IMG/VR virus record: IMGVR_UViG_3300040751_002080
Coordinates: 24,647 to 88,646 of that record
DNA: 64,000 nucleotides
From: a virus
Strand: one strand, 5' to 3'
Under the pieces are notes generated by a model. That model searched no databases. It had not been told where the DNA came from and worked only from the letters and a program-made list of their open reading frames with translations. Positions 1 to 64,000 of this stretch are shown in pieces (within the stretch, counting starts at the first letter, position 1; every line of letters starts with the position of its first letter). Made by a program: the position numbers and the translations under genes.

Positions 1-14
1 TAGGACAAAAAGTT

Positions 15-1394
15 TTACTCATCTTTAGGTTCTGTATCCTTTAATAAATCGTAAAGCTCTGGAATATAATCTTCAATACTATGGTTACGTATCTTATCCA
101 ATCTACGAGTTGCTTCCCAAAACTGCGGAAGTGCATCGCTAAAATCTTTAGCATACATATAACTGCTGTACTGATCTAATAGTTTTATTACTTCTTTTTT
201 AGAAGCTTCTTTTCTATGATCTGGCCAATTTGTGTCATCGATTAACTTTGTAAGACGTGGTTTATATTCTTCATACTTGGCATGAACTGCATCTTTTGCA
301 AACTTGGGCAACATACGCATATTTAGAAAACGTGGACCGTGTAACGGATGCGGAGTTATTACTGGTCTCCAGTTATCATCGTTTACTTTTGGCATTTTGT
401 TTAAAATAATCCATTCCATAAATTCAGGAAAATGTAATGCATTAAAAACATTGATAGTAGCAGCAATCCATACTTTATAGTTGCCTTCGGCTGTTGCAAA
501 CTTTTGTAAGTTTTCGTGTATTTTATCAAAATGACTCGGGTATCGCATGTAATGATTTATTTCTCCAATACCGTCAATACTAGCACCAATATTGATGCGT
601 TTAAAATGTTTCCAAACATCCCATGCACGTTGCGGAACATTTGTAAGATTGGTATTATACTCTACAATAATTTTATGAGCATGTCCTTCGTCTACACACT
701 TTTGTAAAAATTCATAATGTCTGTCAATCATTAGTGGTTCGCCGCCAACAATATAAAGTTTTTTTATTTCACTAATATTAGCGTCCATTTGTTCCCAGTA
801 ATGGTCGCTTTGATGCCAATCGTACACATTTACATCTGGTTCAAACTTGCCTTTAGCATTTTTAACAAGGTTAACAGGGCCGTGACTATCTTTGTACTTA
901 GGTCCCCAAAGTTTAACCTGGTCTTCATACCACATACTACTATCAGTTGGTCCGCACATACGACAACGTAAGTTGCAAAGATTACCAAATCTTACATCAT
1001 AAAAACTACAGTCAATTTTATCTACATCAATAGTGCCATCTTCTTGTGTATGAGATAATAACTCATCCCATTTATAATCACCTGTGTTAATCCAAATTTC
1101 ATTTTCATAACTTTGACGACTACGCATGCCTGCTTCGGATTCTGTTTGACAACGAACACACTCAGGATGCCATTTGTCTTCCATCATATATTGACGTATT
1201 TCTTTGCTTAACTTACTGTTTCGTGTATCTTTAAGATTAGCAGTACGAGCATTATAAGGTCGGCCTGTATCGTCTTTGAGTGTGCCGCCTGTTGGTCCAT
1301 GTTGTGCTTGACAACATACACGAATATCGCCATTAGCACGGAGACTTTGACTCATCCATGGAATTGGGCACAACGTATTACTGTTACAGGTCAT
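15..1394 (-). CDS. Radical SAM protein with N-terminal twitch-like cysteine domain
   Basis: Predicted radical SAM enzyme of 459 aa, expected to bind a [4Fe-4S] cluster and cleave S-adenosylmethionine; the substrate is unknown. The cluster motif CX3CX2C is at C140, C144 and C147, and a GGEP motif follows at about residue 218. Before the core lies a cysteine-rich N-terminus: C3, C9, the pair C27-C28 after a PW...NGDIRVCC pattern, and a CxxC near residue 80. This fits families with an N-terminal twitch/SPASM-type auxiliary cluster domain. It starts at an ATG with GGAG eight bases upstream. It is the last gene of the minus-strand operon and is separated from the next by 44 bp. The CX3CX2C sits at the same residue numbers in the radical SAM protein at 20394-21767, so the two are clear paralogues. 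Confidence 0.88.
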   Translation of the reverse strand: MTCNSNTLCPIPWMSQSLRANGDIRVCCQAQHGPTGGTLKDDTGRPYNARTANLKDTRNSKLSKEIRQYMMEDKWHPECVRCQTESEAGMRSRQSYENEIWINTGDYKWDELLSHTQEDGTIDVDKIDCSFYDVRFGNLCNLRCRMCGPTDSSMWYEDQVKLWGPKYKDSHGPVNLVKNAKGKFEPDVNVYDWHQSDHYWEQMDANISEIKKLYIVGGEPLMIDRHYEFLQKCVDEGHAHKIIVEYNTNLTNVPQRAWDVWKHFKRINIGASIDGIGEINHYMRYPSHFDKIHENLQKFATAEGNYKVWIAATINVFNALHFPEFMEWIILNKMPKVNDDNWRPVITPHPLHGPRFLNMRMLPKFAKDAVHAKYEEYKPRLTKLIDDTNWPDHRKEASKKEVIKLLDQYSSYMYAKDFSDALPQFWEATRRLDKIRNHSIEDYIPELYDLLKDTEPKDE

Positions 1395-1438
1395 TAATGT
1401 TCTCCATTATATGTGTATTTAACTATTTGGTTATAATA

Positions 1439-2584
1439 TTAAAACTGATCTGGTGTTATTAAATGTTCCAACTTGTTCCAAAGCTCACTATTTTTATCCA
1501 TCCAATGTTCTTTTCTAATCTTGTTTAACTGAGCATCATTTCTTAAAAACAATCCAAAGTTGCCAGGCTGTTTAATCTCGTGTACAAGCTGCGCAAATAT
1601 TTTACGGTATAGCACAGTATAGTTTTTTTCAATGCTTTGTAAATATTCTAAAATCCAAGGTTTTATATCTTCGTGCAAGTTACGTGGTTGCATCCACTCC
1701 GGTCCGTCAATAACCACACACTCATGATACAATTCTTGCTCGATACAAAAATCTAATATCTCGTGTATCTTGTTTACATTGTATATACTAAATGCACTAT
1801 GCACATTTATGTGTTTGAAATGTTGTTTATACCATATGAGATTGTTGTAAACTGTGTCCCATTTACTATCTTTGCGAAGAAACTCATTGAGCTCTCCATA
1901 ACTATCAATACTCAAATCAATGTGTACTTTTTTGCATTGCTGTAATAGTTTGACTAGTTGTTCATTTGGTAATATACTTACGTTTGTTACTAGTAATATA
2001 CTCAACTGACTGAGATTGCATTTGTTAAGTACTTTGATCAACTTATCTTGTTCCATCATTGGCTCGCCGCCGAGTACTTTTATAAACTTCAAGTCAGATA
2101 AATCATAATGATTGACAATGGTGTTGTCTGTAATAATGCCTTTTGGTATTTTTCGACCAAGTTTTCTAGCATCACTGTACCAATGTGTACTAAGTTCAGG
2201 CATACACATTCTACATTTATTATTACACACATTACTTAGAGCCAAATCAATGTTTGTAAGTTTTTTTATCTTTCCTCTACCCTCTTCGTCAGTGGGTAAA
2301 CCAAAATCTCCTATAAGCCTGCTGTGTATGTCGGTACGCATACTTCTAGCACTGCTTTTTTCATCATCATAACACTTTTTACAGCCGTGAACATACTCAT
2401 CTCTGGACATTTTTTGTCTAAGATAGTTCATATATTCGTGATTGAACGGATCCGGGTGCGCAACATTTAAATCATCCGGAACTTCTTCTTCTCTAAATAC
2501 GCAACACGGTCGTATTTGACCGTCAGGACGCATTGCCATGTGATGAAATGGCAGCGCACATGCATATTTTGGCATACTAGGCAT
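1439..2584 (-). CDS. Radical SAM protein with N-terminal cysteine domain
   Basis: Radical SAM enzyme of about 381 aa with unknown substrate. From the start chosen here, CX3CX2C falls at C120, C124 and C127, and a GGEP motif follows in a VLGGEPMME context. The N-terminus carries CALPFHHM...PDGQIRPCC and then CKKCY, the auxiliary-cluster pattern seen in the neighbouring paralogues. An in-frame TTG lies further up at 2611. I prefer the ATG at 2584 because it overlaps the stop of the upstream dehydrogenase gene (ATGCCTAG), the arrangement used throughout this operon. A second ATG at 2575 is also possible. Shine-Dalgarno support is weak (AGAGAAC), so translation is probably coupled to the upstream gene. 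Confidence 0.85.
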   Translation of the reverse strand: MPSMPKYACALPFHHMAMRPDGQIRPCCVFREEEVPDDLNVAHPDPFNHEYMNYLRQKMSRDEYVHGCKKCYDDEKSSARSMRTDIHSRLIGDFGLPTDEEGRGKIKKLTNIDLALSNVCNNKCRMCMPELSTHWYSDARKLGRKIPKGIITDNTIVNHYDLSDLKFIKVLGGEPMMEQDKLIKVLNKCNLSQLSILLVTNVSILPNEQLVKLLQQCKKVHIDLSIDSYGELNEFLRKDSKWDTVYNNLIWYKQHFKHINVHSAFSIYNVNKIHEILDFCIEQELYHECVVIDGPEWMQPRNLHEDIKPWILEYLQSIEKNYTVLYRKIFAQLVHEIKQPGNFGLFLRNDAQLNKIRKEHWMDKNSELWNKLEHLITPDQF

Positions 2585-3131
2585 ACCAGTTCTCTGATTG
2601 CATCGGATCAATGCTTAATTCGTTGATGTTTAAATGCTTAGGCTGATCAACTATCCATTTTATATACTCAGCAGCTAGATTAATATCCATAGTTTTTCTG
2701 TCTGGATGCTTTGCTTGATTGTTATCAAGTGTTCCGAGACTGATGTAACTTATTTTAGGGCCGCTTGCCCATATGCCAGTAAGCCCTAACGTATTGCTAT
2801 AATCACGCAATGCTTTCTTTTCAGCATTGTATAACCATGCGCCGCCTTTTTTAACTCTATCAGTAGTACTGCCTATGTTGATAATATGACATTGGTGATT
2901 TTCAAGTATGCATTTTTTATAAACAATATCAAGTAAACTGGTTTGATTGAATCTAAACAGCGCACTACAGTTGATAAACACATCATGATGTATTACTGCT
3001 TCGGCACATCTTTCCATATCAACTTTTTTACCAAAGTCATAGCCAGTACTTCTACTAATAAATTCAGCATCAGGATAAATCTTTGCCAATGCTCCAGCTA
3101 CGCCTGTGTCTTTGTTACCCGTTATGATCAT
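2577..3131 (-). CDS. Short-chain dehydrogenase/reductase-like protein
   Basis: Compact 184-aa protein with the layout of an NAD(P)-dependent short-chain dehydrogenase. It has a glycine-rich TGNKDTGVAG nucleotide-binding turn at residues 4-13, an INCSA segment where the family has NNAG, a serine in INIGSTTD, and a YxxxK catalytic pair (YNAEK) at about residues 101-105. Classical SDRs are about 250 aa, so this is a short form with little C-terminal substrate-binding region. The ATG is preceded by AGGAG, and the gene overlaps both neighbours. Lying between two radical SAM genes, it could oxidise, reduce or epimerise an intermediate of the same pathway; that is inference. Confidence 0.75.
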   Translation of the reverse strand: MIITGNKDTGVAGALAKIYPDAEFISRSTGYDFGKKVDMERCAEAVIHHDVFINCSALFRFNQTSLLDIVYKKCILENHQCHIINIGSTTDRVKKGGAWLYNAEKKALRDYSNTLGLTGIWASGPKISYISLGTLDNNQAKHPDRKTMDINLAAEYIKWIVDQPKHLNINELSIDPMQSENWYA

Positions 3132-4269
3132 CTAATACTCCTATGTCTATGTGATTGTCTAATACGTTTAATAGTTTGTCTGTTTGCATACTCTTAGGCG
3201 CACATAATCCGCAGCCACATGTTTGTTTTGGACAAACAATAGTAGGCATTGTTCCAGATTGCATTTGTTTTCTTAAATCGTCTACTAGTTTTTTACCTTC
3301 GCTTATTTTTCCTATTGCGCCACGTGTGCCATTAAACTTTGCTTGACATGTTTGATGATGGAACACTTGATCTGTTTGCTGTTCTAAATGTAGGAAGAAC
3401 CAGTTGACACTGCATTTCCATCCTTTAAACTCTCTAAAATCTACAAATGTACTTTTACGTTTTTCTGTACCATTGTGCAACATCATGTCTCTACTACCAC
3501 AGCAAGGACGGCCTATACTACTTCCTAGTTTTTTTGCATTTTTTACAACATCACCTACTGCACTACTAGCATATAGCGCATCATTTTTTTGCTTCCAATA
3601 GTTTTTCATCCACGCTAGTTGCTCTTCGTTGTACTGATGAGCAAAGCTAGGCTTACTATCGGGTTCTTCACCAATAACTCGTGGTACAAAATCAACACCG
3701 TGTTGCTGCAAAAACTCGCATAGTTCCTTGCACTCATCAAAATATTCTGCGTGAAACATAACATTCACACTAACTGTACACTCGTACATATCACCTTGAT
3801 AATGCAACTGTAATATTCTATCTTTTACTTGTTGTTTGAGTTTGCCATCGCTTTCACTATGATAGCTGATAGTAGCGTGACAAAAGTTTTCCATTATTGC
3901 TTGGCCCATTTTTTCACTAAATGCGCCATTGCTTGTAAGAGCAAAATCAGCTTCCCACTTGTCTTGATATTTTGCTTCGTATTCTTCTTTTAGATATTTT
4001 GCAAAAGGAATAAAGTGAGGATTGACTGTGGGCTCACCTCCTGTAAATCCAACGTTTGCTTCTTTGAAGTTGCGATGTTCCATGTATACGTCAATGTATT
4101 CAAACAGGAAATCTACATTGGCCTTTAGTTCATCCAATGTAGCATGTTTACTAAAGTTGTCATGTCTGTGTATTGGGCAATAACTACAGTCATAGTTGCA
4201 CCGTCTTCCGAGATCCCACGTAACCTGAAACAACTTTCCAGTTAACAAATCGATAGTATCAAAGCTCAT
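3115..4269 (-). CDS. Radical SAM protein with C-terminal SPASM-like cysteines
   Basis: Radical SAM enzyme of 384 aa whose core starts almost at the N-terminus: CX3CX2C at C24, C28 and C31 in a WDLGRRCNYDCSYC context, then FTGGEP at about residue 76. The C-terminal third is cysteine-rich, with CCGSRD, WKCSVN, a lone QTCQAK and a final CPKQTCGCGLC. This is consistent with a SPASM-type domain binding one or two auxiliary [4Fe-4S] clusters. It lacks the N-terminal CC domain of its neighbours, so it belongs to a different subfamily. The start overlaps the stop of the PP-loop gene upstream, and the stop overlaps the start of the dehydrogenase. The substrate cannot be inferred. Confidence 0.87.
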   Translation of the reverse strand: MSFDTIDLLTGKLFQVTWDLGRRCNYDCSYCPIHRHDNFSKHATLDELKANVDFLFEYIDVYMEHRNFKEANVGFTGGEPTVNPHFIPFAKYLKEEYEAKYQDKWEADFALTSNGAFSEKMGQAIMENFCHATISYHSESDGKLKQQVKDRILQLHYQGDMYECTVSVNVMFHAEYFDECKELCEFLQQHGVDFVPRVIGEEPDSKPSFAHQYNEEQLAWMKNYWKQKNDALYASSAVGDVVKNAKKLGSSIGRPCCGSRDMMLHNGTEKRKSTFVDFREFKGWKCSVNWFFLHLEQQTDQVFHHQTCQAKFNGTRGAIGKISEGKKLVDDLRKQMQSGTMPTIVCPKQTCGCGLCAPKSMQTDKLLNVLDNHIDIGVLDDHNG

Positions 4270-5083
4270 TTATTTCCTCAATGACAGATTTTACTTGTTT
4301 GTCTGCCCAATCTCTTTCTTCACACCACCAACACTGTTTGCATTCTGGTATATACATTCCTGCACTGTAATCTCTAAAATGTCCACAAGACTCTTTTATA
4401 TTTTCCATATGATTTATATCGCCTTCACAACTACGTGTTGTATTGTACAAATCTAATATATTATGTATGTGGTATTGTGCTACAATCCAATCTTTTTTTA
4501 CAAATCTAAAAGGATGGACAAATGTTGATTTTACTTTTCCGCTGTAAAACCATAAATCAGTTAGTTGTCCATCTTCGGCATCTTTGTCTCTATTGGTCAT
4601 ACGGTCTTCACGCAAGTCATCTGGATTTTTACTTGTAGCATTATATACTGCATCCAAGTTGTATTCCCATGCTGCAAACTTGTTGTAACTTCCTACTATA
4701 ATCTGATCGCCACTCTTGCCGTTGATACTTGCTCCTATTACACCGTGTTCTATTTCAGGCGGAATATATGTTGTGTATCTATTTTCAATAATATAAGGAA
4801 ACATGTCTTTTAGTTTGTCAAATACTTGTAAACTAATATAGCCTTGCCAAGGTCTTGTTTCCCAACAACGTTGATATGTAATAACATCTACTTTTGTAGT
4901 TAGATTGTTGCGTTGTATGATTGTACACAATAAATATGTTAGCAATGCACTATCGGCACCACCAGAAAGATTAATGCCAATACGCTGCCATTTTTCATCA
5001 AACGGAATAGTTAACTTACTAAAAGTTGTAAGCAGTATATCATTAGAAATATTTTTATATAACGAGTTGTTTGTATCAAACAT
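4259..5083 (-). CDS. QueC/ExsB-like PP-loop ATP pyrophosphatase
   Basis: N-type ATP pyrophosphatase of 274 aa. The PP-loop SGGADS is at residues 40-45, where ATP would bind to adenylate a carbonyl oxygen. The C-terminus has TRSC followed about 35 residues later by PECKQCWWCEERDW. This resembles the zinc-binding SC...CGxCxxCxxR signature of 7-cyano-7-deazaguanine synthase (QueC). It is probably a zinc-containing QueC/ExsB relative, but no FolE, QueD or QueE is present, so I do not call it queuosine biosynthesis. The ATG at 5083 has GGAG about 11 bases upstream; an in-frame TTG at 5092 is closer to that site than usual. It is a paralogue of the gene at 6403-7269, and both are flanked by radical SAM genes. 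Confidence 0.8.
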   Translation of the reverse strand: MFDTNNSLYKNISNDILLTTFSKLTIPFDEKWQRIGINLSGGADSALLTYLLCTIIQRNNLTTKVDVITYQRCWETRPWQGYISLQVFDKLKDMFPYIIENRYTTYIPPEIEHGVIGASINGKSGDQIIVGSYNKFAAWEYNLDAVYNATSKNPDDLREDRMTNRDKDAEDGQLTDLWFYSGKVKSTFVHPFRFVKKDWIVAQYHIHNILDLYNTTRSCEGDINHMENIKESCGHFRDYSAGMYIPECKQCWWCEERDWADKQVKSVIEEINEL

Positions 5084-6410
5084 TTCGTACAACTTCTCCG
5101 TTTACAAACTTGTAGTTTTCAATATGTTCATTGAAATCTTGTTTCCATATTTTATCTGTTTTTTCGATATACTTCATAAAATCAGTCCAATCAGATTTTT
5201 TTGCATCGTAGTTTAGAATATATTTCCTTATGTATTCAAGCCCGGCAACTGCACTGGTGATATCTTGCCACATGTCATAGGGCTTTTCTATTCCAACAGT
5301 AAAATGACTTTTTAACATCCTAGACGAATCTACGTTCTCTCTTCTTTTTTTGTCTACACCAAATATAGCATTGCGTGTTTCTTCGATATCATTTAATATA
5401 GAGTTTCTATGCTTCAACAGCATCACACTTGGATTTAGATAATCAGGTGTATACACTATACTAACATTAATATAGTTGATGTCAAGTTCTAAAAAACTAA
5501 GAAATGAATCTTTTATTTCCATAAGCTGATATGTTCCTGTAGTATAGACTACATTAATGTCGCAATGATTATTGTCAACTTGTTTAAAACGATTTATATT
5601 TTCTTTTAACTTTTGCCAATCACCTTGTCTAAAATATGGATATAGTCTAGGACCTGCATCTAAACTTATTTGAATGTTTACATCACCAAATAAGTTTAAT
5701 AATCTGCTCAACTCAACTGCATCAAAGTCTGCATTGAAGTTGCTATGAAAAATGATTTTCATATTTTCAGCGTTGGGATGATCGCCAAGTTTAGCTAATG
5801 TAGGAAAGAACTGTTTTTGGTACAACACTTCGCCGCCGGCAAAATCTACTCTTTCAAGATTTGGAAAGTTGGTGTTAAGATCTTCAACTATTTCTAAAGC
5901 ACGAGCTGTGCTAATACTTATAGTGTAATCATCATCTGCATCCTGTCGATGCATTTGTCCAGTTAGCTGTATTAGATTGTGTTTATAATCTTCGTCGTCA
6001 GGTGTGTATTTTTTTAACTTGGACATCCAACCGCTGCTGAATACTTGACTACAATGCAAACAACTCATATTACAACTATGACTGAAACGCATTTCGATTG
6101 TTTTCAATCCTTCAAATGCTGTTTCACCAGTTTCGTGATTATAATATTGTAAATCAACACCTTGTTCTTGACGCATACTCTTGCCTGCATTTGCTTGTTC
6201 AACATGCTCGCACATATTACAACCTTTGCACCAAGTTCCGCTCATTAGTTTTTTACGATGATTTTTAAAGTTTTCATTATTGAAAAACTTGCTTGGCAGG
6301 TATTCCTCATCTAGCATTTGAAACTTTTCGTGTTGTGTAGGACAACTGGTTACAAATCCATTTTTAAAGTTGATTCCGCTTATAGCATAATAGCAATCTA
6401 AACTAGCCAA
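5076..6410 (-). CDS. Radical SAM protein with N-terminal CxxC domain
   Basis: Radical SAM enzyme of 444 aa. CX3CX2C lies at C113, C117 and C120 (HSCNMSCLHC), and the GGE motif reads AGGEV rather than GGEP. The N-terminal part has single cysteines and WCKGCNMCEH, an equivalent of the auxiliary cysteine domain of the neighbours but without the CC pair. The C-terminal 150 residues have few cysteines. The reading frame opens with TTG at 6410, eight bases after a GGGAG Shine-Dalgarno and overlapping the stop of the PP-loop gene upstream; no better ATG exists before the conserved part. It sits between the two PP-loop genes, suggesting the three act together. Substrate unknown. Confidence 0.85.
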   Translation of the reverse strand: MASLDCYYAISGINFKNGFVTSCPTQHEKFQMLDEEYLPSKFFNNENFKNHRKKLMSGTWCKGCNMCEHVEQANAGKSMRQEQGVDLQYYNHETGETAFEGLKTIEMRFSHSCNMSCLHCSQVFSSGWMSKLKKYTPDDEDYKHNLIQLTGQMHRQDADDDYTISISTARALEIVEDLNTNFPNLERVDFAGGEVLYQKQFFPTLAKLGDHPNAENMKIIFHSNFNADFDAVELSRLLNLFGDVNIQISLDAGPRLYPYFRQGDWQKLKENINRFKQVDNNHCDINVVYTTGTYQLMEIKDSFLSFLELDINYINVSIVYTPDYLNPSVMLLKHRNSILNDIEETRNAIFGVDKKRRENVDSSRMLKSHFTVGIEKPYDMWQDITSAVAGLEYIRKYILNYDAKKSDWTDFMKYIEKTDKIWKQDFNEHIENYKFVNGEVVRNV

Positions 6411-7269
6411 TGATTTTCTCCCATAGACTTTGCTTTGGTATATCTAACAAAAATCCTTGTGCATTGTTTTTGCCCCATTCTTTTTCTTGACAGAAAAAAC
6501 AGGTTCCGCATTCTGGAGGATATTTGGTTTTATAATCTTTTTCTATTTCAACTAAACTAATTTCGCAACTTCGTGTTAGCTTTAATAACGCTTCTAACTT
6601 GTAGTTTACATACTGTGCCATTGTATAGTTTTTTCTAAGAAGTCCAAATGGATTAATGCAGGATCCTGTAATAACCCAATCCCAGTTATCCTTAACAACT
6701 GTTTCATCTCGAAACTCAGGAGCTTGATCATTATCTATCGGAGGATTCATAGTTGTTCCGCTGTATACCCATTCGTAGTTATAAGATTTTATTAAATATT
6801 CTTGATAACTATGTGTTATCAACACATCGCATTTTGCCATTGAAGGTAATGTCAAGTTGGGTAGATTTAGATTTTTTAATGGCACAGTTTCAAATTCGTG
6901 TGGCAAGAATCCCCAATGCTGCATGCCAATGATATCTGGAAACTGTTTTTTTAGATAACCAAATGCCTCTTCCGCCATTGGTTTTAGCCAAGGCTTTTGT
7001 TCCCAAAAACGTACCATTGTATATACATCTATTTTTGTTTTGAGCTTTTCTCTTTTAATAAGTGTGCATAACATATAAAGTAATAGGCTGCTATCGGCGC
7101 CGCCACTAAATGCTACTAATATTTTTTTTGCGTGTTTATCAAGATGTATAGGCAATCCGTTTATCCTATAGACATTAGGATATCTACGATATTGCGTTTC
7201 ATACTGCTTAATAAAATCTTGTTTTTTATAATTCAGTTCTAAGTAATCTAAATACTTAAAATCATCCAT
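6403..7269 (-). CDS. QueC/ExsB-like PP-loop ATP pyrophosphatase (second copy)
   Basis: Second PP-loop ATPase of the operon, 288 aa. SGGADS is at residues 55-60, preceded by a beta strand (ILVAF). The C-terminus repeats the QueC-like pattern TRSC...PPECGTCFFCQEKEW. It shares motif spacing and several segments with the gene at 4259-5083, for example the run after the PP-loop (LLLYMLCTLI versus LLTYLLCTII). The two copies therefore arose by duplication and may activate different substrates. It starts at an ATG at 7269 that overlaps the upstream radical SAM stop codon; the TTG just before it is less likely. Predicted chemistry is ATP-dependent activation of a carboxylate or carbonyl; the nucleophile and product are unknown. 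Confidence 0.8.
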   Translation of the reverse strand: MDDFKYLDYLELNYKKQDFIKQYETQYRRYPNVYRINGLPIHLDKHAKKILVAFSGGADSSLLLYMLCTLIKREKLKTKIDVYTMVRFWEQKPWLKPMAEEAFGYLKKQFPDIIGMQHWGFLPHEFETVPLKNLNLPNLTLPSMAKCDVLITHSYQEYLIKSYNYEWVYSGTTMNPPIDNDQAPEFRDETVVKDNWDWVITGSCINPFGLLRKNYTMAQYVNYKLEALLKLTRSCEISLVEIEKDYKTKYPPECGTCFFCQEKEWGKNNAQGFLLDIPKQSLWEKIIG

Positions 7270-8659
7270 CAAAAATATCCTTCATCTCAGGGAATGTTTC
7301 AGCAAATGTAATACCACGTTGTTTGTCGCATAGGGTTATAAACTCTTGCATTTCTGGCAGGCGCCTGCTCCAATCTTCTGATTCCATGAACTGTAGCATA
7401 CCTTTAAGACGCTTGATACCATAAGGAGCAGCATCAAACATTGCTTTGGTCACCTTGCCTTTGTGCCAACTAGGTACACCTAGTTCCCAGTTAGCTTCCC
7501 ACCATGGATAAAACTCTTCATACTTTTTACGCACTTCCGCTTTAAACCATTCTGGCAATACTTTAACATTTAGGTGCGGTGGATGGTATACAAAGTGATA
7601 GTTTACTCCGCCTGCACCAAATGGCCACATATTAATCTTTTTAAATTTTTGTTCTAGTTTCCAACGAATAAAATCTGGTATGTAATATATGTTTAATGCT
7701 TGTACTGCACATGCTACAGTGATTTCTACATTGTTACTTGTTTCGTTGTCAAGTATATGAAATACTTCTTCTTGACGTTTCCAGTTACTTGGATAACGAA
7801 TATAGTCATTCATCTCGTGTATACTATCTATTGAGTAATGAAAACGAACTACTTTAAACTCTTTCCATAGGTCAAACAAATCATCACGCCATTCAACGCC
7901 ATTTGAGTTGTAGCGTAGTTCTAGATCTTTTGCATAGCCCATTTTAATAGCATGTTCAAGTATTTCGTAATGTTCTTCAATAATAAGACTTTCGCCGCCG
8001 GCAAAATAAATCTGTTGCATACTACCCATTTGATCATAGAACTGTTGCCAAAATACAGGATTTTGTTTGTGCCAGTTGTAGCTACTACCATTGGTGCTAC
8101 CTTTGTCTTGCCACTGCATTGTCTCTTTGAGACTTTCGTTTTTTACTTCAGGAAAGATTGATTTATAATCTTTAATCCAGCCACTACTATCATGCGGACT
8201 ACACATAACACAAGCAAGCTGACATTTGGTGCCAAAGCGTAAATCAATGTATGCTAAGTTAGGCGGTACTTCGCCATCTTCTGTAGTATCAGCAATCAGT
8301 TTGTCAACATCAGTACGCTGACTCCAATATGCTGTTTCCCACATACGTTTGCTATTATGTCCTGCTGCTTCTTCTCTGTAGCACTTTAAACAACTTGGAG
8401 GCTTTTCGCCATTCATCATCTGCTTGCGTACATTTTTCATATACTTGCTGTTCCACGCAGTTTGAAAATCTGTTACATTTAGGTTGTTTGGTTTGCCGTC
8501 ATCTGTTTTAAGAATGCCAACTTGGCCGCCATGCTCTTTATCATTAGTAGCACCTACACTACTAGCGTTTGCTGTACAGCATACTCTCATACTGCCATCT
8601 GGTCTTGTACTTAGGTGTACCCACGGAAGAATACAAAAGGTGTCACTTACTTTGCTCAT
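7262..8659 (-). CDS. Radical SAM protein with N-terminal twitch-like cysteine domain
   Basis: Radical SAM enzyme of 465 aa with CX3CX2C at C146, C150 and C153 (TKCQLACVMC) and an AGGES variant of the GGE motif. The N-terminus reads FCILPWVHL...PDGSMRVCC and then PSCLKCY, the same architecture as the proteins at 15-1394 and 20394-21767. They also share a DSSGW-type segment after the core and a C-terminal FAETFPE tail that recurs, slightly altered, in other members. It begins with an ATG in an ATGA overlap with the next upstream gene. Function beyond radical SAM chemistry is unknown; paralogy with the two others suggests related reactions on different positions or substrates. Confidence 0.87.
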   Translation of the reverse strand: MSKVSDTFCILPWVHLSTRPDGSMRVCCTANASSVGATNDKEHGGQVGILKTDDGKPNNLNVTDFQTAWNSKYMKNVRKQMMNGEKPPSCLKCYREEAAGHNSKRMWETAYWSQRTDVDKLIADTTEDGEVPPNLAYIDLRFGTKCQLACVMCSPHDSSGWIKDYKSIFPEVKNESLKETMQWQDKGSTNGSSYNWHKQNPVFWQQFYDQMGSMQQIYFAGGESLIIEEHYEILEHAIKMGYAKDLELRYNSNGVEWRDDLFDLWKEFKVVRFHYSIDSIHEMNDYIRYPSNWKRQEEVFHILDNETSNNVEITVACAVQALNIYYIPDFIRWKLEQKFKKINMWPFGAGGVNYHFVYHPPHLNVKVLPEWFKAEVRKKYEEFYPWWEANWELGVPSWHKGKVTKAMFDAAPYGIKRLKGMLQFMESEDWSRRLPEMQEFITLCDKQRGITFAETFPEMKDIFDG

Positions 8660-9720
8660 ACTGTACTTATGCCTTTATCTGCGTAGTTTATTTCATTATG
8701 ATATGCTTTATTTTTTGCACATGTTCTAATACATCTACTGAGATGTAATGGATGATTTGGTTGCCAACTTGCTGTTAATAAATCTTTATACCAAGGGTGT
8801 TGCATTATTTCTTCTTTGCTGTGTAACAGTAAACTATTCCAGCCAGGTTCAAATCTGTTTAGTTTCTGCATTATACCTTCTCTGTTTTTAAATGCACTAT
8901 CCCATAGAAAACAACACGGCCACATAGTTTGATCACTTGCTATAAATATTTCACCTTCATGGATATACTTACATATAATACTGTCAACTACTTCTTTAGT
9001 TTTTTCGGCATCAGCTTTATGAGATTTATACTCAGTAATAAACTTATCCAAGTCTTTCATTATATCTTTTTTACTATGCTCTTTACTGCCTGTGGTTGTA
9101 ATAACTTTTTGTTCCGTTTGTTTTTTAGTTTTTATTTTTGCAACCCAATCGTGATAACTATTACGCATTCCAGTACGTGTAGCAAAATCAAATCCTAATA
9201 CTGCGGCATGTGCTCTAGCAGTAACTAACTCTTGCTCATTGTGATCAAAAACTATGTAGATCCATGTAGCATGACGTTGTGGTGCTGCTTCAGAAAATGC
9301 TATAATGTTGCGTTCTACAACACTCCATTTGGTGTTTACCCTATATATATGATTGGTGTTTTTGTGTCCGTCAATACAAAAATGTATATGCAACTTTCCT
9401 ATATAAGTTGATGCAAGTTCGCCTAGTTGTTTCCACCATGCTGCGGTATTATATCCACCGTTGGTACTATACTCACAATATGCACCTTGGCTAAGAAGGT
9501 ATTCTGTCATAGCCAAACAATCAGGATTAACAATAGGATCTCCAAGAACTCCGCAAAACTTGAACTCTACTCCATTGTAATCTGCAGGAGGAAAAATACG
9601 TTGCAAATCTTGCAACGTAAATGCGTTTATTTGCAACAATTCTTTATTGAGTGTTCTTGCACACCCTGGACAAGCTGCATTACAATCGCTGGTTATTTCT
9701 AGTTCGACTTTTTTAATCAT
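8656..9720 (-). CDS. Radical SAM/SPASM protein with GDP in place of GGE
   Basis: Radical SAM enzyme of 354 aa starting at the ATG at 9720, which forms an ATGA overlap with the stop of the next gene upstream. The open frame extends 20 codons further but that part is not needed. CX3CX2C is at C13, C17 and C20. Instead of GGEP it has CGVLGDPI at about residue 58, a pattern shared only with the protein at 10889-11968. The C-terminal region has a SPASM-like set: ASDQTMWPCC, then CIRTC near the end. A lysine-rich stretch of about 30 residues lies between the two parts. The two GDP-type enzymes form a subfamily separate from the N-terminal-twitch type. Substrate unknown. Confidence 0.85.
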   Translation of the reverse strand: MIKKVELEITSDCNAACPGCARTLNKELLQINAFTLQDLQRIFPPADYNGVEFKFCGVLGDPIVNPDCLAMTEYLLSQGAYCEYSTNGGYNTAAWWKQLGELASTYIGKLHIHFCIDGHKNTNHIYRVNTKWSVVERNIIAFSEAAPQRHATWIYIVFDHNEQELVTARAHAAVLGFDFATRTGMRNSYHDWVAKIKTKKQTEQKVITTTGSKEHSKKDIMKDLDKFITEYKSHKADAEKTKEVVDSIICKYIHEGEIFIASDQTMWPCCFLWDSAFKNREGIMQKLNRFEPGWNSLLLHSKEEIMQHPWYKDLLTASWQPNHPLHLSRCIRTCAKNKAYHNEINYADKGISTV

Positions 9721-10892
9721 ATTAAATCCACCAACTCTGGAAAAGTTTCTACAAAGTCGGTGTTCCTTTTTCGATCCCACATTTCTATTGTTTTTTTAAA
9801 GTTACGACGAAGGTTAGGATTATCATCTCGAATGTGTAGATAATCAAACAATCGATGATTTTTTTGTAGACATTGTAGTTTGTTGTTTGCAACGTCTATC
9901 TGTTGATCATTTAGTAGCACTGGAGTATATGCAGTTGGACCGTGCCATGGTAATAAAATCCAGTTGTTCATCTCAATGCCGTTGTCAATATACCATTGTT
10001 CTAGTGTATCTATAGTCAGTGCATTAAACAAGCTATAACTTGTTTGTACGTGTACTTTTGCAACTTGTTTTATTCTGTTGTAGTTTTTTAACCATTTTTC
10101 TTCTACCAACGGATATCTAATGTATGTACCACGCTTGCCAAAATGATCATGACTGAATGTAATGTCAAAGTTTGTAAACTTGGATAGGTAATCATTTACA
10201 ATATCTTTGCCTTTGTATGTACTCACGCTGCCATTTGTGTGAGATGTGATGTGTATATCAAATATTTTATTGTCAATCAGTACATCAAATAGTTTGTAAT
10301 ACTGTTCTTGCATAAATGGCTCGCCACCGTTACAATGTATTGATTGTATTGTATCTGCATGTTCTAAAATATATTCAATGATAGGATCTATATCGTTATT
10401 CCATTCACCGGATATATCAGTATGCCGTATATCTAAATCTCTTTGTATTTCTATATCGGTGTAGTTTTTTGCCCACGTACTACTAAGTTCAGATTCGCAT
10501 CCTAAACATGCAAAGTTACAGTTATTACTTACAAGTAAATCAACAAAGATAGGTTTTTGATCTGTTAAATCAGTACTCATTACTTGTTTACTATAATGCA
10601 TTGCCTTGTATGCATTTTCATTTGAAAACATTTGTACATTGTGTATGCTGCCAGTTTGATTGTAAAAACTACTACACGACCGACAGTTATTTTTTGGATA
10701 GTTTCCTTGTAAAAAATCCTGGCGAGTGAGCTTTGCAGATTTGCTGTTGTATACATTTTCAATAGAACTATAGTTGTAGTTGCCAAAACTATTGGTAGCT
10801 GCACAACACGGTTTTATAACGCCATCTTTTCCAAAATATATTTGGTTAAATGGTGCATAACAAAATGTTTTGTCTTTCCAATACGGTGTCAT
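9717..10892 (-). CDS. Radical SAM protein with N-terminal cysteine domain
   Basis: Radical SAM enzyme of 391 aa with CX3CX2C at C125, C129 and C132 (NNCNFACLGC) and NGGEP about 75 residues later. The N-terminal domain has FCYAPFNQI...KDGVIKPCC followed by NCRSC, matching the auxiliary-cluster arrangement of the paralogues. It ends in DFVETFPELVDLI, close to the C-terminal tail of the proteins at 7262-8659 and 20394-21767, so that tail is a family signature. Both ends are ATGA overlaps, implying translational coupling to the GDP-type radical SAM genes on either side. Those two neighbours flank it as a pair, so this triplet may be one functional unit. Confidence 0.86.
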   Translation of the reverse strand: MTPYWKDKTFCYAPFNQIYFGKDGVIKPCCAATNSFGNYNYSSIENVYNSKSAKLTRQDFLQGNYPKNNCRSCSSFYNQTGSIHNVQMFSNENAYKAMHYSKQVMSTDLTDQKPIFVDLLVSNNCNFACLGCESELSSTWAKNYTDIEIQRDLDIRHTDISGEWNNDIDPIIEYILEHADTIQSIHCNGGEPFMQEQYYKLFDVLIDNKIFDIHITSHTNGSVSTYKGKDIVNDYLSKFTNFDITFSHDHFGKRGTYIRYPLVEEKWLKNYNRIKQVAKVHVQTSYSLFNALTIDTLEQWYIDNGIEMNNWILLPWHGPTAYTPVLLNDQQIDVANNKLQCLQKNHRLFDYLHIRDDNPNLRRNFKKTIEMWDRKRNTDFVETFPELVDLI

Positions 10893-11968
10893 TTGAACTG
10901 CTCTGCAAATGGATCAAACTCTTTGCCGCATTTCATACTGCATACTTTTAGTTTTCCATCGGCTATACTTTGTTTGTTCCAACTGTCTTGTATACTATCA
11001 AAAATGCCTGTATCAAACACTGCACGTAGCCCGTGTGTTTTAGCACTGATTGCATCTTTGCCGCCAGCTGCATCAATAAAATCCCATACTTGTTCTTGCT
11101 TAGGGTCACTGTGCCACCATTTGTACATACGCCCAGCTGTCCAGCAACATGGCATAGCAAGCCCTTCGGCAGTAATAAACAAGTTTCCTTCATCTTTTAC
11201 TTTACAATGTATAGCAGCACGATCATAATAAGTATCCATGCTGCCATGCTTTTCTTTTACTTTGTCGTATGCTTCGAGTGCCTTGTTTAAATATTTGGCA
11301 TCTGGTTTTTTAAGTTTAGCAGTTTGTTCACCTTTACGGTTTACTGCCTGGTGCGATTCTTTCTTTTCGCTTTGTGCTGTTACAAATCTGCCTGTTTTCT
11401 TTTTGATGAATCTTTCACAGCCCCATACATTAGCAAGTGCTTCTGCTTCTTCTACCTGATGTTGATTATGTTCAAAGATTAAAAAGTCCCAACGTGCTCT
11501 GCCTCCGGCATCTATAAATGCTCTCATGTTGCGTTCTACATTATCCCAAACAACACCCTGACGATACAAATGATTAGTGTCACGTAACCCATCTACACTA
11601 AAGATAACTGCACCCATGCGTCCAAAAACACCAGCAAGTTCTTGCCACCACTCTGCACTCTTTGCGCCGGCGTTGGTATTCATACTCAACCACATTTTGC
11701 TGTTGTGTTCTCTAAAGTATTTGAATATTTCTAATGTATCTCGTGCAACAATCGGATCACCCAAGTTACCACACATATACATTGTGTTTAGTTGTGCAAT
11801 AAACTCCGGTTCAAAAATACGTTTACAATCATCCAATGTTAGTTCGCTTAAATCAATGTGCGGATTTAATGCTCCGCCGTTCTGATTGCGATCACACATA
11901 GGACAACTGGCTTGACAGTTTTGCGTATTTTCCAAGTGTATGGTTTTAATATTTTCATATTTGTACAT
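10889..11968 (-). CDS. Radical SAM/SPASM protein with GDP in place of GGE
   Basis: Radical SAM enzyme of 359 aa, a paralogue of the protein at 8656-9720. CX3CX2C is at C18, C22 and C25 (NCQASCPMC), and CGNLGDPI replaces the GGEP motif. The C-terminal half has a SPASM-like end: TAEGLAMPCC, then CSMKCGKEF. As in its paralogue, a lysine-rich charged linker lies in the middle. The ATG at 11968 is preferred over a TTG three codons earlier; it overlaps the end of the SGNH hydrolase gene. The residues after the GDP motif (VARDTLEIFKYF) imply a conserved second half of the radical SAM barrel. Substrate unknown. Confidence 0.85.
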   Translation of the reverse strand: MYKYENIKTIHLENTQNCQASCPMCDRNQNGGALNPHIDLSELTLDDCKRIFEPEFIAQLNTMYMCGNLGDPIVARDTLEIFKYFREHNSKMWLSMNTNAGAKSAEWWQELAGVFGRMGAVIFSVDGLRDTNHLYRQGVVWDNVERNMRAFIDAGGRARWDFLIFEHNQHQVEEAEALANVWGCERFIKKKTGRFVTAQSEKKESHQAVNRKGEQTAKLKKPDAKYLNKALEAYDKVKEKHGSMDTYYDRAAIHCKVKDEGNLFITAEGLAMPCCWTAGRMYKWWHSDPKQEQVWDFIDAAGGKDAISAKTHGLRAVFDTGIFDSIQDSWNKQSIADGKLKVCSMKCGKEFDPFAEQFK

Positions 11969-12626
11969 TATTGTCAATCCAGTTTTTAAAATGTTTAAAT
12001 ATTTTTTTATGTGTTTCTATTGGCAAATGATTATACAATCCATCTGATTGCTGTTCTGATAGGGGTGTATATAAAGTCTCCATGACTTTAGAAAAAATAT
12101 GCACATTAGGACCTAATATAAATTCTTCTTTACCCCATGGATGATAATCATTGAAACAATATACAATAAGAACTTTTTTAAATTTAGGAGCAACTAAGTT
12201 TAACATTCCCAAAACTTTTTGATGTTCTATTTTGTCCCAGCTGTCTTTGCGATTTTTTATTGTTTGTTTGACAAAATCTTTATGGTTATGGTATTTTCTT
12301 TTTAGTTCGATTACCTCTTTTACTTCTAGAAGCCATTTATTAAATACTATGTCTACTGAAAGAAATTGATGCCTAGGACTTTTCCAAAATTTCCAGTTTT
12401 GTCTATATATGTTAGAAACAAAAAATATCAATGATATGTTACTAGTATCAGTATCATCCGGAATATTAACTAACTGTTCTAAAGACCAATCAGGACTTGT
12501 ACCATCTAATGAATAGTTAACTACATTGTACTTTTTTTCTAACATTCTAGGCCAAGTTCTTACAGCGTTCGAATCCGGATGTCTATAAGAATAACTATCG
12601 CCAAATATCCAAACTGTTTCAGTCAT
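11955..12626 (-). CDS. SGNH/GDSL-like hydrolase
   Basis: Protein of 223 aa with the N-terminal block of SGNH esterases: WIFGDSYS, nucleophile Ser at residue 11. Near residue 200 it has DGLYNHLP, a plausible block V with the catalytic histidine. SGNH hydrolases remove acetyl or acyl groups, often from glycans. No signal peptide is seen, so it would act in the cytoplasm unless exported by another route. Blocks II and III (Gly and Asn) are not obvious to me, which limits confidence. It starts with an ATG overlapping the stop of the small gene upstream. In an operon with glycosyltransferase-like proteins a carbohydrate deacetylase role is possible. Confidence 0.65.
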   Translation of the reverse strand: MTETVWIFGDSYSYRHPDSNAVRTWPRMLEKKYNVVNYSLDGTSPDWSLEQLVNIPDDTDTSNISLIFFVSNIYRQNWKFWKSPRHQFLSVDIVFNKWLLEVKEVIELKRKYHNHKDFVKQTIKNRKDSWDKIEHQKVLGMLNLVAPKFKKVLIVYCFNDYHPWGKEEFILGPNVHIFSKVMETLYTPLSEQQSDGLYNHLPIETHKKIFKHFKNWIDNNVQI

Positions 12627-12843
12627 CTAATATCAACTTTACATCTTTACCAGGGCCAGAATTACTAGGTAGGTCGCCATACTCGTCAATGTACCAGGCA
12701 ATGACAGCCTTATACCAGTTTTGACTGTTGTGGTGTGCTTGCTTGTTAAACTGCCAAATATTATTATTTGTAGCTTGTATTGTACTAAGAGCTCTTGCAC
12801 TTTCTTTTTGAAGTTCTCTTACACTTAGTTCACTTATATCCAA
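12619..12843 (-). CDS. Small hypothetical protein, TTG start
   Basis: Unrecognised protein of 74 aa. It begins at a TTG inside the last codons of the methyltransferase gene, about ten bases after an AAAGG site, and no in-frame ATG is available. The sequence is polar, rich in Asn, Gln and Ser, with a central WYKAVIAWYIDEYG stretch that could form an amphipathic helix and a C-terminal SNSGPGKD. There is no signal peptide or membrane segment and no cysteine. Its overlaps with both neighbours make it a real operon member rather than a chance frame. It is the only very small gene in the radical SAM operon. Confidence 0.6.
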   Translation of the reverse strand: MDISELSVRELQKESARALSTIQATNNNIWQFNKQAHHNSQNWYKAVIAWYIDEYGDLPSNSGPGKDVKLILDD

Positions 12844-13873
12844 TTCTCATAAACCTTTTGTATTGCGGTAGTTCTAGTTCTCCGCTGTATAACTCTTCAC
12901 CTAGTGGTACTTGTTTTGCAAAACTTTCAAGAGTTTCGTGACAGTTGACATGTTCTTTGATTTTAAAATAGTTGTTACTTTGCATTATTACTAGACTTCC
13001 GAATGTTATGTTATTGTACCAACTATCAAAGTTATTTATATGTTCACAGCTTGTGTTGATAACTGTATCTGGAACTGTCCACAATCTCTGAGTTGTTCCA
13101 TCAGTTTTGTTTACATCATATATATGTTCATCAAACCGTATTTCGTGTATGTCTTCGGTACTAGCTTTAAACTTCCATTTTTCCTCTACCCACTTTTTAT
13201 TAAATATTTCTGCTATTTTCCAAACATTTGGATCAACATCAAAACTTCGGATATTTTCTATTTTTATTCCGCTTTCAAACAACATAGTAGCAAGAGTACC
13301 ATACCATCCTGCACAAAGAAATACTTTACCTAGTTCTACATTACAGTTTTTAAGTTCATTTATTAACCAAAGTTTACTTTGTAGCTGACCTCTACTAAAA
13401 CAATCTTCGTCTATTTCAATATTATTAGTTTGAAAGTTTTTAAATGCATCAACAAAATAGGTGCTGTCTCTATCTTTTAAGAGTCTAAATACACTCCATA
13501 TATTATCATCCATTACAGCTTTTCTTAAATCTTCGTTTCCAACCAATCTAAAAATACTATGCATATTATCTTCAAGAACTGCTTTTCTTAAATCTTCGTT
13601 GCCCGGAAGCAATCTAAATAAACTATGTAAGTTTTGTTCTAATACTGCTTTACGCAAGTCTTCAATGTCGCCGACAGCTCGTGTATTGTCTATACATCGA
13701 AAAATACTGTAAATATTTTTTGTTAAAATAGCACTACGTAAATCATCATTAGACGTAAACTCTAATATAGAACTCAAATCAGAATCAATATATGCACGGC
13801 GTAAGTTTTTAAAATATTCATCTTGTGGATTTAATATTTCAAATCTATCTAATAGCTTATGTATTTCCATCAT
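12830..13873 (-). CDS. Methyltransferase-like protein with five N-terminal DLRKAV repeats
   Basis: Protein of 347 aa in two parts. Residues about 25-135 hold five tandem repeats of 21-28 residues with the pattern (D/N)LRkAvlexNxxSiFRL; the last three are nearly identical and the first is degenerate. They probably form a short helical repeat array. The C-terminal part looks like a class I SAM-dependent methyltransferase: VFLCAGWYGTLA at about 184-195 matches the glycine-rich motif I, followed by IRSFDVDPN with the acidic residue of motif II. The ATG is doubled (MM) and preceded by GGAAAAG. It overlaps the glycosyltransferase-like gene upstream. The substrate is unknown, and the repeats may dock a partner. 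Confidence 0.7.
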   Translation of the reverse strand: MMEIHKLLDRFEILNPQDEYFKNLRRAYIDSDLSSILEFTSNDDLRSAILTKNIYSIFRCIDNTRAVGDIEDLRKAVLEQNLHSLFRLLPGNEDLRKAVLEDNMHSIFRLVGNEDLRKAVMDDNIWSVFRLLKDRDSTYFVDAFKNFQTNNIEIDEDCFSRGQLQSKLWLINELKNCNVELGKVFLCAGWYGTLATMLFESGIKIENIRSFDVDPNVWKIAEIFNKKWVEEKWKFKASTEDIHEIRFDEHIYDVNKTDGTTQRLWTVPDTVINTSCEHINNFDSWYNNITFGSLVIMQSNNYFKIKEHVNCHETLESFAKQVPLGEELYSGELELPQYKRFMRIGYK

Positions 13874-15500
13874 ACTTTTCCTTTAACCAATCAAAGTCAT
13901 TGATGTTTTTTAGTGCTACAGTATTGCCTTTATTACGAGTACCGTATGCGGTTCCTGCTTTGGCACCTTGCAAAGCATCTTCTCCGAACGGAGTATCAGG
14001 TAATACATGCATACACCAAGTCCTTAAACGTTCATTAGTTTCCTTACTCTTTTGCCTATCAATGACTTTACTTGATAACTTTGCACATTCTCTAAATGCA
14101 CTTTTCCATGCATTAAAAGGATCTGTATTAAATGCTGTGATATTTGAAACTTTTGGCATAGCTACAAACTTATCACTAATACTTGTAGTCATGTCGGGTT
14201 TGCTAGTGTCCATGTTGATAGTTTCGTGTTTCGGAAATAACTTAATACCTCCATATCCGTAAACCAATCCATTTACTGGATTTTTACTGCGCCATACGTG
14301 TACGTGATTATACTGCCAAGCAGGAACTTGCCAATCAAAATTAAAATCATCAACAACTACGGCATCACCATCAACTATATAAAACATAGGTGTATCACAC
14401 ACTTTTGCTGCTTCAATATGTGCTTGATGTATTCCTTTAACTCCGTGTACTCTATGTATTACTCTGTCTGGAAATCTAGTTTTTAGATTTTCAAAGTTTT
14501 CATCTGCATTTGGTTCTTGATAACTAATAAAAACTATATCATACAACACAGGTATACTAGCTGCAATATCATGTTCTTTTTTATTAGCAATAAATCTAAA
14601 TAGCCATTCACGTTCGCTAATTTTAGAATGTTTACTACAAAGTATAACTCCGTCATGGAACTTACCATTTAAAAACATATGATTTATTTTTCTATCAAAT
14701 ACATTGTCATGTGGAAAATATTGATCAAAGTTAAAATCGTTAGATACAATGACACTAGACGGAACAACATAAAACATTTCTGTAGCACTAGTCTCTAATG
14801 CTGACAAATATTCTTCATAGGTATCTATTGCAAATACATCATATTTTGTAGGTCCACTAGCTACTGTTTTGTGTTCAATTTTATTGACTATAAACCTGTG
14901 TTCAACTTCTTTTTTAGATAACTCAGATTTTTTACTACAAAGGAACAAGCCATTATATAACTCTTTGTCATCAACTTGATGCACAAATGCATGATTTTGC
15001 GAAAGTAGTTGTACTTCACGATGTGGAATATAATAGTTGTTAACAAACTCTGTATCAATACCAATATTAGCAGTACTCATCCAAAACATATCTGTTTCAC
15101 TAGTTTCTAATGCAGACAAATAATCTGCATATGTATCAATGTTAAAAATATCATACGCACAAGGTCTGCTTGCTTGTATATCAACTTCTTTTTTATTAAC
15201 AAAAAATCGATGTTGTAACTCTTTAACTGACACTTCTGAAGATTTTGGTATTAGACAGACTCCATCATAATATTCATTGTTTTTGAATACATGTATGTAC
15301 TCTGTACTCCATGCATCTGGCTCGTAATCAAAGTTAAAGTCATTGTTTATTATAATGTCGGGCCAAACCACCCAAAACATTTTTGTTATACAAATACGCT
15401 TTGCATCATCTAGTGTGTTTGCATGTTTTAAAAGCGGAAATCGTTGTTTTGCAGACTTCCACTGTTTGTTTTTTTCGCCAATAAAGATTATATCATACAT
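13857..15500 (-). CDS. Four-module glycosyltransferase-like protein
   Basis: Protein of 547 aa made of four consecutive modules of about 100 residues. Each begins YDI(I/F/V)F and contains MF(W/Y), an aspartate-rich turn followed by NDFNF, and a C-terminal (F/L)xxNKxExD(I/V)AAS linker. The last module is extended by about 170 residues and is the only one with an intact D-G-D motif (D377-D379), the metal-binding signature of GT-A glycosyltransferases. The equivalent positions in the first three read WPD, TAN and PSS. The extended C-terminus (AWKSAFRE, NDFDWLKE) is paralogous to the 307-aa protein at 21767-22690. It is the first gene of the operon, and its ATG lies only seven bases after a predicted -10 box. 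Confidence 0.7.
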   Translation of the reverse strand: MYDIIFIGEKNKQWKSAKQRFPLLKHANTLDDAKRICITKMFWVVWPDIIINNDFNFDYEPDAWSTEYIHVFKNNEYYDGVCLIPKSSEVSVKELQHRFFVNKKEVDIQASRPCAYDIFNIDTYADYLSALETSETDMFWMSTANIGIDTEFVNNYYIPHREVQLLSQNHAFVHQVDDKELYNGLFLCSKKSELSKKEVEHRFIVNKIEHKTVASGPTKYDVFAIDTYEEYLSALETSATEMFYVVPSSVIVSNDFNFDQYFPHDNVFDRKINHMFLNGKFHDGVILCSKHSKISEREWLFRFIANKKEHDIAASIPVLYDIVFISYQEPNADENFENLKTRFPDRVIHRVHGVKGIHQAHIEAAKVCDTPMFYIVDGDAVVVDDFNFDWQVPAWQYNHVHVWRSKNPVNGLVYGYGGIKLFPKHETINMDTSKPDMTTSISDKFVAMPKVSNITAFNTDPFNAWKSAFRECAKLSSKVIDRQKSKETNERLRTWCMHVLPDTPFGEDALQGAKAGTAYGTRNKGNTVALKNINDFDWLKEKYDGNT

Positions 15501-15507
15501 ACTACTA

Positions 15508-15536
15508 GTTATAACATATTTTAATCAACAAGTCAA
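15508..15536 (-). promoter_or_regulatory. Sigma70-type promoter for the radical SAM operon
   Basis: On the minus strand, TTGACT (15531-15536) and TATAAC (15508-15513) are separated by exactly 17 bp. It lies directly ahead of the first gene of a 14-kb minus-strand operon and nothing else like it is seen between the following genes. The spacing to the ATG at 15500 would give a leaderless or nearly leaderless transcript. Confidence 0.7.
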
Positions 15537-15547
15537 GAACAGAATGT

Positions 15548-15555
15548 GATAAATA
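15548..15555 (+). promoter_or_regulatory. T4-late-type promoter motif GATAAATA
   Basis: GATAAATA lies 23 bp before the ATG at 15579 of the tail-fibre-like gene. It matches the T4 late -10 element TATAAATA in seven of eight positions. Similar motifs precede several other virion genes in this window, and gp55, the factor that reads such sites, is encoded here. Confidence 0.6.
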
Positions 15556-15578
15556 CTAGAGAAGAGGAACCAACAAAA

Positions 15579-16994
15579 ATGACCGATTTTATACCAGGTG
15601 AAGCATACCGACTAGATATTATTACAGCAGACGAGACAGTGATTGTCGACAGCTGGCAGGGACAGATTAAAGCAAGTGTTGTTGATATCAATGGTATTAT
15701 ACTAGTCGATGTTGATACTGGAAAATTATACGGTACGTTGGTTGGTACCATTGAAGACGCTAACGGCAATAATGTTTTATCCTCAACAGGTGATCTAACT
15801 GGTAGTGTTACTGGTAGTGTATACGACAACGACGGTGCTTTAGCATTTGATGGCGAAAACGGAACGGTTATTGCTAATGTTGTTGGCAATGTTGTAGATA
15901 GCGAAGGCGATATTATTGTTAATACCGGAGCAAGATCTATTATAGCAGATAGTATTACTGGCTCATTTTATGGTGACTTAACAGGTAGTATCACAGCAGA
16001 TAGTGTAATATACGGTACATTTAATGGCGATTTTAACGGTACAAGTTATGGAGACTTTTTTGGGGATACTACAGGTACACACACAGGCGATGTAGTAGGT
16101 GATGTAGTAGGTGATGTAACAGGTAATGTCACAGGCAATCTTACCGGCGAACTACTTGCTATCCAGCCAGGCGATGATATTGCTACACGTCTTACCGGAC
16201 ATAACAACACTGGCGGATACAATCAGTGGGAGTTTTACGGTGGACTTGCACACCCAGTGTATCCTGCAGAAGATGCAGTTGCACGTGGTCCTATAGTAAA
16301 TATTGGTGCAACTAGAGCCGACACAGAAGTAAGAGCCAACTTAAATCATTATGATGGCACGCCAGTGATGAGATTGTCTTTGGAGAGTTTGCCGACTTAC
16401 AAAGCCGATTTCATAGGAAGACTTGTTGGAGCAGTTGCATACGATACACAAGGCGATAATGGTATTACTAATATTATATCCGGAGAAAGCAACGGTACAC
16501 TTATTAGTGGCATAAATGATAAGATAAATATTGGTGGTGAAAATGACGAAGTAAATATCATTGCCGATAGTCTAACTATACAAACGGATTCAATAGACTC
16601 GCTTTCGCATAGAGGATCAAATAATAACAAAACATCTCTACTAAACAATGACGAACTTTTAAGTATTGAAAGTTGGGGTTACAACGGAACTGAATACAAA
16701 CGAGGCGGAATGTTTGGATTTAAAGTTGACGGCACACCTGATGCAAACGGAAATACCATACCAACAGGGTTTGGTGTTCAGCTGAGTACATCTACTAGTA
16801 CACACGTTACAAATATAGCAAACAGACTAGAGTTTAATAACAAAGGTGTATTAGAAGTTCCAATATTTAAAGCAAGAGGCACCACATTTGCCGACAGAGA
16901 TAGTATGATAGCAGAAGCAGGCATGATATTATTTAATACTAGCAACAACAAGTTTCAAGGCTATGATGGAATATCTTGGGTTGACTTACATTAA
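15579..16994 (+). CDS. Tail-fibre-like structural protein with GDVxG repeats
   Basis: Protein of 471 aa, starting at the ATG at 15579 with a GAGGAA site ten bases upstream; an in-frame GTG at 15546 is less likely. The first 200 residues are full of short glycine/aspartate repeats such as TGDLTGSVTGSV and GDVVGDVTGNVTG. These suggest a beta-helical or beta-prism shaft like those of phage fibres and resemble the GNLTGNVTGNV run of the fibre gene at 30887-32869. The C-terminus (IFKARGTTFADRD...YDGISWVDL) looks like the fibre end module common in marine T4-like phages. It is placed away from the other virion genes, between metabolic operons, and has its own late motif. It may be an adsorption protein or a fibre tip. 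Confidence 0.7.
   Translation: MTDFIPGEAYRLDIITADETVIVDSWQGQIKASVVDINGIILVDVDTGKLYGTLVGTIEDANGNNVLSSTGDLTGSVTGSVYDNDGALAFDGENGTVIANVVGNVVDSEGDIIVNTGARSIIADSITGSFYGDLTGSITADSVIYGTFNGDFNGTSYGDFFGDTTGTHTGDVVGDVVGDVTGNVTGNLTGELLAIQPGDDIATRLTGHNNTGGYNQWEFYGGLAHPVYPAEDAVARGPIVNIGATRADTEVRANLNHYDGTPVMRLSLESLPTYKADFIGRLVGAVAYDTQGDNGITNIISGESNGTLISGINDKINIGGENDEVNIIADSLTIQTDSIDSLSHRGSNNNKTSLLNNDELLSIESWGYNGTEYKRGGMFGFKVDGTPDANGNTIPTGFGVQLSTSTSTHVTNIANRLEFNNKGVLEVPIFKARGTTFADRDSMIAEAGMILFNTSNNKFQGYDGISWVDLH
16086..16145 (+). repeat. Five imperfect 12-bp tandem repeats
   Basis: Units of 12 bp with consensus GGYRATGTAGTA run in frame through the fibre-like gene, encoding G-D/N-V/L-V/T. The first two units differ at one base; later ones diverge more. 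Copy number could change by slippage without frameshifting and would lengthen or shorten the shaft. Confidence 0.75.
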
Positions 16995-17009
16995 ATAATA
17001 TGCTATAGT
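16981..17009 (+). promoter_or_regulatory. Sigma70-type promoter for the ligase/halogenase cassette
   Basis: TTGACT (16981-16986) and TATAGT (17004-17009) with a 17-bp spacer. The -35 box overlaps the last codons of the fibre-like gene. The first gene of the cassette starts 38 bp after the -10 box and has an AAAGGAAA ribosome binding site. This separates the cassette from the late-type control of the preceding gene. Confidence 0.7.
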
Positions 17010-17046
17010 AACAACATAATAAAGTATTGTTAAAGGAAATTAAAAT

Positions 17047-17265
17047 ATGTTGTTTGAATGGAATCACTTAAAAAAAGCAAACGCTAACTATTTTACTCAT
17101 TGTTTTATTGCAGTTTGTTATAGTTTTATCGGTCTTGGTATTTTTGCATTAGGAATACTACATGCATTTTTTCCGTTTATGTTTGGATTTACACCCTATA
17201 AACTTGCTAAGAAAATCACAGATGGTACTGAAAAAAACTTTCCTGCGTGTATTAACGAGAAATAA
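17047..17265 (+). CDS. DUF6356-like small membrane protein
   Basis: Protein of 72 aa with one long hydrophobic region (about residues 19-45) that could form one or two membrane helices. Short polar ends flank it. The pattern HLxxA...YxxH near the N-terminus and ILHAFFPFMF followed by AKKIT matches my recollection of DUF6356 (small membrane proteins with conserved histidines), whose function is unknown. It has a good AAAGGAAA site before the ATG and ends directly against the start of the ligase gene. Its place at the head of an enzyme cassette suggests that the cassette may act on a membrane lipid or at the membrane; that is inference. Confidence 0.65.
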   Translation: MLFEWNHLKKANANYFTHCFIAVCYSFIGLGIFALGILHAFFPFMFGFTPYKLAKKITDGTEKNFPACINEK

Positions 17266-18324
17266 ATGAAGATATTCATAGACGGTGAACAAATATCTCA
17301 ACAGTGGATCAGTGACTATACGTTAAGTAGTCCTGTAGATTGCTATAGTGATAAACCCGACTGGGAACAAAATGTACTAAAACTGTTGCACAACTGGTAT
17401 TCAAATTCTGGATACAGCTACGGTTATAGAGGCGATAAGTTTTTAAATCTTAGTACAAGCGGCACAACCGGATTTCCACAACATATTGGTCATTCAAGAG
17501 AAACTATCGAACAAGTTGTTGATTCTAATATTAAAATACTAGGGTTAGATAAAAATAGTAAAATATTAAGTTACTATTCACCTCGTGGTATTGCGTTTAG
17601 TGTGCTAAGTGTGTATCTTGCATTGAAACTAGATTGCGAACTATACATTGAAACATTCAAAGGCATTGACTATATAAATCGTGTACACGAAATACGTCCA
17701 ACACACACATTGTTATTGCCTAATGTTTGGAAAACATTATACACACACGACAAATGGAAAACACTAGATTATAGTAGTTTACAAACTGTTATTACAGGTA
17801 GTGACTTTACACCAATAGGAATGTTAGACGAACTACGTGAACACAATCCAGACAAAGTATACAATGTATATGGCAGTACTGAAGTGCCTCCTATAGTATT
17901 GTACAGTGAAGAAGAAAACACATACACAATAGACAGTATTGTTCCTGGAGCAGAAGTAGATATTGTAAATGGACAGATTGCTTGTAAATGGAGTAGCCAA
18001 TCAGACATCTGGATAAGTGGCGATTGTGTTGAAGGAGATAGGAATCGGTTTACACTAAATGGGCGTGTTCCAAATATGTTTAAACAAAATACAGTACGTG
18101 TGTATCCCGAACAAATAGAAAAAGCGGCGGTTGCAGCTGGAGCAGAACTTGCACTGTGTCAACAAGTTAAAAATCAGTGTGTGTTACACTATACAGGCAA
18201 TATAAATGATTTAAAAACATTTAACGACACTTACAAATATATTCCAAGATTTAGACTACGGGCAGTAGATCATATTGCAGTAGATGACAATCTTAAAAAG
18301 ATTATAAGGACACAAACATTTTGA
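17266..18324 (+). CDS. Compact ANL-superfamily adenylating ligase
   Basis: Protein of 352 aa with the ordered motifs of AMP-forming acyl/aryl ligases: P-loop STSGTTGFP at about residues 63-71, YNVYGSTEVPP at about 204-214, a WISGDCVE motif near 248, FTLNGRVPNMFK near 260, and LKKIIRT at the extreme C-terminus in the place of the A10 lysine. Family members are usually 500-600 aa, so this is a minimal form with shortened N- and C-terminal domains. It would activate a carboxylic acid as an acyl-AMP and probably pass it to a thiol. No carrier protein is visible nearby. The ATG directly follows the preceding stop codon. Confidence 0.8.
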   Translation: MKIFIDGEQISQQWISDYTLSSPVDCYSDKPDWEQNVLKLLHNWYSNSGYSYGYRGDKFLNLSTSGTTGFPQHIGHSRETIEQVVDSNIKILGLDKNSKILSYYSPRGIAFSVLSVYLALKLDCELYIETFKGIDYINRVHEIRPTHTLLLPNVWKTLYTHDKWKTLDYSSLQTVITGSDFTPIGMLDELREHNPDKVYNVYGSTEVPPIVLYSEEENTYTIDSIVPGAEVDIVNGQIACKWSSQSDIWISGDCVEGDRNRFTLNGRVPNMFKQNTVRVYPEQIEKAAVAAGAELALCQQVKNQCVLHYTGNINDLKTFNDTYKYIPRFRLRAVDHIAVDDNLKKIIRTQTF

Positions 18325-19817
18325 GAATAATAGTTTTAGGTGCCGGAACAGCTGGTGCGATTGCTGCAGGTATCATAAAAAAACGCAGACCTGATATTGA
18401 AGTTTTACAAATTCACAGTGAACAAGTTGGTATTATCGGAGTCGGCGAAAGTGTTACTCCTTATTTAAATCATGCATTCCACGAACTTGGTATGGTTGAA
18501 AAAGATTGGATGACTGCAACTGGTAGTATGTACAAACTAGGAAACAAGTTTGAAGGATGGACAGACGAAGATCATTACTTTGCATTTACATACAACAAGC
18601 CTATTGATAAACTTATTAATAATAAACCTATAGACTGGAATGATATCAAAAGTATAAACGAAACTGATATTAGACTTACTGACGTATGGTGTGATTTGTA
18701 CAATCAAGGAATGGTAAACAACTTTAGTGCAAGTTTTAATGATTTGCACAATTCATTAGTCGACAATACATTTGATTTTAAGTTACTTGATCGCACTTGT
18801 CTCAACTACAGTTATCATATTAATGCAGAAAAACTTGCACCTTACATAAGAAAAAATATTAATAATAAACTTGGTGTAATAGAAATAGAAGGTAAAGTTG
18901 TCAAAGTTAATACCAACGACAACGGTGTACACAGTGTTGAGATGGAAAACGGAGAAGTATATACGTCCGATTACTGGTTTGATTGCAGTGGATTTAATAG
19001 ATTACTAATCAACGAACTTGACGATAGCTTTCATACATACGACTATTGTAAAGCAAATAGTGCAGTAGTAATGCCAATAGAATACACTTCGCAAGACCAA
19101 CTAACAAATCATACTAGAACTATTTGGTTAGAACAAGGATGGCAGTTTAAAATAGGATTAACCGAACGTATCGGAACTGGTATTATTTACAGTGATGAAT
19201 ATTTTAGCGATGAAGAAATAAAACAACTATTGTTAGAAAAAGAAAATCATAAAAACATCCGTCCACCAAAAATACTAAAATGGACGCCTGGTAGAATGGT
19301 CAATCCTGCTATAGATAATGTGTTTAGTATAGGAATGGCAGCAGGATTCTGCGAGCCAATGGAAGCAAATGCGTTATACATTACAATGGCAACTATTAAA
19401 AGAGCATTACACAGTATTAACCAAGACGAAAATAGAAATACATTTAACAAAGTTATCAATCATACACTAGACGATACTGCATTTTTTATTGCCGCACATT
19501 ATACACTTTGTGAAAAAGGTAATAACGCATACTGGAATGATATGCGTGAAATAGGTATAAAACAAAATCACAAGCAACTATTACTGGAAAAGTACAACGA
19601 TGTAAAAAATAATATGGAAAGTGCTGTAAATCATTATACAATGTATCCAGATTACATGTGGATGGAACTAGCATCGGCATGGTGTAAAGACATTAGTACT
19701 TGGAGTAAAAATACAGATCCTAGACTACAGCAGCAAGTTTTAGAATATTTTAGAAAATCAAAAAGTATCACAACCAATCAATATCCAGAAGAAATGAGGA
19801 AGTTTCATAATGTATAG
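18321..19817 (+). CDS. Flavin-dependent tryptophan-halogenase-like protein, TTG start
   Basis: Protein of 498 aa with the fold signature of flavin-dependent halogenases. It has GAGTAG at residues 7-12 for FAD binding, GVGESVTPYL at 40-49, YKLGNKFEGW at 71-80 where the family holds its catalytic lysine (K72 or K76), and a C-terminal IGMAAGFCEPMEANAL segment matching the conserved GLAAGFxEPLES block. The family signature WxWxIP is altered to W274-Q-F276-K-I278-G279, so halogenase activity is not certain. It starts at TTG in a TTGA overlap with the ligase stop, 10 bases after AAGGA; no nearby ATG exists. These enzymes need FADH2 from a separate reductase, which is not in the window. Confidence 0.82.
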   Translation: MRIIVLGAGTAGAIAAGIIKKRRPDIEVLQIHSEQVGIIGVGESVTPYLNHAFHELGMVEKDWMTATGSMYKLGNKFEGWTDEDHYFAFTYNKPIDKLINNKPIDWNDIKSINETDIRLTDVWCDLYNQGMVNNFSASFNDLHNSLVDNTFDFKLLDRTCLNYSYHINAEKLAPYIRKNINNKLGVIEIEGKVVKVNTNDNGVHSVEMENGEVYTSDYWFDCSGFNRLLINELDDSFHTYDYCKANSAVVMPIEYTSQDQLTNHTRTIWLEQGWQFKIGLTERIGTGIIYSDEYFSDEEIKQLLLEKENHKNIRPPKILKWTPGRMVNPAIDNVFSIGMAAGFCEPMEANALYITMATIKRALHSINQDENRNTFNKVINHTLDDTAFFIAAHYTLCEKGNNAYWNDMREIGIKQNHKQLLLEKYNDVKNNMESAVNHYTMYPDYMWMELASAWCKDISTWSKNTDPRLQQQVLEYFRKSKSITTNQYPEEMRKFHNV

Positions 19818-20397
19818 ATTTGAAATATACAACGGCACACAAGATTTAACACAATGGTATAAGGATGCCGAAGAAAAAGGTTACTATAATAATAGCAACA
19901 AAGAGATGCTAGTTGACTGGGTTGAAAAACATGAAGACGCAACACTGTTTTTGTTGTACTACAATGAACATATTGTAGGCAATAGTGTTGTTCATAGTTT
20001 AAAAGAGCTGGGAATACTTGGTAAAAATGCATATCGCATTGGCGCAAGAACTTGTTTGATTAGAGACAGAATTGACGGTGGCAGAGTTTATGCTCCAGCT
20101 AATGGCCCAGTAAATCATCATACTGTGCAAATGTTACTTCCTATATGTATCGAACATGTAGGAAGAGACAAGCCTGTGTATATTAGTACACACGAAGGCG
20201 GAGTGGGAAGTCAAGACCGTGTACACAAAGTGTGGACATATTTTACAAACAAACTAGGCATCACCGGTGACAGCATTGATTTAGAATACAAAGGTGCATT
20301 CCAAACTTTTAGACGGATTGATGTTGATAGGATGTATGATTTACTAAAAGAAGCAAGATGGCCCGAGGCAGAGCAAGCTATTCCACTGTTTAGTTAA
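19810..20397 (+). CDS. Unidentified protein, possibly acetyltransferase-like
   Basis: Protein of 195 aa that I do not recognise with confidence. Alternating strands and helices, a central ATLFLLYYNEHIVGNSVV segment and the general layout are reminiscent of GNAT acetyltransferases, but a clear acetyl-CoA-binding Q/RxxGxG/A loop is not seen. Conserved-looking segments include APANGPVNHH and STHEGGVGSQDR. It overlaps the halogenase gene by eight bases and has a strong GAGGAAG site nine bases before the ATG, so it belongs to the cassette. It ends on a TTAA palindrome shared with the stop codon of the convergent gene. Confidence 0.55.
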   Translation: MYRFEIYNGTQDLTQWYKDAEEKGYYNNSNKEMLVDWVEKHEDATLFLLYYNEHIVGNSVVHSLKELGILGKNAYRIGARTCLIRDRIDGGRVYAPANGPVNHHTVQMLLPICIEHVGRDKPVYISTHEGGVGSQDRVHKVWTYFTNKLGITGDSIDLEYKGAFQTFRRIDVDRMYDLLKEARWPEAEQAIPLFS

Positions 20398-21767
20398 ACG
20401 TATTTCTTACAAAGTTCAAAAAAGTCTGACATCTCTGGAAAAACTTGTTCATGATCTACATTACGTCTACGACCTTGCTCTTCAAAGAAGTTGTGAAAAT
20501 CTCTACGTCCTTGAATAACTTTATCTAATGGATATTCAGTAGACTCCATGTAATCAACAACACGTCTAAACTTTTCATACTCAATAGTACTAAACGCATC
20601 TTTGCGATTATCATCTGTATTCTCTTTGATAAACTGCAAATGATCATGCATATAACTCATGTAGTTTTTAGGCAGGATATTAATATCGTACTGCAACGGT
20701 TCTTTCAAATGCGGTGTGTCAAATCCTAATCGTTGCCATCTGTGCGTTTCTACATCATTATATTTTTTGCGCCATTCAAGAATCTTTTCAAGCAATGTAC
20801 GGAATGTAGTGACACTGAAGATGTTAAATGTAATCATAATAACCATCGGTGCTTCGCAGTTGCGCATAAAATAATCCAAGTTGCGTTCAAACACTTCAAT
20901 GTCTAATCCATCACGAATATACTCAGCACGTTTTCCCCAAGTATCAATACTTGTAAACATTTTAAAACGTCTAATCTTGTTGTTTGTCAACAAGTCATTC
21001 ACACGGTTTGTAAACTTTTCTAACTGTTTTGGTTTGCCGCCTAAGTTGCTGTTGCAGTTTAGTTCTAAATCTGGTTTAGGGTCTGCATCCAGCATATCAA
21101 ATAGTTTATATGTGCTCTGCTGTATTGTAGGCTCGCCGCCTGTAATGCGTAAAATATGTAAGTCTTTACTTAACTCTGGCCACCACTTCCAAAATGCATC
21201 TAAATACGGATTGTTTTGTTCTTCGAATATTTCAAACCAGTCAATATCACATCTGTGATTCTTTACGTTTGTGTAAGGCCCGTGTTGCTTGATCTCTTGA
21301 TGATATCTGCTGCTGGCTTTTGGATGACAATATCCACAGCGGAAGTTACATTCATTACCAAACGAGACTTCCAAGTATTCAGGATTAACATCAAACTCTG
21401 CGCCGCCTTCTTTAACAGCTTTCAAGCGTTCTTTAAAGAAGATAGTTTGGTTGCGTTGTTTTCTATCGCTAACATAATCTTTGCCCATTGCTTCAATCTT
21501 CCAGCAATAGTTACATCCGCTAGGTTGCTCGCCTTTCATCATAGCAGCACGTTCTGCTTTTTTCTGTACTGTATTATGAATAGCACTCGGATTAGTTAGA
21601 AGTGGCGCTGCATCAATCTTGTGCGGGGCAGGATGATAACAACTGTGTGTCTCTCCTGTTTGGAAATAAATGTTTGCGTGATACCATTTAGCAAAACAAA
21701 ACGTAGGAGATATTTCCTGCGTGATTTTATCAATCCGCTTGATTTCTTCGCTTTCGCTGCGTTCCAT
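20394..21767 (-). CDS. Radical SAM protein with N-terminal twitch-like cysteine domain
   Basis: Ninth radical SAM enzyme of the window, 457 aa. CX3CX2C is at C140, C144 and C147 (NECNFRCGYC), identical in position to the protein at 15-1394, followed by TGGEP at about residue 218. The N-terminus has FCFAKWYHA...TGETHSCYH, where a single Cys replaces the usual CC pair, and GCNYCW. The C-terminal EQVFPEMSDFFEL tail is the family tail. It is separated from the main cluster by the plus-strand cassette and belongs to the minus-strand operon with the glycosyltransferase-like genes. TAATG overlap with the upstream gene implies coupled translation. Substrate unknown. Confidence 0.86.
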   Translation of the reverse strand: MERSESEEIKRIDKITQEISPTFCFAKWYHANIYFQTGETHSCYHPAPHKIDAAPLLTNPSAIHNTVQKKAERAAMMKGEQPSGCNYCWKIEAMGKDYVSDRKQRNQTIFFKERLKAVKEGGAEFDVNPEYLEVSFGNECNFRCGYCHPKASSRYHQEIKQHGPYTNVKNHRCDIDWFEIFEEQNNPYLDAFWKWWPELSKDLHILRITGGEPTIQQSTYKLFDMLDADPKPDLELNCNSNLGGKPKQLEKFTNRVNDLLTNNKIRRFKMFTSIDTWGKRAEYIRDGLDIEVFERNLDYFMRNCEAPMVIMITFNIFSVTTFRTLLEKILEWRKKYNDVETHRWQRLGFDTPHLKEPLQYDINILPKNYMSYMHDHLQFIKENTDDNRKDAFSTIEYEKFRRVVDYMESTEYPLDKVIQGRRDFHNFFEEQGRRRNVDHEQVFPEMSDFFELCKKYV

Positions 21768-22690
21768 TATTGCTCTCTATCTAAGAATTGTTTGCTGTTA
21801 TCTCGTGCTGGATTTTGATATACTGTTTTAAAGAATAGACTTTGATTTCCATCAAGTGGTTCAGAAGCAATGGGCAACTCAAGTTCATCTATTAGCGAAT
21901 ATCCAAGTTCAACAGTACTGGCTTCCATTTGATCTTCATCCATGTCTTTAGTATCCCAATACTCATTAAGCCACTCAAAATCACGTACATTTACAAAGTC
22001 CCAATCTGTACACATTGTTTTGTACAAGCCTTCTCGTGCGCCGTATATTGCCCAACGTCCGTTTTCTACATCTGCGCCTACCATCAGCCAGATATACAAC
22101 CGATGCAAGTTCTTCCAGTGATTTTTATGGAAGTCTTCTACACTAACACGCATACCTTGGTCAAGTGCCATTTTAACACCTTCTCTAAATCCAGCACGCC
22201 ATGCTTGATGAGGTGTAGCATTATTCATAATAGTACTATATGTACCATTCATCTGAATATATTGTGTATCCCAACAAAAATCTACTTGTGCATGTGGGTT
22301 ATTATCAGGCGCATTTTCGTGTGTACGCATGTTCAATACATGCTGTTTAGGCCAACACTTGATGCCACCATTTCCGTATGTGAGGTTATTGATAGTATTA
22401 AGTGCAGTCCAACTAATGACTTTATTAGTCAAGTCAGTGTTTTCATCAAAGTCCATTGTTTGAGACAAAAACTTTTCATCAATAATATTATCGCCGTCTA
22501 TTGTAATAAACCTATCAGTAGTTGATTTGTTAGCGGCTGCTTTGTGTGCGCTGTCACTGCCTTTGACACCGTGTACACGTTCAGCCCATGGAACTTTCTT
22601 ACACAAATCTGCATAGTTTTGTTCTGCATTTGGCTCATCGTAGCTTAGATATATAATGTCACAATCTATAACTCTAAAAGTATTAGCCAT
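21767..22690 (-). CDS. Glycosyltransferase-like protein (DGD type)
   Basis: Protein of 307 aa, single-module paralogue of the last module of the protein at 13857-15500. Shared features are IIYLSYDEPNAEQNY near the N-terminus, RVHGVKG, the metal-binding D65-G-D67, an NxxTYGNGGIKxWPK segment, AWRAGFREG and a C-terminal DFEWLNEYW. The DxD motif in a strand-turn-strand context suggests a GT-A type nucleotide-sugar transferase, but the family is not one I can name. It overlaps the genes on both sides. With the two DTD-type proteins upstream it makes a small set of sugar-transfer candidates next to a radical SAM enzyme. Confidence 0.68.
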   Translation of the reverse strand: MANTFRVIDCDIIYLSYDEPNAEQNYADLCKKVPWAERVHGVKGSDSAHKAAANKSTTDRFITIDGDNIIDEKFLSQTMDFDENTDLTNKVISWTALNTINNLTYGNGGIKCWPKQHVLNMRTHENAPDNNPHAQVDFCWDTQYIQMNGTYSTIMNNATPHQAWRAGFREGVKMALDQGMRVSVEDFHKNHWKNLHRLYIWLMVGADVENGRWAIYGAREGLYKTMCTDWDFVNVRDFEWLNEYWDTKDMDEDQMEASTVELGYSLIDELELPIASEPLDGNQSLFFKTVYQNPARDNSKQFLDREQ

Positions 22691-23225
22691 TTATTTCCTC
22701 ATAATGATATGTATCAAACCTACGCATAGTATATACGGAAACTTCCTCATTGTCAAACTCAAAATCATTTTCAAATGCAACTTCATCTGAATCAACAAAT
22801 CTTATCAATCTGTATAGTACATTAGGATCATCTTTTTTGGTTATACTAAAATAATAGTTTGAAAGATTTATGTTAACGTTTTTGTCTTTGAGATCTAATA
22901 AAAAATCAGAGTCTGCAGATATTCTCCAAACATTTTTTGTATTATCTTTTGAAAGGATTATCTGCGGGTTGTCTGGAATAGTTGCAGGGATTTGATATAA
23001 AAAACTCCACATTAGTTTATCTTCATCAACTTGTGTTTGATTTTTAATATGATAAGTTTTATCAATAAAATCATATTCAACTTTATAGTCTAATAAACTC
23101 CAATGTCCTTCAATAAACTTTTTAACGTCTTCAAAATCGCATTCAATAAACTTGAATCTATCATCAGATTCTTTTGATATCTTATAGATGTTTCCGTCAT
23201 CATCAAAACATACAAATCTTTTCAT
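22683..23225 (-). CDS. Hypothetical acidic protein
   Basis: Unrecognised protein of 180 aa, acidic and rich in Asp, Phe and Tyr, with no signal peptide, membrane segment or cysteine cluster. Several short stretches alternate charged and aromatic residues (for example KFIECDFEDVKKFI and LMWSFLYQIP), suggesting a small mixed alpha/beta fold. It overlaps the start of the glycosyltransferase-like gene and follows another after a one-base gap, so it is co-transcribed with them. No function can be inferred. Confidence 0.65.
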   Translation of the reverse strand: MKRFVCFDDDGNIYKISKESDDRFKFIECDFEDVKKFIEGHWSLLDYKVEYDFIDKTYHIKNQTQVDEDKLMWSFLYQIPATIPDNPQIILSKDNTKNVWRISADSDFLLDLKDKNVNINLSNYYFSITKKDDPNVLYRLIRFVDSDEVAFENDFEFDNEEVSVYTMRRFDTYHYEEING

Positions 23226-23226
23226 A

Positions 23227-24069
23227 TTATATTCCCAAACACTTTTCGTATTTTTTCATTAGATTAATATTTAAGAAATCTTTTTCAGTGTAATGAAAAA
23301 TACCCGACTGTTGATGATTTCCTATTTTTAGCCTCATGTCGCTATCAAAATAAACTCCAACTCTATCTTGCCAACGATATGCAAAGTTAACATCCCAACC
23401 TTGTATCTTTGGTTTCATATGTGTAAACGTAGGATTTTTAACTTTGCTATTTGTAATCAAATGTTCAATGTCCATTGTTTTACAAGCAACTGCTGCACTA
23501 ACATCCATGCTTGGCCGCAATGCAAACTTTTTGCCGTTGCCTGCGGATTTATAAAACTGTTGCCAGTTATTTGTTATCATTTCAAGCCAAGTATAAAACT
23601 CGTGTGCTAAATCTGATTTCTTAAACCAATGGAACCCACTATACAAGTTTGGAAGATTGTGTGTTTTAAATGCCTTGCGGTAATAGTTATCATCTACTAG
23701 TTCTCCGCGATATGTATAAACATTACTAGTATAAAACAGATCGTAGTTTCTTAAAAAATCAAACCAACTGCTAATATCTTCAAGTATTAACATATCTGTG
23801 TCTATTACCACAGTTTCATTATAAGGAATAGCATGATATATTTTCCAACGATTACTGATTTTCCAATCTTCGTCTTTGGCGTGATCTCCCCACGGTATTT
23901 CTACAATATGATCAAACAAATGTTTGTATTTTGTAGGCACACTTTCATTGGTAATAAGACAAATACTAACATCTTTGTTTGTAGCATGAATACTCATTGC
24001 TGCTAAACATGCTTGTCTAACATAATCAAAATCACTATTTTGTGCCAACATTGTAAAGTTATTGGTCAA
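23227..24069 (-). CDS. Glycosyltransferase-like protein (DTD type), TTG start
   Basis: Protein of 281 aa resembling GT-A/GT8-like nucleotide-sugar transferases. It has an N-terminal strand and helix (FTMLAQNSDFDYVRQA), CLITNE, and the putative metal-binding VIDTDML with D90-T-D92. NLYSGFHWFKKSD and a C-terminal FHYTEKDF histidine fit acceptor and diphosphate binding in that fold. It is paralogous to the next gene upstream. The frame opens at a TTG placed seven bases after GGAG; the first ATG is six codons later and further from the site, so I keep the TTG. It overlaps the end of the upstream gene. Confidence 0.65.
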   Translation of the reverse strand: MTNNFTMLAQNSDFDYVRQACLAAMSIHATNKDVSICLITNESVPTKYKHLFDHIVEIPWGDHAKDEDWKISNRWKIYHAIPYNETVVIDTDMLILEDISSWFDFLRNYDLFYTSNVYTYRGELVDDNYYRKAFKTHNLPNLYSGFHWFKKSDLAHEFYTWLEMITNNWQQFYKSAGNGKKFALRPSMDVSAAVACKTMDIEHLITNSKVKNPTFTHMKPKIQGWDVNFAYRWQDRVGVYFDSDMRLKIGNHQQSGIFHYTEKDFLNINLMKKYEKCLGI

Positions 24070-24898
24070 TAATTCTCTCCAAACTAAACTTGTTCATCAC
24101 ATGACAGTTACTGCCTTTGAGATTTACACCAGTATATTCTCCAAGTCTTTTATTTTTTTGTACTAATATTTTTATTTCATCGTCTTTGATATCAACAGCT
24201 ACATCTTTATCTGTTGCATAAAACTTGGTACCTGGCAAACTTCCAACAAAGTTTCCTTTTTGATATCCATTCATAATATGTACTGCAATACTAAAAGCAA
24301 AATCGTTTCTATATACACTTGTTTTAAACTGATACATATTACGATAATGTATATAGTTTTCTTCAATATGTTTGATTAAGTTAAAGAATATTTTATTTTC
24401 TTCTGTTTTTCTAAAAAAGAAAACAGTAGCCCAATAAAAATCAATACTAGTATCACTTACTTTTTCAAACTCGGGTACTATTGTATGCATACCAATATGT
24501 GTAGCATCTTTGTATAGCAAAAGATCTTTTTGCTGTACAAAGCAATTGTTTAATAAATCATTGCTAATAATATAATCAGTATCCATTACAATAGTAGAAT
24601 CATAAGGAGTTAAATCATATGCTGATGCTCTATTTTTATTATTAAACTTTAATGTTTTATCACTAAAGTCACCATCGGCATATCGCTTGTTAGTACTATT
24701 TCTGTTCATATCATTGGAATGAATGACATAATCAAATACATCAACATCATTTGGATACATAGATTGAATATCTGTATCTGTAACAATCGAAGTGGGCAAG
24801 TCCATATACTTGCTTATGCGTTTAGCAAGGAAAATAGCTTGCTTTACATAATCAATCGATTTATTATTACTTGCAAATAACAGTACACCTTTTGTCAT
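24059..24898 (-). CDS. Glycosyltransferase-like protein (DTD type)
   Basis: Protein of 279 aa paralogous to the preceding one. It starts GVLLFASNNKSIDYVKQA, has SIVTDTD, and the metal-binding IVMDTDYII motif at D106-T-D108. The catalytic-domain layout is like a compact GT-A enzyme, though overall similarity to its neighbour is modest. It starts with an ATG in an ATGA overlap with the small gene upstream. Two DTD-type and one DGD-type protein in a row suggest assembly of an oligosaccharide or sequential decoration of one acceptor; the donor sugars are unknown. Confidence 0.62.
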   Translation of the reverse strand: MTKGVLLFASNNKSIDYVKQAIFLAKRISKYMDLPTSIVTDTDIQSMYPNDVDVFDYVIHSNDMNRNSTNKRYADGDFSDKTLKFNNKNRASAYDLTPYDSTIVMDTDYIISNDLLNNCFVQQKDLLLYKDATHIGMHTIVPEFEKVSDTSIDFYWATVFFFRKTEENKIFFNLIKHIEENYIHYRNMYQFKTSVYRNDFAFSIAVHIMNGYQKGNFVGSLPGTKFYATDKDVAVDIKDDEIKILVQKNKRLGEYTGVNLKGSNCHVMNKFSLERIIDQ

Positions 24899-25242
24899 AG
24901 ATCCATAATACTTTCAACTGTTCTATTTGTTTTTAACTTGTTGTATTCTGTTAAGTATTTGTTTGTTGATTGCCAATACACATTTACAAGTTCATTAGCA
25001 AAATCTTGTAATGCTTCTATTTCAATGGGTATACTACTATCATCAACTAAAATTGTTTCAGTCTGATGTAGTGCTAATAAACTTTGACAAAAACTTATAA
25101 GATCTTTAGTTACCGAAAACTGGCCGCCATTAAAATAATAAACAAGATTCTCGTGGTACTGTTCTTTTAGCAATCTTTTTTGATTATTTAATGTAATCAT
25201 ATAGTTGCTAAAATCTAATGCTTTTTCTAAGCGTTCGTCCAT
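24895..25242 (-). CDS. Hypothetical protein, first gene of glycosyltransferase operon
   Basis: Unrecognised protein of 115 aa, largely helical by composition, with charged N- and C-terminal helices around a central YFNGGQFSVTKDL and VDDSSIPIEIE stretch. No membrane or signal segment. The ATG has a strong AGGAG site seven bases upstream and follows a near-consensus promoter, so it is the first gene of the 25242-20394 operon. Its translation is coupled by ATGA to the first glycosyltransferase-like gene. Confidence 0.65.
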   Translation of the reverse strand: MDERLEKALDFSNYMITLNNQKRLLKEQYHENLVYYFNGGQFSVTKDLISFCQSLLALHQTETILVDDSSIPIEIEALQDFANELVNVYWQSTNKYLTEYNKLKTNRTVESIMDL

Positions 25243-25265
25243 AAATATCTCCTACTTGTAATAGT

Positions 25266-25294
25266 AGTATATATCCATTAGACTAGTTTGTCAA
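25266..25294 (-). promoter_or_regulatory. Strong sigma70-type promoter for the glycosyltransferase operon
   Basis: Minus-strand TTGACA (25289-25294) and TATACT (25266-25271) with a 17-bp spacer, in the gap just after a structural gene. The predicted transcript would begin about 17 bases before the ATG at 25242 and would include the AGGAG site. The -35 box is a perfect consensus and the -10 differs at one base. Confidence 0.78.
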
Positions 25295-25295
25295 G

Positions 25296-26405
25296 TTAAA
25301 AATCGGAATCTTTTGTTCCAGTTGGTGTAGGCAATGCAATAGCATTGTACGTAGTACTATCCCAGACAAAATCACTGCTTGGAGTATAAGTGTATACTGT
25401 GCTGTTGATTGTTGCTGTAACACTTTCGTCTACTAACTGGCCAGCTGGGCCGCCTGGTTCTGCTTGGCCGCCTGTTCCTGTATCGCCGTCGTCTAGTTCT
25501 ATTTTAAACTTTAGCTGTGTTGCAGTATTAAATGATGTATTAGTACTTGCATAAATTCTAAAAAAGTTATCGTCATAAATCTGTGCTACAGGTACATCTC
25601 CCGGATTACCGCCTGCTCTGCCGCCACCTTGTTTTTCAAAAATCTTTGTAGTTGGGGCGCCAGTTGCAATAGTTGCATTACTAAATCCAGTTCCTGTACC
25701 TGTTACAGAATCACAACGCCAGGTATTTTGATTTACTCTACCAAATCGTATCTGTCCAGCATCGTTTAATACTTGAGCCCAATCCCAATCTTTTGTGTAT
25801 TGGGTTGCTGTTGTGCCGCCAGTAGCATTTGCTGCAAAACGTATTTCGCCGCCTGCTGCTAAAAAATACAAAAAGTTTTGATGAGATCCAAAGTTAACTG
25901 TAACTTCGTGCGAGATGACTTTTTGTGCATCGGCCGATCCACCAAAACTTGTAATACGAGAACTAGATGTACTTGCTCCTCCTGATGTTTCTAAAGGATT
26001 CGGACCATCGAAACTACTAGTTGGAAAATCTGTTGCTGTATGATTAAATGCTAAAATAGTATTTGCAGTAGTAGTTAAGTCAGTAATATGCTGTTCAGCA
26101 ATTTGATCAACACCTTGTTCAAAATCAGTAGGATCAATGTCCGTTGCTAGTGCGCCAGTTTGATGGACATGTGCAGCTTGTATATCTAACCACAAATCAA
26201 AATATTGTTGTTCGGTTACTGTGTCACTTACTCCTGGAGTATTGCCGCCAACAACTATACTACTACTAAAGTTTCTACCATAACCGCTTGTACTTGTTAA
26301 CGGTGTTGTCAAAGATCCGTAGTCTGTCCAGACAGATTGATCGCCTACACGACCAGCAATCGATTCTCTAATATTATTATAGTTAATGGCTGTTATCTGT
26401 GGCAT
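25296..26405 (-). CDS. Virion structural protein, paralogue of the next gene
   Basis: Protein of 369 aa, Gly/Thr/Ser-rich and probably beta-structured. It shares segments with the protein at 26452-27369: AAGGEIRF, VLNDAGQIRFGR and DDGDTGTGG all recur there in the same order, so the two are paralogues. No catalytic motif is seen. It lies at the distal end of the tail fibre gene block and is read in the same direction, so a fibre or baseplate accessory role is likely. The ATG follows an AAAAAGGA site. Confidence 0.65.
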   Translation of the reverse strand: MPQITAINYNNIRESIAGRVGDQSVWTDYGSLTTPLTSTSGYGRNFSSSIVVGGNTPGVSDTVTEQQYFDLWLDIQAAHVHQTGALATDIDPTDFEQGVDQIAEQHITDLTTTANTILAFNHTATDFPTSSFDGPNPLETSGGASTSSSRITSFGGSADAQKVISHEVTVNFGSHQNFLYFLAAGGEIRFAANATGGTTATQYTKDWDWAQVLNDAGQIRFGRVNQNTWRCDSVTGTGTGFSNATIATGAPTTKIFEKQGGGRAGGNPGDVPVAQIYDDNFFRIYASTNTSFNTATQLKFKIELDDGDTGTGGQAEPGGPAGQLVDESVTATINSTVYTYTPSSDFVWDSTTYNAIALPTPTGTKDSDF

Positions 26406-26451
26406 CTATATTCCTTTTTTATAATGTAACACACTTTACATTGTATGTCAA

Positions 26452-27369
26452 TCATAAATCACTTGTTTTTGCATAGGACGGAGCCGGCGAGTTTACATAC
26501 GAACCCGATGCTCGTATATGCGAAACTGAACTAGTAAGAACTCCTGCTACATATTCGTCGGCGCCGCCGGTGCCTGTATCTAAATCATTAAACACAATAT
26601 TAAAAGTAATATCTGTATTGTTTGATTCTTTTTTTGCTTGAATATAATACTCGTTGTCTGAATATCCACCTGCAATACTACCTGTTTTTCTATATATAGT
26701 TTGATACGAGGTTGTTAAATCTTCATTGCCAATAGCATAGGAAGTACCAGATGGTTTTGTATTGGTAGTTACTGTTCGTCCAAACTTTATCTGGCCAGCA
26801 TTAAATATAATATCATACCAGTCTTGATTTTTTTGCAAGTTAGTATCTGCTGGAACATCATCGATATTAATCGATGAATCGAATCTAATTTCGCCGCCTG
26901 CGTTAAAAAAACATCTACGAGCAGCAATTGAAGAAAATGATATTTTAACAGTATGATTAACTGATTGAGGTTGAGATGTTCCTCCCCACGGAGATGTAGC
27001 ACCATCTCTTACACTATTAACACCGCCTGATTCTATGTCAGCTTGGTTACCGTTTAAAATAAATCTATCGTCCTCAAGTTCAACTATTAATATTTCGTAT
27101 GCATTAAACAACGCATCTGCAATCTCTGCAGAGGTAGTAACTGTATTAATAGTAACCGGTGCTGTATTATTAATGTGTACATACACCTTTTCAAAGTCAG
27201 TGAACAAGTTATTCATATCAGAAACTAACACTTCGTTTCCTTCGGCAACTGGATTACTCGATACAGTATTATTGTATCCTTTATCACCAGACCCAACTCC
27301 TAATACTGCTGAAATTTTTCCTTGTAGTTCGTTGTACCTTGATTGTGAGATAATGTCGCCGACTGCCAT
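26452..27369 (-). CDS. Virion structural protein, paralogue of the previous gene
   Basis: Protein of 305 aa of the same family as 25296-26405, with NAGGEIRF, IFNAGQIKFGR and NDLDTGTGG at corresponding places and a similar N-terminus that ends in a VYVHIN segment. It is shorter mainly at the glycine-rich middle and at the C-terminus. An AAAAGGAAAAG site precedes the ATG. A TGTAAATA sequence on the minus strand, in the gap upstream, is a weak late-promoter candidate. Fold and role are unknown beyond being a probable virion part. Confidence 0.62.
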   Translation of the reverse strand: MAVGDIISQSRYNELQGKISAVLGVGSGDKGYNNTVSSNPVAEGNEVLVSDMNNLFTDFEKVYVHINNTAPVTINTVTTSAEIADALFNAYEILIVELEDDRFILNGNQADIESGGVNSVRDGATSPWGGTSQPQSVNHTVKISFSSIAARRCFFNAGGEIRFDSSINIDDVPADTNLQKNQDWYDIIFNAGQIKFGRTVTTNTKPSGTSYAIGNEDLTTSYQTIYRKTGSIAGGYSDNEYYIQAKKESNNTDITFNIVFNDLDTGTGGADEYVAGVLTSSVSHIRASGSYVNSPAPSYAKTSDL

Positions 27370-27388
27370 AACTTTTCCTTTTTAGTAT

Positions 27389-28924
27389 TTACACTTTTAA
27401 AACGCACTCAACCAACTTTTCTGAAGGATCGTCGCTTGATTCTAATGCAATACCAACTAATGCTTTGGTAGCAGTTTGAGAAGCAACTCCGTCTTCCCAT
27501 GCATACAATGCCATTCCTTTTTGAACTACACCTGTGCATCTTACTGGTACACGACCTTTTAATGCAATAGCTTGTCCGTCGATTTCTGAGTTCATTAAAT
27601 AAGCTGGATTTTCACTAATGACACCAATTGCAAAATCACTAGACTTTGCAGGTCTAGTTTCTGCACTAATATCACGTGCTTCTACAAACTTAGCACTAGA
27701 TACTGCCATTACTGTTCCAACTGGATGTGTTTCTTCTGTGGTATATTTTTCTGCAAGATCGGCATAACGAGCTTTAGTTGCGGTGCCATTAAATATTGTT
27801 GCAGTTAGATTTCCACTGCTATCTCTTGCAGCAATAGTATTTGCGCCAGCAGTGGTTGATGCACTACGTGCCGTGCCTCCTACATCAAGTGCATTTGAAA
27901 CTGTTGCAGTACCATTAAATGTAGTAGCATAAACTGTATTAAACTTTTCAGTTGCACTACCGATATTATATATGTTTGTTGTTTCAGGAAAAATTCCTTT
28001 ATCAACTGCTGCGTTTCTTATTGAAACAATCCCTGTAGCAGATCCGGCAGCTGGTGCAGTTAGTGCAAACAACATTTTATTACTTGCATTATTTTGATTT
28101 ACAAATCTCGGAACTGTACCATCGCTTACATCTATTTTTAGATCATTACTAGCGCCAACTGTAAATCCAACATCACCTAATGCTAATGCATCTGTTGTTT
28201 TTAAATAATCACTAGCTAAGAATCCACCTAAACGTAATGCATCATTTGCTGATCCCCAAATAATTGGTTCGTTAGTAGCACCTGTAACAGGTTGATCCAA
28301 ACTATTTTTTGTAATACCTGTAGCACTATTAACTAATGTAATACCTTTTTTGATTAAACTAAATCCTGTTAACGATGGAACACCGGCTGCTTGTACACCG
28401 TTTAATGTAAACTCTTCTCCAGAGATTACATACAAACTAACATCATTTATTAGAGCAACAATAATAGTTTTTTCAACCGCTGGAACAGAGTTATCATTAA
28501 CACTAACACTAAGCATCTGTGTTGTTCCGCTTCCTGCACTCTGAGGACCTACTAGGATAAACTCGCCTGCGGCTGTTTTACCATATAGCTGATTACTTGT
28601 ACTGCTCCACCACAAATCGCCTTCGTCCAGTCCTGCTGGTTCAGAACTTGATACTTCGGTACCGCCTGCTGTTTTCCATGCACTACCAGTATAAAACTTT
28701 AGTTTAGTAGTTCCTGCATCATACCATACTTGTCCATCAATAGCTTTAGCAGGTGCAGTAGTTCCTCTAAAGTTTTCTAATAAATGAACTATGTTTTCGT
28801 TTTGTGCTTCGCCAAAACCACTATAGTTTTTACCAATAAGTTTTAGATCAGTTGTTTGATCTATTGTGCCGTCTTCAACGACTGTTATCTGTGTACCGTT
28901 ATATCTATTTACAATATAGGCCAT
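27389..28924 (-). CDS. Tail fibre protein with shared N-terminal attachment domain
   Basis: Protein of 511 aa. The first 90 residues (MAY, an acidic strand, then IGKNYSGFGEAQNEN, LLENF and GQVWYD) are shared with the next two fibre genes and probably anchor all three at the same virion site. The middle is Thr/Ser/Gly-rich with beta repeats (FNGTATVSNAL, FNGTATKARYAD). The end, from about residue 400, contains VGTVMAVSSAKFVEA, AIALKGRVPVRCTG and GIALESSDD, a globular end domain like those of many marine T4-like fibres. It may be a chaperone-type or receptor-binding end; I cannot tell which. A GATAAATA late motif is 30 bp upstream. Confidence 0.75.
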   Translation of the reverse strand: MAYIVNRYNGTQITVVEDGTIDQTTDLKLIGKNYSGFGEAQNENIVHLLENFRGTTAPAKAIDGQVWYDAGTTKLKFYTGSAWKTAGGTEVSSSEPAGLDEGDLWWSSTSNQLYGKTAAGEFILVGPQSAGSGTTQMLSVSVNDNSVPAVEKTIIVALINDVSLYVISGEEFTLNGVQAAGVPSLTGFSLIKKGITLVNSATGITKNSLDQPVTGATNEPIIWGSANDALRLGGFLASDYLKTTDALALGDVGFTVGASNDLKIDVSDGTVPRFVNQNNASNKMLFALTAPAAGSATGIVSIRNAAVDKGIFPETTNIYNIGSATEKFNTVYATTFNGTATVSNALDVGGTARSASTTAGANTIAARDSSGNLTATIFNGTATKARYADLAEKYTTEETHPVGTVMAVSSAKFVEARDISAETRPAKSSDFAIGVISENPAYLMNSEIDGQAIALKGRVPVRCTGVVQKGMALYAWEDGVASQTATKALVGIALESSDDPSEKLVECVLKV

Positions 28925-28954
28925 TGTTGCTCCTCGTGCTTAGTGCTCTTATGT

Positions 28955-28962
28955 TATTTATC
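28955..28962 (-). promoter_or_regulatory. T4-late-type promoter motif GATAAATA
   Basis: Minus-strand GATAAATA lies 30 bp before the ATG at 28924, with a GAGGAG ribosome site between. It overlaps the intergenic gap and the last codons of the upstream fibre gene, and it is the same octamer as at 33495 and 51094. Confidence 0.55.
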
Positions 28963-28963
28963 G

Positions 28964-30886
28964 TTAAAGTGCCGATGCTGCTATTGTACTTCCATTAACG
29001 TCCCATATGCCGCCGCTTACTTGCATAGTTATTATCAATCTATTTGCTGTTAGATTAACTGTTGCTGTAGGAGCAGTGATTGTAAAGTCACCTATAACAT
29101 TAACGTTTTGTGTACCAGCACTATCAACTGCTGTTAAAGATTTTACAACACCACTATTAACATCAATAGGATCTGATGAAGCTGTATAATAGTATGCATG
29201 TATTTTTGCAGTTTTTCCTTGAGTGTCAAACGGTGCTGCGGGTATTGGAGATATTTCTGTTAATAGTACAGCAATATTAGTAAGCAATCCGTCATCTGCA
29301 AAAGTGTCACCATATGTTCCTGTTGCATAGGTAGTACCTAATCCAGTAACATCTACTCCCATAACTATTGTTGATGATGCTAGTTCGTCATCAACATATC
29401 TTTTAACTACTACATCTTGATCAGCACCTTCTGTTAATAATGCATTGTCGGCTTTACGGCGTGGACTTACCGGAGTTTCTACATTTGTTATTTTTACTTT
29501 GTTTATTAAGTTTATACTACCAGTTGATGCAAACTCTAAGTTACTAGTTGTTGTAATGCGATCTTCAGTGAAGGTCATTGTATCACTTTGTAGGTTGTTT
29601 CCTACTACTAGTGTATTAAGCTGACCTATTCCTGTTAGACTACTGTTTACAACCGTTGATCCTAACGTATCTAAAGACAATACATTTGTATTATCAATAG
29701 CATAGTTGTTTAACTCGTTGTCAATATTAATATTATGACTACTTGTCCAACTGTTAGTTGCATTTAACCAAGTCCAGCGTTTGTCGTCTCCCTGTACTCT
29801 TATAACAATGCCGCCGTCATCTGCTTCGCTGTCAGTTGCTAATGTACTATCGTCTTTTATTGCAAGTTCAATTTGATGGTCTTCAACTCTAAGAGTAGCA
29901 ATATCTAAACTTACCGAGTTTCCTTCGATTAATAAATCTCCAGTAACACGCAAGTCTCCTGTAACATCTAACGTATATGCAGGATTTGTTTTAAATATAC
30001 CAATCTTTTTAGTGTCAGCGTCAAAATACATAGCAGTGTATGTGCCCGAAACATCTTTAAGATCTACTCGCATGTCAGCATCTTGAATATTATTCTGCCA
30101 GACAGTAGTTTGTCCACTTACTTTTATTGTAAGATCTGTATCAAGTCCAATACTCAATCCAAGGTCATTAGCTATTGCCAATCTGCCTGTTGTGACATCA
30201 TCAACTACAGCACTTAAAAAACTGTTTTGATCAAATACATTTCCAAGCTCGTCTACAATTTGACCAGCACTAGAGGCTTTCCCATAAAATTCAAAATCAA
30301 CAAACGCTGAGTTTATGTTTACACCTTGTTTTAAAGTAGTAAATCCTGTGATAGCCGGAAAAGGTGTAAAGGTTGTATTTTCTTTTGAAACAATTGCATA
30401 TAAACTGCCATTTAGATACTTTTTAATAATCACTCTATTTTGACTTGTAGTATCTCTAATAGTTGCAATCTCATCGCCTGATTTAAGTTGGTTTTTTGTA
30501 TATGCCGGTCCTACTAAAACAGCATTAGTGCCGTTCCAAAATAATAGCTGATCCTTTGATGCATCAATCCATATGTCTCCAGGTATTAGTTCTGATGGCT
30601 GAGAACTGGCATATATTGTGCTATCGGTACTTCTAAATGTTGTACCATCATATATTTTTAATCTGCCTGTAGCAGTATCATACCAAAGTTGTCCTTTGAG
30701 TGGTTTTACCGGTGCTGTACTATTACTAAAGTTTTCCAGCATCTTAATAAAGTTTTCATTTATACTTTCGCCAAATCCTTGATAGTTTTTTCCTATTAGT
30801 GCAATATCTGCACTGGATATATCTAACCTACCATCAACTAGTTCTACTAGTAACGATCCGTCTGTTTTGTTTAGTTTATAGGCCAT
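28964..30886 (-). CDS. Tail fibre protein (second of three paralogues)
   Basis: Protein of 640 aa whose N-terminus (MAYKLNKTDG, IGKNYQGFGESINEN, MLENF, GQLWYDTATG) matches its two neighbours. The rest differs: a central region with a VTGDLRVTGDLLIEGNSVSLD beta repeat, typical of fibre shafts, and a C-terminal domain of about 200 residues that ends NLTANRLIITMQVSGGIWDVNG. No collar domain or peptidase motif is seen. It starts directly after the stop of the collar-domain fibre gene (TAAATG) with a GGAG site. It is probably a structural component of the same fibre or of a parallel one. Confidence 0.72.
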   Translation of the reverse strand: MAYKLNKTDGSLLVELVDGRLDISSADIALIGKNYQGFGESINENFIKMLENFSNSTAPVKPLKGQLWYDTATGRLKIYDGTTFRSTDSTIYASSQPSELIPGDIWIDASKDQLLFWNGTNAVLVGPAYTKNQLKSGDEIATIRDTTSQNRVIIKKYLNGSLYAIVSKENTTFTPFPAITGFTTLKQGVNINSAFVDFEFYGKASSAGQIVDELGNVFDQNSFLSAVVDDVTTGRLAIANDLGLSIGLDTDLTIKVSGQTTVWQNNIQDADMRVDLKDVSGTYTAMYFDADTKKIGIFKTNPAYTLDVTGDLRVTGDLLIEGNSVSLDIATLRVEDHQIELAIKDDSTLATDSEADDGGIVIRVQGDDKRWTWLNATNSWTSSHNINIDNELNNYAIDNTNVLSLDTLGSTVVNSSLTGIGQLNTLVVGNNLQSDTMTFTEDRITTTSNLEFASTGSINLINKVKITNVETPVSPRRKADNALLTEGADQDVVVKRYVDDELASSTIVMGVDVTGLGTTYATGTYGDTFADDGLLTNIAVLLTEISPIPAAPFDTQGKTAKIHAYYYTASSDPIDVNSGVVKSLTAVDSAGTQNVNVIGDFTITAPTATVNLTANRLIITMQVSGGIWDVNGSTIAASAL

Positions 30887-32869
30887 TTATGATACTCCGT
30901 GATAGATAATAAAGTTAAGTGCAAGGAACGGATTTGTTATATTTAATGCATCGTTTGCTAAATCTACTACACCTCCTGATGTTCGCAGACGTGTTCCAGT
31001 TCCTGATATGTCGCCGTCTCCTGGTACAACTTCTGATGCACTTGCTGTAGCTGTTGTAGTAGCATAGAATTGCTCTCCTGTACTACTTTTTAAGTCGTGC
31101 TCGTGTTCGGGTAAGTTAGATGCTGCTATTGTAACTTCTTCACTACCTGCTACACCACCCATAACACCTACAGTTGATGATGTAATTCTATTTGCTGATA
31201 CTACTTGTCCTAGCCCTGCAGGAGTTCTTCCTCGCATATCTGGTATTTTAAACAATGTATTAGGATCACTCGGTGTTCCATGATACCATGTTGTTGGATC
31301 TGCTGAAAGATATCCTAATACTGTTGCCAAAGCACCGTATGTTGTTAATGATTTTTCTGTTCCGTCTAATATAAACCATCCATCAGGTGCAATCAATCCA
31401 CCGTACATGATTACTGTGCCAACTGGCATAGTATCGATAGAACCAATAATCTGTGCAGGCGTTGCTTTAACTAACGTTCCGCCTTGATTTAATAATACTT
31501 CATCTGTTGTTCTATTGATGCTCGATGCTGCTGATCTACTAGAAATAGCAGTTGATTGTATAGTAGATGTAAATGTTTTAGTAGAGCCGCCTGTCTGGCC
31601 GTCAAATACAAAACTAGTTGCACTAACATCTCCTGCTAGTGAAAAAGTAGTTACACTGTTGAGTTTTGCTGTACTACCAGCTGTACCGCTAACATTACCT
31701 GTTACATTACCTGTTAAGTTACCTGTTATACGATTAGCATGTAATGTATCGTAAGGTAATACTGATGAGCCTATAGAATAAACATTTGCAGTATCAGGCA
31801 ATATGCTAGTAGTAGTAAGGCTTCCATCAACATCAAAGTTTCCAGTTACAGTTAGATTTCCTGTTATACTAGTATTTCCTGTTAATGCTGTAGTACCAGT
31901 TACTGATAGGTTGCCGGTAAGTTTTTGATTTCCAACTACGTCTAAACTTTCTGTTGGAGACAGGTTGTTGATGCCTACATTAGTGTTTCCTTTAACTCTG
32001 ATTGGTATTGCAAAGTTGCCGTTGTTGTTAACTCTTAAATCTATCGGAGCACCTGGAACAGCGTTTTCAACAATGCTATTATTACCTTCAACTAACAAAC
32101 TTAATGTTTTTGAAACACCAACTTCTAAGCCCTGATTGGTTTTTATTTGAAGTTTTTCTGTAAGTTGATTAACAATGTTGTTGCGCATAAATGTTGAACT
32201 TGGTATTGTTGCTCCACTAATAAGTAAGTTTTCTGCGTTAGTTGCAGTGCCATTAAACTTTGCTGCTGACAATGTTTGATTAAAGTTTGTTCCAACTTTT
32301 ATCGGTGTTACACTATTAAATCCAGCAAATGATGTTTTGGGCGAAAACTCAACTCTACTTGTAATACTAACTGGTATATTTTCAATGTATACGACTACTA
32401 CTGTTCTAGTTGTATCTGTAGTATCTACTAGCTCAACTGATTTAGCTCCAGTGGTGTTTCCATTGCTAAAATCAGGACCTACTAACAGCCACCCGCTGCC
32501 TGTATACAAATACAACTGACTAGTACTAGTATTAACCCAAAGATCGCCTTTGACACTGTTTGTACTATCAGGTTCTGAGGCATTCTTTTTTAAGCCGCCG
32601 GCTGCAACCCAGTTTGTTCCGTCGTATATTTTTAACTGATCTATACTATCTGTAGTGTCATACCAGAGTTGTCCTTCAACTGGATTTAATGGTGGATTTG
32701 CATTTGCAAAGTTTTCTAATAACTTTAAAAAGTTTTCATTAATAGCAACACCATAATCTGATAATAGTCTACCTGGAAGTTTTAGACTAGTTTCTGTATT
32801 GATTGCGTTATCTTCAACAGTTATAATACCTTTATTAGATTGGTCAGTGAATGGAACTTCGTATGCCAT
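30887..32869 (-). CDS. Tail fibre protein with phage collar domain
   Basis: Protein of 660 aa with three parts. The N-terminal domain is shared with the two downstream fibres (GRLLSDYGVAINEN, LLENF, GQLWYD). The shaft holds LTGNLSVTGTTALTGN and ITGNLTGNVTGNVSG repeats near residues 310-400. A C-terminal tail-collar domain begins at about residue 480 with PVGTVIMYGG...PDGWFILDGTE and continues into FKIPDMRGRTPAGLG. The collar domain is the usual receptor-facing end of short and long fibres. A near-perfect AGGAGGT site precedes the ATG, which overlaps the upstream stop by one base. It is a likely host-recognition protein. Confidence 0.82.
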   Translation of the reverse strand: MAYEVPFTDQSNKGIITVEDNAINTETSLKLPGRLLSDYGVAINENFLKLLENFANANPPLNPVEGQLWYDTTDSIDQLKIYDGTNWVAAGGLKKNASEPDSTNSVKGDLWVNTSTSQLYLYTGSGWLLVGPDFSNGNTTGAKSVELVDTTDTTRTVVVVYIENIPVSITSRVEFSPKTSFAGFNSVTPIKVGTNFNQTLSAAKFNGTATNAENLLISGATIPSSTFMRNNIVNQLTEKLQIKTNQGLEVGVSKTLSLLVEGNNSIVENAVPGAPIDLRVNNNGNFAIPIRVKGNTNVGINNLSPTESLDVVGNQKLTGNLSVTGTTALTGNTSITGNLTVTGNFDVDGSLTTTSILPDTANVYSIGSSVLPYDTLHANRITGNLTGNVTGNVSGTAGSTAKLNSVTTFSLAGDVSATSFVFDGQTGGSTKTFTSTIQSTAISSRSAASSINRTTDEVLLNQGGTLVKATPAQIIGSIDTMPVGTVIMYGGLIAPDGWFILDGTEKSLTTYGALATVLGYLSADPTTWYHGTPSDPNTLFKIPDMRGRTPAGLGQVVSANRITSSTVGVMGGVAGSEEVTIAASNLPEHEHDLKSSTGEQFYATTTATASASEVVPGDGDISGTGTRLRTSGGVVDLANDALNITNPFLALNFIIYHGVS

Positions 32870-33471
32870 TAAGTATTACCTCCTGAAAGACTTTGTACTC
32901 TTACAGTATAATCAATCTGTATTAATCTGTTGAGTGATTTTTGTACCGGATGGAAAATCACGTGAGTAAGAAGTCTTCCTGTTCCGCTTGCTGAATAACC
33001 TACTAAACCAAGTTCATCAAATACAAACTGTTGTTCTGTATTGGCCGCAGTATCAAATGCATCCTGTCCTTCTGGTTCGCCGTAGTCTAACAAACAACTT
33101 ACAACAATATCAGTATAGTTTGTACCAGTAACGTGACGTGTTTCTATTTTGTTTCGTTGTGGATCAACATTGTTTACACTGCGATCGTCTACCACTTTTG
33201 CATATGTTTGATTGTACAAACTAGCATTTGTACCAGTACTGTTTGGCGTTAAGTATGTAATAATACCTGTTGGGTCAACACTAGTGCCACCGTTGCCAAA
33301 TGCCATTTGATATATATAACCTGAACCGGCATTGCCGAGGCTTTCTGCAAGGCTAATACTCATATTTTCATAATGAATAGCATTGCGCTTGTTAACAAAT
33401 ACATGCCCACTTTCTGGATTGTGTATTTTTATGTGTCCTTCGAGGTGTACACCGCTTTGTTCGTTAATCAT
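32869..33471 (-). CDS. Virion structural protein (tail)
   Basis: Protein of 200 aa with no recognised enzyme motif. It begins MINEQSGVHLEGHIKIHN, has a FVNKRNAIHYENM segment and ends in a beta-rich VIFHPVQKSLNRLIQIDY region. The composition and its position between the giant structural gene and the fibre genes point to a virion component, probably linking fibres and baseplate. It has its own late motif (33495-33502) at the favourable distance of 24 bp. I cannot assign a T4 counterpart. Confidence 0.65.
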   Translation of the reverse strand: MINEQSGVHLEGHIKIHNPESGHVFVNKRNAIHYENMSISLAESLGNAGSGYIYQMAFGNGGTSVDPTGIITYLTPNSTGTNASLYNQTYAKVVDDRSVNNVDPQRNKIETRHVTGTNYTDIVVSCLLDYGEPEGQDAFDTAANTEQQFVFDELGLVGYSASGTGRLLTHVIFHPVQKSLNRLIQIDYTVRVQSLSGGNT

Positions 33472-33494
33472 GTTTCCATTCCGTTCCTATAATG

Positions 33495-33502
33495 TATTTA
33501 TC
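33495..33502 (-). promoter_or_regulatory. T4-late-type promoter motif GATAAATA
   Basis: Minus-strand GATAAATA, 24 bp before the ATG at 33471. It overlaps the stop codon region of the giant structural gene, so it gives the fibre block a separate late start. Confidence 0.58.
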
Positions 33503-36500
33503 GGGGTAGCGATATTGTTTTGTCTGTTATAAATTTAGCTATTTGATTTGTACTATTTGCTAGGGATTTTCCTGTATCGTTCCATATTTTTCCTGTTCTG
33601 CGAACAACTTCAATGAATATTCCATCTGCAGGAGCATCGATATAATCTGCAAGTGTTAACACTGTGATTGTACTACCGTCGACTGTTATTATATTTTCAA
33701 TAGTATACTCTGGATCTATTGTTACATCTGCTTCAGGCGAATCTTGATCTACTGTTTTGTCAAATGTTACAATATTATCTTTGCGCAACCTAGTGCCGGC
33801 TAAAAATACATCAATCTCGTTTACACTAGTTGGAATAAAATCAAGTATAAACTCTTTGGTACTAGAATCACCAATAAACATAGTTTTAGCTGTTTCGTCT
33901 TTATAAGGAATATTTTCTTCTATACCTTGTCCTTGTACTTTTGTTGCAACTGGATATTGCTCTTTTATACCTGTTCCTAGCGTTCCTCTTCTTAGTTGTC
34001 TAAGTAGATTGCCGTCAACACTAAAGTATTCGATGCGTTCTTTGTCAATCCAAACAACTCCCGGAGTGCCAAGTGCTTTATTTGGTTCTTGTATTCCTGT
34101 GCTGTCAACTAACTGAATAGATAAATCATAATAGTTTAATGGTTGTTGCAACTTATACTCGTTATCTTTGTTTAAACGCTTGAAGTGGAATCTGTTTAAC
34201 ATATCTTTAAAGATACGATATCCAAACTTAGGATCGCTTGTTAATGCGGTAAACTGCAATACTTCAACTTTGTCATTTGATGTAACTTTGTTGTAAAGTT
34301 GAACGCCAGATCCACTTGCATCAAGTGAGTAATCGTTTTGTGGAGAAAGTAATATTCCGTTTTTAAATACCCAAACATAGTTTGCACTTAATGCAGGTTT
34401 TTCAAGTTTGATAAATCCTCTACTCAACAAGTTTTTATCAATATAAAACTGTGTTCCTGCTGGTGCTTGATTTGTATTCCAAACAATATCATACGAGTTT
34501 CTTTCAAATCCGTTTATATCATGGTTACTGAATACATAGATATCAACTGTTTCCCAATCAGCAGGTGCTTCTGTTAGTGATAATACATCAGTTTCAATAA
34601 GTTTAATATCACCAATGATTGCCTTTGTGCTATCGTTTTCCCAACTTGCTACAATCTCTGGTGTATCATCAATACTTTTTAGCTGGAATAGTTCTCTAAT
34701 ATATCCTTGAAGTTCTATTGTTAACGTCGAACCCGATCTGCTAAACTTTTCAACACAAGCAATAACTGTAGTACTATCATCAGATAATTCAAAACTTATA
34801 TCTTGTCCAACTGCTGGATCATTAACTTCTGAACCATTTTGTATTTGTACTGTTGTGTTTAAAAAGTAATATTCTGCATCTCTGATAATAAAGATTTCTA
34901 AAGTATCTCCAATCAATCCTACATTGTTGTTGAGAAGTTGTACTCTGCCATTTGCAGTGTCATAATAATAATCAAGTACATCGACAATAGAACCATTAAT
35001 ATATAATACAACGTCAGTGTTTCTAACTGCTGTTGTATCTTCAAACTGCCATCTATCAATGTCGTAAGCACGGTTGCTATCTATTGTATATTTTTTTCTA
35101 TAACCTGCATTTAAGAATCTACCATCACCACGTTTTACTAAAATATTGTGCGATAAAGGTTTATCAATAACTGGTAGTGCAACATCATTTGTAAATCTAT
35201 GAACTTTATTTGTACCATCGGTTACAAAAGTATTGTCGATTACCATTTGACTGTATTGATTTACGCTGCCGTCATATATTGTATATCCAATGATTTTTCC
35301 AGCAGTTACTTTGATAGGAAACTCTAGTTGGGCATTACCAGTATCTGATTCTGTAAGTCCGTAATCTGTTGTATCGTTTTGTAATACGCCATTTATTGTT
35401 ACAAACGAACTCAATCCAGACTTCCATGTGATTGGCAGGTTATATATAAACGTATCACCAGTAGAAACAATATTATCACTATCGATTAAATCTACACCGT
35501 TGGTTCCTATTGTAAGTATTGAAAGATTTTTTCCTTCGTCTAATGCTGTACTATCGTTTAAACTTATGAACTTGTTTTCATAGTCGACATTTAAATCGTC
35601 ATTATCAATAATGTCGCCGTCAACTTTTACAACCAATGTAGTGTTTGTTTGTGGAAAGTTGTCAAACTCCCATTCAATAGTTGTACCATCTGTGATATAG
35701 TTTCTAACACTAATAACACCCTGGCCGTCTACACTTCTATTATAAACTTGTATGTCTACAGTATCAAGCACCTGTCCTGGTACTTGCTCTTCTGGACCAC
35801 CACTGGTAGTTTCTGTAACAAAGCCGTCGCCGTCAACAACTATGTCGCCAGAGTCGATACCTTTAGCAGTTGTGTATTCAAAGTTTCCACCTTGTAAACT
35901 TACATCGTATGCAGTTGATTCTGGAGTAAAGCTACCATCGCTTGTTGATTTTCTAATGATCACAACATCGCCGTCTTTGGTTTCAATAACATCGCTGTCT
36001 AAGAATACGGTATTTGTAATATTATCGCCTTGCGGTGACACCATTTTTGCATTTGGATTGGCTGTTACACTACTTCCATCGTAAAACGGGTCGTCTATTC
36101 TTACATTATTAAGATATACATTGTATGTTACACCCGATTCCAATACACTGCTCAATGATATTATTTGAGTACTGCCATCTAATGTAATGATTTCATCTTC
36201 ATAGTTAGTGTCAAACGTATCAAAATCAATACCATAAGAGTTTGCATCAAACCCAGTATTTTCGCCAAAGCCGATACTATCCATTTGAACGCCACCGTAG
36301 TCAACACCACTCATTAACTGACTTAGTTCTTTGCCTGGCATGTTTGTAGTAGGCTTGTAAAAGAAGTTTATTCTATCTTCAGCAGTTAACAGGTTGGATG
36401 ATTTTTTATAGTTTATAACAACAGCAGCATTATTTGCAGGTGCAGTAGTAAATGTTATTTTACCACGATATCTATCAAATGTCTTGGTTGTATCAATAAT

Positions 36501-39500
36501 ATTTGATGCTACAAAATCACTTATTAGCTGTGGCTCCCCTGCTACAGTTATTGATATATCTGCACTATTTGTACTCAGTGGCCATTTTAAACTAAACTCA
36601 GTTAAACCGCCATTACCGACAAATGTTTCTGTTTCATTTAATGTGGTAAAATAGTATGCACCAGCAACTCTATCAAACTTCATCAACATATGCGTGGATC
36701 TGATTACACTGTTTCCTATCTGTGCATAAACAACTGCATCAACCCCGTCTTCTGTTAAACTTCCGTTTATTGTTACGGTTGGAGTTGTAAAGTATTTTGC
36801 TCCAACTGTATCAACTTCAATGTACTGAATTGATCCACCACCTATATACGCAAGTCCTTCGAGTGTTGGACCACCTCCTCCGCTAACTGTTACATTTGCT
36901 GTGTCAGTATATCCACTGCCGCCATTGTAAACAACAAACTCTGTTATTTCAAATCCAACATTGTCTAACCAATGTTTTTGTGGGTATGTAGTTGTGGTAT
37001 CATTTGTTCCAACAAGACCATTGTTGAAGAACTTGATAGTTTCGCTGATAATCTGGCCACGTTCTGCATCGTAACGAGGCGGCAAATCAAAATCAGTAAC
37101 ACTAGTTTGTGTTGGTTCTGTTCTATTATACGAACTGATATATTCTCTTATTTTAGTACTATATGGTTTTACTTCTTCAATATAGTCTTGATAGTTAGGA
37201 AGATTATCGTTTTGATAAGTTACTTTTTGTGTAAGCTCACCAACATTGTGTTTTGCAACTACAAAACTAGATTTAAAAATCCAGTCTAAATCAACCTGCT
37301 CACTCATTGCATATCTAATGCTACTAAAGAACAGTTTGTTCCATTCAACTTCTAGTTGATCAACAAACAAGTTATCTCTTAGTGCATATAATATTATTTT
37401 TATTTCATCAGTTGGCTCACTGTCGTACAACGAAATGTCATAGATTATGTTATCAAATCCGACTGCATCATTTTGATACAATGTATTGCTAAACTCTACT
37501 GTGCCATTTTGTCTGCCTACAACTTTATAGTTAATAGTATAATCTACTTCTAGTTGATTGTCAATCTTTTCTAATAGTATCCAGCCGCCAGATCCGATAT
37601 TTTCAATCTTAATAGTATTTCCTAGTTTATCGTCTAATCCGGCAAGTTCATAACTACCATTTATAACAAAATCAATAGATGTAACTTCGCTGTATCCAGT
37701 TGCATACCAGTCAACATACTTCCAATATCTATTAACATCATAGCTTTGAATGTAGTTTCTAAACCATTCTTGTGTGGATGATATCCAGTTGTACACTGCC
37801 CACAATCCGCCTACTCCTGTATCAGTTGTTACAAGAACACTAAACGGACGTACAATAAGTGTAGTATCACTTAAATAGTTTTTGCCGCCATTTACAACTT
37901 CAACTTCAATAACTTGTCCAAGATTGTTGATGTAGGTTTTTATTTCTGCGTCAACACCCTTACCTTCTATAGTTACAGTTGGACCATGTCGCTTGCCAGA
38001 TGTATAGTTACTGTCAATATACCCTCTGCCTGGTTCTGTAATAGTTGCGCCTGTAATAGTTCCGTCAACAATAATAGGTGTAAGAGTTGCTTGTTTAATT
38101 TTTGCAGTACCGACAAATCTCAACAAACTTTCTGTATCAATCTGTGTGTCCCACTCATTGCTAAACTTGCTTGGTGCAGTCTCAGTTTGGAACAGCGGAG
38201 AAATATCAAAATCATCTACGATTGTATATTGTGATAATACTCCGTTTACTCTTTCAATAACTTGTTTTAGTGCTTCGGCTCTATTAACAAATATAGTTTG
38301 ATTTGGATTATTTAAAATGCCATAACGTTGAGCAACACTGATATTTAAATCAGGCAAAACTTTTCCGTTTTTATCATACCCTGCTAAACTGTCAACCCAC
38401 TTGTCAACAATGTCATTGTTTGGTTTGCTTGATGCTAACCCTTCGACAACCAATGCATATTCACTATGAATGTTTTTGTTTTCTGCATTATCTTGAATAT
38501 AATAATCTACGTGCAAGATAGTATCTTTGTCTTTTACTAGATTTTTTACATTGTGTAAGGCAAACTTTTTACCATCGAGTAATGTAATATGTCTGTAACC
38601 TTGACCTGAAGGATCTGCTATCAAGTTTGCAACATCAAACGAGCTGATCTTTCTGCCATATGTATCAGGCAATGTATTTTTATTTTTAACCCAGAAATAA
38701 TACTTTGGTACAAAAACACTTGCTACACTATCGTACACTCTTGCTCTCACATATGAATCATCGCTGTATAAAGTTTTTCCACTTATACTGCTGGCTAATC
38801 CTTCAGTAGTGTCTGCTATTTCATCCCATTCACTTGGTAATAAATCACTTTCAACCCACTCGTACACATCTACACTAAATCCAGGAATAATCTGATTCCA
38901 TGTATTGGATTTATATTGTATACTTCCTTGATATGGATTGTACCATTTTATAGCATCAAGGTCCCACCATAGTTTTCCAACTTGCTGTTTACCCCAAAGA
39001 TCTGCTACACCAGTGTCTCTAGTGCCAACATTATAAACTGCTGGATCATAATAAGTCTTATAACTAAGTTCTTGTTCTGCAGGGCCAGCAATCCTTCCTC
39101 TAATAGGGTCTATATAATCAAGGTATGTGATCAAATCATTTGTATTTGTATCATATAGCCACACACCTTTGATTTTATCAATATCAACATAGCTGTCGCC
39201 TTGGCTGTTGATATTCCAAGCGTTGGCATTTAAGTCTGTTCTATGATCCTGAATCAGTCCTGTTTTGTCATCAACTACTGTTCCTATCGAAATAACATAC
39301 AAATGGTTTCTATTTAATACACTCAATATATCAGATGAATCTGATATATCTACTTGTGAGTAAAGTTTTTCAGCATATACCAACTTGTTGTTTAGTGTTT
39401 CGTAAACATAAACTTGTCCGTTGTCTTTGATTGTATCATAAATGCTTGTTGCTTTATTATCAAAATCTGTAAGTTCATTATCAAATGTTACATATGATTC

Positions 39501-42500
39501 CGTATCACCGTTGCGACTTGTTATAGCAAGTTTATTAGAATTAAAACTTACATTAGTACCAAATCTTTCATTCTTTTCACCATTAGGTGCAAGCAATATT
39601 TGATCTTGTACATATGTTCCGTTTGTAAGTTTATATACATATACTGCGCCATTGTAAATACCATTAGCATTTGATAACTGTGCGCCTATTGCTATTTTAG
39701 ATCCATCATCGTTTAGACTTAGTGTAGATCCAAATGCTTCTTCTTCGGTTGCAGGATCAATATTTTCATCAAATACAAATCTGCCATTTGTTTTTCTATA
39801 TATTGCTATACGATATTCGCCGCCAGTTTGAATGCCGCCTAATGCTAATACTTCGCCGTTTTTACTAATATCATAACTTGAACCAATAGCAAGTGCATTT
39901 AAAAACTCACTACTATCGTCATCAAGTAAGCCGCCAGTGCTATCATCAGTTTGTGATGAATAAGGAACATAACCCAAATAATCAACATATGTATCAAGTA
40001 CATCCCACTGACTATTGTTAAAAGGATTTCCTGCAAGTACGGTTGTATTTGCTTGACGAAGTTCGCCTTCATAATAAACAATATTGTTAGGAATATATTT
40101 TGAAATACTTTCCCATTCGCCTTTGTAGTTTGAATCTCTTGAATATGCATAAGATGTTACATTAGATTGACCTTTGTTGTTAACAAAATAAACACGGCCG
40201 TTATCTTTTAAACTTCTAATAATAATGTTGTGTTGGAAATCGCTTGGTGAAGCTGATTTGATTGCAATACCAAACTGTTCGTTTGTTGACGGCTCTGGAC
40301 TTAAAATAATATCAACTAAAGTAAATGATCCATCGATAAGTTTTTTATAAATGTAAACCACACCTTGATTTGCATATCCAAGACTTGCTCCAGAAGTATC
40401 TGTAACTATTAGATCTGCTAGTTCCCAATCTTGGCTTAATAGATTAATAGTACTACTTTCTGCTGTAACATCAACTAGAGCTCTCCATAGTGTTCCTCGC
40501 TGACTTACATAGTCTCCAGCTAGATAACTTTCGCCTTCAGTAAATACACCCTTGTATCTTGTTTTAACATTTGCAGCAGTTGGCGCACCAACATACAAAT
40601 ATTGTCCGTTGTCTGTTATTTCAACACTTGTACCAAACTCGCCTGCGTCATGATGATTAGACAACGGTTCTAGTGTTTGTTTTAGTGTAAATGCACCAGC
40701 TTCGCTACCACGAGTGTATATATAAACTTTGCCATCGTCTATGTCTGGTGTTCCAACTGCCAAAGTAGTATTGTTGTTACTAACAGCTAAATCAGATCCA
40801 AACTCTCTGCTACCAGTTTCGGGTGCTGCAATGCTTTGTTTAAAGCTACGTATAATATCACTATCGTATACTCCAAATGTTCCAGTGCCAATATCGTCAA
40901 TCCATACTCTGTCATTATCGTCTAAATCGTAAAGTTTTGTAATATTGTTTATACCCTCAGGTGACGATACTCTGCGTGACGATAGTTCTGATACTATTCC
41001 AATAGTACTGTCTGACAAGTCAATAAAGTCTTCGGTTATTGGGTTATCCAGTTGTATTTCAAAATCAGTATATCCAATATTTTGTACAATCCAAAAGCCA
41101 TTAACTTCTCCATTGACATTATTAAATCCAACAATATCACCTTCTGCAAATGTAATAGGCTTACTAAAGTTTGCTTTAAATCCTAGCTGTGTTTTTTCAA
41201 TAGACTGAATAGATACCGGAGATACAACATGCTTGTAAACATTCCACGATTGAGAATCTTTTGGTACCCATATGTAACTTCCAATATCAACACTATCGAT
41301 ATCTAGAACCAATATATCATTTTTTGTAGTTGTTAAAAAGTTTACTTGGTCTAGTTTAACATACCCGGCAGTTTTAGTGTATTCTGCACTACCAGATGTT
41401 AATGGCAAAGATGTATGTGCATAATCAGTTGGAGAAAGATATACATCTTTTCTCGGATATTGATAAACCAAATCTGTGCGTGTTGAATCTACTGTTTCAA
41501 CAAACTCTACAAGTTGTGGCTCTATTCTAAACTGGCTTTCATCTAGCTTAAATTCAACTTCGTCGTAACTTGTGGTTGCACCGTATCTACCAACACGTAT
41601 TGCCCATTCTTCATACAGTTCAACACTATCAGAATCTGCTGAACCAAGTTTGTCAAATAGCTTTGTAACAGCATTTGATGTACCTTTGTCTTGTATAAAT
41701 CCCTGATAGAACTTGTATTGACTAACATCGTCTTGAATAATATTAGCAAGATATTCACGCTTTTGATATCCAATAAGATGCTGAGCCAATCTTTGTTGTT
41801 CACTATCAAAGTTATCTGTATCTAAATCATAAAAATCTGCAAACTGATTTGCTCTATAATCCCAGTTTGGTTTTAATTCACTTACAGGCTTACTATCCAA
41901 TCTGCTCCAGTTTCCATAAATGAAATCTTGTGTGCCACTGTGTGTAAATCTAGCTGCATAATAAAACTCTTTGTATTTTACTAGTTCTGCAGTTTTATAA
42001 TCTTTATAGCTAGTCCATTCAGTAACTTTGGCATCATCGTATATAAATCCTGGAATATTTAAACTACCATTCCAATCGTCTGTTCTATATCCAACAACTT
42101 TCAGACGCTCTTGTCTATATCCTGTTTCAGGTACATAGATTGTATCGTTGAATACTGTTGTGTTATCAACTAACACAAGATGTTCTTTTTGTATCAGCGG
42201 TAGTTTGAGAAGATATATTCCGTCATCCTCTGATGTTAAACTAAATCTGTTGGTGTTGTCTCTGTAAATACTAGAACGGTTTTTACTAATCACATTTCCG
42301 TTTTCATTTAATACTGCAAATCCATAAAGATTGCTGTGTATATTATCAACTACATAAAAGTCTTTTTCAAACTCGACTTGATTTGCTAATGGTGATAATG
42401 TTAATGTGCTAGTGTTTGCCCAGTTTTGTGTTATCCAAAACAAAAACTCTTTACATGCTAGTTGCCAGTTTTCAACAGATTCAGTTGCTTTATTAAAATA

Positions 42501-45500
42501 TTCAAACTTAAATCCAATATCTTTTAAGTATTGTTGATAGCCTAAAAGAAAGTTAACCACTTGTTGTTCATCATTTAATATTGTTCCGTAATCAAGTGTT
42601 AGTATTTCATTGGTAAATGACTTTCTAAAATAAGCGCCTCTGCCGCCATTTTCAGGTAGACTCGGCAATGGAGTGTACAGACTCAAATTAAAATCTGTTC
42701 CAGTTGTATGGTTTGCATTTACTCTATAATATCTATCGTTGTATTCTACAAGTTTGCCAGCAACTAAAAACTTGTTTTCAGTCCACTGTATATAACTTTC
42801 GCTTATTCCTCCAATGTTTACAAACGGATCATTTGCATTTTCTCTTGGATTACGGTATTTAAAAGATGGAAGATCTTTATCATATCCACTTATGCGATAT
42901 CCTTTTGCAGTTCTTTCAACTATTACACCACTATAAGTTGCTACATCTTGAGGACTAGAAGTTCTCAAAACAATATTATAGTTTTCATCAGGTACAAATA
43001 TATTTCCTTTGTTTAACGGAGTCTTACTATCCAATACTAGTTTTAGTTTGTTCTTTTCAGCAAAGCCAGCAAGTTTAAATCCTATTTTATTGCTTAATAG
43101 TTTTAGATTATTCACATATGTAGTATATGGATACAACGAGTCTGCATTAATATATTCACTAATATAGTTTAAAAATCCTGCACTTACAGCATTTTTTATC
43201 TTAGGAAATATCAAATCTGTTGTGGTTATTCTTTTATTTGTAGCAGTATAAACCAAGTTTCCAGCAATATCGCGTTGAATTCTACTTCTATCAAATCCAA
43301 TACCCATTGTGTGTGCAGGGCGTGTTATCAAAGCAGCAATCATCAAACTAAACGGATATCCGCTACTTCTTCTCCATGCTGCTTCAGTTGGTGCTTCGTC
43401 GCCAAACTTAAATAAGTTTTGACTTTGCGATGCATAACTGAAGTTACTTACATATCCGCTTTCTAAAGGCGATACTAACTGTCCGTTTTCGTTGACTGGA
43501 ATATGTTTTAATAAGTTGTGTCTAATATATTTTTTGTTTCTTAGTACTGTTTTGCCAGGTTCTCTAATAACTCCATTCTGTAAATCAGTCCAAAGTATCA
43601 AGTTGTTGTTTGTATAAGGTGCAGGTCCATAAACACTTTCCCACCAAGTTGGTTGTATTCCATAACCCAACATTTCCCACGGATGTGTGTGTGGCCGATC
43701 AGTATCAAATGCTTGTCTGTAAATGCCTCTCCAAAATCCTGGTACTACTTCGTTTCGGTCATTTGTACTTCCAGTGTAGTTATAAGTAAAACTTTCACCT
43801 TGTACTATAAAGTCATTTTTAGTATAATCTGAAATCTTAGCAATATCGGTCCAGTCAATAAAATCTTTGATAATAATATTATTGATTTCTTGTGATGTAA
43901 TCTTTGTATTTCTATCAACACCTCCGACAATGTCGTTTATGTCAAATATGTCTGGATTGTAATCAACTTTTAGATTATTAAAAATACGCTTTTCCATTTC
44001 TAAAATCAAATCGTCTCTATAATCATCATAAGCAAGTGTAATACTGCCGTCGTGTCCTCTAATAACTTTTTGTGGAGTTTGATAACTTGAGTCAATAAAT
44101 ATCTCAGGAACATATGCCGGGAACATACCTATTTTTGTAGGTGTCGGTGGAATAAAACTACCTTCAGTATTATCGTATTCGTGTATAGTTAATATATCGC
44201 CATCGGTCAGTGTTGCAGAAATGTCTACAAATCCAGTTCCAGTAAATGTATAATCTCTATTAAACACAAGTTGTTGATTATTTAAATACACATACAATGC
44301 TTTATTACTGATAGCCGATTTATTAAAAACTGTTGAGAGAGCATAAACTGTTAATCTACTATCAAGTATTTCATATTCAATCTTTTTGCTGCCGCCAGTG
44401 GCTGCCATATCAGTACTGTAAAACGGAGTAGTTGTAGTCTTGGTACTATTAATCTCATTGAAGATAAAATCAACATATTCTTTTACTGTTCCGTTAAATG
44501 ATGTTTCAGTTGCAGTTTGTAAAAACTGTCTTTTAAACTTGGTATATTCATTTAGTGCATATCTAATAGCTGCAACAACATTTGAGTTTTTATTAACCAG
44601 ATGATAAAGTGATAGATTTAGAGGTCCGCTGTGTTGAACAAACTTTCTACCATATTTGGTAACTGGGCCTAAATCTCTTAGATTGTTTAAGCCAGGTTGA
44701 ACTCCTGAAAATGCTGCAACCTCAGAAACAAGTCCTTCAACATGATCATTTACTTCGCCTAGTGTAAACTCTGTAATATTTTTATTAGACGGGTTTCTTT
44801 CAAAGTTATGAGGAATCTCATAATAACCATTGTCATTTTTGTTTGCCGAGCTTTTGGTTTTAATAACAACAATATCAGTAAACCCAATATCCTTAGAAAG
44901 TACAACTTTGGTTGTTTTATTTTCATTGACTATTTGGTAATCAGGTTTATATTCATTGTTAACATATACTTTGATTTCTAAATCAGTTAACTCAGCACTA
45001 TTATTGTAAACATCGACTGGAAATCTATTTGTATGATCTTCGCCTGTGTATTTTCTTATAACATATTGACTGCTTTTTATATTTGCTTTTTTCCAAGCAT
45101 TAGTATAAGATATAACTTGATTATTATATTCTTGTAAAAAGAAAACATCACTGCTTATAGTTGTAAAAATATTATTAACTTTGTATTTGTAATCTTCTGC
45201 AAGCAATGCAAAATCAAAAACAATGTCGCCAATATTTACAAAGTTTTTGTATGTAAGAGGAAATCCAAGTTCGGTATCATTGGCGCCTTCACCGACTCTA
45301 TAACTAAAAAGTCTGTTTCCAGCAAAATCTGTACTGTCATAAACTGTATCATCTCCGAGACTGTTTCCGTTGCTGTCAAACAAATCAAACTTTGGTGCTT
45401 GATTTAAACCTATTTTATCTTGAGCTAGTTTCCATCCAGTTGTGTCATACCAATACATTTTTCCAGCATTTTTTACACCGTCTTTGACTAGTATGGTTTG

Positions 45501-47135
45501 ATTTAGAACAGGGTCAGTATCAGTTGTTTCAATCAAACTTATTTGAGTGGTGTTTGTATGAGTAATAAACTTGACTTCAAATATTTTATCTTTTACTAAA
45601 CTATCTGTATCTGCCACAAACAGTATACGCATTCCTTCAACTAAATCTATTCCATCAATGTTGTATCCGGCAGTGCCTTCGATTGTGCTAAATGCATCTT
45701 TTGTAAATGTATCAACTAAATCAACATTAAGTTTAGCTGTATTACCGTGATTCCACAAACGTAGATTTGGTTCGAACTCAATAATAGGACGTTTAGCTCG
45801 TGCTGTTTGATCTAGCTCGATTGGTTGATTATTAATATTTGCACTTTTTTCAATAACAGATTTATGGAACCAGCGATTGTATCTTGCCCATGCATTTCTA
45901 CTAGTGTCTCTTCTGTTTATACAAATATAATCCTTGTATCCTGCATAACTTCTAGCATTACTCCAAGGAACACGGTCAAATCCGTTTACATCAAACGGTA
46001 CTTGTGTGTCTTGTGTAAATATAGCCGGCACTTCAAGATCACTAACTGGAACTAGTTTGATAGATGTGCCTACTCCTTCAACATAGTATAGTCCTTGTGC
46101 ATATGTTGCTGGCGTTACATTGCCTTGAAAATACACTTTCATGCCATTTGACATATTCCAACCGTTGATAGTTGTGTATGTTTTTTTGCCTATGATTTCT
46201 TCGTCTACATTTATGTCACTATTTTCTTCAATGTCGTATACATTAAACACACCACTGTTGTCAATATCGTTTTGACTAACATAATAAAGATTTTCAGGAG
46301 CGTCTCCTGGTACTGTAAATTCAATGACGCCGTTTTCAATAAATCCATCTTCTAAATAATCTTGTGGATTTACCAATGTGTCGTCTACATTTTCATGTGT
46401 TAGTACAACACCTTCTCGGTACAATGTACTAACTAATGTACTATCTTTTGAATATTCAACTTTTTTCTGTCTGCTTGTTGCAAAACTAATAGGATGGCCT
46501 GGAACGTTAACTTCAAATCTATATGTTTGACCTCTAAACAACTTTATACTTTTATTACGTGTTACTCCATCAGGCGAAAATACATAGGCTGTATTATCAT
46601 CGTCAACAACAGTTTCAATAGTAAATGTACTAACTACTTGTCTACCCTGTCCTCTAATAGGAACTTCCTGCGGGCCGTTAGGTAGCCAGTAGTATTCTCT
46701 AAAGTTAGTAAACTTATCAAAATCAATATGTGGGTTCCAAGCATAAAACTCTTGAGCAAAAAGTTTGTCGTGATTTTTGATATTGCCGCCGAACGCACTT
46801 ATCTGTCCTAGTATATCTACATAATCAGCATCAAACTCTACATTTCCAAGATTATCCTGAACAATAGCAAACGGTTCTAACTGATAGTTTTCTCTGTTAG
46901 AGTTAATATCACTAATATAACTATCTTGAGTAGTAACTGCTTTAGCAGTTCTACTTCCAACAAATCCGTTAATCTTTTCGACAACACCTGGGTTGGTTAA
47001 CTGATCAACTGTACTACCTAAAAACTTTTTATTTGCATTAGTTCTAAAATATCTTGGAAGCAAAGAAGCCGAAGTTCTCTTTGCACTAGAACTTCCAGGT
47101 ACAGGATATTCATTTTGATCATCATTGTATGACAT
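33498..47135 (-). CDS. Giant multidomain virion structural protein (4545 aa)
   Basis: Uninterrupted 4545-residue frame, one fifth of the window. The N-terminus (PRYFRTNANKKFL, NPGVVEKINGFVG, QLEPFAIV) resembles large structural proteins I recall from marine T4-like phages. Residues about 2100-2600 hold FG-GAP-like repeats (LAVGTPDIDDGKVYIY, FGTSVEITDNGQYLYVGAP, FGSTLSLNDDGSKIAIGA) suggesting a beta-propeller. Residues about 3030-3430 have GxGY...TVTI sheets (TEPGRGYI, GGSGYTD). From about 3480 onward come repeated beta modules of the form FxL...VxVNGxxxxxDY, and near 4370 IDKERIEYF and LRQLRRGTLGTG. It follows gp6 with TAATG overlap, where T4 has gp7, so it may replace several wedge proteins. 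No catalytic residues are recognised. Confidence 0.85.
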   Translation of the reverse strand: MSYNDDQNEYPVPGSSSAKRTSASLLPRYFRTNANKKFLGSTVDQLTNPGVVEKINGFVGSRTAKAVTTQDSYISDINSNRENYQLEPFAIVQDNLGNVEFDADYVDILGQISAFGGNIKNHDKLFAQEFYAWNPHIDFDKFTNFREYYWLPNGPQEVPIRGQGRQVVSTFTIETVVDDDNTAYVFSPDGVTRNKSIKLFRGQTYRFEVNVPGHPISFATSRQKKVEYSKDSTLVSTLYREGVVLTHENVDDTLVNPQDYLEDGFIENGVIEFTVPGDAPENLYYVSQNDIDNSGVFNVYDIEENSDINVDEEIIGKKTYTTINGWNMSNGMKVYFQGNVTPATYAQGLYYVEGVGTSIKLVPVSDLEVPAIFTQDTQVPFDVNGFDRVPWSNARSYAGYKDYICINRRDTSRNAWARYNRWFHKSVIEKSANINNQPIELDQTARAKRPIIEFEPNLRLWNHGNTAKLNVDLVDTFTKDAFSTIEGTAGYNIDGIDLVEGMRILFVADTDSLVKDKIFEVKFITHTNTTQISLIETTDTDPVLNQTILVKDGVKNAGKMYWYDTTGWKLAQDKIGLNQAPKFDLFDSNGNSLGDDTVYDSTDFAGNRLFSYRVGEGANDTELGFPLTYKNFVNIGDIVFDFALLAEDYKYKVNNIFTTISSDVFFLQEYNNQVISYTNAWKKANIKSSQYVIRKYTGEDHTNRFPVDVYNNSAELTDLEIKVYVNNEYKPDYQIVNENKTTKVVLSKDIGFTDIVVIKTKSSANKNDNGYYEIPHNFERNPSNKNITEFTLGEVNDHVEGLVSEVAAFSGVQPGLNNLRDLGPVTKYGRKFVQHSGPLNLSLYHLVNKNSNVVAAIRYALNEYTKFKRQFLQTATETSFNGTVKEYVDFIFNEINSTKTTTTPFYSTDMAATGGSKKIEYEILDSRLTVYALSTVFNKSAISNKALYVYLNNQQLVFNRDYTFTGTGFVDISATLTDGDILTIHEYDNTEGSFIPPTPTKIGMFPAYVPEIFIDSSYQTPQKVIRGHDGSITLAYDDYRDDLILEMEKRIFNNLKVDYNPDIFDINDIVGGVDRNTKITSQEINNIIIKDFIDWTDIAKISDYTKNDFIVQGESFTYNYTGSTNDRNEVVPGFWRGIYRQAFDTDRPHTHPWEMLGYGIQPTWWESVYGPAPYTNNNLILWTDLQNGVIREPGKTVLRNKKYIRHNLLKHIPVNENGQLVSPLESGYVSNFSYASQSQNLFKFGDEAPTEAAWRRSSGYPFSLMIAALITRPAHTMGIGFDRSRIQRDIAGNLVYTATNKRITTTDLIFPKIKNAVSAGFLNYISEYINADSLYPYTTYVNNLKLLSNKIGFKLAGFAEKNKLKLVLDSKTPLNKGNIFVPDENYNIVLRTSSPQDVATYSGVIVERTAKGYRISGYDKDLPSFKYRNPRENANDPFVNIGGISESYIQWTENKFLVAGKLVEYNDRYYRVNANHTTGTDFNLSLYTPLPSLPENGGRGAYFRKSFTNEILTLDYGTILNDEQQVVNFLLGYQQYLKDIGFKFEYFNKATESVENWQLACKEFLFWITQNWANTSTLTLSPLANQVEFEKDFYVVDNIHSNLYGFAVLNENGNVISKNRSSIYRDNTNRFSLTSEDDGIYLLKLPLIQKEHLVLVDNTTVFNDTIYVPETGYRQERLKVVGYRTDDWNGSLNIPGFIYDDAKVTEWTSYKDYKTAELVKYKEFYYAARFTHSGTQDFIYGNWSRLDSKPVSELKPNWDYRANQFADFYDLDTDNFDSEQQRLAQHLIGYQKREYLANIIQDDVSQYKFYQGFIQDKGTSNAVTKLFDKLGSADSDSVELYEEWAIRVGRYGATTSYDEVEFKLDESQFRIEPQLVEFVETVDSTRTDLVYQYPRKDVYLSPTDYAHTSLPLTSGSAEYTKTAGYVKLDQVNFLTTTKNDILVLDIDSVDIGSYIWVPKDSQSWNVYKHVVSPVSIQSIEKTQLGFKANFSKPITFAEGDIVGFNNVNGEVNGFWIVQNIGYTDFEIQLDNPITEDFIDLSDSTIGIVSELSSRRVSSPEGINNITKLYDLDDNDRVWIDDIGTGTFGVYDSDIIRSFKQSIAAPETGSREFGSDLAVSNNNTTLAVGTPDIDDGKVYIYTRGSEAGAFTLKQTLEPLSNHHDAGEFGTSVEITDNGQYLYVGAPTAANVKTRYKGVFTEGESYLAGDYVSQRGTLWRALVDVTAESSTINLLSQDWELADLIVTDTSGASLGYANQGVVYIYKKLIDGSFTLVDIILSPEPSTNEQFGIAIKSASPSDFQHNIIIRSLKDNGRVYFVNNKGQSNVTSYAYSRDSNYKGEWESISKYIPNNIVYYEGELRQANTTVLAGNPFNNSQWDVLDTYVDYLGYVPYSSQTDDSTGGLLDDDSSEFLNALAIGSSYDISKNGEVLALGGIQTGGEYRIAIYRKTNGRFVFDENIDPATEEEAFGSTLSLNDDGSKIAIGAQLSNANGIYNGAVYVYKLTNGTYVQDQILLAPNGEKNERFGTNVSFNSNKLAITSRNGDTESYVTFDNELTDFDNKATSIYDTIKDNGQVYVYETLNNKLVYAEKLYSQVDISDSSDILSVLNRNHLYVISIGTVVDDKTGLIQDHRTDLNANAWNINSQGDSYVDIDKIKGVWLYDTNTNDLITYLDYIDPIRGRIAGPAEQELSYKTYYDPAVYNVGTRDTGVADLWGKQQVGKLWWDLDAIKWYNPYQGSIQYKSNTWNQIIPGFSVDVYEWVESDLLPSEWDEIADTTEGLASSISGKTLYSDDSYVRARVYDSVASVFVPKYYFWVKNKNTLPDTYGRKISSFDVANLIADPSGQGYRHITLLDGKKFALHNVKNLVKDKDTILHVDYYIQDNAENKNIHSEYALVVEGLASSKPNNDIVDKWVDSLAGYDKNGKVLPDLNISVAQRYGILNNPNQTIFVNRAEALKQVIERVNGVLSQYTIVDDFDISPLFQTETAPSKFSNEWDTQIDTESLLRFVGTAKIKQATLTPIIVDGTITGATITEPGRGYIDSNYTSGKRHGPTVTIEGKGVDAEIKTYINNLGQVIEVEVVNGGKNYLSDTTLIVRPFSVLVTTDTGVGGLWAVYNWISSTQEWFRNYIQSYDVNRYWKYVDWYATGYSEVTSIDFVINGSYELAGLDDKLGNTIKIENIGSGGWILLEKIDNQLEVDYTINYKVVGRQNGTVEFSNTLYQNDAVGFDNIIYDISLYDSEPTDEIKIILYALRDNLFVDQLEVEWNKLFFSSIRYAMSEQVDLDWIFKSSFVVAKHNVGELTQKVTYQNDNLPNYQDYIEEVKPYSTKIREYISSYNRTEPTQTSVTDFDLPPRYDAERGQIISETIKFFNNGLVGTNDTTTTYPQKHWLDNVGFEITEFVVYNGGSGYTDTANVTVSGGGGPTLEGLAYIGGGSIQYIEVDTVGAKYFTTPTVTINGSLTEDGVDAVVYAQIGNSVIRSTHMLMKFDRVAGAYYFTTLNETETFVGNGGLTEFSLKWPLSTNSADISITVAGEPQLISDFVASNIIDTTKTFDRYRGKITFTTAPANNAAVVINYKKSSNLLTAEDRINFFYKPTTNMPGKELSQLMSGVDYGGVQMDSIGFGENTGFDANSYGIDFDTFDTNYEDEIITLDGSTQIISLSSVLESGVTYNVYLNNVRIDDPFYDGSSVTANPNAKMVSPQGDNITNTVFLDSDVIETKDGDVVIIRKSTSDGSFTPESTAYDVSLQGGNFEYTTAKGIDSGDIVVDGDGFVTETTSGGPEEQVPGQVLDTVDIQVYNRSVDGQGVISVRNYITDGTTIEWEFDNFPQTNTTLVVKVDGDIIDNDDLNVDYENKFISLNDSTALDEGKNLSILTIGTNGVDLIDSDNIVSTGDTFIYNLPITWKSGLSSFVTINGVLQNDTTDYGLTESDTGNAQLEFPIKVTAGKIIGYTIYDGSVNQYSQMVIDNTFVTDGTNKVHRFTNDVALPVIDKPLSHNILVKRGDGRFLNAGYRKKYTIDSNRAYDIDRWQFEDTTAVRNTDVVLYINGSIVDVLDYYYDTANGRVQLLNNNVGLIGDTLEIFIIRDAEYYFLNTTVQIQNGSEVNDPAVGQDISFELSDDSTTVIACVEKFSRSGSTLTIELQGYIRELFQLKSIDDTPEIVASWENDSTKAIIGDIKLIETDVLSLTEAPADWETVDIYVFSNHDINGFERNSYDIVWNTNQAPAGTQFYIDKNLLSRGFIKLEKPALSANYVWVFKNGILLSPQNDYSLDASGSGVQLYNKVTSNDKVEVLQFTALTSDPKFGYRIFKDMLNRFHFKRLNKDNEYKLQQPLNYYDLSIQLVDSTGIQEPNKALGTPGVVWIDKERIEYFSVDGNLLRQLRRGTLGTGIKEQYPVATKVQGQGIEENIPYKDETAKTMFIGDSSTKEFILDFIPTSVNEIDVFLAGTRLRKDNIVTFDKTVDQDSPEADVTIDPEYTIENIITVDGSTITVLTLADYIDAPADGIFIEVVRRTGKIWNDTGKSLANSTNQIAKFITDKTISLPR

Positions 47136-50100
47136 TAGTAATTATTTCCTTCAGTAATGGTGGTTGTCGAAGTTGTTGTACTTTGAACGCCTGTGTTTAA
47201 AACTTCGTTACTTGTAATAACATTTGCAGTTGCTTTAAGTCTTGATGCAGTAATACTATCAATAACTTCAACATCACTAACACTTGCACTACTAATCAAT
47301 ATTTCGTCGTTTTCACTTTTTAGTTCGTACATACTACCAAACGATTGTGTTTCACTTTTTGGTACTAGAACAATACTACTTATATCAGGTGCAGTTTGCT
47401 TCATAATATATGCTGCTAATTCACTAAAATAAAATGTTTCTCCAAAGTCCCAGTTTTCTAATGCAAAGAACTCGTTGATACTATCAACAACTCGTGATTT
47501 TATATCATTGTCATTTACAACACGATTTGTATTTTTTACTATTTTAAATGTTGCTTGCACATCAGTATCACTTTCAGAACCAAATAAAGATTTATATTTT
47601 ACAGGATGATATATTACTTCATCACTGATTGATTTAATCTTTTTAATATCATTGCCAAAATCTAAAAACAGTGAATCACTACTAGGTGGCAATGGCTTAG
47701 TTGTAATATCGCCTTTGAGATATTTTCTATATTCAATATCATAAGATTTTGTTAAAATATACAAGTCAATAATGTTACTACTACTTGGATCAATGCGACG
47801 ATTTTCGGCAGCGGCATGTCTGTAATCAAATCTAATATTATCTCTGCCTTTGTATGCTTTGTAATCAATGGATAGTTCTAATCCTGTTTGTAGTGCATTA
47901 AACTTTTTAAATACATCAGTACTACTAATATAAAATATTGTTGCAGCATCATACGAACTGTATGCTCCGATTGCTGCTTCAGTTTGTTTTACTACAATAT
48001 TTTCTGCTGCGGCACTAACATATTCATAAGTTTCGACATCATTTTTTTCAAACTTTTTAGAAAATATATATTTTGTGTCTGGCAAATAAGCAGGTGCAAC
48101 AATATTTGTAAATAGATCAGGGTCGTCAATCACTCCATCGGCATCACTATCAGTAAATCCTATTTCTAGTTTTTTACTATCTACATACCCATCTGCACTT
48201 CTGTATTCTTTAACAACTTGCCACTTCCAATCTTGGTTAAACGGTGTTAATAAATCAGGCTTATTATTATTACTTAAAATACTAATACTATCAGTAACAA
48301 TCTTACCAACTTTACTATCGTATATACGATCATTGCCATCAAAGTAAAAACGTATTTGTTTGTCACTTTCGAATACATATCTTACAGCACGGCTAGTTAC
48401 TGTATATTTTTCACCATCAGTTTCAAATAAGAAAATCCAACTAGCATCTTGATTTGTGCCAGTAGCATCTCCAGTTTTTCCAGTATCAAATACACTGGTT
48501 GTATCAAGATTGCTGTTTGTAATAACTTTCCAGTTGGTTGTTTCAACATCATAACGCAATCCAAATGTTTTAAATGCAAATGCCTGATCAACCATTTGTG
48601 ATAATGTATCATTTACAATAGTATTATTTAATACCGGAATAATTTCTGAAAGTTTACTAGTACTAGGAACTTCATCATTTAATATAATAGGTCCTAATGT
48701 ACTATCAACATTACCTATTGTTCCATTCTCATATACACTTATAATTTTAGTCCATATATATTCTTTATCACCTAGTGCAGATACTTCTCCTAAGACCAGT
48801 TTATTGTTTTTGTCGTAATGATATCCTGCTGGAGGAGTAAACTTAACCAAACTTCCAGCAGCAACAAACTTCATTGTTGTAGCAGTAAAACTTGATACTG
48901 CAACTGGTATAGAAAACTGATCTTGGAATAGTCCACTACTTTGATTTGTTTCATTTGTTGTGGCATTCCATGTATAGTTTAAATCAACAATACTTGCATT
49001 TCTACTAAAGTTTTTATAATAAAAGTTTTTAGTTTGTGTATTCTTTATTATTTCTAATACTCGATTATTAATAACTGCTTCAATGTCTGTTTTTGAAACA
49101 AAGTTAAAACTAAATTTGTTTGTAAGTTCTTCTGTAAAAATACTTCCGTCATCGCCAAACATCAAAGTGTTACTGTACTTTCCAGTTGCATCACGTAAAT
49201 CGTAATATCTACTAATACCACTACTTGTTCTGTTTACACTTTTTGTTTTAATAATCTGTTGGCTTACACCCAAAGGTCCAATATTATAATCTTCGCCAGT
49301 TATCAAACGATTTTGTGTGTAATATGTACTAGGTGCATTTGTTTGAATACTTTCATTAGTTTCTGATTGATCTGCATTTGAAACAACTGATTGTAGTTCT
49401 AAAACTATGTTAAGTGTTTCTGCTGAGTTATTTTTACTAATGTAAGGAACTTGAATTTGTATTCCTGTCATATCAGCTGGATTTATATTAAACTGTGCAT
49501 TTGCTGATATTCTATAATAAACTTTAAAATCGCCCTTTGGTAATGTTCCAAAAGTTCCGTCACTAAACACAAGACTTATTCTATCGCTTACACGACTTAG
49601 AACACTATACAAATCACGAACACCTTTGGTAACACTGTTGTAAACAATGTTATTACCTTCTGTGCTTTCAACTTTTTGCCATAACGCTTCTTCGTTTCCG
49701 TTGCTGTCTAACTTGTAAAGCCAAACATCACTGTTGTTGATGTTATCGCTGTCAATGTTTACAGTTGTATTTGGAACAGGATTTAATATAGAGAATGTAT
49801 TCTCTTGTATACTACCTTGTCTAAAGTGCATAAAAAATCCACTGTTTGAACTTCCTGCACCTTGGCCGTTGTCTCTATATAAAAATGCTAGTTTATTTCC
49901 AGGAAACGGTTCTTCTTCGTATATTGTTGTAGTATCTGTATCAATATTAGTACTAACAATTTCAAACTTGCGTGAGGTGTCATCTATGTTTTTTGTAAAA
50001 CTATATATAGGCAACCCTGTATTATTTGCACTAAATCTATATTGTTCAGTTGTTACGCCATTTACAATAGCTTTTTTAATAGGGCGGCCAAATGTTGAGT

Positions 50101-50599
50101 TTGCTGGCAACGCAGCATTCATAATCTTAATAAACTGTTCGTACCAATCCGAGTTAGTAGGATCATTCCAAATAATACTTTGATTAGACAAATTGTTGTT
50201 ATTAGCATCGACTACATCCTCTGTGGTACTAACACTTTCAATTTTTAATAATCCGTTGGCTGGAATATTTCTATTTGCATTATAACTAATAAGCCTTGCC
50301 AAACGGAGAATACTTTCTCTACGGTCAGCAGTTTCAATAAAGTTTTCTCTAGCATTTAGGTCAGTACGGAAAGCAAGGTTTTGTCCTAGAAATGCAATAA
50401 GATCAATAAGTGCAAGATATTCACTGGATTCGATATAATCATTAAAATCTTCTGGATAGTTTTCACGGATATATGTAATCATAGTTCTGCGTAGATTATC
50501 AAAGTCGTAACTTTGGAAATCTGCGTATCTAAAACTTTGATATATTGTTTTCCAGTCTTCAGCTAGTAGAAGTCTGTTTTGCCTATCTGTCGTTGACAT
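47135..50599 (-). CDS. gp6: Baseplate wedge subunit gp6
   Basis: Protein of 1154 aa. Its N-terminal 120 residues carry the gp6 pattern of T4-like phages: FQSYDFDNLRRTMITYI, YPEDFNDY, SSEYLALIDLIAFLGQNLAFRTDLNARENFIETADRRES and LISYNANRNIPANG in order (quoted in pieces). gp6 forms the wedge framework of the baseplate, and a C-terminal dimerising region is expected. T4 gp6 is about 660 aa, so this form is much longer, with extra beta-rich segments in the middle. It is flanked by gp25 and the giant structural gene, the T4-like order. A GAGGAA site precedes the ATG, and a weak late motif (GGTAAATA) is 24 bp upstream. Confidence 0.9.
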   Translation of the reverse strand: MSTTDRQNRLLLAEDWKTIYQSFRYADFQSYDFDNLRRTMITYIRENYPEDFNDYIESSEYLALIDLIAFLGQNLAFRTDLNARENFIETADRRESILRLARLISYNANRNIPANGLLKIESVSTTEDVVDANNNNLSNQSIIWNDPTNSDWYEQFIKIMNAALPANSTFGRPIKKAIVNGVTTEQYRFSANNTGLPIYSFTKNIDDTSRKFEIVSTNIDTDTTTIYEEEPFPGNKLAFLYRDNGQGAGSSNSGFFMHFRQGSIQENTFSILNPVPNTTVNIDSDNINNSDVWLYKLDSNGNEEALWQKVESTEGNNIVYNSVTKGVRDLYSVLSRVSDRISLVFSDGTFGTLPKGDFKVYYRISANAQFNINPADMTGIQIQVPYISKNNSAETLNIVLELQSVVSNADQSETNESIQTNAPSTYYTQNRLITGEDYNIGPLGVSQQIIKTKSVNRTSSGISRYYDLRDATGKYSNTLMFGDDGSIFTEELTNKFSFNFVSKTDIEAVINNRVLEIIKNTQTKNFYYKNFSRNASIVDLNYTWNATTNETNQSSGLFQDQFSIPVAVSSFTATTMKFVAAGSLVKFTPPAGYHYDKNNKLVLGEVSALGDKEYIWTKIISVYENGTIGNVDSTLGPIILNDEVPSTSKLSEIIPVLNNTIVNDTLSQMVDQAFAFKTFGLRYDVETTNWKVITNSNLDTTSVFDTGKTGDATGTNQDASWIFLFETDGEKYTVTSRAVRYVFESDKQIRFYFDGNDRIYDSKVGKIVTDSISILSNNNKPDLLTPFNQDWKWQVVKEYRSADGYVDSKKLEIGFTDSDADGVIDDPDLFTNIVAPAYLPDTKYIFSKKFEKNDVETYEYVSAAAENIVVKQTEAAIGAYSSYDAATIFYISSTDVFKKFNALQTGLELSIDYKAYKGRDNIRFDYRHAAAENRRIDPSSSNIIDLYILTKSYDIEYRKYLKGDITTKPLPPSSDSLFLDFGNDIKKIKSISDEVIYHPVKYKSLFGSESDTDVQATFKIVKNTNRVVNDNDIKSRVVDSINEFFALENWDFGETFYFSELAAYIMKQTAPDISSIVLVPKSETQSFGSMYELKSENDEILISSASVSDVEVIDSITASRLKATANVITSNEVLNTGVQSTTTSTTTITEGNNY

Positions 50600-50622
50600 T
50601 CGCGGTTCCTCACTTTATAGTA

Positions 50623-50630
50623 TATTTACC
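50623..50630 (-). promoter_or_regulatory. Possible late promoter motif GGTAAATA
   Basis: Minus-strand GGTAAATA, 24 bp before the gp6 ATG. It differs from NATAAATA at one base. The identical distance to the start seen at 33495 supports it, but the match is weaker. Confidence 0.4.
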
Positions 50631-50651
50631 TGAAGTAAAAAACTGCGTACT

Positions 50652-51089
50652 TTAAATTAATCCGTTGTCTTGATCAAACTTTATACGCATACTTTCGCTA
50701 ATGCTGTAAGGAATGTAAGTCAACGAACAGTCAATCTGTATACCGCTTTCGTAACTGTCAACGATTACACTATCAACATTAACTCTTGGATCGTAGTTGA
50801 CTATTTCTGTTACATCTTCAATAATAAGTTGTTTTAAGTCATCAGTAAATGGTTCAAACAACACATCCCATATAATAGTTCCAAACTCTGGATTCTCAAG
50901 TTTTTCACCTTGACGAATATGGAAATGATTTATAATATCCTGCTTGATTATACTAATATCATACAAGTTAAATCCTTTAGGATTAGCTACTGTGCTAACT
51001 CCTCTGTATTGTTTGGAAACCACAGGAGGACTAGTAATATCGTTTGATACTGTTACATTTTTGTATAAGGGTTTTTCATTTGTAGCCAT
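50652..51089 (-). CDS. gp25: Baseplate wedge subunit gp25
   Basis: Protein of 145 aa of the gp25/lysozyme-like wedge family. Key segments are LYDISIIKQDIINHFHIRQGEK, NPEFGTIIWDVLFEP (conserved across T4-like and T6SS TssE proteins) and a C-terminal SLTYIPYSISESMRIKF, quoted in pieces. gp25 links wedges to the inner baseplate and sheath. Its length is near the T4 value of about 132 aa. There is no Shine-Dalgarno within 15 bases of the ATG, and a GATAAATA late motif ends four bases before it, so the late transcript could be leaderless. The gene lies between gp6 and a Gly/Ala-rich structural gene. Confidence 0.9.
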   Translation of the reverse strand: MATNEKPLYKNVTVSNDITSPPVVSKQYRGVSTVANPKGFNLYDISIIKQDIINHFHIRQGEKLENPEFGTIIWDVLFEPFTDDLKQLIIEDVTEIVNYDPRVNVDSVIVDSYESGIQIDCSLTYIPYSISESMRIKFDQDNGLI

Positions 51090-51093
51090 AATG

Positions 51094-51101
51094 TATTTAT
51101 C
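51094..51101 (-). promoter_or_regulatory. T4-late-type promoter motif GATAAATA close to the gp25 start
   Basis: Minus-strand GATAAATA ending four bases before the gp25 ATG. If transcription starts at the usual distance from such a site, it would begin at or inside the gp25 start codon. It also overlaps the last codons of the upstream gene. Confidence 0.45.
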
Positions 51102-52395
51102 TTGCTATCATATAGTTGAATGCGGCTTGGCTTTCGGCAGGTAATTTTATTAGTTCGGCAGATCTGTTACTAGGATTCAACTCTACTATTCTGTCAAAAT
51201 CGTATGATCCTATTTTAAAAACTTGTCCGTCTACTACAATACCTAATATCGTATCTTCTTTTGCTTTTTCTTCAATACTTATTCCGTATCCATTGTTCTT
51301 TTTAACAAGTTTAGTTCCAAACTTTTTAGCACATCTTTTACAAGCAGTTGCTACATTTGCAAATGTAGGATCGTTTGTTGTTTTAAATGTTTTCTTATCT
51401 ATTTGTTTGGCTAAACTTGCCATGTTATTAAGTTGACCTACTGGATTATCATTGAATATAATATCTTTGGCTATTTGTTTGCCTGCTTTGCTAGTAACTC
51501 TCGGCTTATTGAATATTTTTCCAACTAGATTTGCTCCTACTTGTGCAGCAGCGCCGCCTAATACTTTTTGTAAATCAGGTGGTAAACTGTTTAGTGCTCC
51601 TGAAAGATTTTTTGTAAAATCACCAACACCACGACTAAACTGATCAAACACTGGGCCTACTCCTGGTATGCCTGAAATAGCTGCTCCTAACCCGCCTGCT
51701 AGTTTTCCGGCCATATCTCCTAATGCGCCAGATACTGCTCCGAGTGCATTTCCTATAGCACCATCGATAGCTCCTAAAGCACTTCCTAATGCACCGGACA
51801 ATCCTGTACTTGATAGTAAGTTACCCATTACACCAGGAAGTTTTCCTAGTATTCCTCCAAGTGCTGATCCTGCTATACTACTTAATCCGCCTTGTAGGCC
51901 TTGTAAAAAACTATCTTTTATGTAATCAACTGTGTTAGTAGTTGCATCTTGTATTTCTGTTCTAACCTCTGCTGGATTAGCTGCGTTTGTTCCGCCAGCG
52001 TAGGTATTAGTAACAGAAGAACTACCAGTAGGAGCACCAAAATTTCCGCCAGGTACTCTTATACCAGCAATAGCAGGAATATTACCAGCTGCAAGAGTAG
52101 CAGGACTAACAAATCCTAAGTTTTCAACAAATGCAGCCGGGTTTGAAATACCTTGTAGTGCGCCTGCTGCGCCAGCTAGTTGTCCTGATATTGACCCAAA
52201 TACTGCTCCTGCTGCACCTTGAAGCGCACCTTCTATATTACCAGATTGTATGCCGCCAGCTATGCCGCCAACAAGTGCTACTGTAGGCAAAGGTGCATTA
52301 GCTAATGCTTGATTTATTCCTTGCACTCCTCGAGATATTGATTCTCTAACAATAGGCTGAACCAACTGCGAGTTGTTTATTGCAAATGCTACCAT
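51097..52395 (-). CDS. Gly/Ala-rich virion structural protein
   Basis: Protein of 432 aa with a low-complexity Gly/Ala/Leu-rich body (about residues 35-310) of repeated segments such as ALGSALGAIDGAIGNALGAVSGALGDMAGKL, quoted here as a pattern of hydrophobic GAL repeats that could form amphipathic helices. The C-terminal 100 residues are more ordered, with a CKRCAKKFG CxxC pair near residue 350 and a terminal VDGQVFKIGSYDF strand. It is located in the baseplate block between gp25 and the gp5-like spike and has its own AATAAATA motif and AGGAGGG site. I do not recognise a T4 counterpart; a baseplate hub or tape-measure-like role is possible. Confidence 0.6.
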   Translation of the reverse strand: MVAFAINNSQLVQPIVRESISRGVQGINQALANAPLPTVALVGGIAGGIQSGNIEGALQGAAGAVFGSISGQLAGAAGALQGISNPAAFVENLGFVSPATLAAGNIPAIAGIRVPGGNFGAPTGSSSVTNTYAGGTNAANPAEVRTEIQDATTNTVDYIKDSFLQGLQGGLSSIAGSALGGILGKLPGVMGNLLSSTGLSGALGSALGAIDGAIGNALGAVSGALGDMAGKLAGGLGAAISGIPGVGPVFDQFSRGVGDFTKNLSGALNSLPPDLQKVLGGAAAQVGANLVGKIFNKPRVTSKAGKQIAKDIIFNDNPVGQLNNMASLAKQIDKKTFKTTNDPTFANVATACKRCAKKFGTKLVKKNNGYGISIEEKAKEDTILGIVVDGQVFKIGSYDFDRIVELNPSNRSAELIKLPAESQAAFNYMIAR

Positions 52396-52411
52396 ACTGC
52401 CCTCCTAGTAG

Positions 52412-52419
52412 TATTTATT
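52412..52419 (-). promoter_or_regulatory. T4-late-type promoter motif AATAAATA
   Basis: Minus-strand AATAAATA, 16 bp before the ATG at 52395, with AGGAGGG between motif and start. It overlaps the stop codon of the gp5-like gene. Confidence 0.5.
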
Positions 52420-53983
52420 ACTCTTTTCCTAGCTCGTTCATTGGTGTTCTATCGGTGTGTACCGGGCGTTCATCCATATGAAGGTCTTGGCTTTCTGTAT
52501 CAACTGCTTCTGTTTTATCTGGTGCTGTTTCTAGTGGGTTCCAGTTTTCGTGGCCTTGCCATGGTTCGTGTTGCGGAACACGCTGCGGGAACTTGGCTTT
52601 TATCGATACTTCTGCTTCTTCTGCTTCCGGTGCAGCAGGCCCGTTGAGATGTATATCACCGCCTGATATTGTTGTGTTTGTTGCACCAATACTAAAGTCA
52701 CCTCCGGCTGTTACTTTTGTTTCAGCACCAGACTTGAAGTTACTAGCGGCTGCTGACGTAATGTTTACACCGACTGCACTGTTTATATGTGTGTTACCTA
52801 ATGTTGAAATTTTGCCATCAACACCTACTAATACTTCCCAATTAACAGCAGCACTTTGATATATGCTTTCATTTACAATCATATTGATGTTTCTGCCGGC
52901 TTCAAAATTTATATCTCTATCTGCTACAAAGTTGAAATCTGTTTCTGTATGAAAACTAATACTATCTTTAGCATAAACATCAAGTTTGCCATTACTTGAC
53001 ATTTCAATCCATGCTGTTCCTCTGCTGTTATTGATATAGATTAGATCTTCACTGGTGTTGATCATTATTTGTGCACCAGTACGTGTTCTAAATCGTATCA
53101 TTTCGTTTGCAGGGCGTGTAACATCGCCGCCAGTTTCGCTTGCTTCTTTGTTTATGTATTTGTAAGGAGTATCTTCAGGGGATCCTTCTCGTATAAGTTT
53201 GTCGTCACCGTCATCAATAACAAAACTACTACTGCCTAAACGGTTTACATGCACTGTTGCTTGGCTTTCTTTTAAACCTATTCTGCCTTGCGGTGATCCT
53301 CCACGCTTGTCAACAGGCCCCGGACTACTTAATCCAAGTACTGCACTAGGAAATTCACGTTGCGCACTACTAGTTGTTATTCCTCTAATATCATCTTCAA
53401 CTAATCCTTGTTCTTTTAGTTGATTGATAAAATCTTCATTAACAGGTCTTTTGTATTTTACAGGATTATTGGTTTGTATTTTTGTTATTTTTTTGTTGTA
53501 TTCGCCAACTGGTAGTTTTTTACCTTTTAATTCTTTTGGTACTGGGCCGCTGGTTTGTTCTGTACTAGGCTGGCCGCCAGGCAACATAAATGTCATACCT
53601 CTTTCAGGTACACATCCAAACCAATAACCAAACTCTCTGCTTCCTTCTACAAATGTACACAATACTAATGTGCCTGGGTCTGGCGGAATGGCCCAAAATC
53701 CATAACTTTTTTGTGTATTTGAATACGTATCGTTTTTTCCTAAATGTTGAGCACCTGTAACTCCATAAAATGGACTTGCATAATAAACTATCGACGTTTG
53801 ACCTAAGGTTTCTCCAGCTGTTCCTGCTTCACTTATTTTTAAAAGTTCAACTTCTAGTGCTCCGAGATACAAAGGATCGGCATGTTTAATAACTCTAGCC
53901 AAATATGGGCCGGGCTTAGGAGCAGGTTGTCCGTTATCAACCGATCTTGTTTGTTCTGCTTTTATTGGTCCATTGTTTTGCAT
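52418..53983 (-). CDS. gp5: Baseplate central spike protein, gp5-like without lysozyme domain
   Basis: Protein of 521 aa. The N-terminal part (YLARVIKHADP, LGALEVEL, YGFWAIPPDPGTLVLCTF, SREFGYWFGCV) matches the OB-fold of gp5/VgrG-type hub spikes. After a flexible middle the region about 290-450 is a beta-helix candidate (TGAQIMINTSEDLIYI, VDGKISTLGNTHIN, GGDFSIGATNTTISGGDIHLNGP) like the gp5 C-terminal needle, quoted in pieces. T4 gp5 has a lysozyme domain between these parts, and no such domain is seen here. It forms the membrane-puncturing tip. It starts directly after the stop of the next gene upstream (TAAATG context). Confidence 0.72.
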   Translation of the reverse strand: MQNNGPIKAEQTRSVDNGQPAPKPGPYLARVIKHADPLYLGALEVELLKISEAGTAGETLGQTSIVYYASPFYGVTGAQHLGKNDTYSNTQKSYGFWAIPPDPGTLVLCTFVEGSREFGYWFGCVPERGMTFMLPGGQPSTEQTSGPVPKELKGKKLPVGEYNKKITKIQTNNPVKYKRPVNEDFINQLKEQGLVEDDIRGITTSSAQREFPSAVLGLSSPGPVDKRGGSPQGRIGLKESQATVHVNRLGSSSFVIDDGDDKLIREGSPEDTPYKYINKEASETGGDVTRPANEMIRFRTRTGAQIMINTSEDLIYINNSRGTAWIEMSSNGKLDVYAKDSISFHTETDFNFVADRDINFEAGRNINMIVNESIYQSAAVNWEVLVGVDGKISTLGNTHINSAVGVNITSAAASNFKSGAETKVTAGGDFSIGATNTTISGGDIHLNGPAAPEAEEAEVSIKAKFPQRVPQHEPWQGHENWNPLETAPDKTEAVDTESQDLHMDERPVHTDRTPMNELGKE

Positions 53984-56395
53984 TTAACTATTAAATCCTG
54001 TGTTTAATTGACTTGCTTTGTTAGCATCTTGTACTTTGTTTGCTTGATCCGATGTTCCTGATGTTCTAGTATCTTCGGGCTGGCCTCGACGTCTTAGCAA
54101 TGTAAGCTCTTGTGTGAAACGATTTCGTTGAATTTTGTTTTCAATAGCAGTTACTCTATATAATCCATTAAACTGAGATACAGGAACTGTATTTTCTGGG
54201 TAAATCATTCCTCCGGTATCTGGATTGTAATCAATCGGAGTTCTAAAATTCAATATAACATCAACTTCACTGCGTTGATAATCAACCTGGCCTCCTGCTG
54301 TAGTGTTTAGATCTCCTGGTTGATCTGTCCAGTTGCCCATTCCACTGTCAACTATAAAATAAGGATCACCGAATATTTCAAGTTTAACTTCGACTAAGTC
54401 AACACTACCGTTGCCTAATATCTGATCATGAAACTTACGTGCCCATCTAATCTTACTATTATCAATCCCAGCTCCGCCGCCGCCTTGTGTGCTGCTTGAA
54501 TTTACAAATGCTTGTGTGGTTAAACCAGTTGAACTATTTGCACCCGAAGGCTGGATGTTCAATCCTAACTGACTCGGCTTTTGTTCAGTAAGATTAAACT
54601 GTGTGCCACCAGTTTTTGCATCAATGCTTAACTGGCCGCTGTCAGGTTGTATAAATTGAAAGAATGCTGCTCTAAAGTTTATATCAAAACGAACAATATC
54701 AGTATTTTCTCCACTATAGATATAGTTGTATTCTTTTTTTGCATTTTGTCTTAGACTGTTGTAATCTACACCTGCTGCTCCAGCGTTCTGAAAGTGACTA
54801 CTATGCACCATATACTCTACAACTTTATAATGATTTACTTTTGCATCTTCGCCGAATACATTTTCCTGTTGTGCATTTGGTTTTAGGTAACTTTCTGCAT
54901 CTATTCTAAACCACGGAACCATTCCGTTTGCATCAGGTGCTCGTTCTTTTATAGATTTGCCCCAGTCGCTTGTTAATATTACATCTTCGATGATTCTTAA
55001 TATTGATGTACCCGAACTATAGCTAAAAACTCTTTCATCATTACTAACAGTATTTTTAGCACGAGTCATAACTTTATTTTTTTTGTCATAAACTTGACCA
55101 GTTTGTGGCATTGGTACTGTTCCACTTTCTTCAGCACCTTCAATGATACGTGCTTTTCCAAGATTGTTCAAACTGTTTGGGTCTTGTGCTATCGATGATA
55201 GCTGTTCACCGATGCTGCTTTTTGTTAATATTTGTCCAGTAATCATACTTAAAAATGCTTCAAAGTTTTGAGGCGCTTGCGCTCCTAAAAACCCACTAAT
55301 GTTTTCAAACAATCCTTGCACATTACCCGATTTAAAGTTTGCTAACAATCCTCCAAGACTTTTGTCTAGGCCGCCAGCTAATCCACCTAACAATCCTCCA
55401 GCTGCGCCGCCTATGCCGCTAATAGATCCTCCTAATGCTCCAGCAACTGCTCCTGCTGCACTGTTTTGAAAACTATTTTTTAAACTATTGCCGTTTGCTA
55501 GGCCTCCAATAACGCCGCCAACTACTCCAGCTGCTACAGCACCGAATAATCCGCCACCTTTGCTGCCGCCGCCGCCGCCACCACCGCCTCGAGATTTAGT
55601 TGTGGCGCCTGCATCAGTTGTATTTGGTATTCTTGCAGGATTGCCGCTAGAAGCAATATCTTTTGGAAATGTAATAACTATTTCTGAAGCTTCGGCTAGT
55701 TGATTTGATTTTCTTAGTTCTTCGTAGTGCCCATTGATAATAGTTGTTAAACTTTGTTCACCGCTTTGTAGTAGTTTTTCTACAGTGTTGCCTGTTAATG
55801 CAATATCAACCGGACTTGCAGTTGCATCGTCAAGATATGCTTGTTCATTCCACGGTAGTGCTTCAACTGTGTAGGTTGTACCACCTTGATTTACATCAAA
55901 CTCTATATTTGTTAGCTTAATAGGCACATCTCTACGAAGATTTAATCCTGATTCTGTAACAATAACATCTCCGTCGTCATCGTACCCTATAAACTCCATT
56001 GATAACATAAACGGAGCATTAGCATAGTTTTGATATCCGCTAATAGTTGCAGCTATTTGACAAGTTTGTAAGAATAATCCCATACTATATGGTTCGTCAA
56101 CAGTAAATGTTATAAATGTAGCATTAGTACTGCGTGATTTTGAGTTTGGAACACACAATGCTTCAATATTAACATTATCAATAAAGTATTCTAACTTGCC
56201 GCCTATAATATCTTCATATTCAGTCGTAACTTTGTTATCGCCGGCACCGCCGCCGCTTCTAAGAATAACATTTTGAGGACCATATGCTCTATATGTTTCA
56301 TTGGGTACTGCAATCTCATCTCTTGTTAAACAAGACATTGTAAAAATAGTATTAAAACTAGAAAACTGATGTAGACTGTTTATTTCGATAGACAT
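53984..56395 (-). CDS. Baseplate hub-like structural protein with Gly-rich insert
   Basis: Protein of 803 aa. The N-terminal 200 residues and the C-terminal 250 residues look like folded beta-rich domains (for example FIDNVNIEALCVP and YRVTAIENKIQRNRFTQELTLLRRRG, in pieces). They frame a low-complexity region of roughly residues 265-370 with a run of eight glycines and GGLLGGLAGG-type repeats. The position directly before the gp5-like spike and after gp53 suggests the hub ring protein that carries the spike (gp27-like role), which is inference. Overlap with gp53 is one base (TAATG). Confidence 0.65.
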   Translation of the reverse strand: MSIEINSLHQFSSFNTIFTMSCLTRDEIAVPNETYRAYGPQNVILRSGGGAGDNKVTTEYEDIIGGKLEYFIDNVNIEALCVPNSKSRSTNATFITFTVDEPYSMGLFLQTCQIAATISGYQNYANAPFMLSMEFIGYDDDGDVIVTESGLNLRRDVPIKLTNIEFDVNQGGTTYTVEALPWNEQAYLDDATASPVDIALTGNTVEKLLQSGEQSLTTIINGHYEELRKSNQLAEASEIVITFPKDIASSGNPARIPNTTDAGATTKSRGGGGGGGGSKGGGLFGAVAAGVVGGVIGGLANGNSLKNSFQNSAAGAVAGALGGSISGIGGAAGGLLGGLAGGLDKSLGGLLANFKSGNVQGLFENISGFLGAQAPQNFEAFLSMITGQILTKSSIGEQLSSIAQDPNSLNNLGKARIIEGAEESGTVPMPQTGQVYDKKNKVMTRAKNTVSNDERVFSYSSGTSILRIIEDVILTSDWGKSIKERAPDANGMVPWFRIDAESYLKPNAQQENVFGEDAKVNHYKVVEYMVHSSHFQNAGAAGVDYNSLRQNAKKEYNYIYSGENTDIVRFDINFRAAFFQFIQPDSGQLSIDAKTGGTQFNLTEQKPSQLGLNIQPSGANSSTGLTTQAFVNSSSTQGGGGAGIDNSKIRWARKFHDQILGNGSVDLVEVKLEIFGDPYFIVDSGMGNWTDQPGDLNTTAGGQVDYQRSEVDVILNFRTPIDYNPDTGGMIYPENTVPVSQFNGLYRVTAIENKIQRNRFTQELTLLRRRGQPEDTRTSGTSDQANKVQDANKASQLNTGFNS

Positions 56396-56697
56396 TAGAT
56401 TCCTAACTCTGTTTTTAACTTTGATTTCTTAGGTAAAAATATTTTAGTGCCAGCTTCAAAATCAAATACAGGATCCTTTATTGTATCCATATTTCTTTGA
56501 GCAAAAACCCACCATAACTTTGATGTATTATACAAATCATATGCTAACAAGTCAGGACGGTGTGAATATTGAGGCTCAATAGTGTAAAGAATATCGTCAT
56601 CTTCTGCTGGAACTGGTCTAATAGAGAAGAAACCTAACTCTCCGCTGGTTGTAAGTTTTGTATTTCCGTAAGGACTAGTTTTTCCATAGTTTGCCAT
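56395..56697 (-). CDS. gp53: Baseplate wedge subunit gp53
   Basis: Protein of 100 aa with the gp53 signature: IEPQYSHRPDLLAYDLYNTSKLWWVFAQRN in the middle (quoted in pieces: HRPDLLAYDLY and LWWVFAQRN) and FDFEAGTKIFLP at the C-terminus, resembling LysM-like gp53. In T4 gp53 joins wedges at the inner baseplate; the T4 protein is about 196 aa, so this is a short version. It overlaps both neighbours by one base each. It belongs to the minus-strand baseplate operon that starts at 57485. Confidence 0.85.
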   Translation of the reverse strand: MANYGKTSPYGNTKLTTSGELGFFSIRPVPAEDDDILYTIEPQYSHRPDLLAYDLYNTSKLWWVFAQRNMDTIKDPVFDFEAGTKIFLPKKSKLKTELGI

Positions 56698-57485
56698 TAG
56701 ATAAATCCTTTATTTGCTATATTACCAGTGATAAACTGATCCATATTGAAGCTCGATACTTTGCTTCGACTGTATGTTGGTTTTAAACCTATTGAAAGCA
56801 TACTATTTGTTGGAACCATTTGATAAGTTGAAGAATATTCTCCAAATGCGCCTGTATTTACTTTGATATAATCAATTTCATCAGCTAAATCAAAACTAAA
56901 CTGTGTGACTACAACCGGTACATTGTTTAAAACATAATCTCCATATCCACTTAGTTTTACAACAGGTGGTGGTGAACCTTTTTCACTACTTTCACCATAA
57001 AACATCTTGGTAAGACTTCTAAACAAGTGAACACAAGCAACCCAATACATTCCATCTTCTTCAGACTGTACTGGAAATCTTCCAGTGACAGTTATATCGT
57101 CATGTCTACTGTTAACATATTGCGGAAAAGGATAATTACTATGTGTAGGAGCCATTTCCTCATATGCTGCCGATGATACAAGGTTTATTGTTGGAGTAAC
57201 AGGAAAAACGGCATACCAATCTGTTTGTGCTAAAGGAGCTAATATAGGACTATATCTATAAGATGATATTGTAGGAACTTTTATCTTGACTCGCCAATCT
57301 GGAACTGAATCGTTTGTTGGAGCAAACCGTGCAGTTGTTGCAGAGCCTCTATCAGGCTCTGCGCCTGGAGGTAAACTTCTTGAACGTATTGATTTGCCAA
57401 CATTTGATCGATTTGCAAAGAACGTGTTATTAAGATTTCTAGTACCAACTGTGTTTGGTACTGATTGATTTGGCTTGTTTGTCAT
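56697..57485 (-). CDS. Baseplate or tail-tube structural protein
   Basis: Protein of 262 aa. The first 65 residues are basic and disordered (NRSNVGKSIRSRSLPPG). The rest is a beta-rich domain with WRVKIKVP, YAVFPVTPTINL, VTGRFPVQSEEDG and PVVVTQFSFDLADEIDYIKV, as in tail-tube and tube-initiator proteins of contractile tails. Candidates are gp48- or gp54-type tube initiators, but I cannot name it with certainty. It is the first gene of the baseplate operon, divergent from gp55. An AGGAG site precedes the ATG. Confidence 0.6.
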   Translation of the reverse strand: MTNKPNQSVPNTVGTRNLNNTFFANRSNVGKSIRSRSLPPGAEPDRGSATTARFAPTNDSVPDWRVKIKVPTISSYRYSPILAPLAQTDWYAVFPVTPTINLVSSAAYEEMAPTHSNYPFPQYVNSRHDDITVTGRFPVQSEEDGMYWVACVHLFRSLTKMFYGESSEKGSPPPVVKLSGYGDYVLNNVPVVVTQFSFDLADEIDYIKVNTGAFGEYSSTYQMVPTNSMLSIGLKPTYSRSKVSSFNMDQFITGNIANKGFI

Positions 57486-57503
57486 TGTAAACTCCTACAC
57501 TAC

Positions 57504-57511
57504 TATTTAGT
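57504..57511 (-). promoter_or_regulatory. Possible late promoter motif ACTAAATA
   Basis: Minus-strand ACTAAATA, 18 bp before the ATG at 57485. It shares the TAAATA core and touches the -35 box of the divergent gp55 promoter at 57511. Confidence 0.45.
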
Positions 57512-57539
57512 TGACAAAATAAACTATGTATATTATAAT
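57511..57539 (+). promoter_or_regulatory. Consensus sigma70-type promoter for gp55
   Basis: TTGACA (57511-57516) and TATAAT (57534-57539), both perfect consensus boxes with a 17-bp spacer. The start codon of gp55 at 57559 follows after an AAAGGAG site. It is the strongest promoter in the window by match. Confidence 0.88.
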
Positions 57540-57558
57540 GTATTAAAGGAGTCGATAA

Positions 57559-58389
57559 ATGGCTAGAAAAGTAAACTATCTCAATAACAAAGACATGTTA
57601 TTGGAGATACACCGAAGTAAGGCTACATTTTGTAGTTACATTGCACCAGAACATGCTGATTATGATATTATTTTGCCCAGTGTAGATAAAATCAACATAA
57701 GAACTATTGCTGAAGCAAAGAGAAACAAAGCAAAACTGCAAGGATCTCGTGCATACGAAGCTGCAAAGGCTTCTGGCAAAAAGGTAAAGATGGCAGAGTT
57801 TTCAGTAGATTATAGAAAGATTGAAAAAAACGAACTAATCTTTCGTATTATGACATTTGATCATATTCCAGAAGAGCCCGGAAGAAAGAAAAATCCTAAA
57901 ACAGTTGCCGATCATAAAACTAAACTAAACTTTCCTCCATTTCAGCACTATAAGTTTGATGATGATGACAATCTTATTTGTGTAGGCAAAAGTCACTGGG
58001 AAGGTGGCATGGAAAACGGATATTTTAACAAAGGACACGGCATGGCGACCAATAAACTTGCTATGATGTGGTTAAAACTTGTTGATCGTTATGCTACCCG
58101 TGGTAATGTGCGTGGATATACTTACAATGACGAAATGAAAGGCCAGGCAATACTACAACTGTCGCAGATTGGACTACAGTTTGACGAAGCAAAGTCTAAC
58201 AATCCGTTTGCATACTACACTGCTGTGGTTACTAACTCGTTTGTGCGTGTGATTAACATTGAAAAACGTGCGCAGAACATAAGAGATGACATTTTAGAGA
58301 TGAATGACATGAATCCTAGTCATACTAGACTACATGCAGGCGAATGGGAAGCTGCTGTAAAGCGTGAAGAGAGTGCAACTAAAAAATAA
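57559..58389 (+). CDS. gp55: Late transcription sigma-like factor gp55
   Basis: Protein of 276 aa with the gp55 block near its C-terminus: NKLAMMWLKLVDRYATRGN, YNDEMKGQAILQLSQIGLQFDEAKSNNPFAYYTAV, NSFVRVINIEKRAQNIRDDIL, given in pieces. In T4 this protein binds host RNA polymerase and directs it to TATAAATA-type late promoters together with the sliding clamp. T4 gp55 is about 185 aa; this one has a longer, lysine-rich N-terminal region. Shine-Dalgarno AAAGGAG is eight bases before the ATG. The matching late motifs upstream of virion genes in this window support the call. Confidence 0.9.
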   Translation: MARKVNYLNNKDMLLEIHRSKATFCSYIAPEHADYDIILPSVDKINIRTIAEAKRNKAKLQGSRAYEAAKASGKKVKMAEFSVDYRKIEKNELIFRIMTFDHIPEEPGRKKNPKTVADHKTKLNFPPFQHYKFDDDDNLICVGKSHWEGGMENGYFNKGHGMATNKLAMMWLKLVDRYATRGNVRGYTYNDEMKGQAILQLSQIGLQFDEAKSNNPFAYYTAVVTNSFVRVINIEKRAQNIRDDILEMNDMNPSHTRLHAGEWEAAVKREESATKK

Positions 58390-58392
58390 AGG

Positions 58393-58421
58393 TTGATCTT
58401 CCTAAAAATCTAGTTTATAAT
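58393..58421 (+). promoter_or_regulatory. Sigma70-type promoter for gp47-gp46
   Basis: TTGATC (58393-58398) and perfect TATAAT (58416-58421) with a 17-bp spacer, in the 54-bp gap after gp55. A GGAGAA site follows at 58433-58438 for the TTG start of gp47. Confidence 0.75.
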
Positions 58422-58443
58422 ATACAGGAAATGGAGAATATTC

Positions 58444-59457
58444 TTGTTTAACAAAGCAGCGGTGTTTACTGACATACATTTAGGTATGAAAGGCAACAGT
58501 CGAGTCCATAATCAGGACTGCGAGGACTATATTGATTGGTATATCGAACAAGCCAAGGCTCACGGATGTGAAACTGGATTGTTTTGTGGTGACTGGCACC
58601 ATAATCGCAACAGTCTTAACCTTACAACTATGGATACAACTATTAGGCTACTAGAAAAACTAGGTGAAGCTTTTGAAAACTTCTATATGTTTGCTGGTAA
58701 TCACGACTTGTACTACAAAGACAAACGTGATATTAGTTCGACTGAGTTTGCAAGACACATACCAGGCATTACCGTAATAGATCAAATGATGGTCAAAGAC
58801 GATGTTGCACTGGTGCCTTGGTTGGTCGGCGATGAATGGAAGAAGATTGAAAAGTTAAAAGCAAAATACTTGTTTGGTCACTTCGAACTACCGTCATTCT
58901 ACATGAATGCCATGGTACAGATGCCGGACCACGGCGAACTCAAGAGCGAACACTTTAAGAACCAAGAGTATGTGTTCAGTGGGCACTTCCACAAACGTCA
59001 AAAGCAAGGTAAGATCCATTACATCGGCAATGCTTTTCCACATAACTACGCTGATGCGTGGGACGATGCACGTGGTATGATGATACTGGACAAAGAGAAT
59101 GATGCAGAACCACTGTACATCGATTGGGAAGAGTGTCCTAAGTATCGTACAGTCAAGCTATCCAAGTTGATTGACGAGAAGGATACACTTATCAAGCCAA
59201 ACATGTACCTTAGAGTTACACTAGACATTGATATTAGCTACGAAGAGGCAACCTTTATCAAAGAAACCTTTATGGAAGCATATAGTTGCAGAGAAATAAC
59301 ACTTATTCCAAACAAGAATATAGAAGATATTACTACTGATCTTGATATCGAACAGTTTGAGAGCGTAGATCAGATCGTAAGCAATGAGATACAAGCAATC
59401 GACAGCGAACAGTTCAACAAAAAACTATTATTAGACATATATAACGAGCTAACATGA
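58444..59457 (+). CDS. gp47: Recombination endonuclease subunit gp47 (Mre11-type), TTG start
   Basis: Protein of 337 aa with the metallophosphoesterase motifs of Mre11/SbcD nucleases in order: D10-x-H12 in FTDIHLG, CGDWHHNR at about 49-56, AGNHD near residue 88, LFGHFE and SGHFHKR near 140-182. It pairs with gp46 to resect DNA ends for recombination-dependent replication. The T4 protein has about 339 aa. The frame starts at a TTG five bases after GGAGAA; an ATG at 58431 is out of frame and terminates after six codons. The stop overlaps the gp46 ATG (ATGA). Confidence 0.92.
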   Translation: MFNKAAVFTDIHLGMKGNSRVHNQDCEDYIDWYIEQAKAHGCETGLFCGDWHHNRNSLNLTTMDTTIRLLEKLGEAFENFYMFAGNHDLYYKDKRDISSTEFARHIPGITVIDQMMVKDDVALVPWLVGDEWKKIEKLKAKYLFGHFELPSFYMNAMVQMPDHGELKSEHFKNQEYVFSGHFHKRQKQGKIHYIGNAFPHNYADAWDDARGMMILDKENDAEPLYIDWEECPKYRTVKLSKLIDEKDTLIKPNMYLRVTLDIDISYEEATFIKETFMEAYSCREITLIPNKNIEDITTDLDIEQFESVDQIVSNEIQAIDSEQFNKKLLLDIYNELT

Positions 59458-61232
59458 TTAAAATACAAGACTTAACCGTAAAGAACTTCATGAGTGTGGG
59501 TAATGTTACTCAGGCTGTAGACTTCAACAAAGAACAACTAACACTTGTACTAGGAGAGAACTTAGATCAAGGCGGAGACGACACTGGATCACGTAATGGC
59601 ACAGGTAAGACTACTATCATCAACGCATTAAGCTATGCATTGTATGGTACAGCTCTTACAAACATCAAACGCAACAACTTGATCAACAAAACCAACAGCA
59701 AAGGCATGTTAGTTACTCTTAACTTTGGTATAGGTACTAACCAATACCGTATCGAGCGTGGTAGATCTCCAAATATTCTCAAGTTTTACGTGAACAATCA
59801 CGAACAAAAGGATGATTTACACGACGAATCACAAGGCGATAGTAGAAAAACACAAGAAGATATCAATAGTTTGCTTGACATGAGCCATGATATGTTTAAA
59901 CACGTAGTTGCACTCAATACTTACACAGAACCTTTCCTAAGTATGCGAGCAAACGATCAACGTGCTATTATTGAGCAGTTATTGGGCATTACTATTCTTA
60001 CCGAAAAAGCAGATAGCTTAAAAGAAAAAGTAAAACAGACAAAAGATGCTATCACAGAAGAAACATTAAAGATCAATGCCATCGAAGCTGCAAATAAAAA
60101 GATTGAGCAGAGTATTGAAACACTTGCAGGTAGACAACGTGCTTGGCAAAGCAAAAGTAGACAAGATCAAGATAGATTAGCAGCAGGGATTGAAGAATTA
60201 GAGAAGTTGGACATTGAATATGAGCTTGATGCACATGAAAAACTGGCTAGCTGGACTGAACACAACAACAAACTAACCTCTTTAAGGAAAGAGTTAAGCA
60301 CACTCGAGCCTGCACTACGGCGTGCTACTACTAGTGTTGAAAAGGTTAATAAAGACATCTTAGAATTAAAGGATGCAACATGTTATACTTGCGGTCAAGA
60401 GCTACATGCAAACAAAAAAGCTGAGATTGAATCGCTAAAAGTACAAGAACTAGATGATGCAGTTGCATATCAAAGCGAAGTTTCAAGTAAACTAAACACA
60501 ACTATGCAGCTATTAGAAGAGATTGGCGATATCAACGGCAAGCCTACTACGTTTTACGAAAGTGCTAAAGAAGCATACGAACATAGAAACAACGTAGATA
60601 ACTTGCGCAATACATTAATAAGTAAACAGCAAGAAGAAGATCCATATCAAACACAGATTGACGATTTAACAGAGACAGCACTACAAAATATCGATTGGGA
60701 ACCAGTTAACCAGCTTACGTTACTCAAAGAACACCAAGAGTTTTTGCTTAAACTGTTGACAAACAAAGATTCGTTCATTCGTAAAAAGATTATAGATCAA
60801 AACTTAGCGTACTTGAACAATAGGCTCACATACTATCTTGATAAACTAGGCTTGCCGCATCAAGTTCAGTTCCAAAACGATTTGTCAACTGAGATTACTC
60901 AGCTAGGACAAGACTTGGACTTTGATAACTTGAGTCGAGGCGAGCGCAACAGGCTGATACTAGGCATGAGTTGGGCATTTAGAGATGTTTGGGAGTCATT
61001 GTATCAAGGTATTAACTTGTTGTTTATTGACGAACTTATTGACAGTGGCATGGACACTGCTGGCGTTGAGTCAGCACTTGCTGTACTAAAGAAAATGGGT
61101 AGAGAACGTAGTAAAAATGTTTTCTTAATCTCACACAAAGACGAACTAATAGGCAGAGTGAATCATGTCATGAAAGTGATTAAGGAAAACGGATTTACTA
61201 GTTACGAGAATGATATTGATATTGTAGAATAA
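59454..61232 (+). CDS. gp46: Recombination endonuclease ATPase subunit gp46 (Rad50-type)
   Basis: Protein of 592 aa with the complete SMC-like ABC ATPase layout. It has Walker A GSRNGTGKT at residues 45-53, a first coiled coil, a zinc hook CYTC at C310-C313, a second coiled coil, ABC signature LSRGE at 493-497 and Walker B LLFIDE with D526-E527. It is the partner of gp47 in DNA end processing, and its length is close to the T4 protein (560 aa). The ATG overlaps the gp47 stop, and its own stop overlaps the start of the small gene that follows. No missing residue is seen, so it should be active. Confidence 0.93.
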   Translation: MIKIQDLTVKNFMSVGNVTQAVDFNKEQLTLVLGENLDQGGDDTGSRNGTGKTTIINALSYALYGTALTNIKRNNLINKTNSKGMLVTLNFGIGTNQYRIERGRSPNILKFYVNNHEQKDDLHDESQGDSRKTQEDINSLLDMSHDMFKHVVALNTYTEPFLSMRANDQRAIIEQLLGITILTEKADSLKEKVKQTKDAITEETLKINAIEAANKKIEQSIETLAGRQRAWQSKSRQDQDRLAAGIEELEKLDIEYELDAHEKLASWTEHNNKLTSLRKELSTLEPALRRATTSVEKVNKDILELKDATCYTCGQELHANKKAEIESLKVQELDDAVAYQSEVSSKLNTTMQLLEEIGDINGKPTTFYESAKEAYEHRNNVDNLRNTLISKQQEEDPYQTQIDDLTETALQNIDWEPVNQLTLLKEHQEFLLKLLTNKDSFIRKKIIDQNLAYLNNRLTYYLDKLGLPHQVQFQNDLSTEITQLGQDLDFDNLSRGERNRLILGMSWAFRDVWESLYQGINLLFIDELIDSGMDTAGVESALAVLKKMGRERSKNVFLISHKDELIGRVNHVMKVIKENGFTSYENDIDIVE

Positions 61233-61441
61233 TGAACGATACTCACGATCAAATAATGCAAGCTGTGTTAAGTTACTTGAAAGCCAGCGAAACTTTTGAA
61301 AGAAGACCGAGTGAAAGTACAAAACGTACTGCTCGGAGAGAATTAAGGCTGCTAATGGGATTAGCAAAACAAAGGCAAGACGAAATAATAGACAAATATG
61401 AAAAACACATAACCGAACTACGTAATAATAGAGACACATAG
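61232..61441 (+). CDS. Small hypothetical helical protein
   Basis: Unrecognised protein of 69 aa, almost wholly charged and helix-prone (ETFERRPSES, RRELRLLMGLAKQRQDE), with no membrane segment or cysteine. A DNA- or protein-binding helical hairpin is possible. It starts in a TAATG overlap with gp46, so it is translated with the recombination genes and may be a small accessory of that complex. Confidence 0.65.
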   Translation: MNDTHDQIMQAVLSYLKASETFERRPSESTKRTARRELRLLMGLAKQRQDEIIDKYEKHITELRNNRDT

Positions 61442-61492
61442 GCATTTATTCAAAAAAGGCACGTGAGGTAAAGGCAAACAAGTAACTACTGT

Positions 61493-61942
61493 ATGAGTTG
61501 GACATATCGAGGTAAAGAAATAACTGAAATACCAGATGAGTATGAAGGATTTGTTTATCTTATCACCAACCTTACTAACAATCAAAAATACATAGGCAAA
61601 AAACTAGCAAAGTTCAAAACTACTAAGCCACCTTTAAAAGGCAAGAAAAATAAAAGACGCGGCTACAAAGAAAGCGACTGGAGAACATACTACGGTAGTT
61701 CAGACAGACTAAACGCAGACGTAGCAGCACTAGGCAAAGATAAGTTTACAAGAGAAATATTATACCTATGTAAAGGTAGAGGCGAAATGTCCTACATAGA
61801 GGCAAGAGAACAGTTTGATCGCAGAGTACTTGAAACAGATGAATACTATAATGGTATTATTAATGTTAGAGTTGGCGGATCAGACAAACTCAAACAGGCA
61901 TTGCTAGAACATCACATCCAGGCAAAACAATCCAACACTTAA
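61493..61942 (+). CDS. GIY-YIG family endonuclease
   Basis: Protein of 149 aa with a GIY-YIG-like nuclease core: GFVYLITNLTNNQKYIGKK at residues 19-37, where FVY and YIG are the two signature strands, then a basic stretch KKNKRRGYK and SDWRTYYGSS as in phage Seg-type enzymes. The family makes nicks or double-strand breaks and often serves homing or host DNA degradation. No DNA-binding C-terminal module is obvious. There is no close Shine-Dalgarno site; a GAGGTAAAGG lies about 25 bases before the ATG. It follows a 51-bp gap after the small gene and directly precedes the long non-coding region. Confidence 0.78.
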   Translation: MSWTYRGKEITEIPDEYEGFVYLITNLTNNQKYIGKKLAKFKTTKPPLKGKKNKRRGYKESDWRTYYGSSDRLNADVAALGKDKFTREILYLCKGRGEMSYIEAREQFDRRVLETDEYYNGIINVRVGGSDKLKQALLEHHIQAKQSNT

Positions 61943-62300
61943 GGTTGGCGGGCCAGTTCAAAAATACCGCTGTGGAAAAAGCTACCGTATAGGAGCACAC
62001 GTAACATACTGATCGACTACCCAGAGGTAGGAAGCCATCAAACAAATCGGGCTCACAGGTTGGTATAGATAGATTGTTGGCTGTCGAAAAACTGCACATT
62101 ACACATAAAAACTCTTTAGCACAGGAACGAAGCGAGAGGTAGTTGGAAACAACGATGTCGACGTAGGTTGGGAAAGGTCAGAGCCCATTGTGTAGCAGTA
62201 TAAACTAATACCTACTTCCGATCTCGGCTAGTGATACTCACATAATGTTTGAGAAGATGGAACCCTTAAACAGGTTCCGTCTGACCAGATCAATCTACAT
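61943..62300 (+). ncRNA. Candidate structured RNA in the longest non-coding gap
   Basis: No protein-coding frame is convincing here, yet GC content is higher than in the surrounding genome (134 of 300 bases in 61981-62280 by hand count). Hairpins include CTACC/GGTAG with a CAGA loop at 62017-62030, GTTG/CAAC with a GAAA tetraloop (GNRA type) at 62142-62153, and a 10-bp stem with one U-G pair at 62255-62282. GAGGTAG at 62136-62142 can also pair with CTACTTC at 62212-62218. Together these suggest a folded RNA of some 350 nt on the plus strand. I do not recognise a known class, the strand is assumed, and chance pairing cannot be excluded. Confidence 0.5.
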
Positions 62301-62301
62301 A

Positions 62302-62342
62302 ATATTAAATGCATATGCTTTGCATATGCCTTATTTAAATAT
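62302..62342 (+). terminator. Strong hairpin, terminator-like
   Basis: Perfect 8-bp stem GCATATGC (62311-62318) and GCATATGC (62322-62329) with a TTT loop; flanking ATATTAAAT and ATTTAAATAT extend the pairing. A CTTATTT run follows on the plus strand, less T-rich than a textbook terminator. It may end the upstream transcript or the candidate RNA, or serve as a processing site. Confidence 0.5.
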
Positions 62343-62384
62343 TACTAAAAAAATATAAATGTGTTGAGTGCAAACGAAAACACA

Positions 62385-62401
62385 GTTGAACGTAGTTCAA
62401 C
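62385..62401 (+). repeat. Perfect inverted repeat before the late promoter
   Basis: GTTGAAC / GTTCAAC, 7-bp perfect stem with a GTA loop. A second pairing, GTGTT (62361-62365) with AACAC (62379-62383), lies just before. Both are within 50 bp upstream of the TATAAATA box, so they could be a protein-binding operator or a terminator that isolates the late gene. Confidence 0.55.
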
Positions 62402-62409
62402 TTATAATA

Positions 62410-62417
62410 TATAAATA
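62410..62417 (+). promoter_or_regulatory. Perfect T4 late promoter TATAAATA
   Basis: TATAAATA is an exact match to the T4 late -10 element, 24 bp before the ATG at 62442. A weaker TATAAATG lies upstream at 62354-62361. It is the best late motif in the window. Confidence 0.75.
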
Positions 62418-62441
62418 CATTATGATAGTTGGAATATATCT

Positions 62442-63788
62442 ATGAAACTGAGCGAAGTAACATTAAAAAAAACACATTTGATATTCGAAGATGAAACTGA
62501 TACACGAGTTCCTGAAGTTGGTACTACTACCGATCTTGATGGTACAACGTACAAGTGGCGCGGACAAATGTGGACTGAGGTCAAACCTGACGGCAGTAAT
62601 GGAAGACCTGCACCAACTGGTGTTGGCAGACAACTAACATCTCAGTGGAGAACAAGTAACCCAGTTGGTCGAGGTGTATTTAAACTAACACCTGGTGTAC
62701 AACGACTTGCTGACGATAGATTTATGGTAACTCTACCTGATACAACAACTGTAGTTAATACTACAACTCTAGCAGATGCAGAAAAAATACAAGCAAGAGT
62801 TGACGATTTAAGCAGTAGAACTCCTGCACAAATTTCAAACACAATCGATACAGAAATCAGAGATGGCAAACTCAAAGGCGATTTTAAAAGATCGTTTTCT
62901 CTTGGTAGAGCTATTAGAAATGCAACAGCAGAAGATTACGCAAATGTACAAAAAGCTCGTAGTAGTAGACTCGGCCGCCTCTTACAAAATCGAATGTTTA
63001 GAGTTGTAATAGGATTACTTGGAACAACAGCATCTATTGTAGGTCCCTTCTGGGGAATGATGGTAGAAATTGAAAATATAAATCTAGAAATTGAACAAGC
63101 TGAACAATCTGGTGGGGATGTTCAAAGATTACAAGATATTAGAAACATACTCCAAGGACAACTAGTAGCCTATTATGCAGCTCAATGTGCAAGATTACTT
63201 ACAAGAATTCGATTTGTAAGAGCACTTATGGCACCAATAAGATCAGTAGTTAGAGCCGGACAACTGTCTGTTGCACTCACAGGTGCAGGTGCTCCAGCTG
63301 CATTTTTAAGTATGATTGTCACTGAAGCATTATGGATAGTAATACCACTAATTTTAAGTACATCAAGTATACAACGCTGGTTGGCAGAAATTATTGTTGA
63401 TAGCACATTCAAAGATATTTTTGTTAATACAGGAAGAAGTCTAGAAAATATTACCAATCAAGCTTCTATTGCTCTTGATGGAAAGTTTGGCACTGGCGCT
63501 CTGGCTAAAGCAATATCAGGTTTTGATCCAAAAGAAACTGAAGGTGTTACAGGAGAGTACTACGGCGAAAGTGAATGGGCCAAGTTAGTGTTTGGAACAT
63601 TATTGTTTCCGCCAAGTCAAAAAAGTAGATTGGTTCCTTACATACCTGAGGGTAGACGAGAAACACTGCTAACAGGTACGTTAGGTCTCAATCCTATAGA
63701 TGCATCTGAGAATCCTGCTGAACCTACTGCACAAACTAGCGAACCAGGTATGCCTACGAATCCAGATGCGGTGCCAGGACCTCAATAA
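62442..63788 (+). CDS. Late-expressed unknown protein with hydrophobic segments
   Basis: Unrecognised protein of 448 aa. The N-terminal 90 residues are polar, with a TTTDLDGTTYKWRGQMWTEV segment reminiscent of short beta modules in phage structural proteins. Two hydrophobic stretches, about residues 188-208 (VVIGLLGTTASIVGPFWGMMV) and 288-308 (IVTEALWIVIPLILS), could be membrane helices or buried core helices. The C-terminal 40 residues are Pro/Glu/Thr-rich and disordered. A perfect late promoter implies a virion or lysis-stage role; ejected internal protein or membrane-active protein are both possible. The stop codon lies directly against the stop of the convergent gene at 63789. Confidence 0.65.
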   Translation: MKLSEVTLKKTHLIFEDETDTRVPEVGTTTDLDGTTYKWRGQMWTEVKPDGSNGRPAPTGVGRQLTSQWRTSNPVGRGVFKLTPGVQRLADDRFMVTLPDTTTVVNTTTLADAEKIQARVDDLSSRTPAQISNTIDTEIRDGKLKGDFKRSFSLGRAIRNATAEDYANVQKARSSRLGRLLQNRMFRVVIGLLGTTASIVGPFWGMMVEIENINLEIEQAEQSGGDVQRLQDIRNILQGQLVAYYAAQCARLLTRIRFVRALMAPIRSVVRAGQLSVALTGAGAPAAFLSMIVTEALWIVIPLILSTSSIQRWLAEIIVDSTFKDIFVNTGRSLENITNQASIALDGKFGTGALAKAISGFDPKETEGVTGEYYGESEWAKLVFGTLLFPPSQKSRLVPYIPEGRRETLLTGTLGLNPIDASENPAEPTAQTSEPGMPTNPDAVPGPQ

Positions 63789-64000
63789 CTAAATCAACGG
63801 CATCTTTGAATTTTTGGTATTTTCAATATTATCTTTTATAATATTGCTAATGATATCGTGATCTTCTAAATCGGTATCGTAAAGTATTTGGTCAACTGAA
63901 ATTCCGCCACGCATGTACCAACTAAGTCGATATGCGTTGTCTTTTATCTGTTTGATATTATTTTCAAAATCTTTGGCTAACGAAAGTATATCAGAGTCTT
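63789..64000 (-). CDS. Partial C-terminus of a small phage protein
   Basis: The last 69 codons of a minus-strand frame that enters from the right edge. The readable part is charged and helical, with AYRLSWYMRGGIS near the middle and IKDNIENTKNSKMPLI at the end (quoted in pieces). The layout RLSWYMRGG...LIKDNxxxT recalls short baseplate-assembly proteins of marine T4-like phages, but I cannot name it. Its TAG stop abuts the TAA of the convergent gene with no spacer. The start is outside the window. Confidence 0.6.
   Translation of the reverse strand, partial: DSDILSLAKDFENNIKQIKDNAYRLSWYMRGGISVDQILYDTDLEDHDIISNIIKDNIENTKNSKMPLI

Follow-up and report, generated by a model that had tools for sequence, protein, structure and literature searches.

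The spacer downstream of a GIY-YIG endonuclease gene in an 88.6-kb virus record, that of a T4-like phage, raises the question whether it encodes a structured RNA and, if so, what this RNA does. In the window, i.e. the whole stretch of 64,000 nucleotides analysed here, positions 61943-62441 (499 nt) form the longest gap free of open reading frames (ORFs of at least 60 aa), the runner-up being 269 nt, and hence the preliminary description was right to single it out as the only gap above 300 bp. The raised GC content given there (about 45% for 61981-62280) also holds: we count 44.3%, while the window as a whole has 35.6%, and only 2.4% of 300-nt segments are equally GC-rich. For the possible new structured RNA three roles had been offered, a regulatory RNA, a ribozyme or the leader of the late gene; stand-alone regulatory RNA appears to be the best guess of the three.

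The upstream genes are, in order, those of the late sigma factor gp55, gp47, gp46, a 69-aa ORF and a SegE-like GIY-YIG endonuclease (Table 1). PHROG 447 calls the family of the latter "NAD synthetase", a name copied into many phage records; the Pfam family SegE_GIY-YIG (PF19835) fits 61493-61942 far better. Elsewhere in the window, a tryptophan-halogenase-like protein (18321-19817) and two radical-SAM-like proteins (7262-8659 and 20394-21767), all assigned by PHROGs, are unusual cargo for a T4-like phage, and one ORF of 4545 aa spans 33498-47135.

Table 1. Positions of the RNA, its structural elements and the neighbouring features in the window.
Feature	Position	Strand	Remarks
gp55-type late sigma factor	57559-58389		encoded by the phage of the window
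SegE-like GIY-YIG endonuclease gene, 149 aa	61493..61942	+	PF19835, E 3.5e-36; PHROG 447; usual upstream neighbour of the RNA
Structured RNA, ~390 nt	~61920..62303	+	5' edge AGGCAAAACAATCCAACACTTAAGG overlaps the last GIY-YIG codons
P1 hairpin	61947..61971	+	61947-61951/61967-61971; 97.5% of cells paired; 2 pairs with double changes
P2/P3 hairpin	61972..62000	+	P2 61972-61974/61998-62000; P3 61981-61986/61992-61996
P4 stem	62006..62066	+	62006-62012/62060-62066; 98.2% paired; encloses the CAGA-loop hairpin
CAGA-loop hairpin	62017-62030	+	CUACC-CAGA-GGUAG; lineage-specific, inside P4
P5 hairpin	62068..62085	+	62068-62072/62081-62085; 98.3% paired; double changes in 4/5 pairs
P6, 5' pseudoknot strand	62100..62105	+	partner 62189-62194; double changes in 6/6 pairs
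P7 hairpin	62112..62138	+	conserved loop GGAACGA (62124-62130); 98-100% paired; double changes in 6/6 pairs
P8 hairpin	62142..62153	+	GUUG-GAAA-CAAC; GNRA cap in the window; double changes in 4/4 pairs
Core	62157..62228	+	P11 62157-62161/62224-62228; P9 62163-62168/62210-62215; both surround P10
P10, invariant hairpin	62170-62186	+	GGG[AAAGGUCAGAG]CCC; within the core
P6, 3' pseudoknot strand	62189..62194	+	crosses P9 and P11
R1, first copy of direct repeat	62240..62246	+	heptamer ACAUAAU; preceded by ACUC
P12, 9-bp stem-loop	62256..62281	+	between R1 and R2; 98.6% paired
R2, second copy of direct repeat	62297..62303	+	heptamer ACAUAAU; preceded by AUCU
Terminator-like hairpin	62311..62329	+	GCATATGC-TTT-GCATATGC, then a T-rich stretch
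T4-type late promoter	62410..62417	+	TATAAATA; of the downstream 448-aa gene (62442-63788)

The folding energy alone is not significant (z = -1.07 for 61943-62300, -1.64 with the last hairpin included, and +0.28 for the reverse strand), and hence the case for a structured RNA rests on its homologues. With the GIY-YIG protein as query, at least 598 relatives were found in viral contigs, from which 80 loci were retained, and the RNA was found downstream of the GIY-YIG gene in 79 of them; in the single remaining locus the contig stops 21 nt past the gene. The scan with a core pattern gave at least 120 stretches, some of them on contigs already found via GIY-YIG, and looser or shifted patterns pick up remoter members. 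Thus, conservation in relatives, on which the initial proposal hinged, is clear, and, judging from these contigs, hundreds of uncultured phages of the sea and of fresh water have kept the RNA. In the core (62154-62186) pairwise identity reaches 96%, whereas the fourfold sites of the gene next to it are at 53% (0.525), and the similarity among relatives fades just 5' of the terminator hairpin. Each of the five genomes that we read through has one copy of the core. Many contigs (L013, L019, L022, L031, L043, L054, L056, L070) end 139-146 nt past the GIY-YIG stop codon, as if the assemblies broke at the conserved RNA sequence that they have in common.

By blastn the RNA was found neither in 50,697 GenBank phage records nor in 72,556 plasmids, and its core patterns had no match in 84,980 prokaryote genomes; therefore, on the present databases, it is an RNA of uncultured phages. 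L241 and L242, the sole matches of a looser pattern that could have been bacterial copies, were dismissed as chance. Cultured phages do have relatives of the GIY-YIG gene (69% identity in methylophage Melnitz, 45-51% in others), and no such RNA was found behind these genes.

To score the structure, 48 diverse members were aligned and a hand-built model of 69 pairs, pseudoknot included, was compared with shuffled alignments and with slid versions of itself, over which it has an advantage, being picked on the same 48 sequences. Paired cells amounted to 95.3%, compared with 83.5% in shuffled and 35-40% in slid controls, and double-change cells to 386, compared with 127 and 28-83, respectively. 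Changes on both sides were seen in 37 pairs (25.9 in shuffles), and the covariation score was 0.337 (0.148 in shuffles). None of the 500 shuffles was as high on any of these four measures; the shuffles ignore relatedness and the aligned sequences are related, yet the double changes recur in many combinations. The covariation over homologues suggested in the preliminary description as a check is thus strong, and the compensatory changes by which a structured noncoding RNA is recognised occur in the model.

The long-range pairing candidate was borne out. It corresponds to P6, whose covariation is excellent (for the pair 62103-62191, AU in 25 members, UA in 17, CG in 3 and GC in 1), and since P6 crosses both P9 and P11, the core is a pseudoknot. 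In the 5' part, P2 is paired in 100% of cells, double changes affect 5 of 5 P3 pairs, and the P4 pair 62007-62065 swaps from UA to CG in about half of the sequences. The three local hairpins described earlier all exist, with corrections. Those with the GNRA cap (62142-62153) and the CAGA loop (62017-62030) lie outside the conserved core and are lineage-specific, the former in its loop; the stem given as 10 bp is P12 and has 9 bp, of which 3 are invariant, 4 vary on one side and 1 shows double changes. P8 is a size-variable appendage, the stretch 62139-62153 spanning from 10 to 69 nt in relatives. In very remote members [AAAAGCACAGAG]-like loops replace the P10 loop, and in L201, L202, L229 and L310-L314 the 3' core is retained with an unrelated set of 5' hairpins, i.e. 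the domains are swapped.

The conserved part is shifted relative to the originally proposed extent, 61943-62340, although the structured RNA does lie there. Its 5' edge falls, in the window, within the final GIY-YIG codons; nevertheless, AGGCAAARCAATCCAACACWTAAGG precedes the RNA even where another gene separates the two, and fourfold-site identity in GIY-YIG codons 136-149 is 0.81, compared with about 0.5 elsewhere. As the edge is kept behind other genes and the fourfold sites are unusually conserved, the conserved RNA begins near 61920, about 23 nt before 61943. Its 3' limit is R2, at 62303, and the strong hairpin noted at the end of the gap follows it. In most relatives a hairpin occupies this terminator position, and its sequence varies freely. 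The absence of a coding frame is borne out as well: the stretch between GCCC and ACCTAC measures 16, 17, 18, 20, 22, 23, 24, 25 or 26 nt in relatives, so that internal lengths do not change in multiples of three, and short open runs shift between frames; antisense ORFs are conserved as well, as a side effect of the conservation of the RNA. A second conserved element (62361-62402), located 3' of the terminator and 5' of the late promoter, consists of GTGTTGAGTGCAAACGAAAACAC followed by the hairpin GTTGAAC-GTA-GTTCAAC, occurs once in the window, and in relatives has the form of GTTTGAGCGNTAGCGAAAAC plus a covarying hairpin, e.g. ATATCTACGAAGTAGATAT.

The most peculiar feature of the RNA is the direct repeat on either side of P12, whose copies, R1 and R2, are 54-67 nt apart across members and change in lock-step. 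On a tree made without the heptamer letters, we counted 23 joint changes to the same letter, one change of R1 alone and one of R2 alone. Matched heptamers include ACAUGAA, ACAUGAU, ACAUAAU, ACAUAAA, ACAUGAG, ACGUGAA, ACAGGAA, GCAUGAA, GUAUGAA, AACUGAA, GGAUAAU, ACAGAAAG, GTCGCAAG, ATCATCAAGT, GUCGCAAG and AUCAUCAAGU, and the exceptions to the rule are 3 of the 182 loci, with one mismatch each, plus L316. Thus, in these loci R1 and R2 covary by identity, not by complementarity. The letters next to the two copies remain distinct, and so plain gene conversion over a longer tract does not account for the identity. The stem between the copies can change with the rule intact, since in L293 the locked repeat GTCGCAAG surrounds another stem, GAAGCC-UUAAUCA-GGCUUC.

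We considered several partners for the heptamers and rejected them. Within the RNA, the 6-nt reverse complement of the own heptamer is present in 10 of 205 RNAs, compared with 7% when heptamers are swapped, and the region downstream of the RNA likewise yielded no partner. Within about 10 kb the complementary strand of the own heptamer gives 52 matches, compared with 70.6 for foreign ones. In five phage genomes long complementary matches sit in unrelated genes, and the matches in start regions share no orthologue. Translational bypass between matched codons was rejected too, as the distances between R1 and R2 are not kept modulo 3. The lack of a partner inside the RNA points to action in trans.

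In the T4-like clade the order gp47, gp46, small ORF, GIY-YIG, RNA is largely fixed and the downstream genes vary; in several loci an extra gene lies between GIY-YIG and the RNA. Two loci from a different type of phage, L105 and L235, have no GIY-YIG gene, and the RNA is situated directly upstream of the small and large terminase genes. Hence, by its genomic context, the RNA is not tied to the GIY-YIG gene. The same small ORF lies immediately 5' of the RNA in L235 and in the T4-like locus L215, which suggests transfer as a cassette. In L105 an HNH endonuclease ORF (5023-5424) is located about 1.2 kb upstream of the RNA.

Comparison with known families yielded no assignment. The 4227 Rfam families, run against the window as covariance models in line with the earlier proposal, gave only chance matches (E 1.4 and 3.6), far under the gathering scores, and for six divergent loci of the RNA there was nothing at E<=1. 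ARAGORN found no tRNA or tmRNA gene in the window, in line with the initial impression that this is not a tRNA; nor is it a known group I or group II intron, as there is no Rfam intron match and the RNA sits between complete genes. GOLLD and ROOL form RNA-only multimeric cages. As far as the available part of one report goes (PMC12286853), they are likewise large structured phage RNAs from marine metagenomes with an obscure role, and GOLLD has a conserved 3' part and a less conserved 5' part; many GOLLD RNAs exceed 800 nt, and locked heptamers are not described for them in that part. In contrast, the RNA studied here measures about 390 nt, has no tRNA neighbour in the window and does not match the covariance models of these families. 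In the open-access literature we found no earlier description, which a subscription paper or preprint may hold. The RNA thus appears to be a categorically new family, in the sense that no known family matches, whereas its mode of action may prove to be of a known kind.

We think it fairly probable that this phage RNA stands alone and acts in trans, and that it offers a single partner two equivalent sites. Transcription would use the plus strand and stop at the RNA's own terminator; the RNA would probably form the 3' portion of the GIY-YIG transcript or start at a promoter within the GIY-YIG gene. In the folded product hairpins would make up the 5' part and the pseudoknot around the invariant loop would close the 3' core, with the two identical heptamers presented on both sides of the 9-bp P12. 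As a free RNA acting in trans it may touch the same partner with both heptamers, either a nucleic acid by base pairing or a protein; this partner would change between phage lineages, whereas the invariant core loop would bind a constant factor. Two observations count against the trans-acting reading: no complementary target of the heptamer was found within about 10 kb or shared in the five phage genomes, and the fixed site beside gp46/GIY-YIG in the T4-like clade also fits a role in cis. In the latter case there would be no separate RNA but a 3' untranslated region protecting or processing the GIY-YIG (and gp46/gp47) messenger, with which the start in the last GIY-YIG codons, the end in a terminator hairpin and the fixed gene order agree. 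We regard this as unlikely, given that the upstream genes differ, several loci contain the extra gene, L105 and L235 lack GIY-YIG, the core is conserved far beyond the needs of an mRNA end, and the locked heptamers are left without explanation. That the RNA serves the late gene downstream as a leader, as proposed at the outset, or as a riboswitch has next to no chance of being right: the 448-aa gene does follow on the same strand, but the RNA ends in its own hairpin terminator before it, the gene downstream differs between relatives, and, since a separate late promoter, TATAAATA at 62410, serves the 448-aa gene, the RNA is not the leader of this gene.

Other possibilities assign the RNA a catalytic, guiding or packaging role. 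In a ribozyme, the pseudoknotted core would cleave or rejoin RNA at two equivalent reaction sites, R1 and R2, which lie where P12 begins and ends, and excision of P12 would then leave the same junction; the invariant unpaired core within the pseudoknot and the pyrimidine-rich ACUC and AUCU just 5' of the repeats are consistent with this. However, the RNA resembles no ribozyme or intron of Rfam, no guide sequence complementary to R1/R2 was found inside it, and it interrupts no gene; we consider a ribozyme role to be improbable. By analogy, R1 and R2 could also serve as alignment sites, donor and acceptor, in a strand-transfer or RNA-templated reaction by an unrecognised polymerase or ribozyme, and the lock would then be the trace of a product strand pairing with both copies. 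The DRT10 ncRNA and telomerase RNA have A-B-A' template repeats that must match while their sequence is free (PMC12632851), a likeness of logic and not of membership. Here, in contrast, the two repeats flank a conserved stem at a distance of 54-67 nt from each other, the locus is not a defence locus, and a reverse transcriptase gene (PF00078) was detected in none of 21 records with the RNA or the neighbour gene, compared with 3 of 14 control genomes; such a reaction seems quite improbable. That the RNA is a guide or scaffold of the adjacent GIY-YIG nuclease, as the near-constant neighbourhood in the T4-like clade might suggest, is very improbable, since GIY-YIG relatives of cultured phages lack such an RNA, the RNA occurs in L105 and L235 in the absence of GIY-YIG, and there is no variable guide segment. 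To our knowledge, there are no RNA-guided GIY-YIG nucleases. The HEARO or omega RNA associated with IscB is also a structured RNA beside an endonuclease gene, but of the HNH type, and it differs from the RNA studied here, which has no guide segment, no obligatory neighbour and no match in Rfam. We give as little credence to a packaging RNA resembling phi29 pRNA, another structured phage RNA. The copies in L105 and L235 do adjoin the terminase genes, and the T4-like gene order runs, by eye, into baseplate-, tape-measure- and portal-like genes; on the other hand, sequence, fold and family provide no link to pRNA, most loci are elsewhere and the terminase is not adjacent in the T4-like clade. Packaging of the T4 type needs no RNA.

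This large RNA is strictly kept in aquatic phages that are very common though uncultured, and it occurs in two or more gene neighbourhoods that are unrelated; it very probably has an important role in infection, one outside the list of known phage functions. The identity rule for R1 and R2, combined with their free sequence, offers an unusually sharp test, so that the partner can be hunted by covariation.
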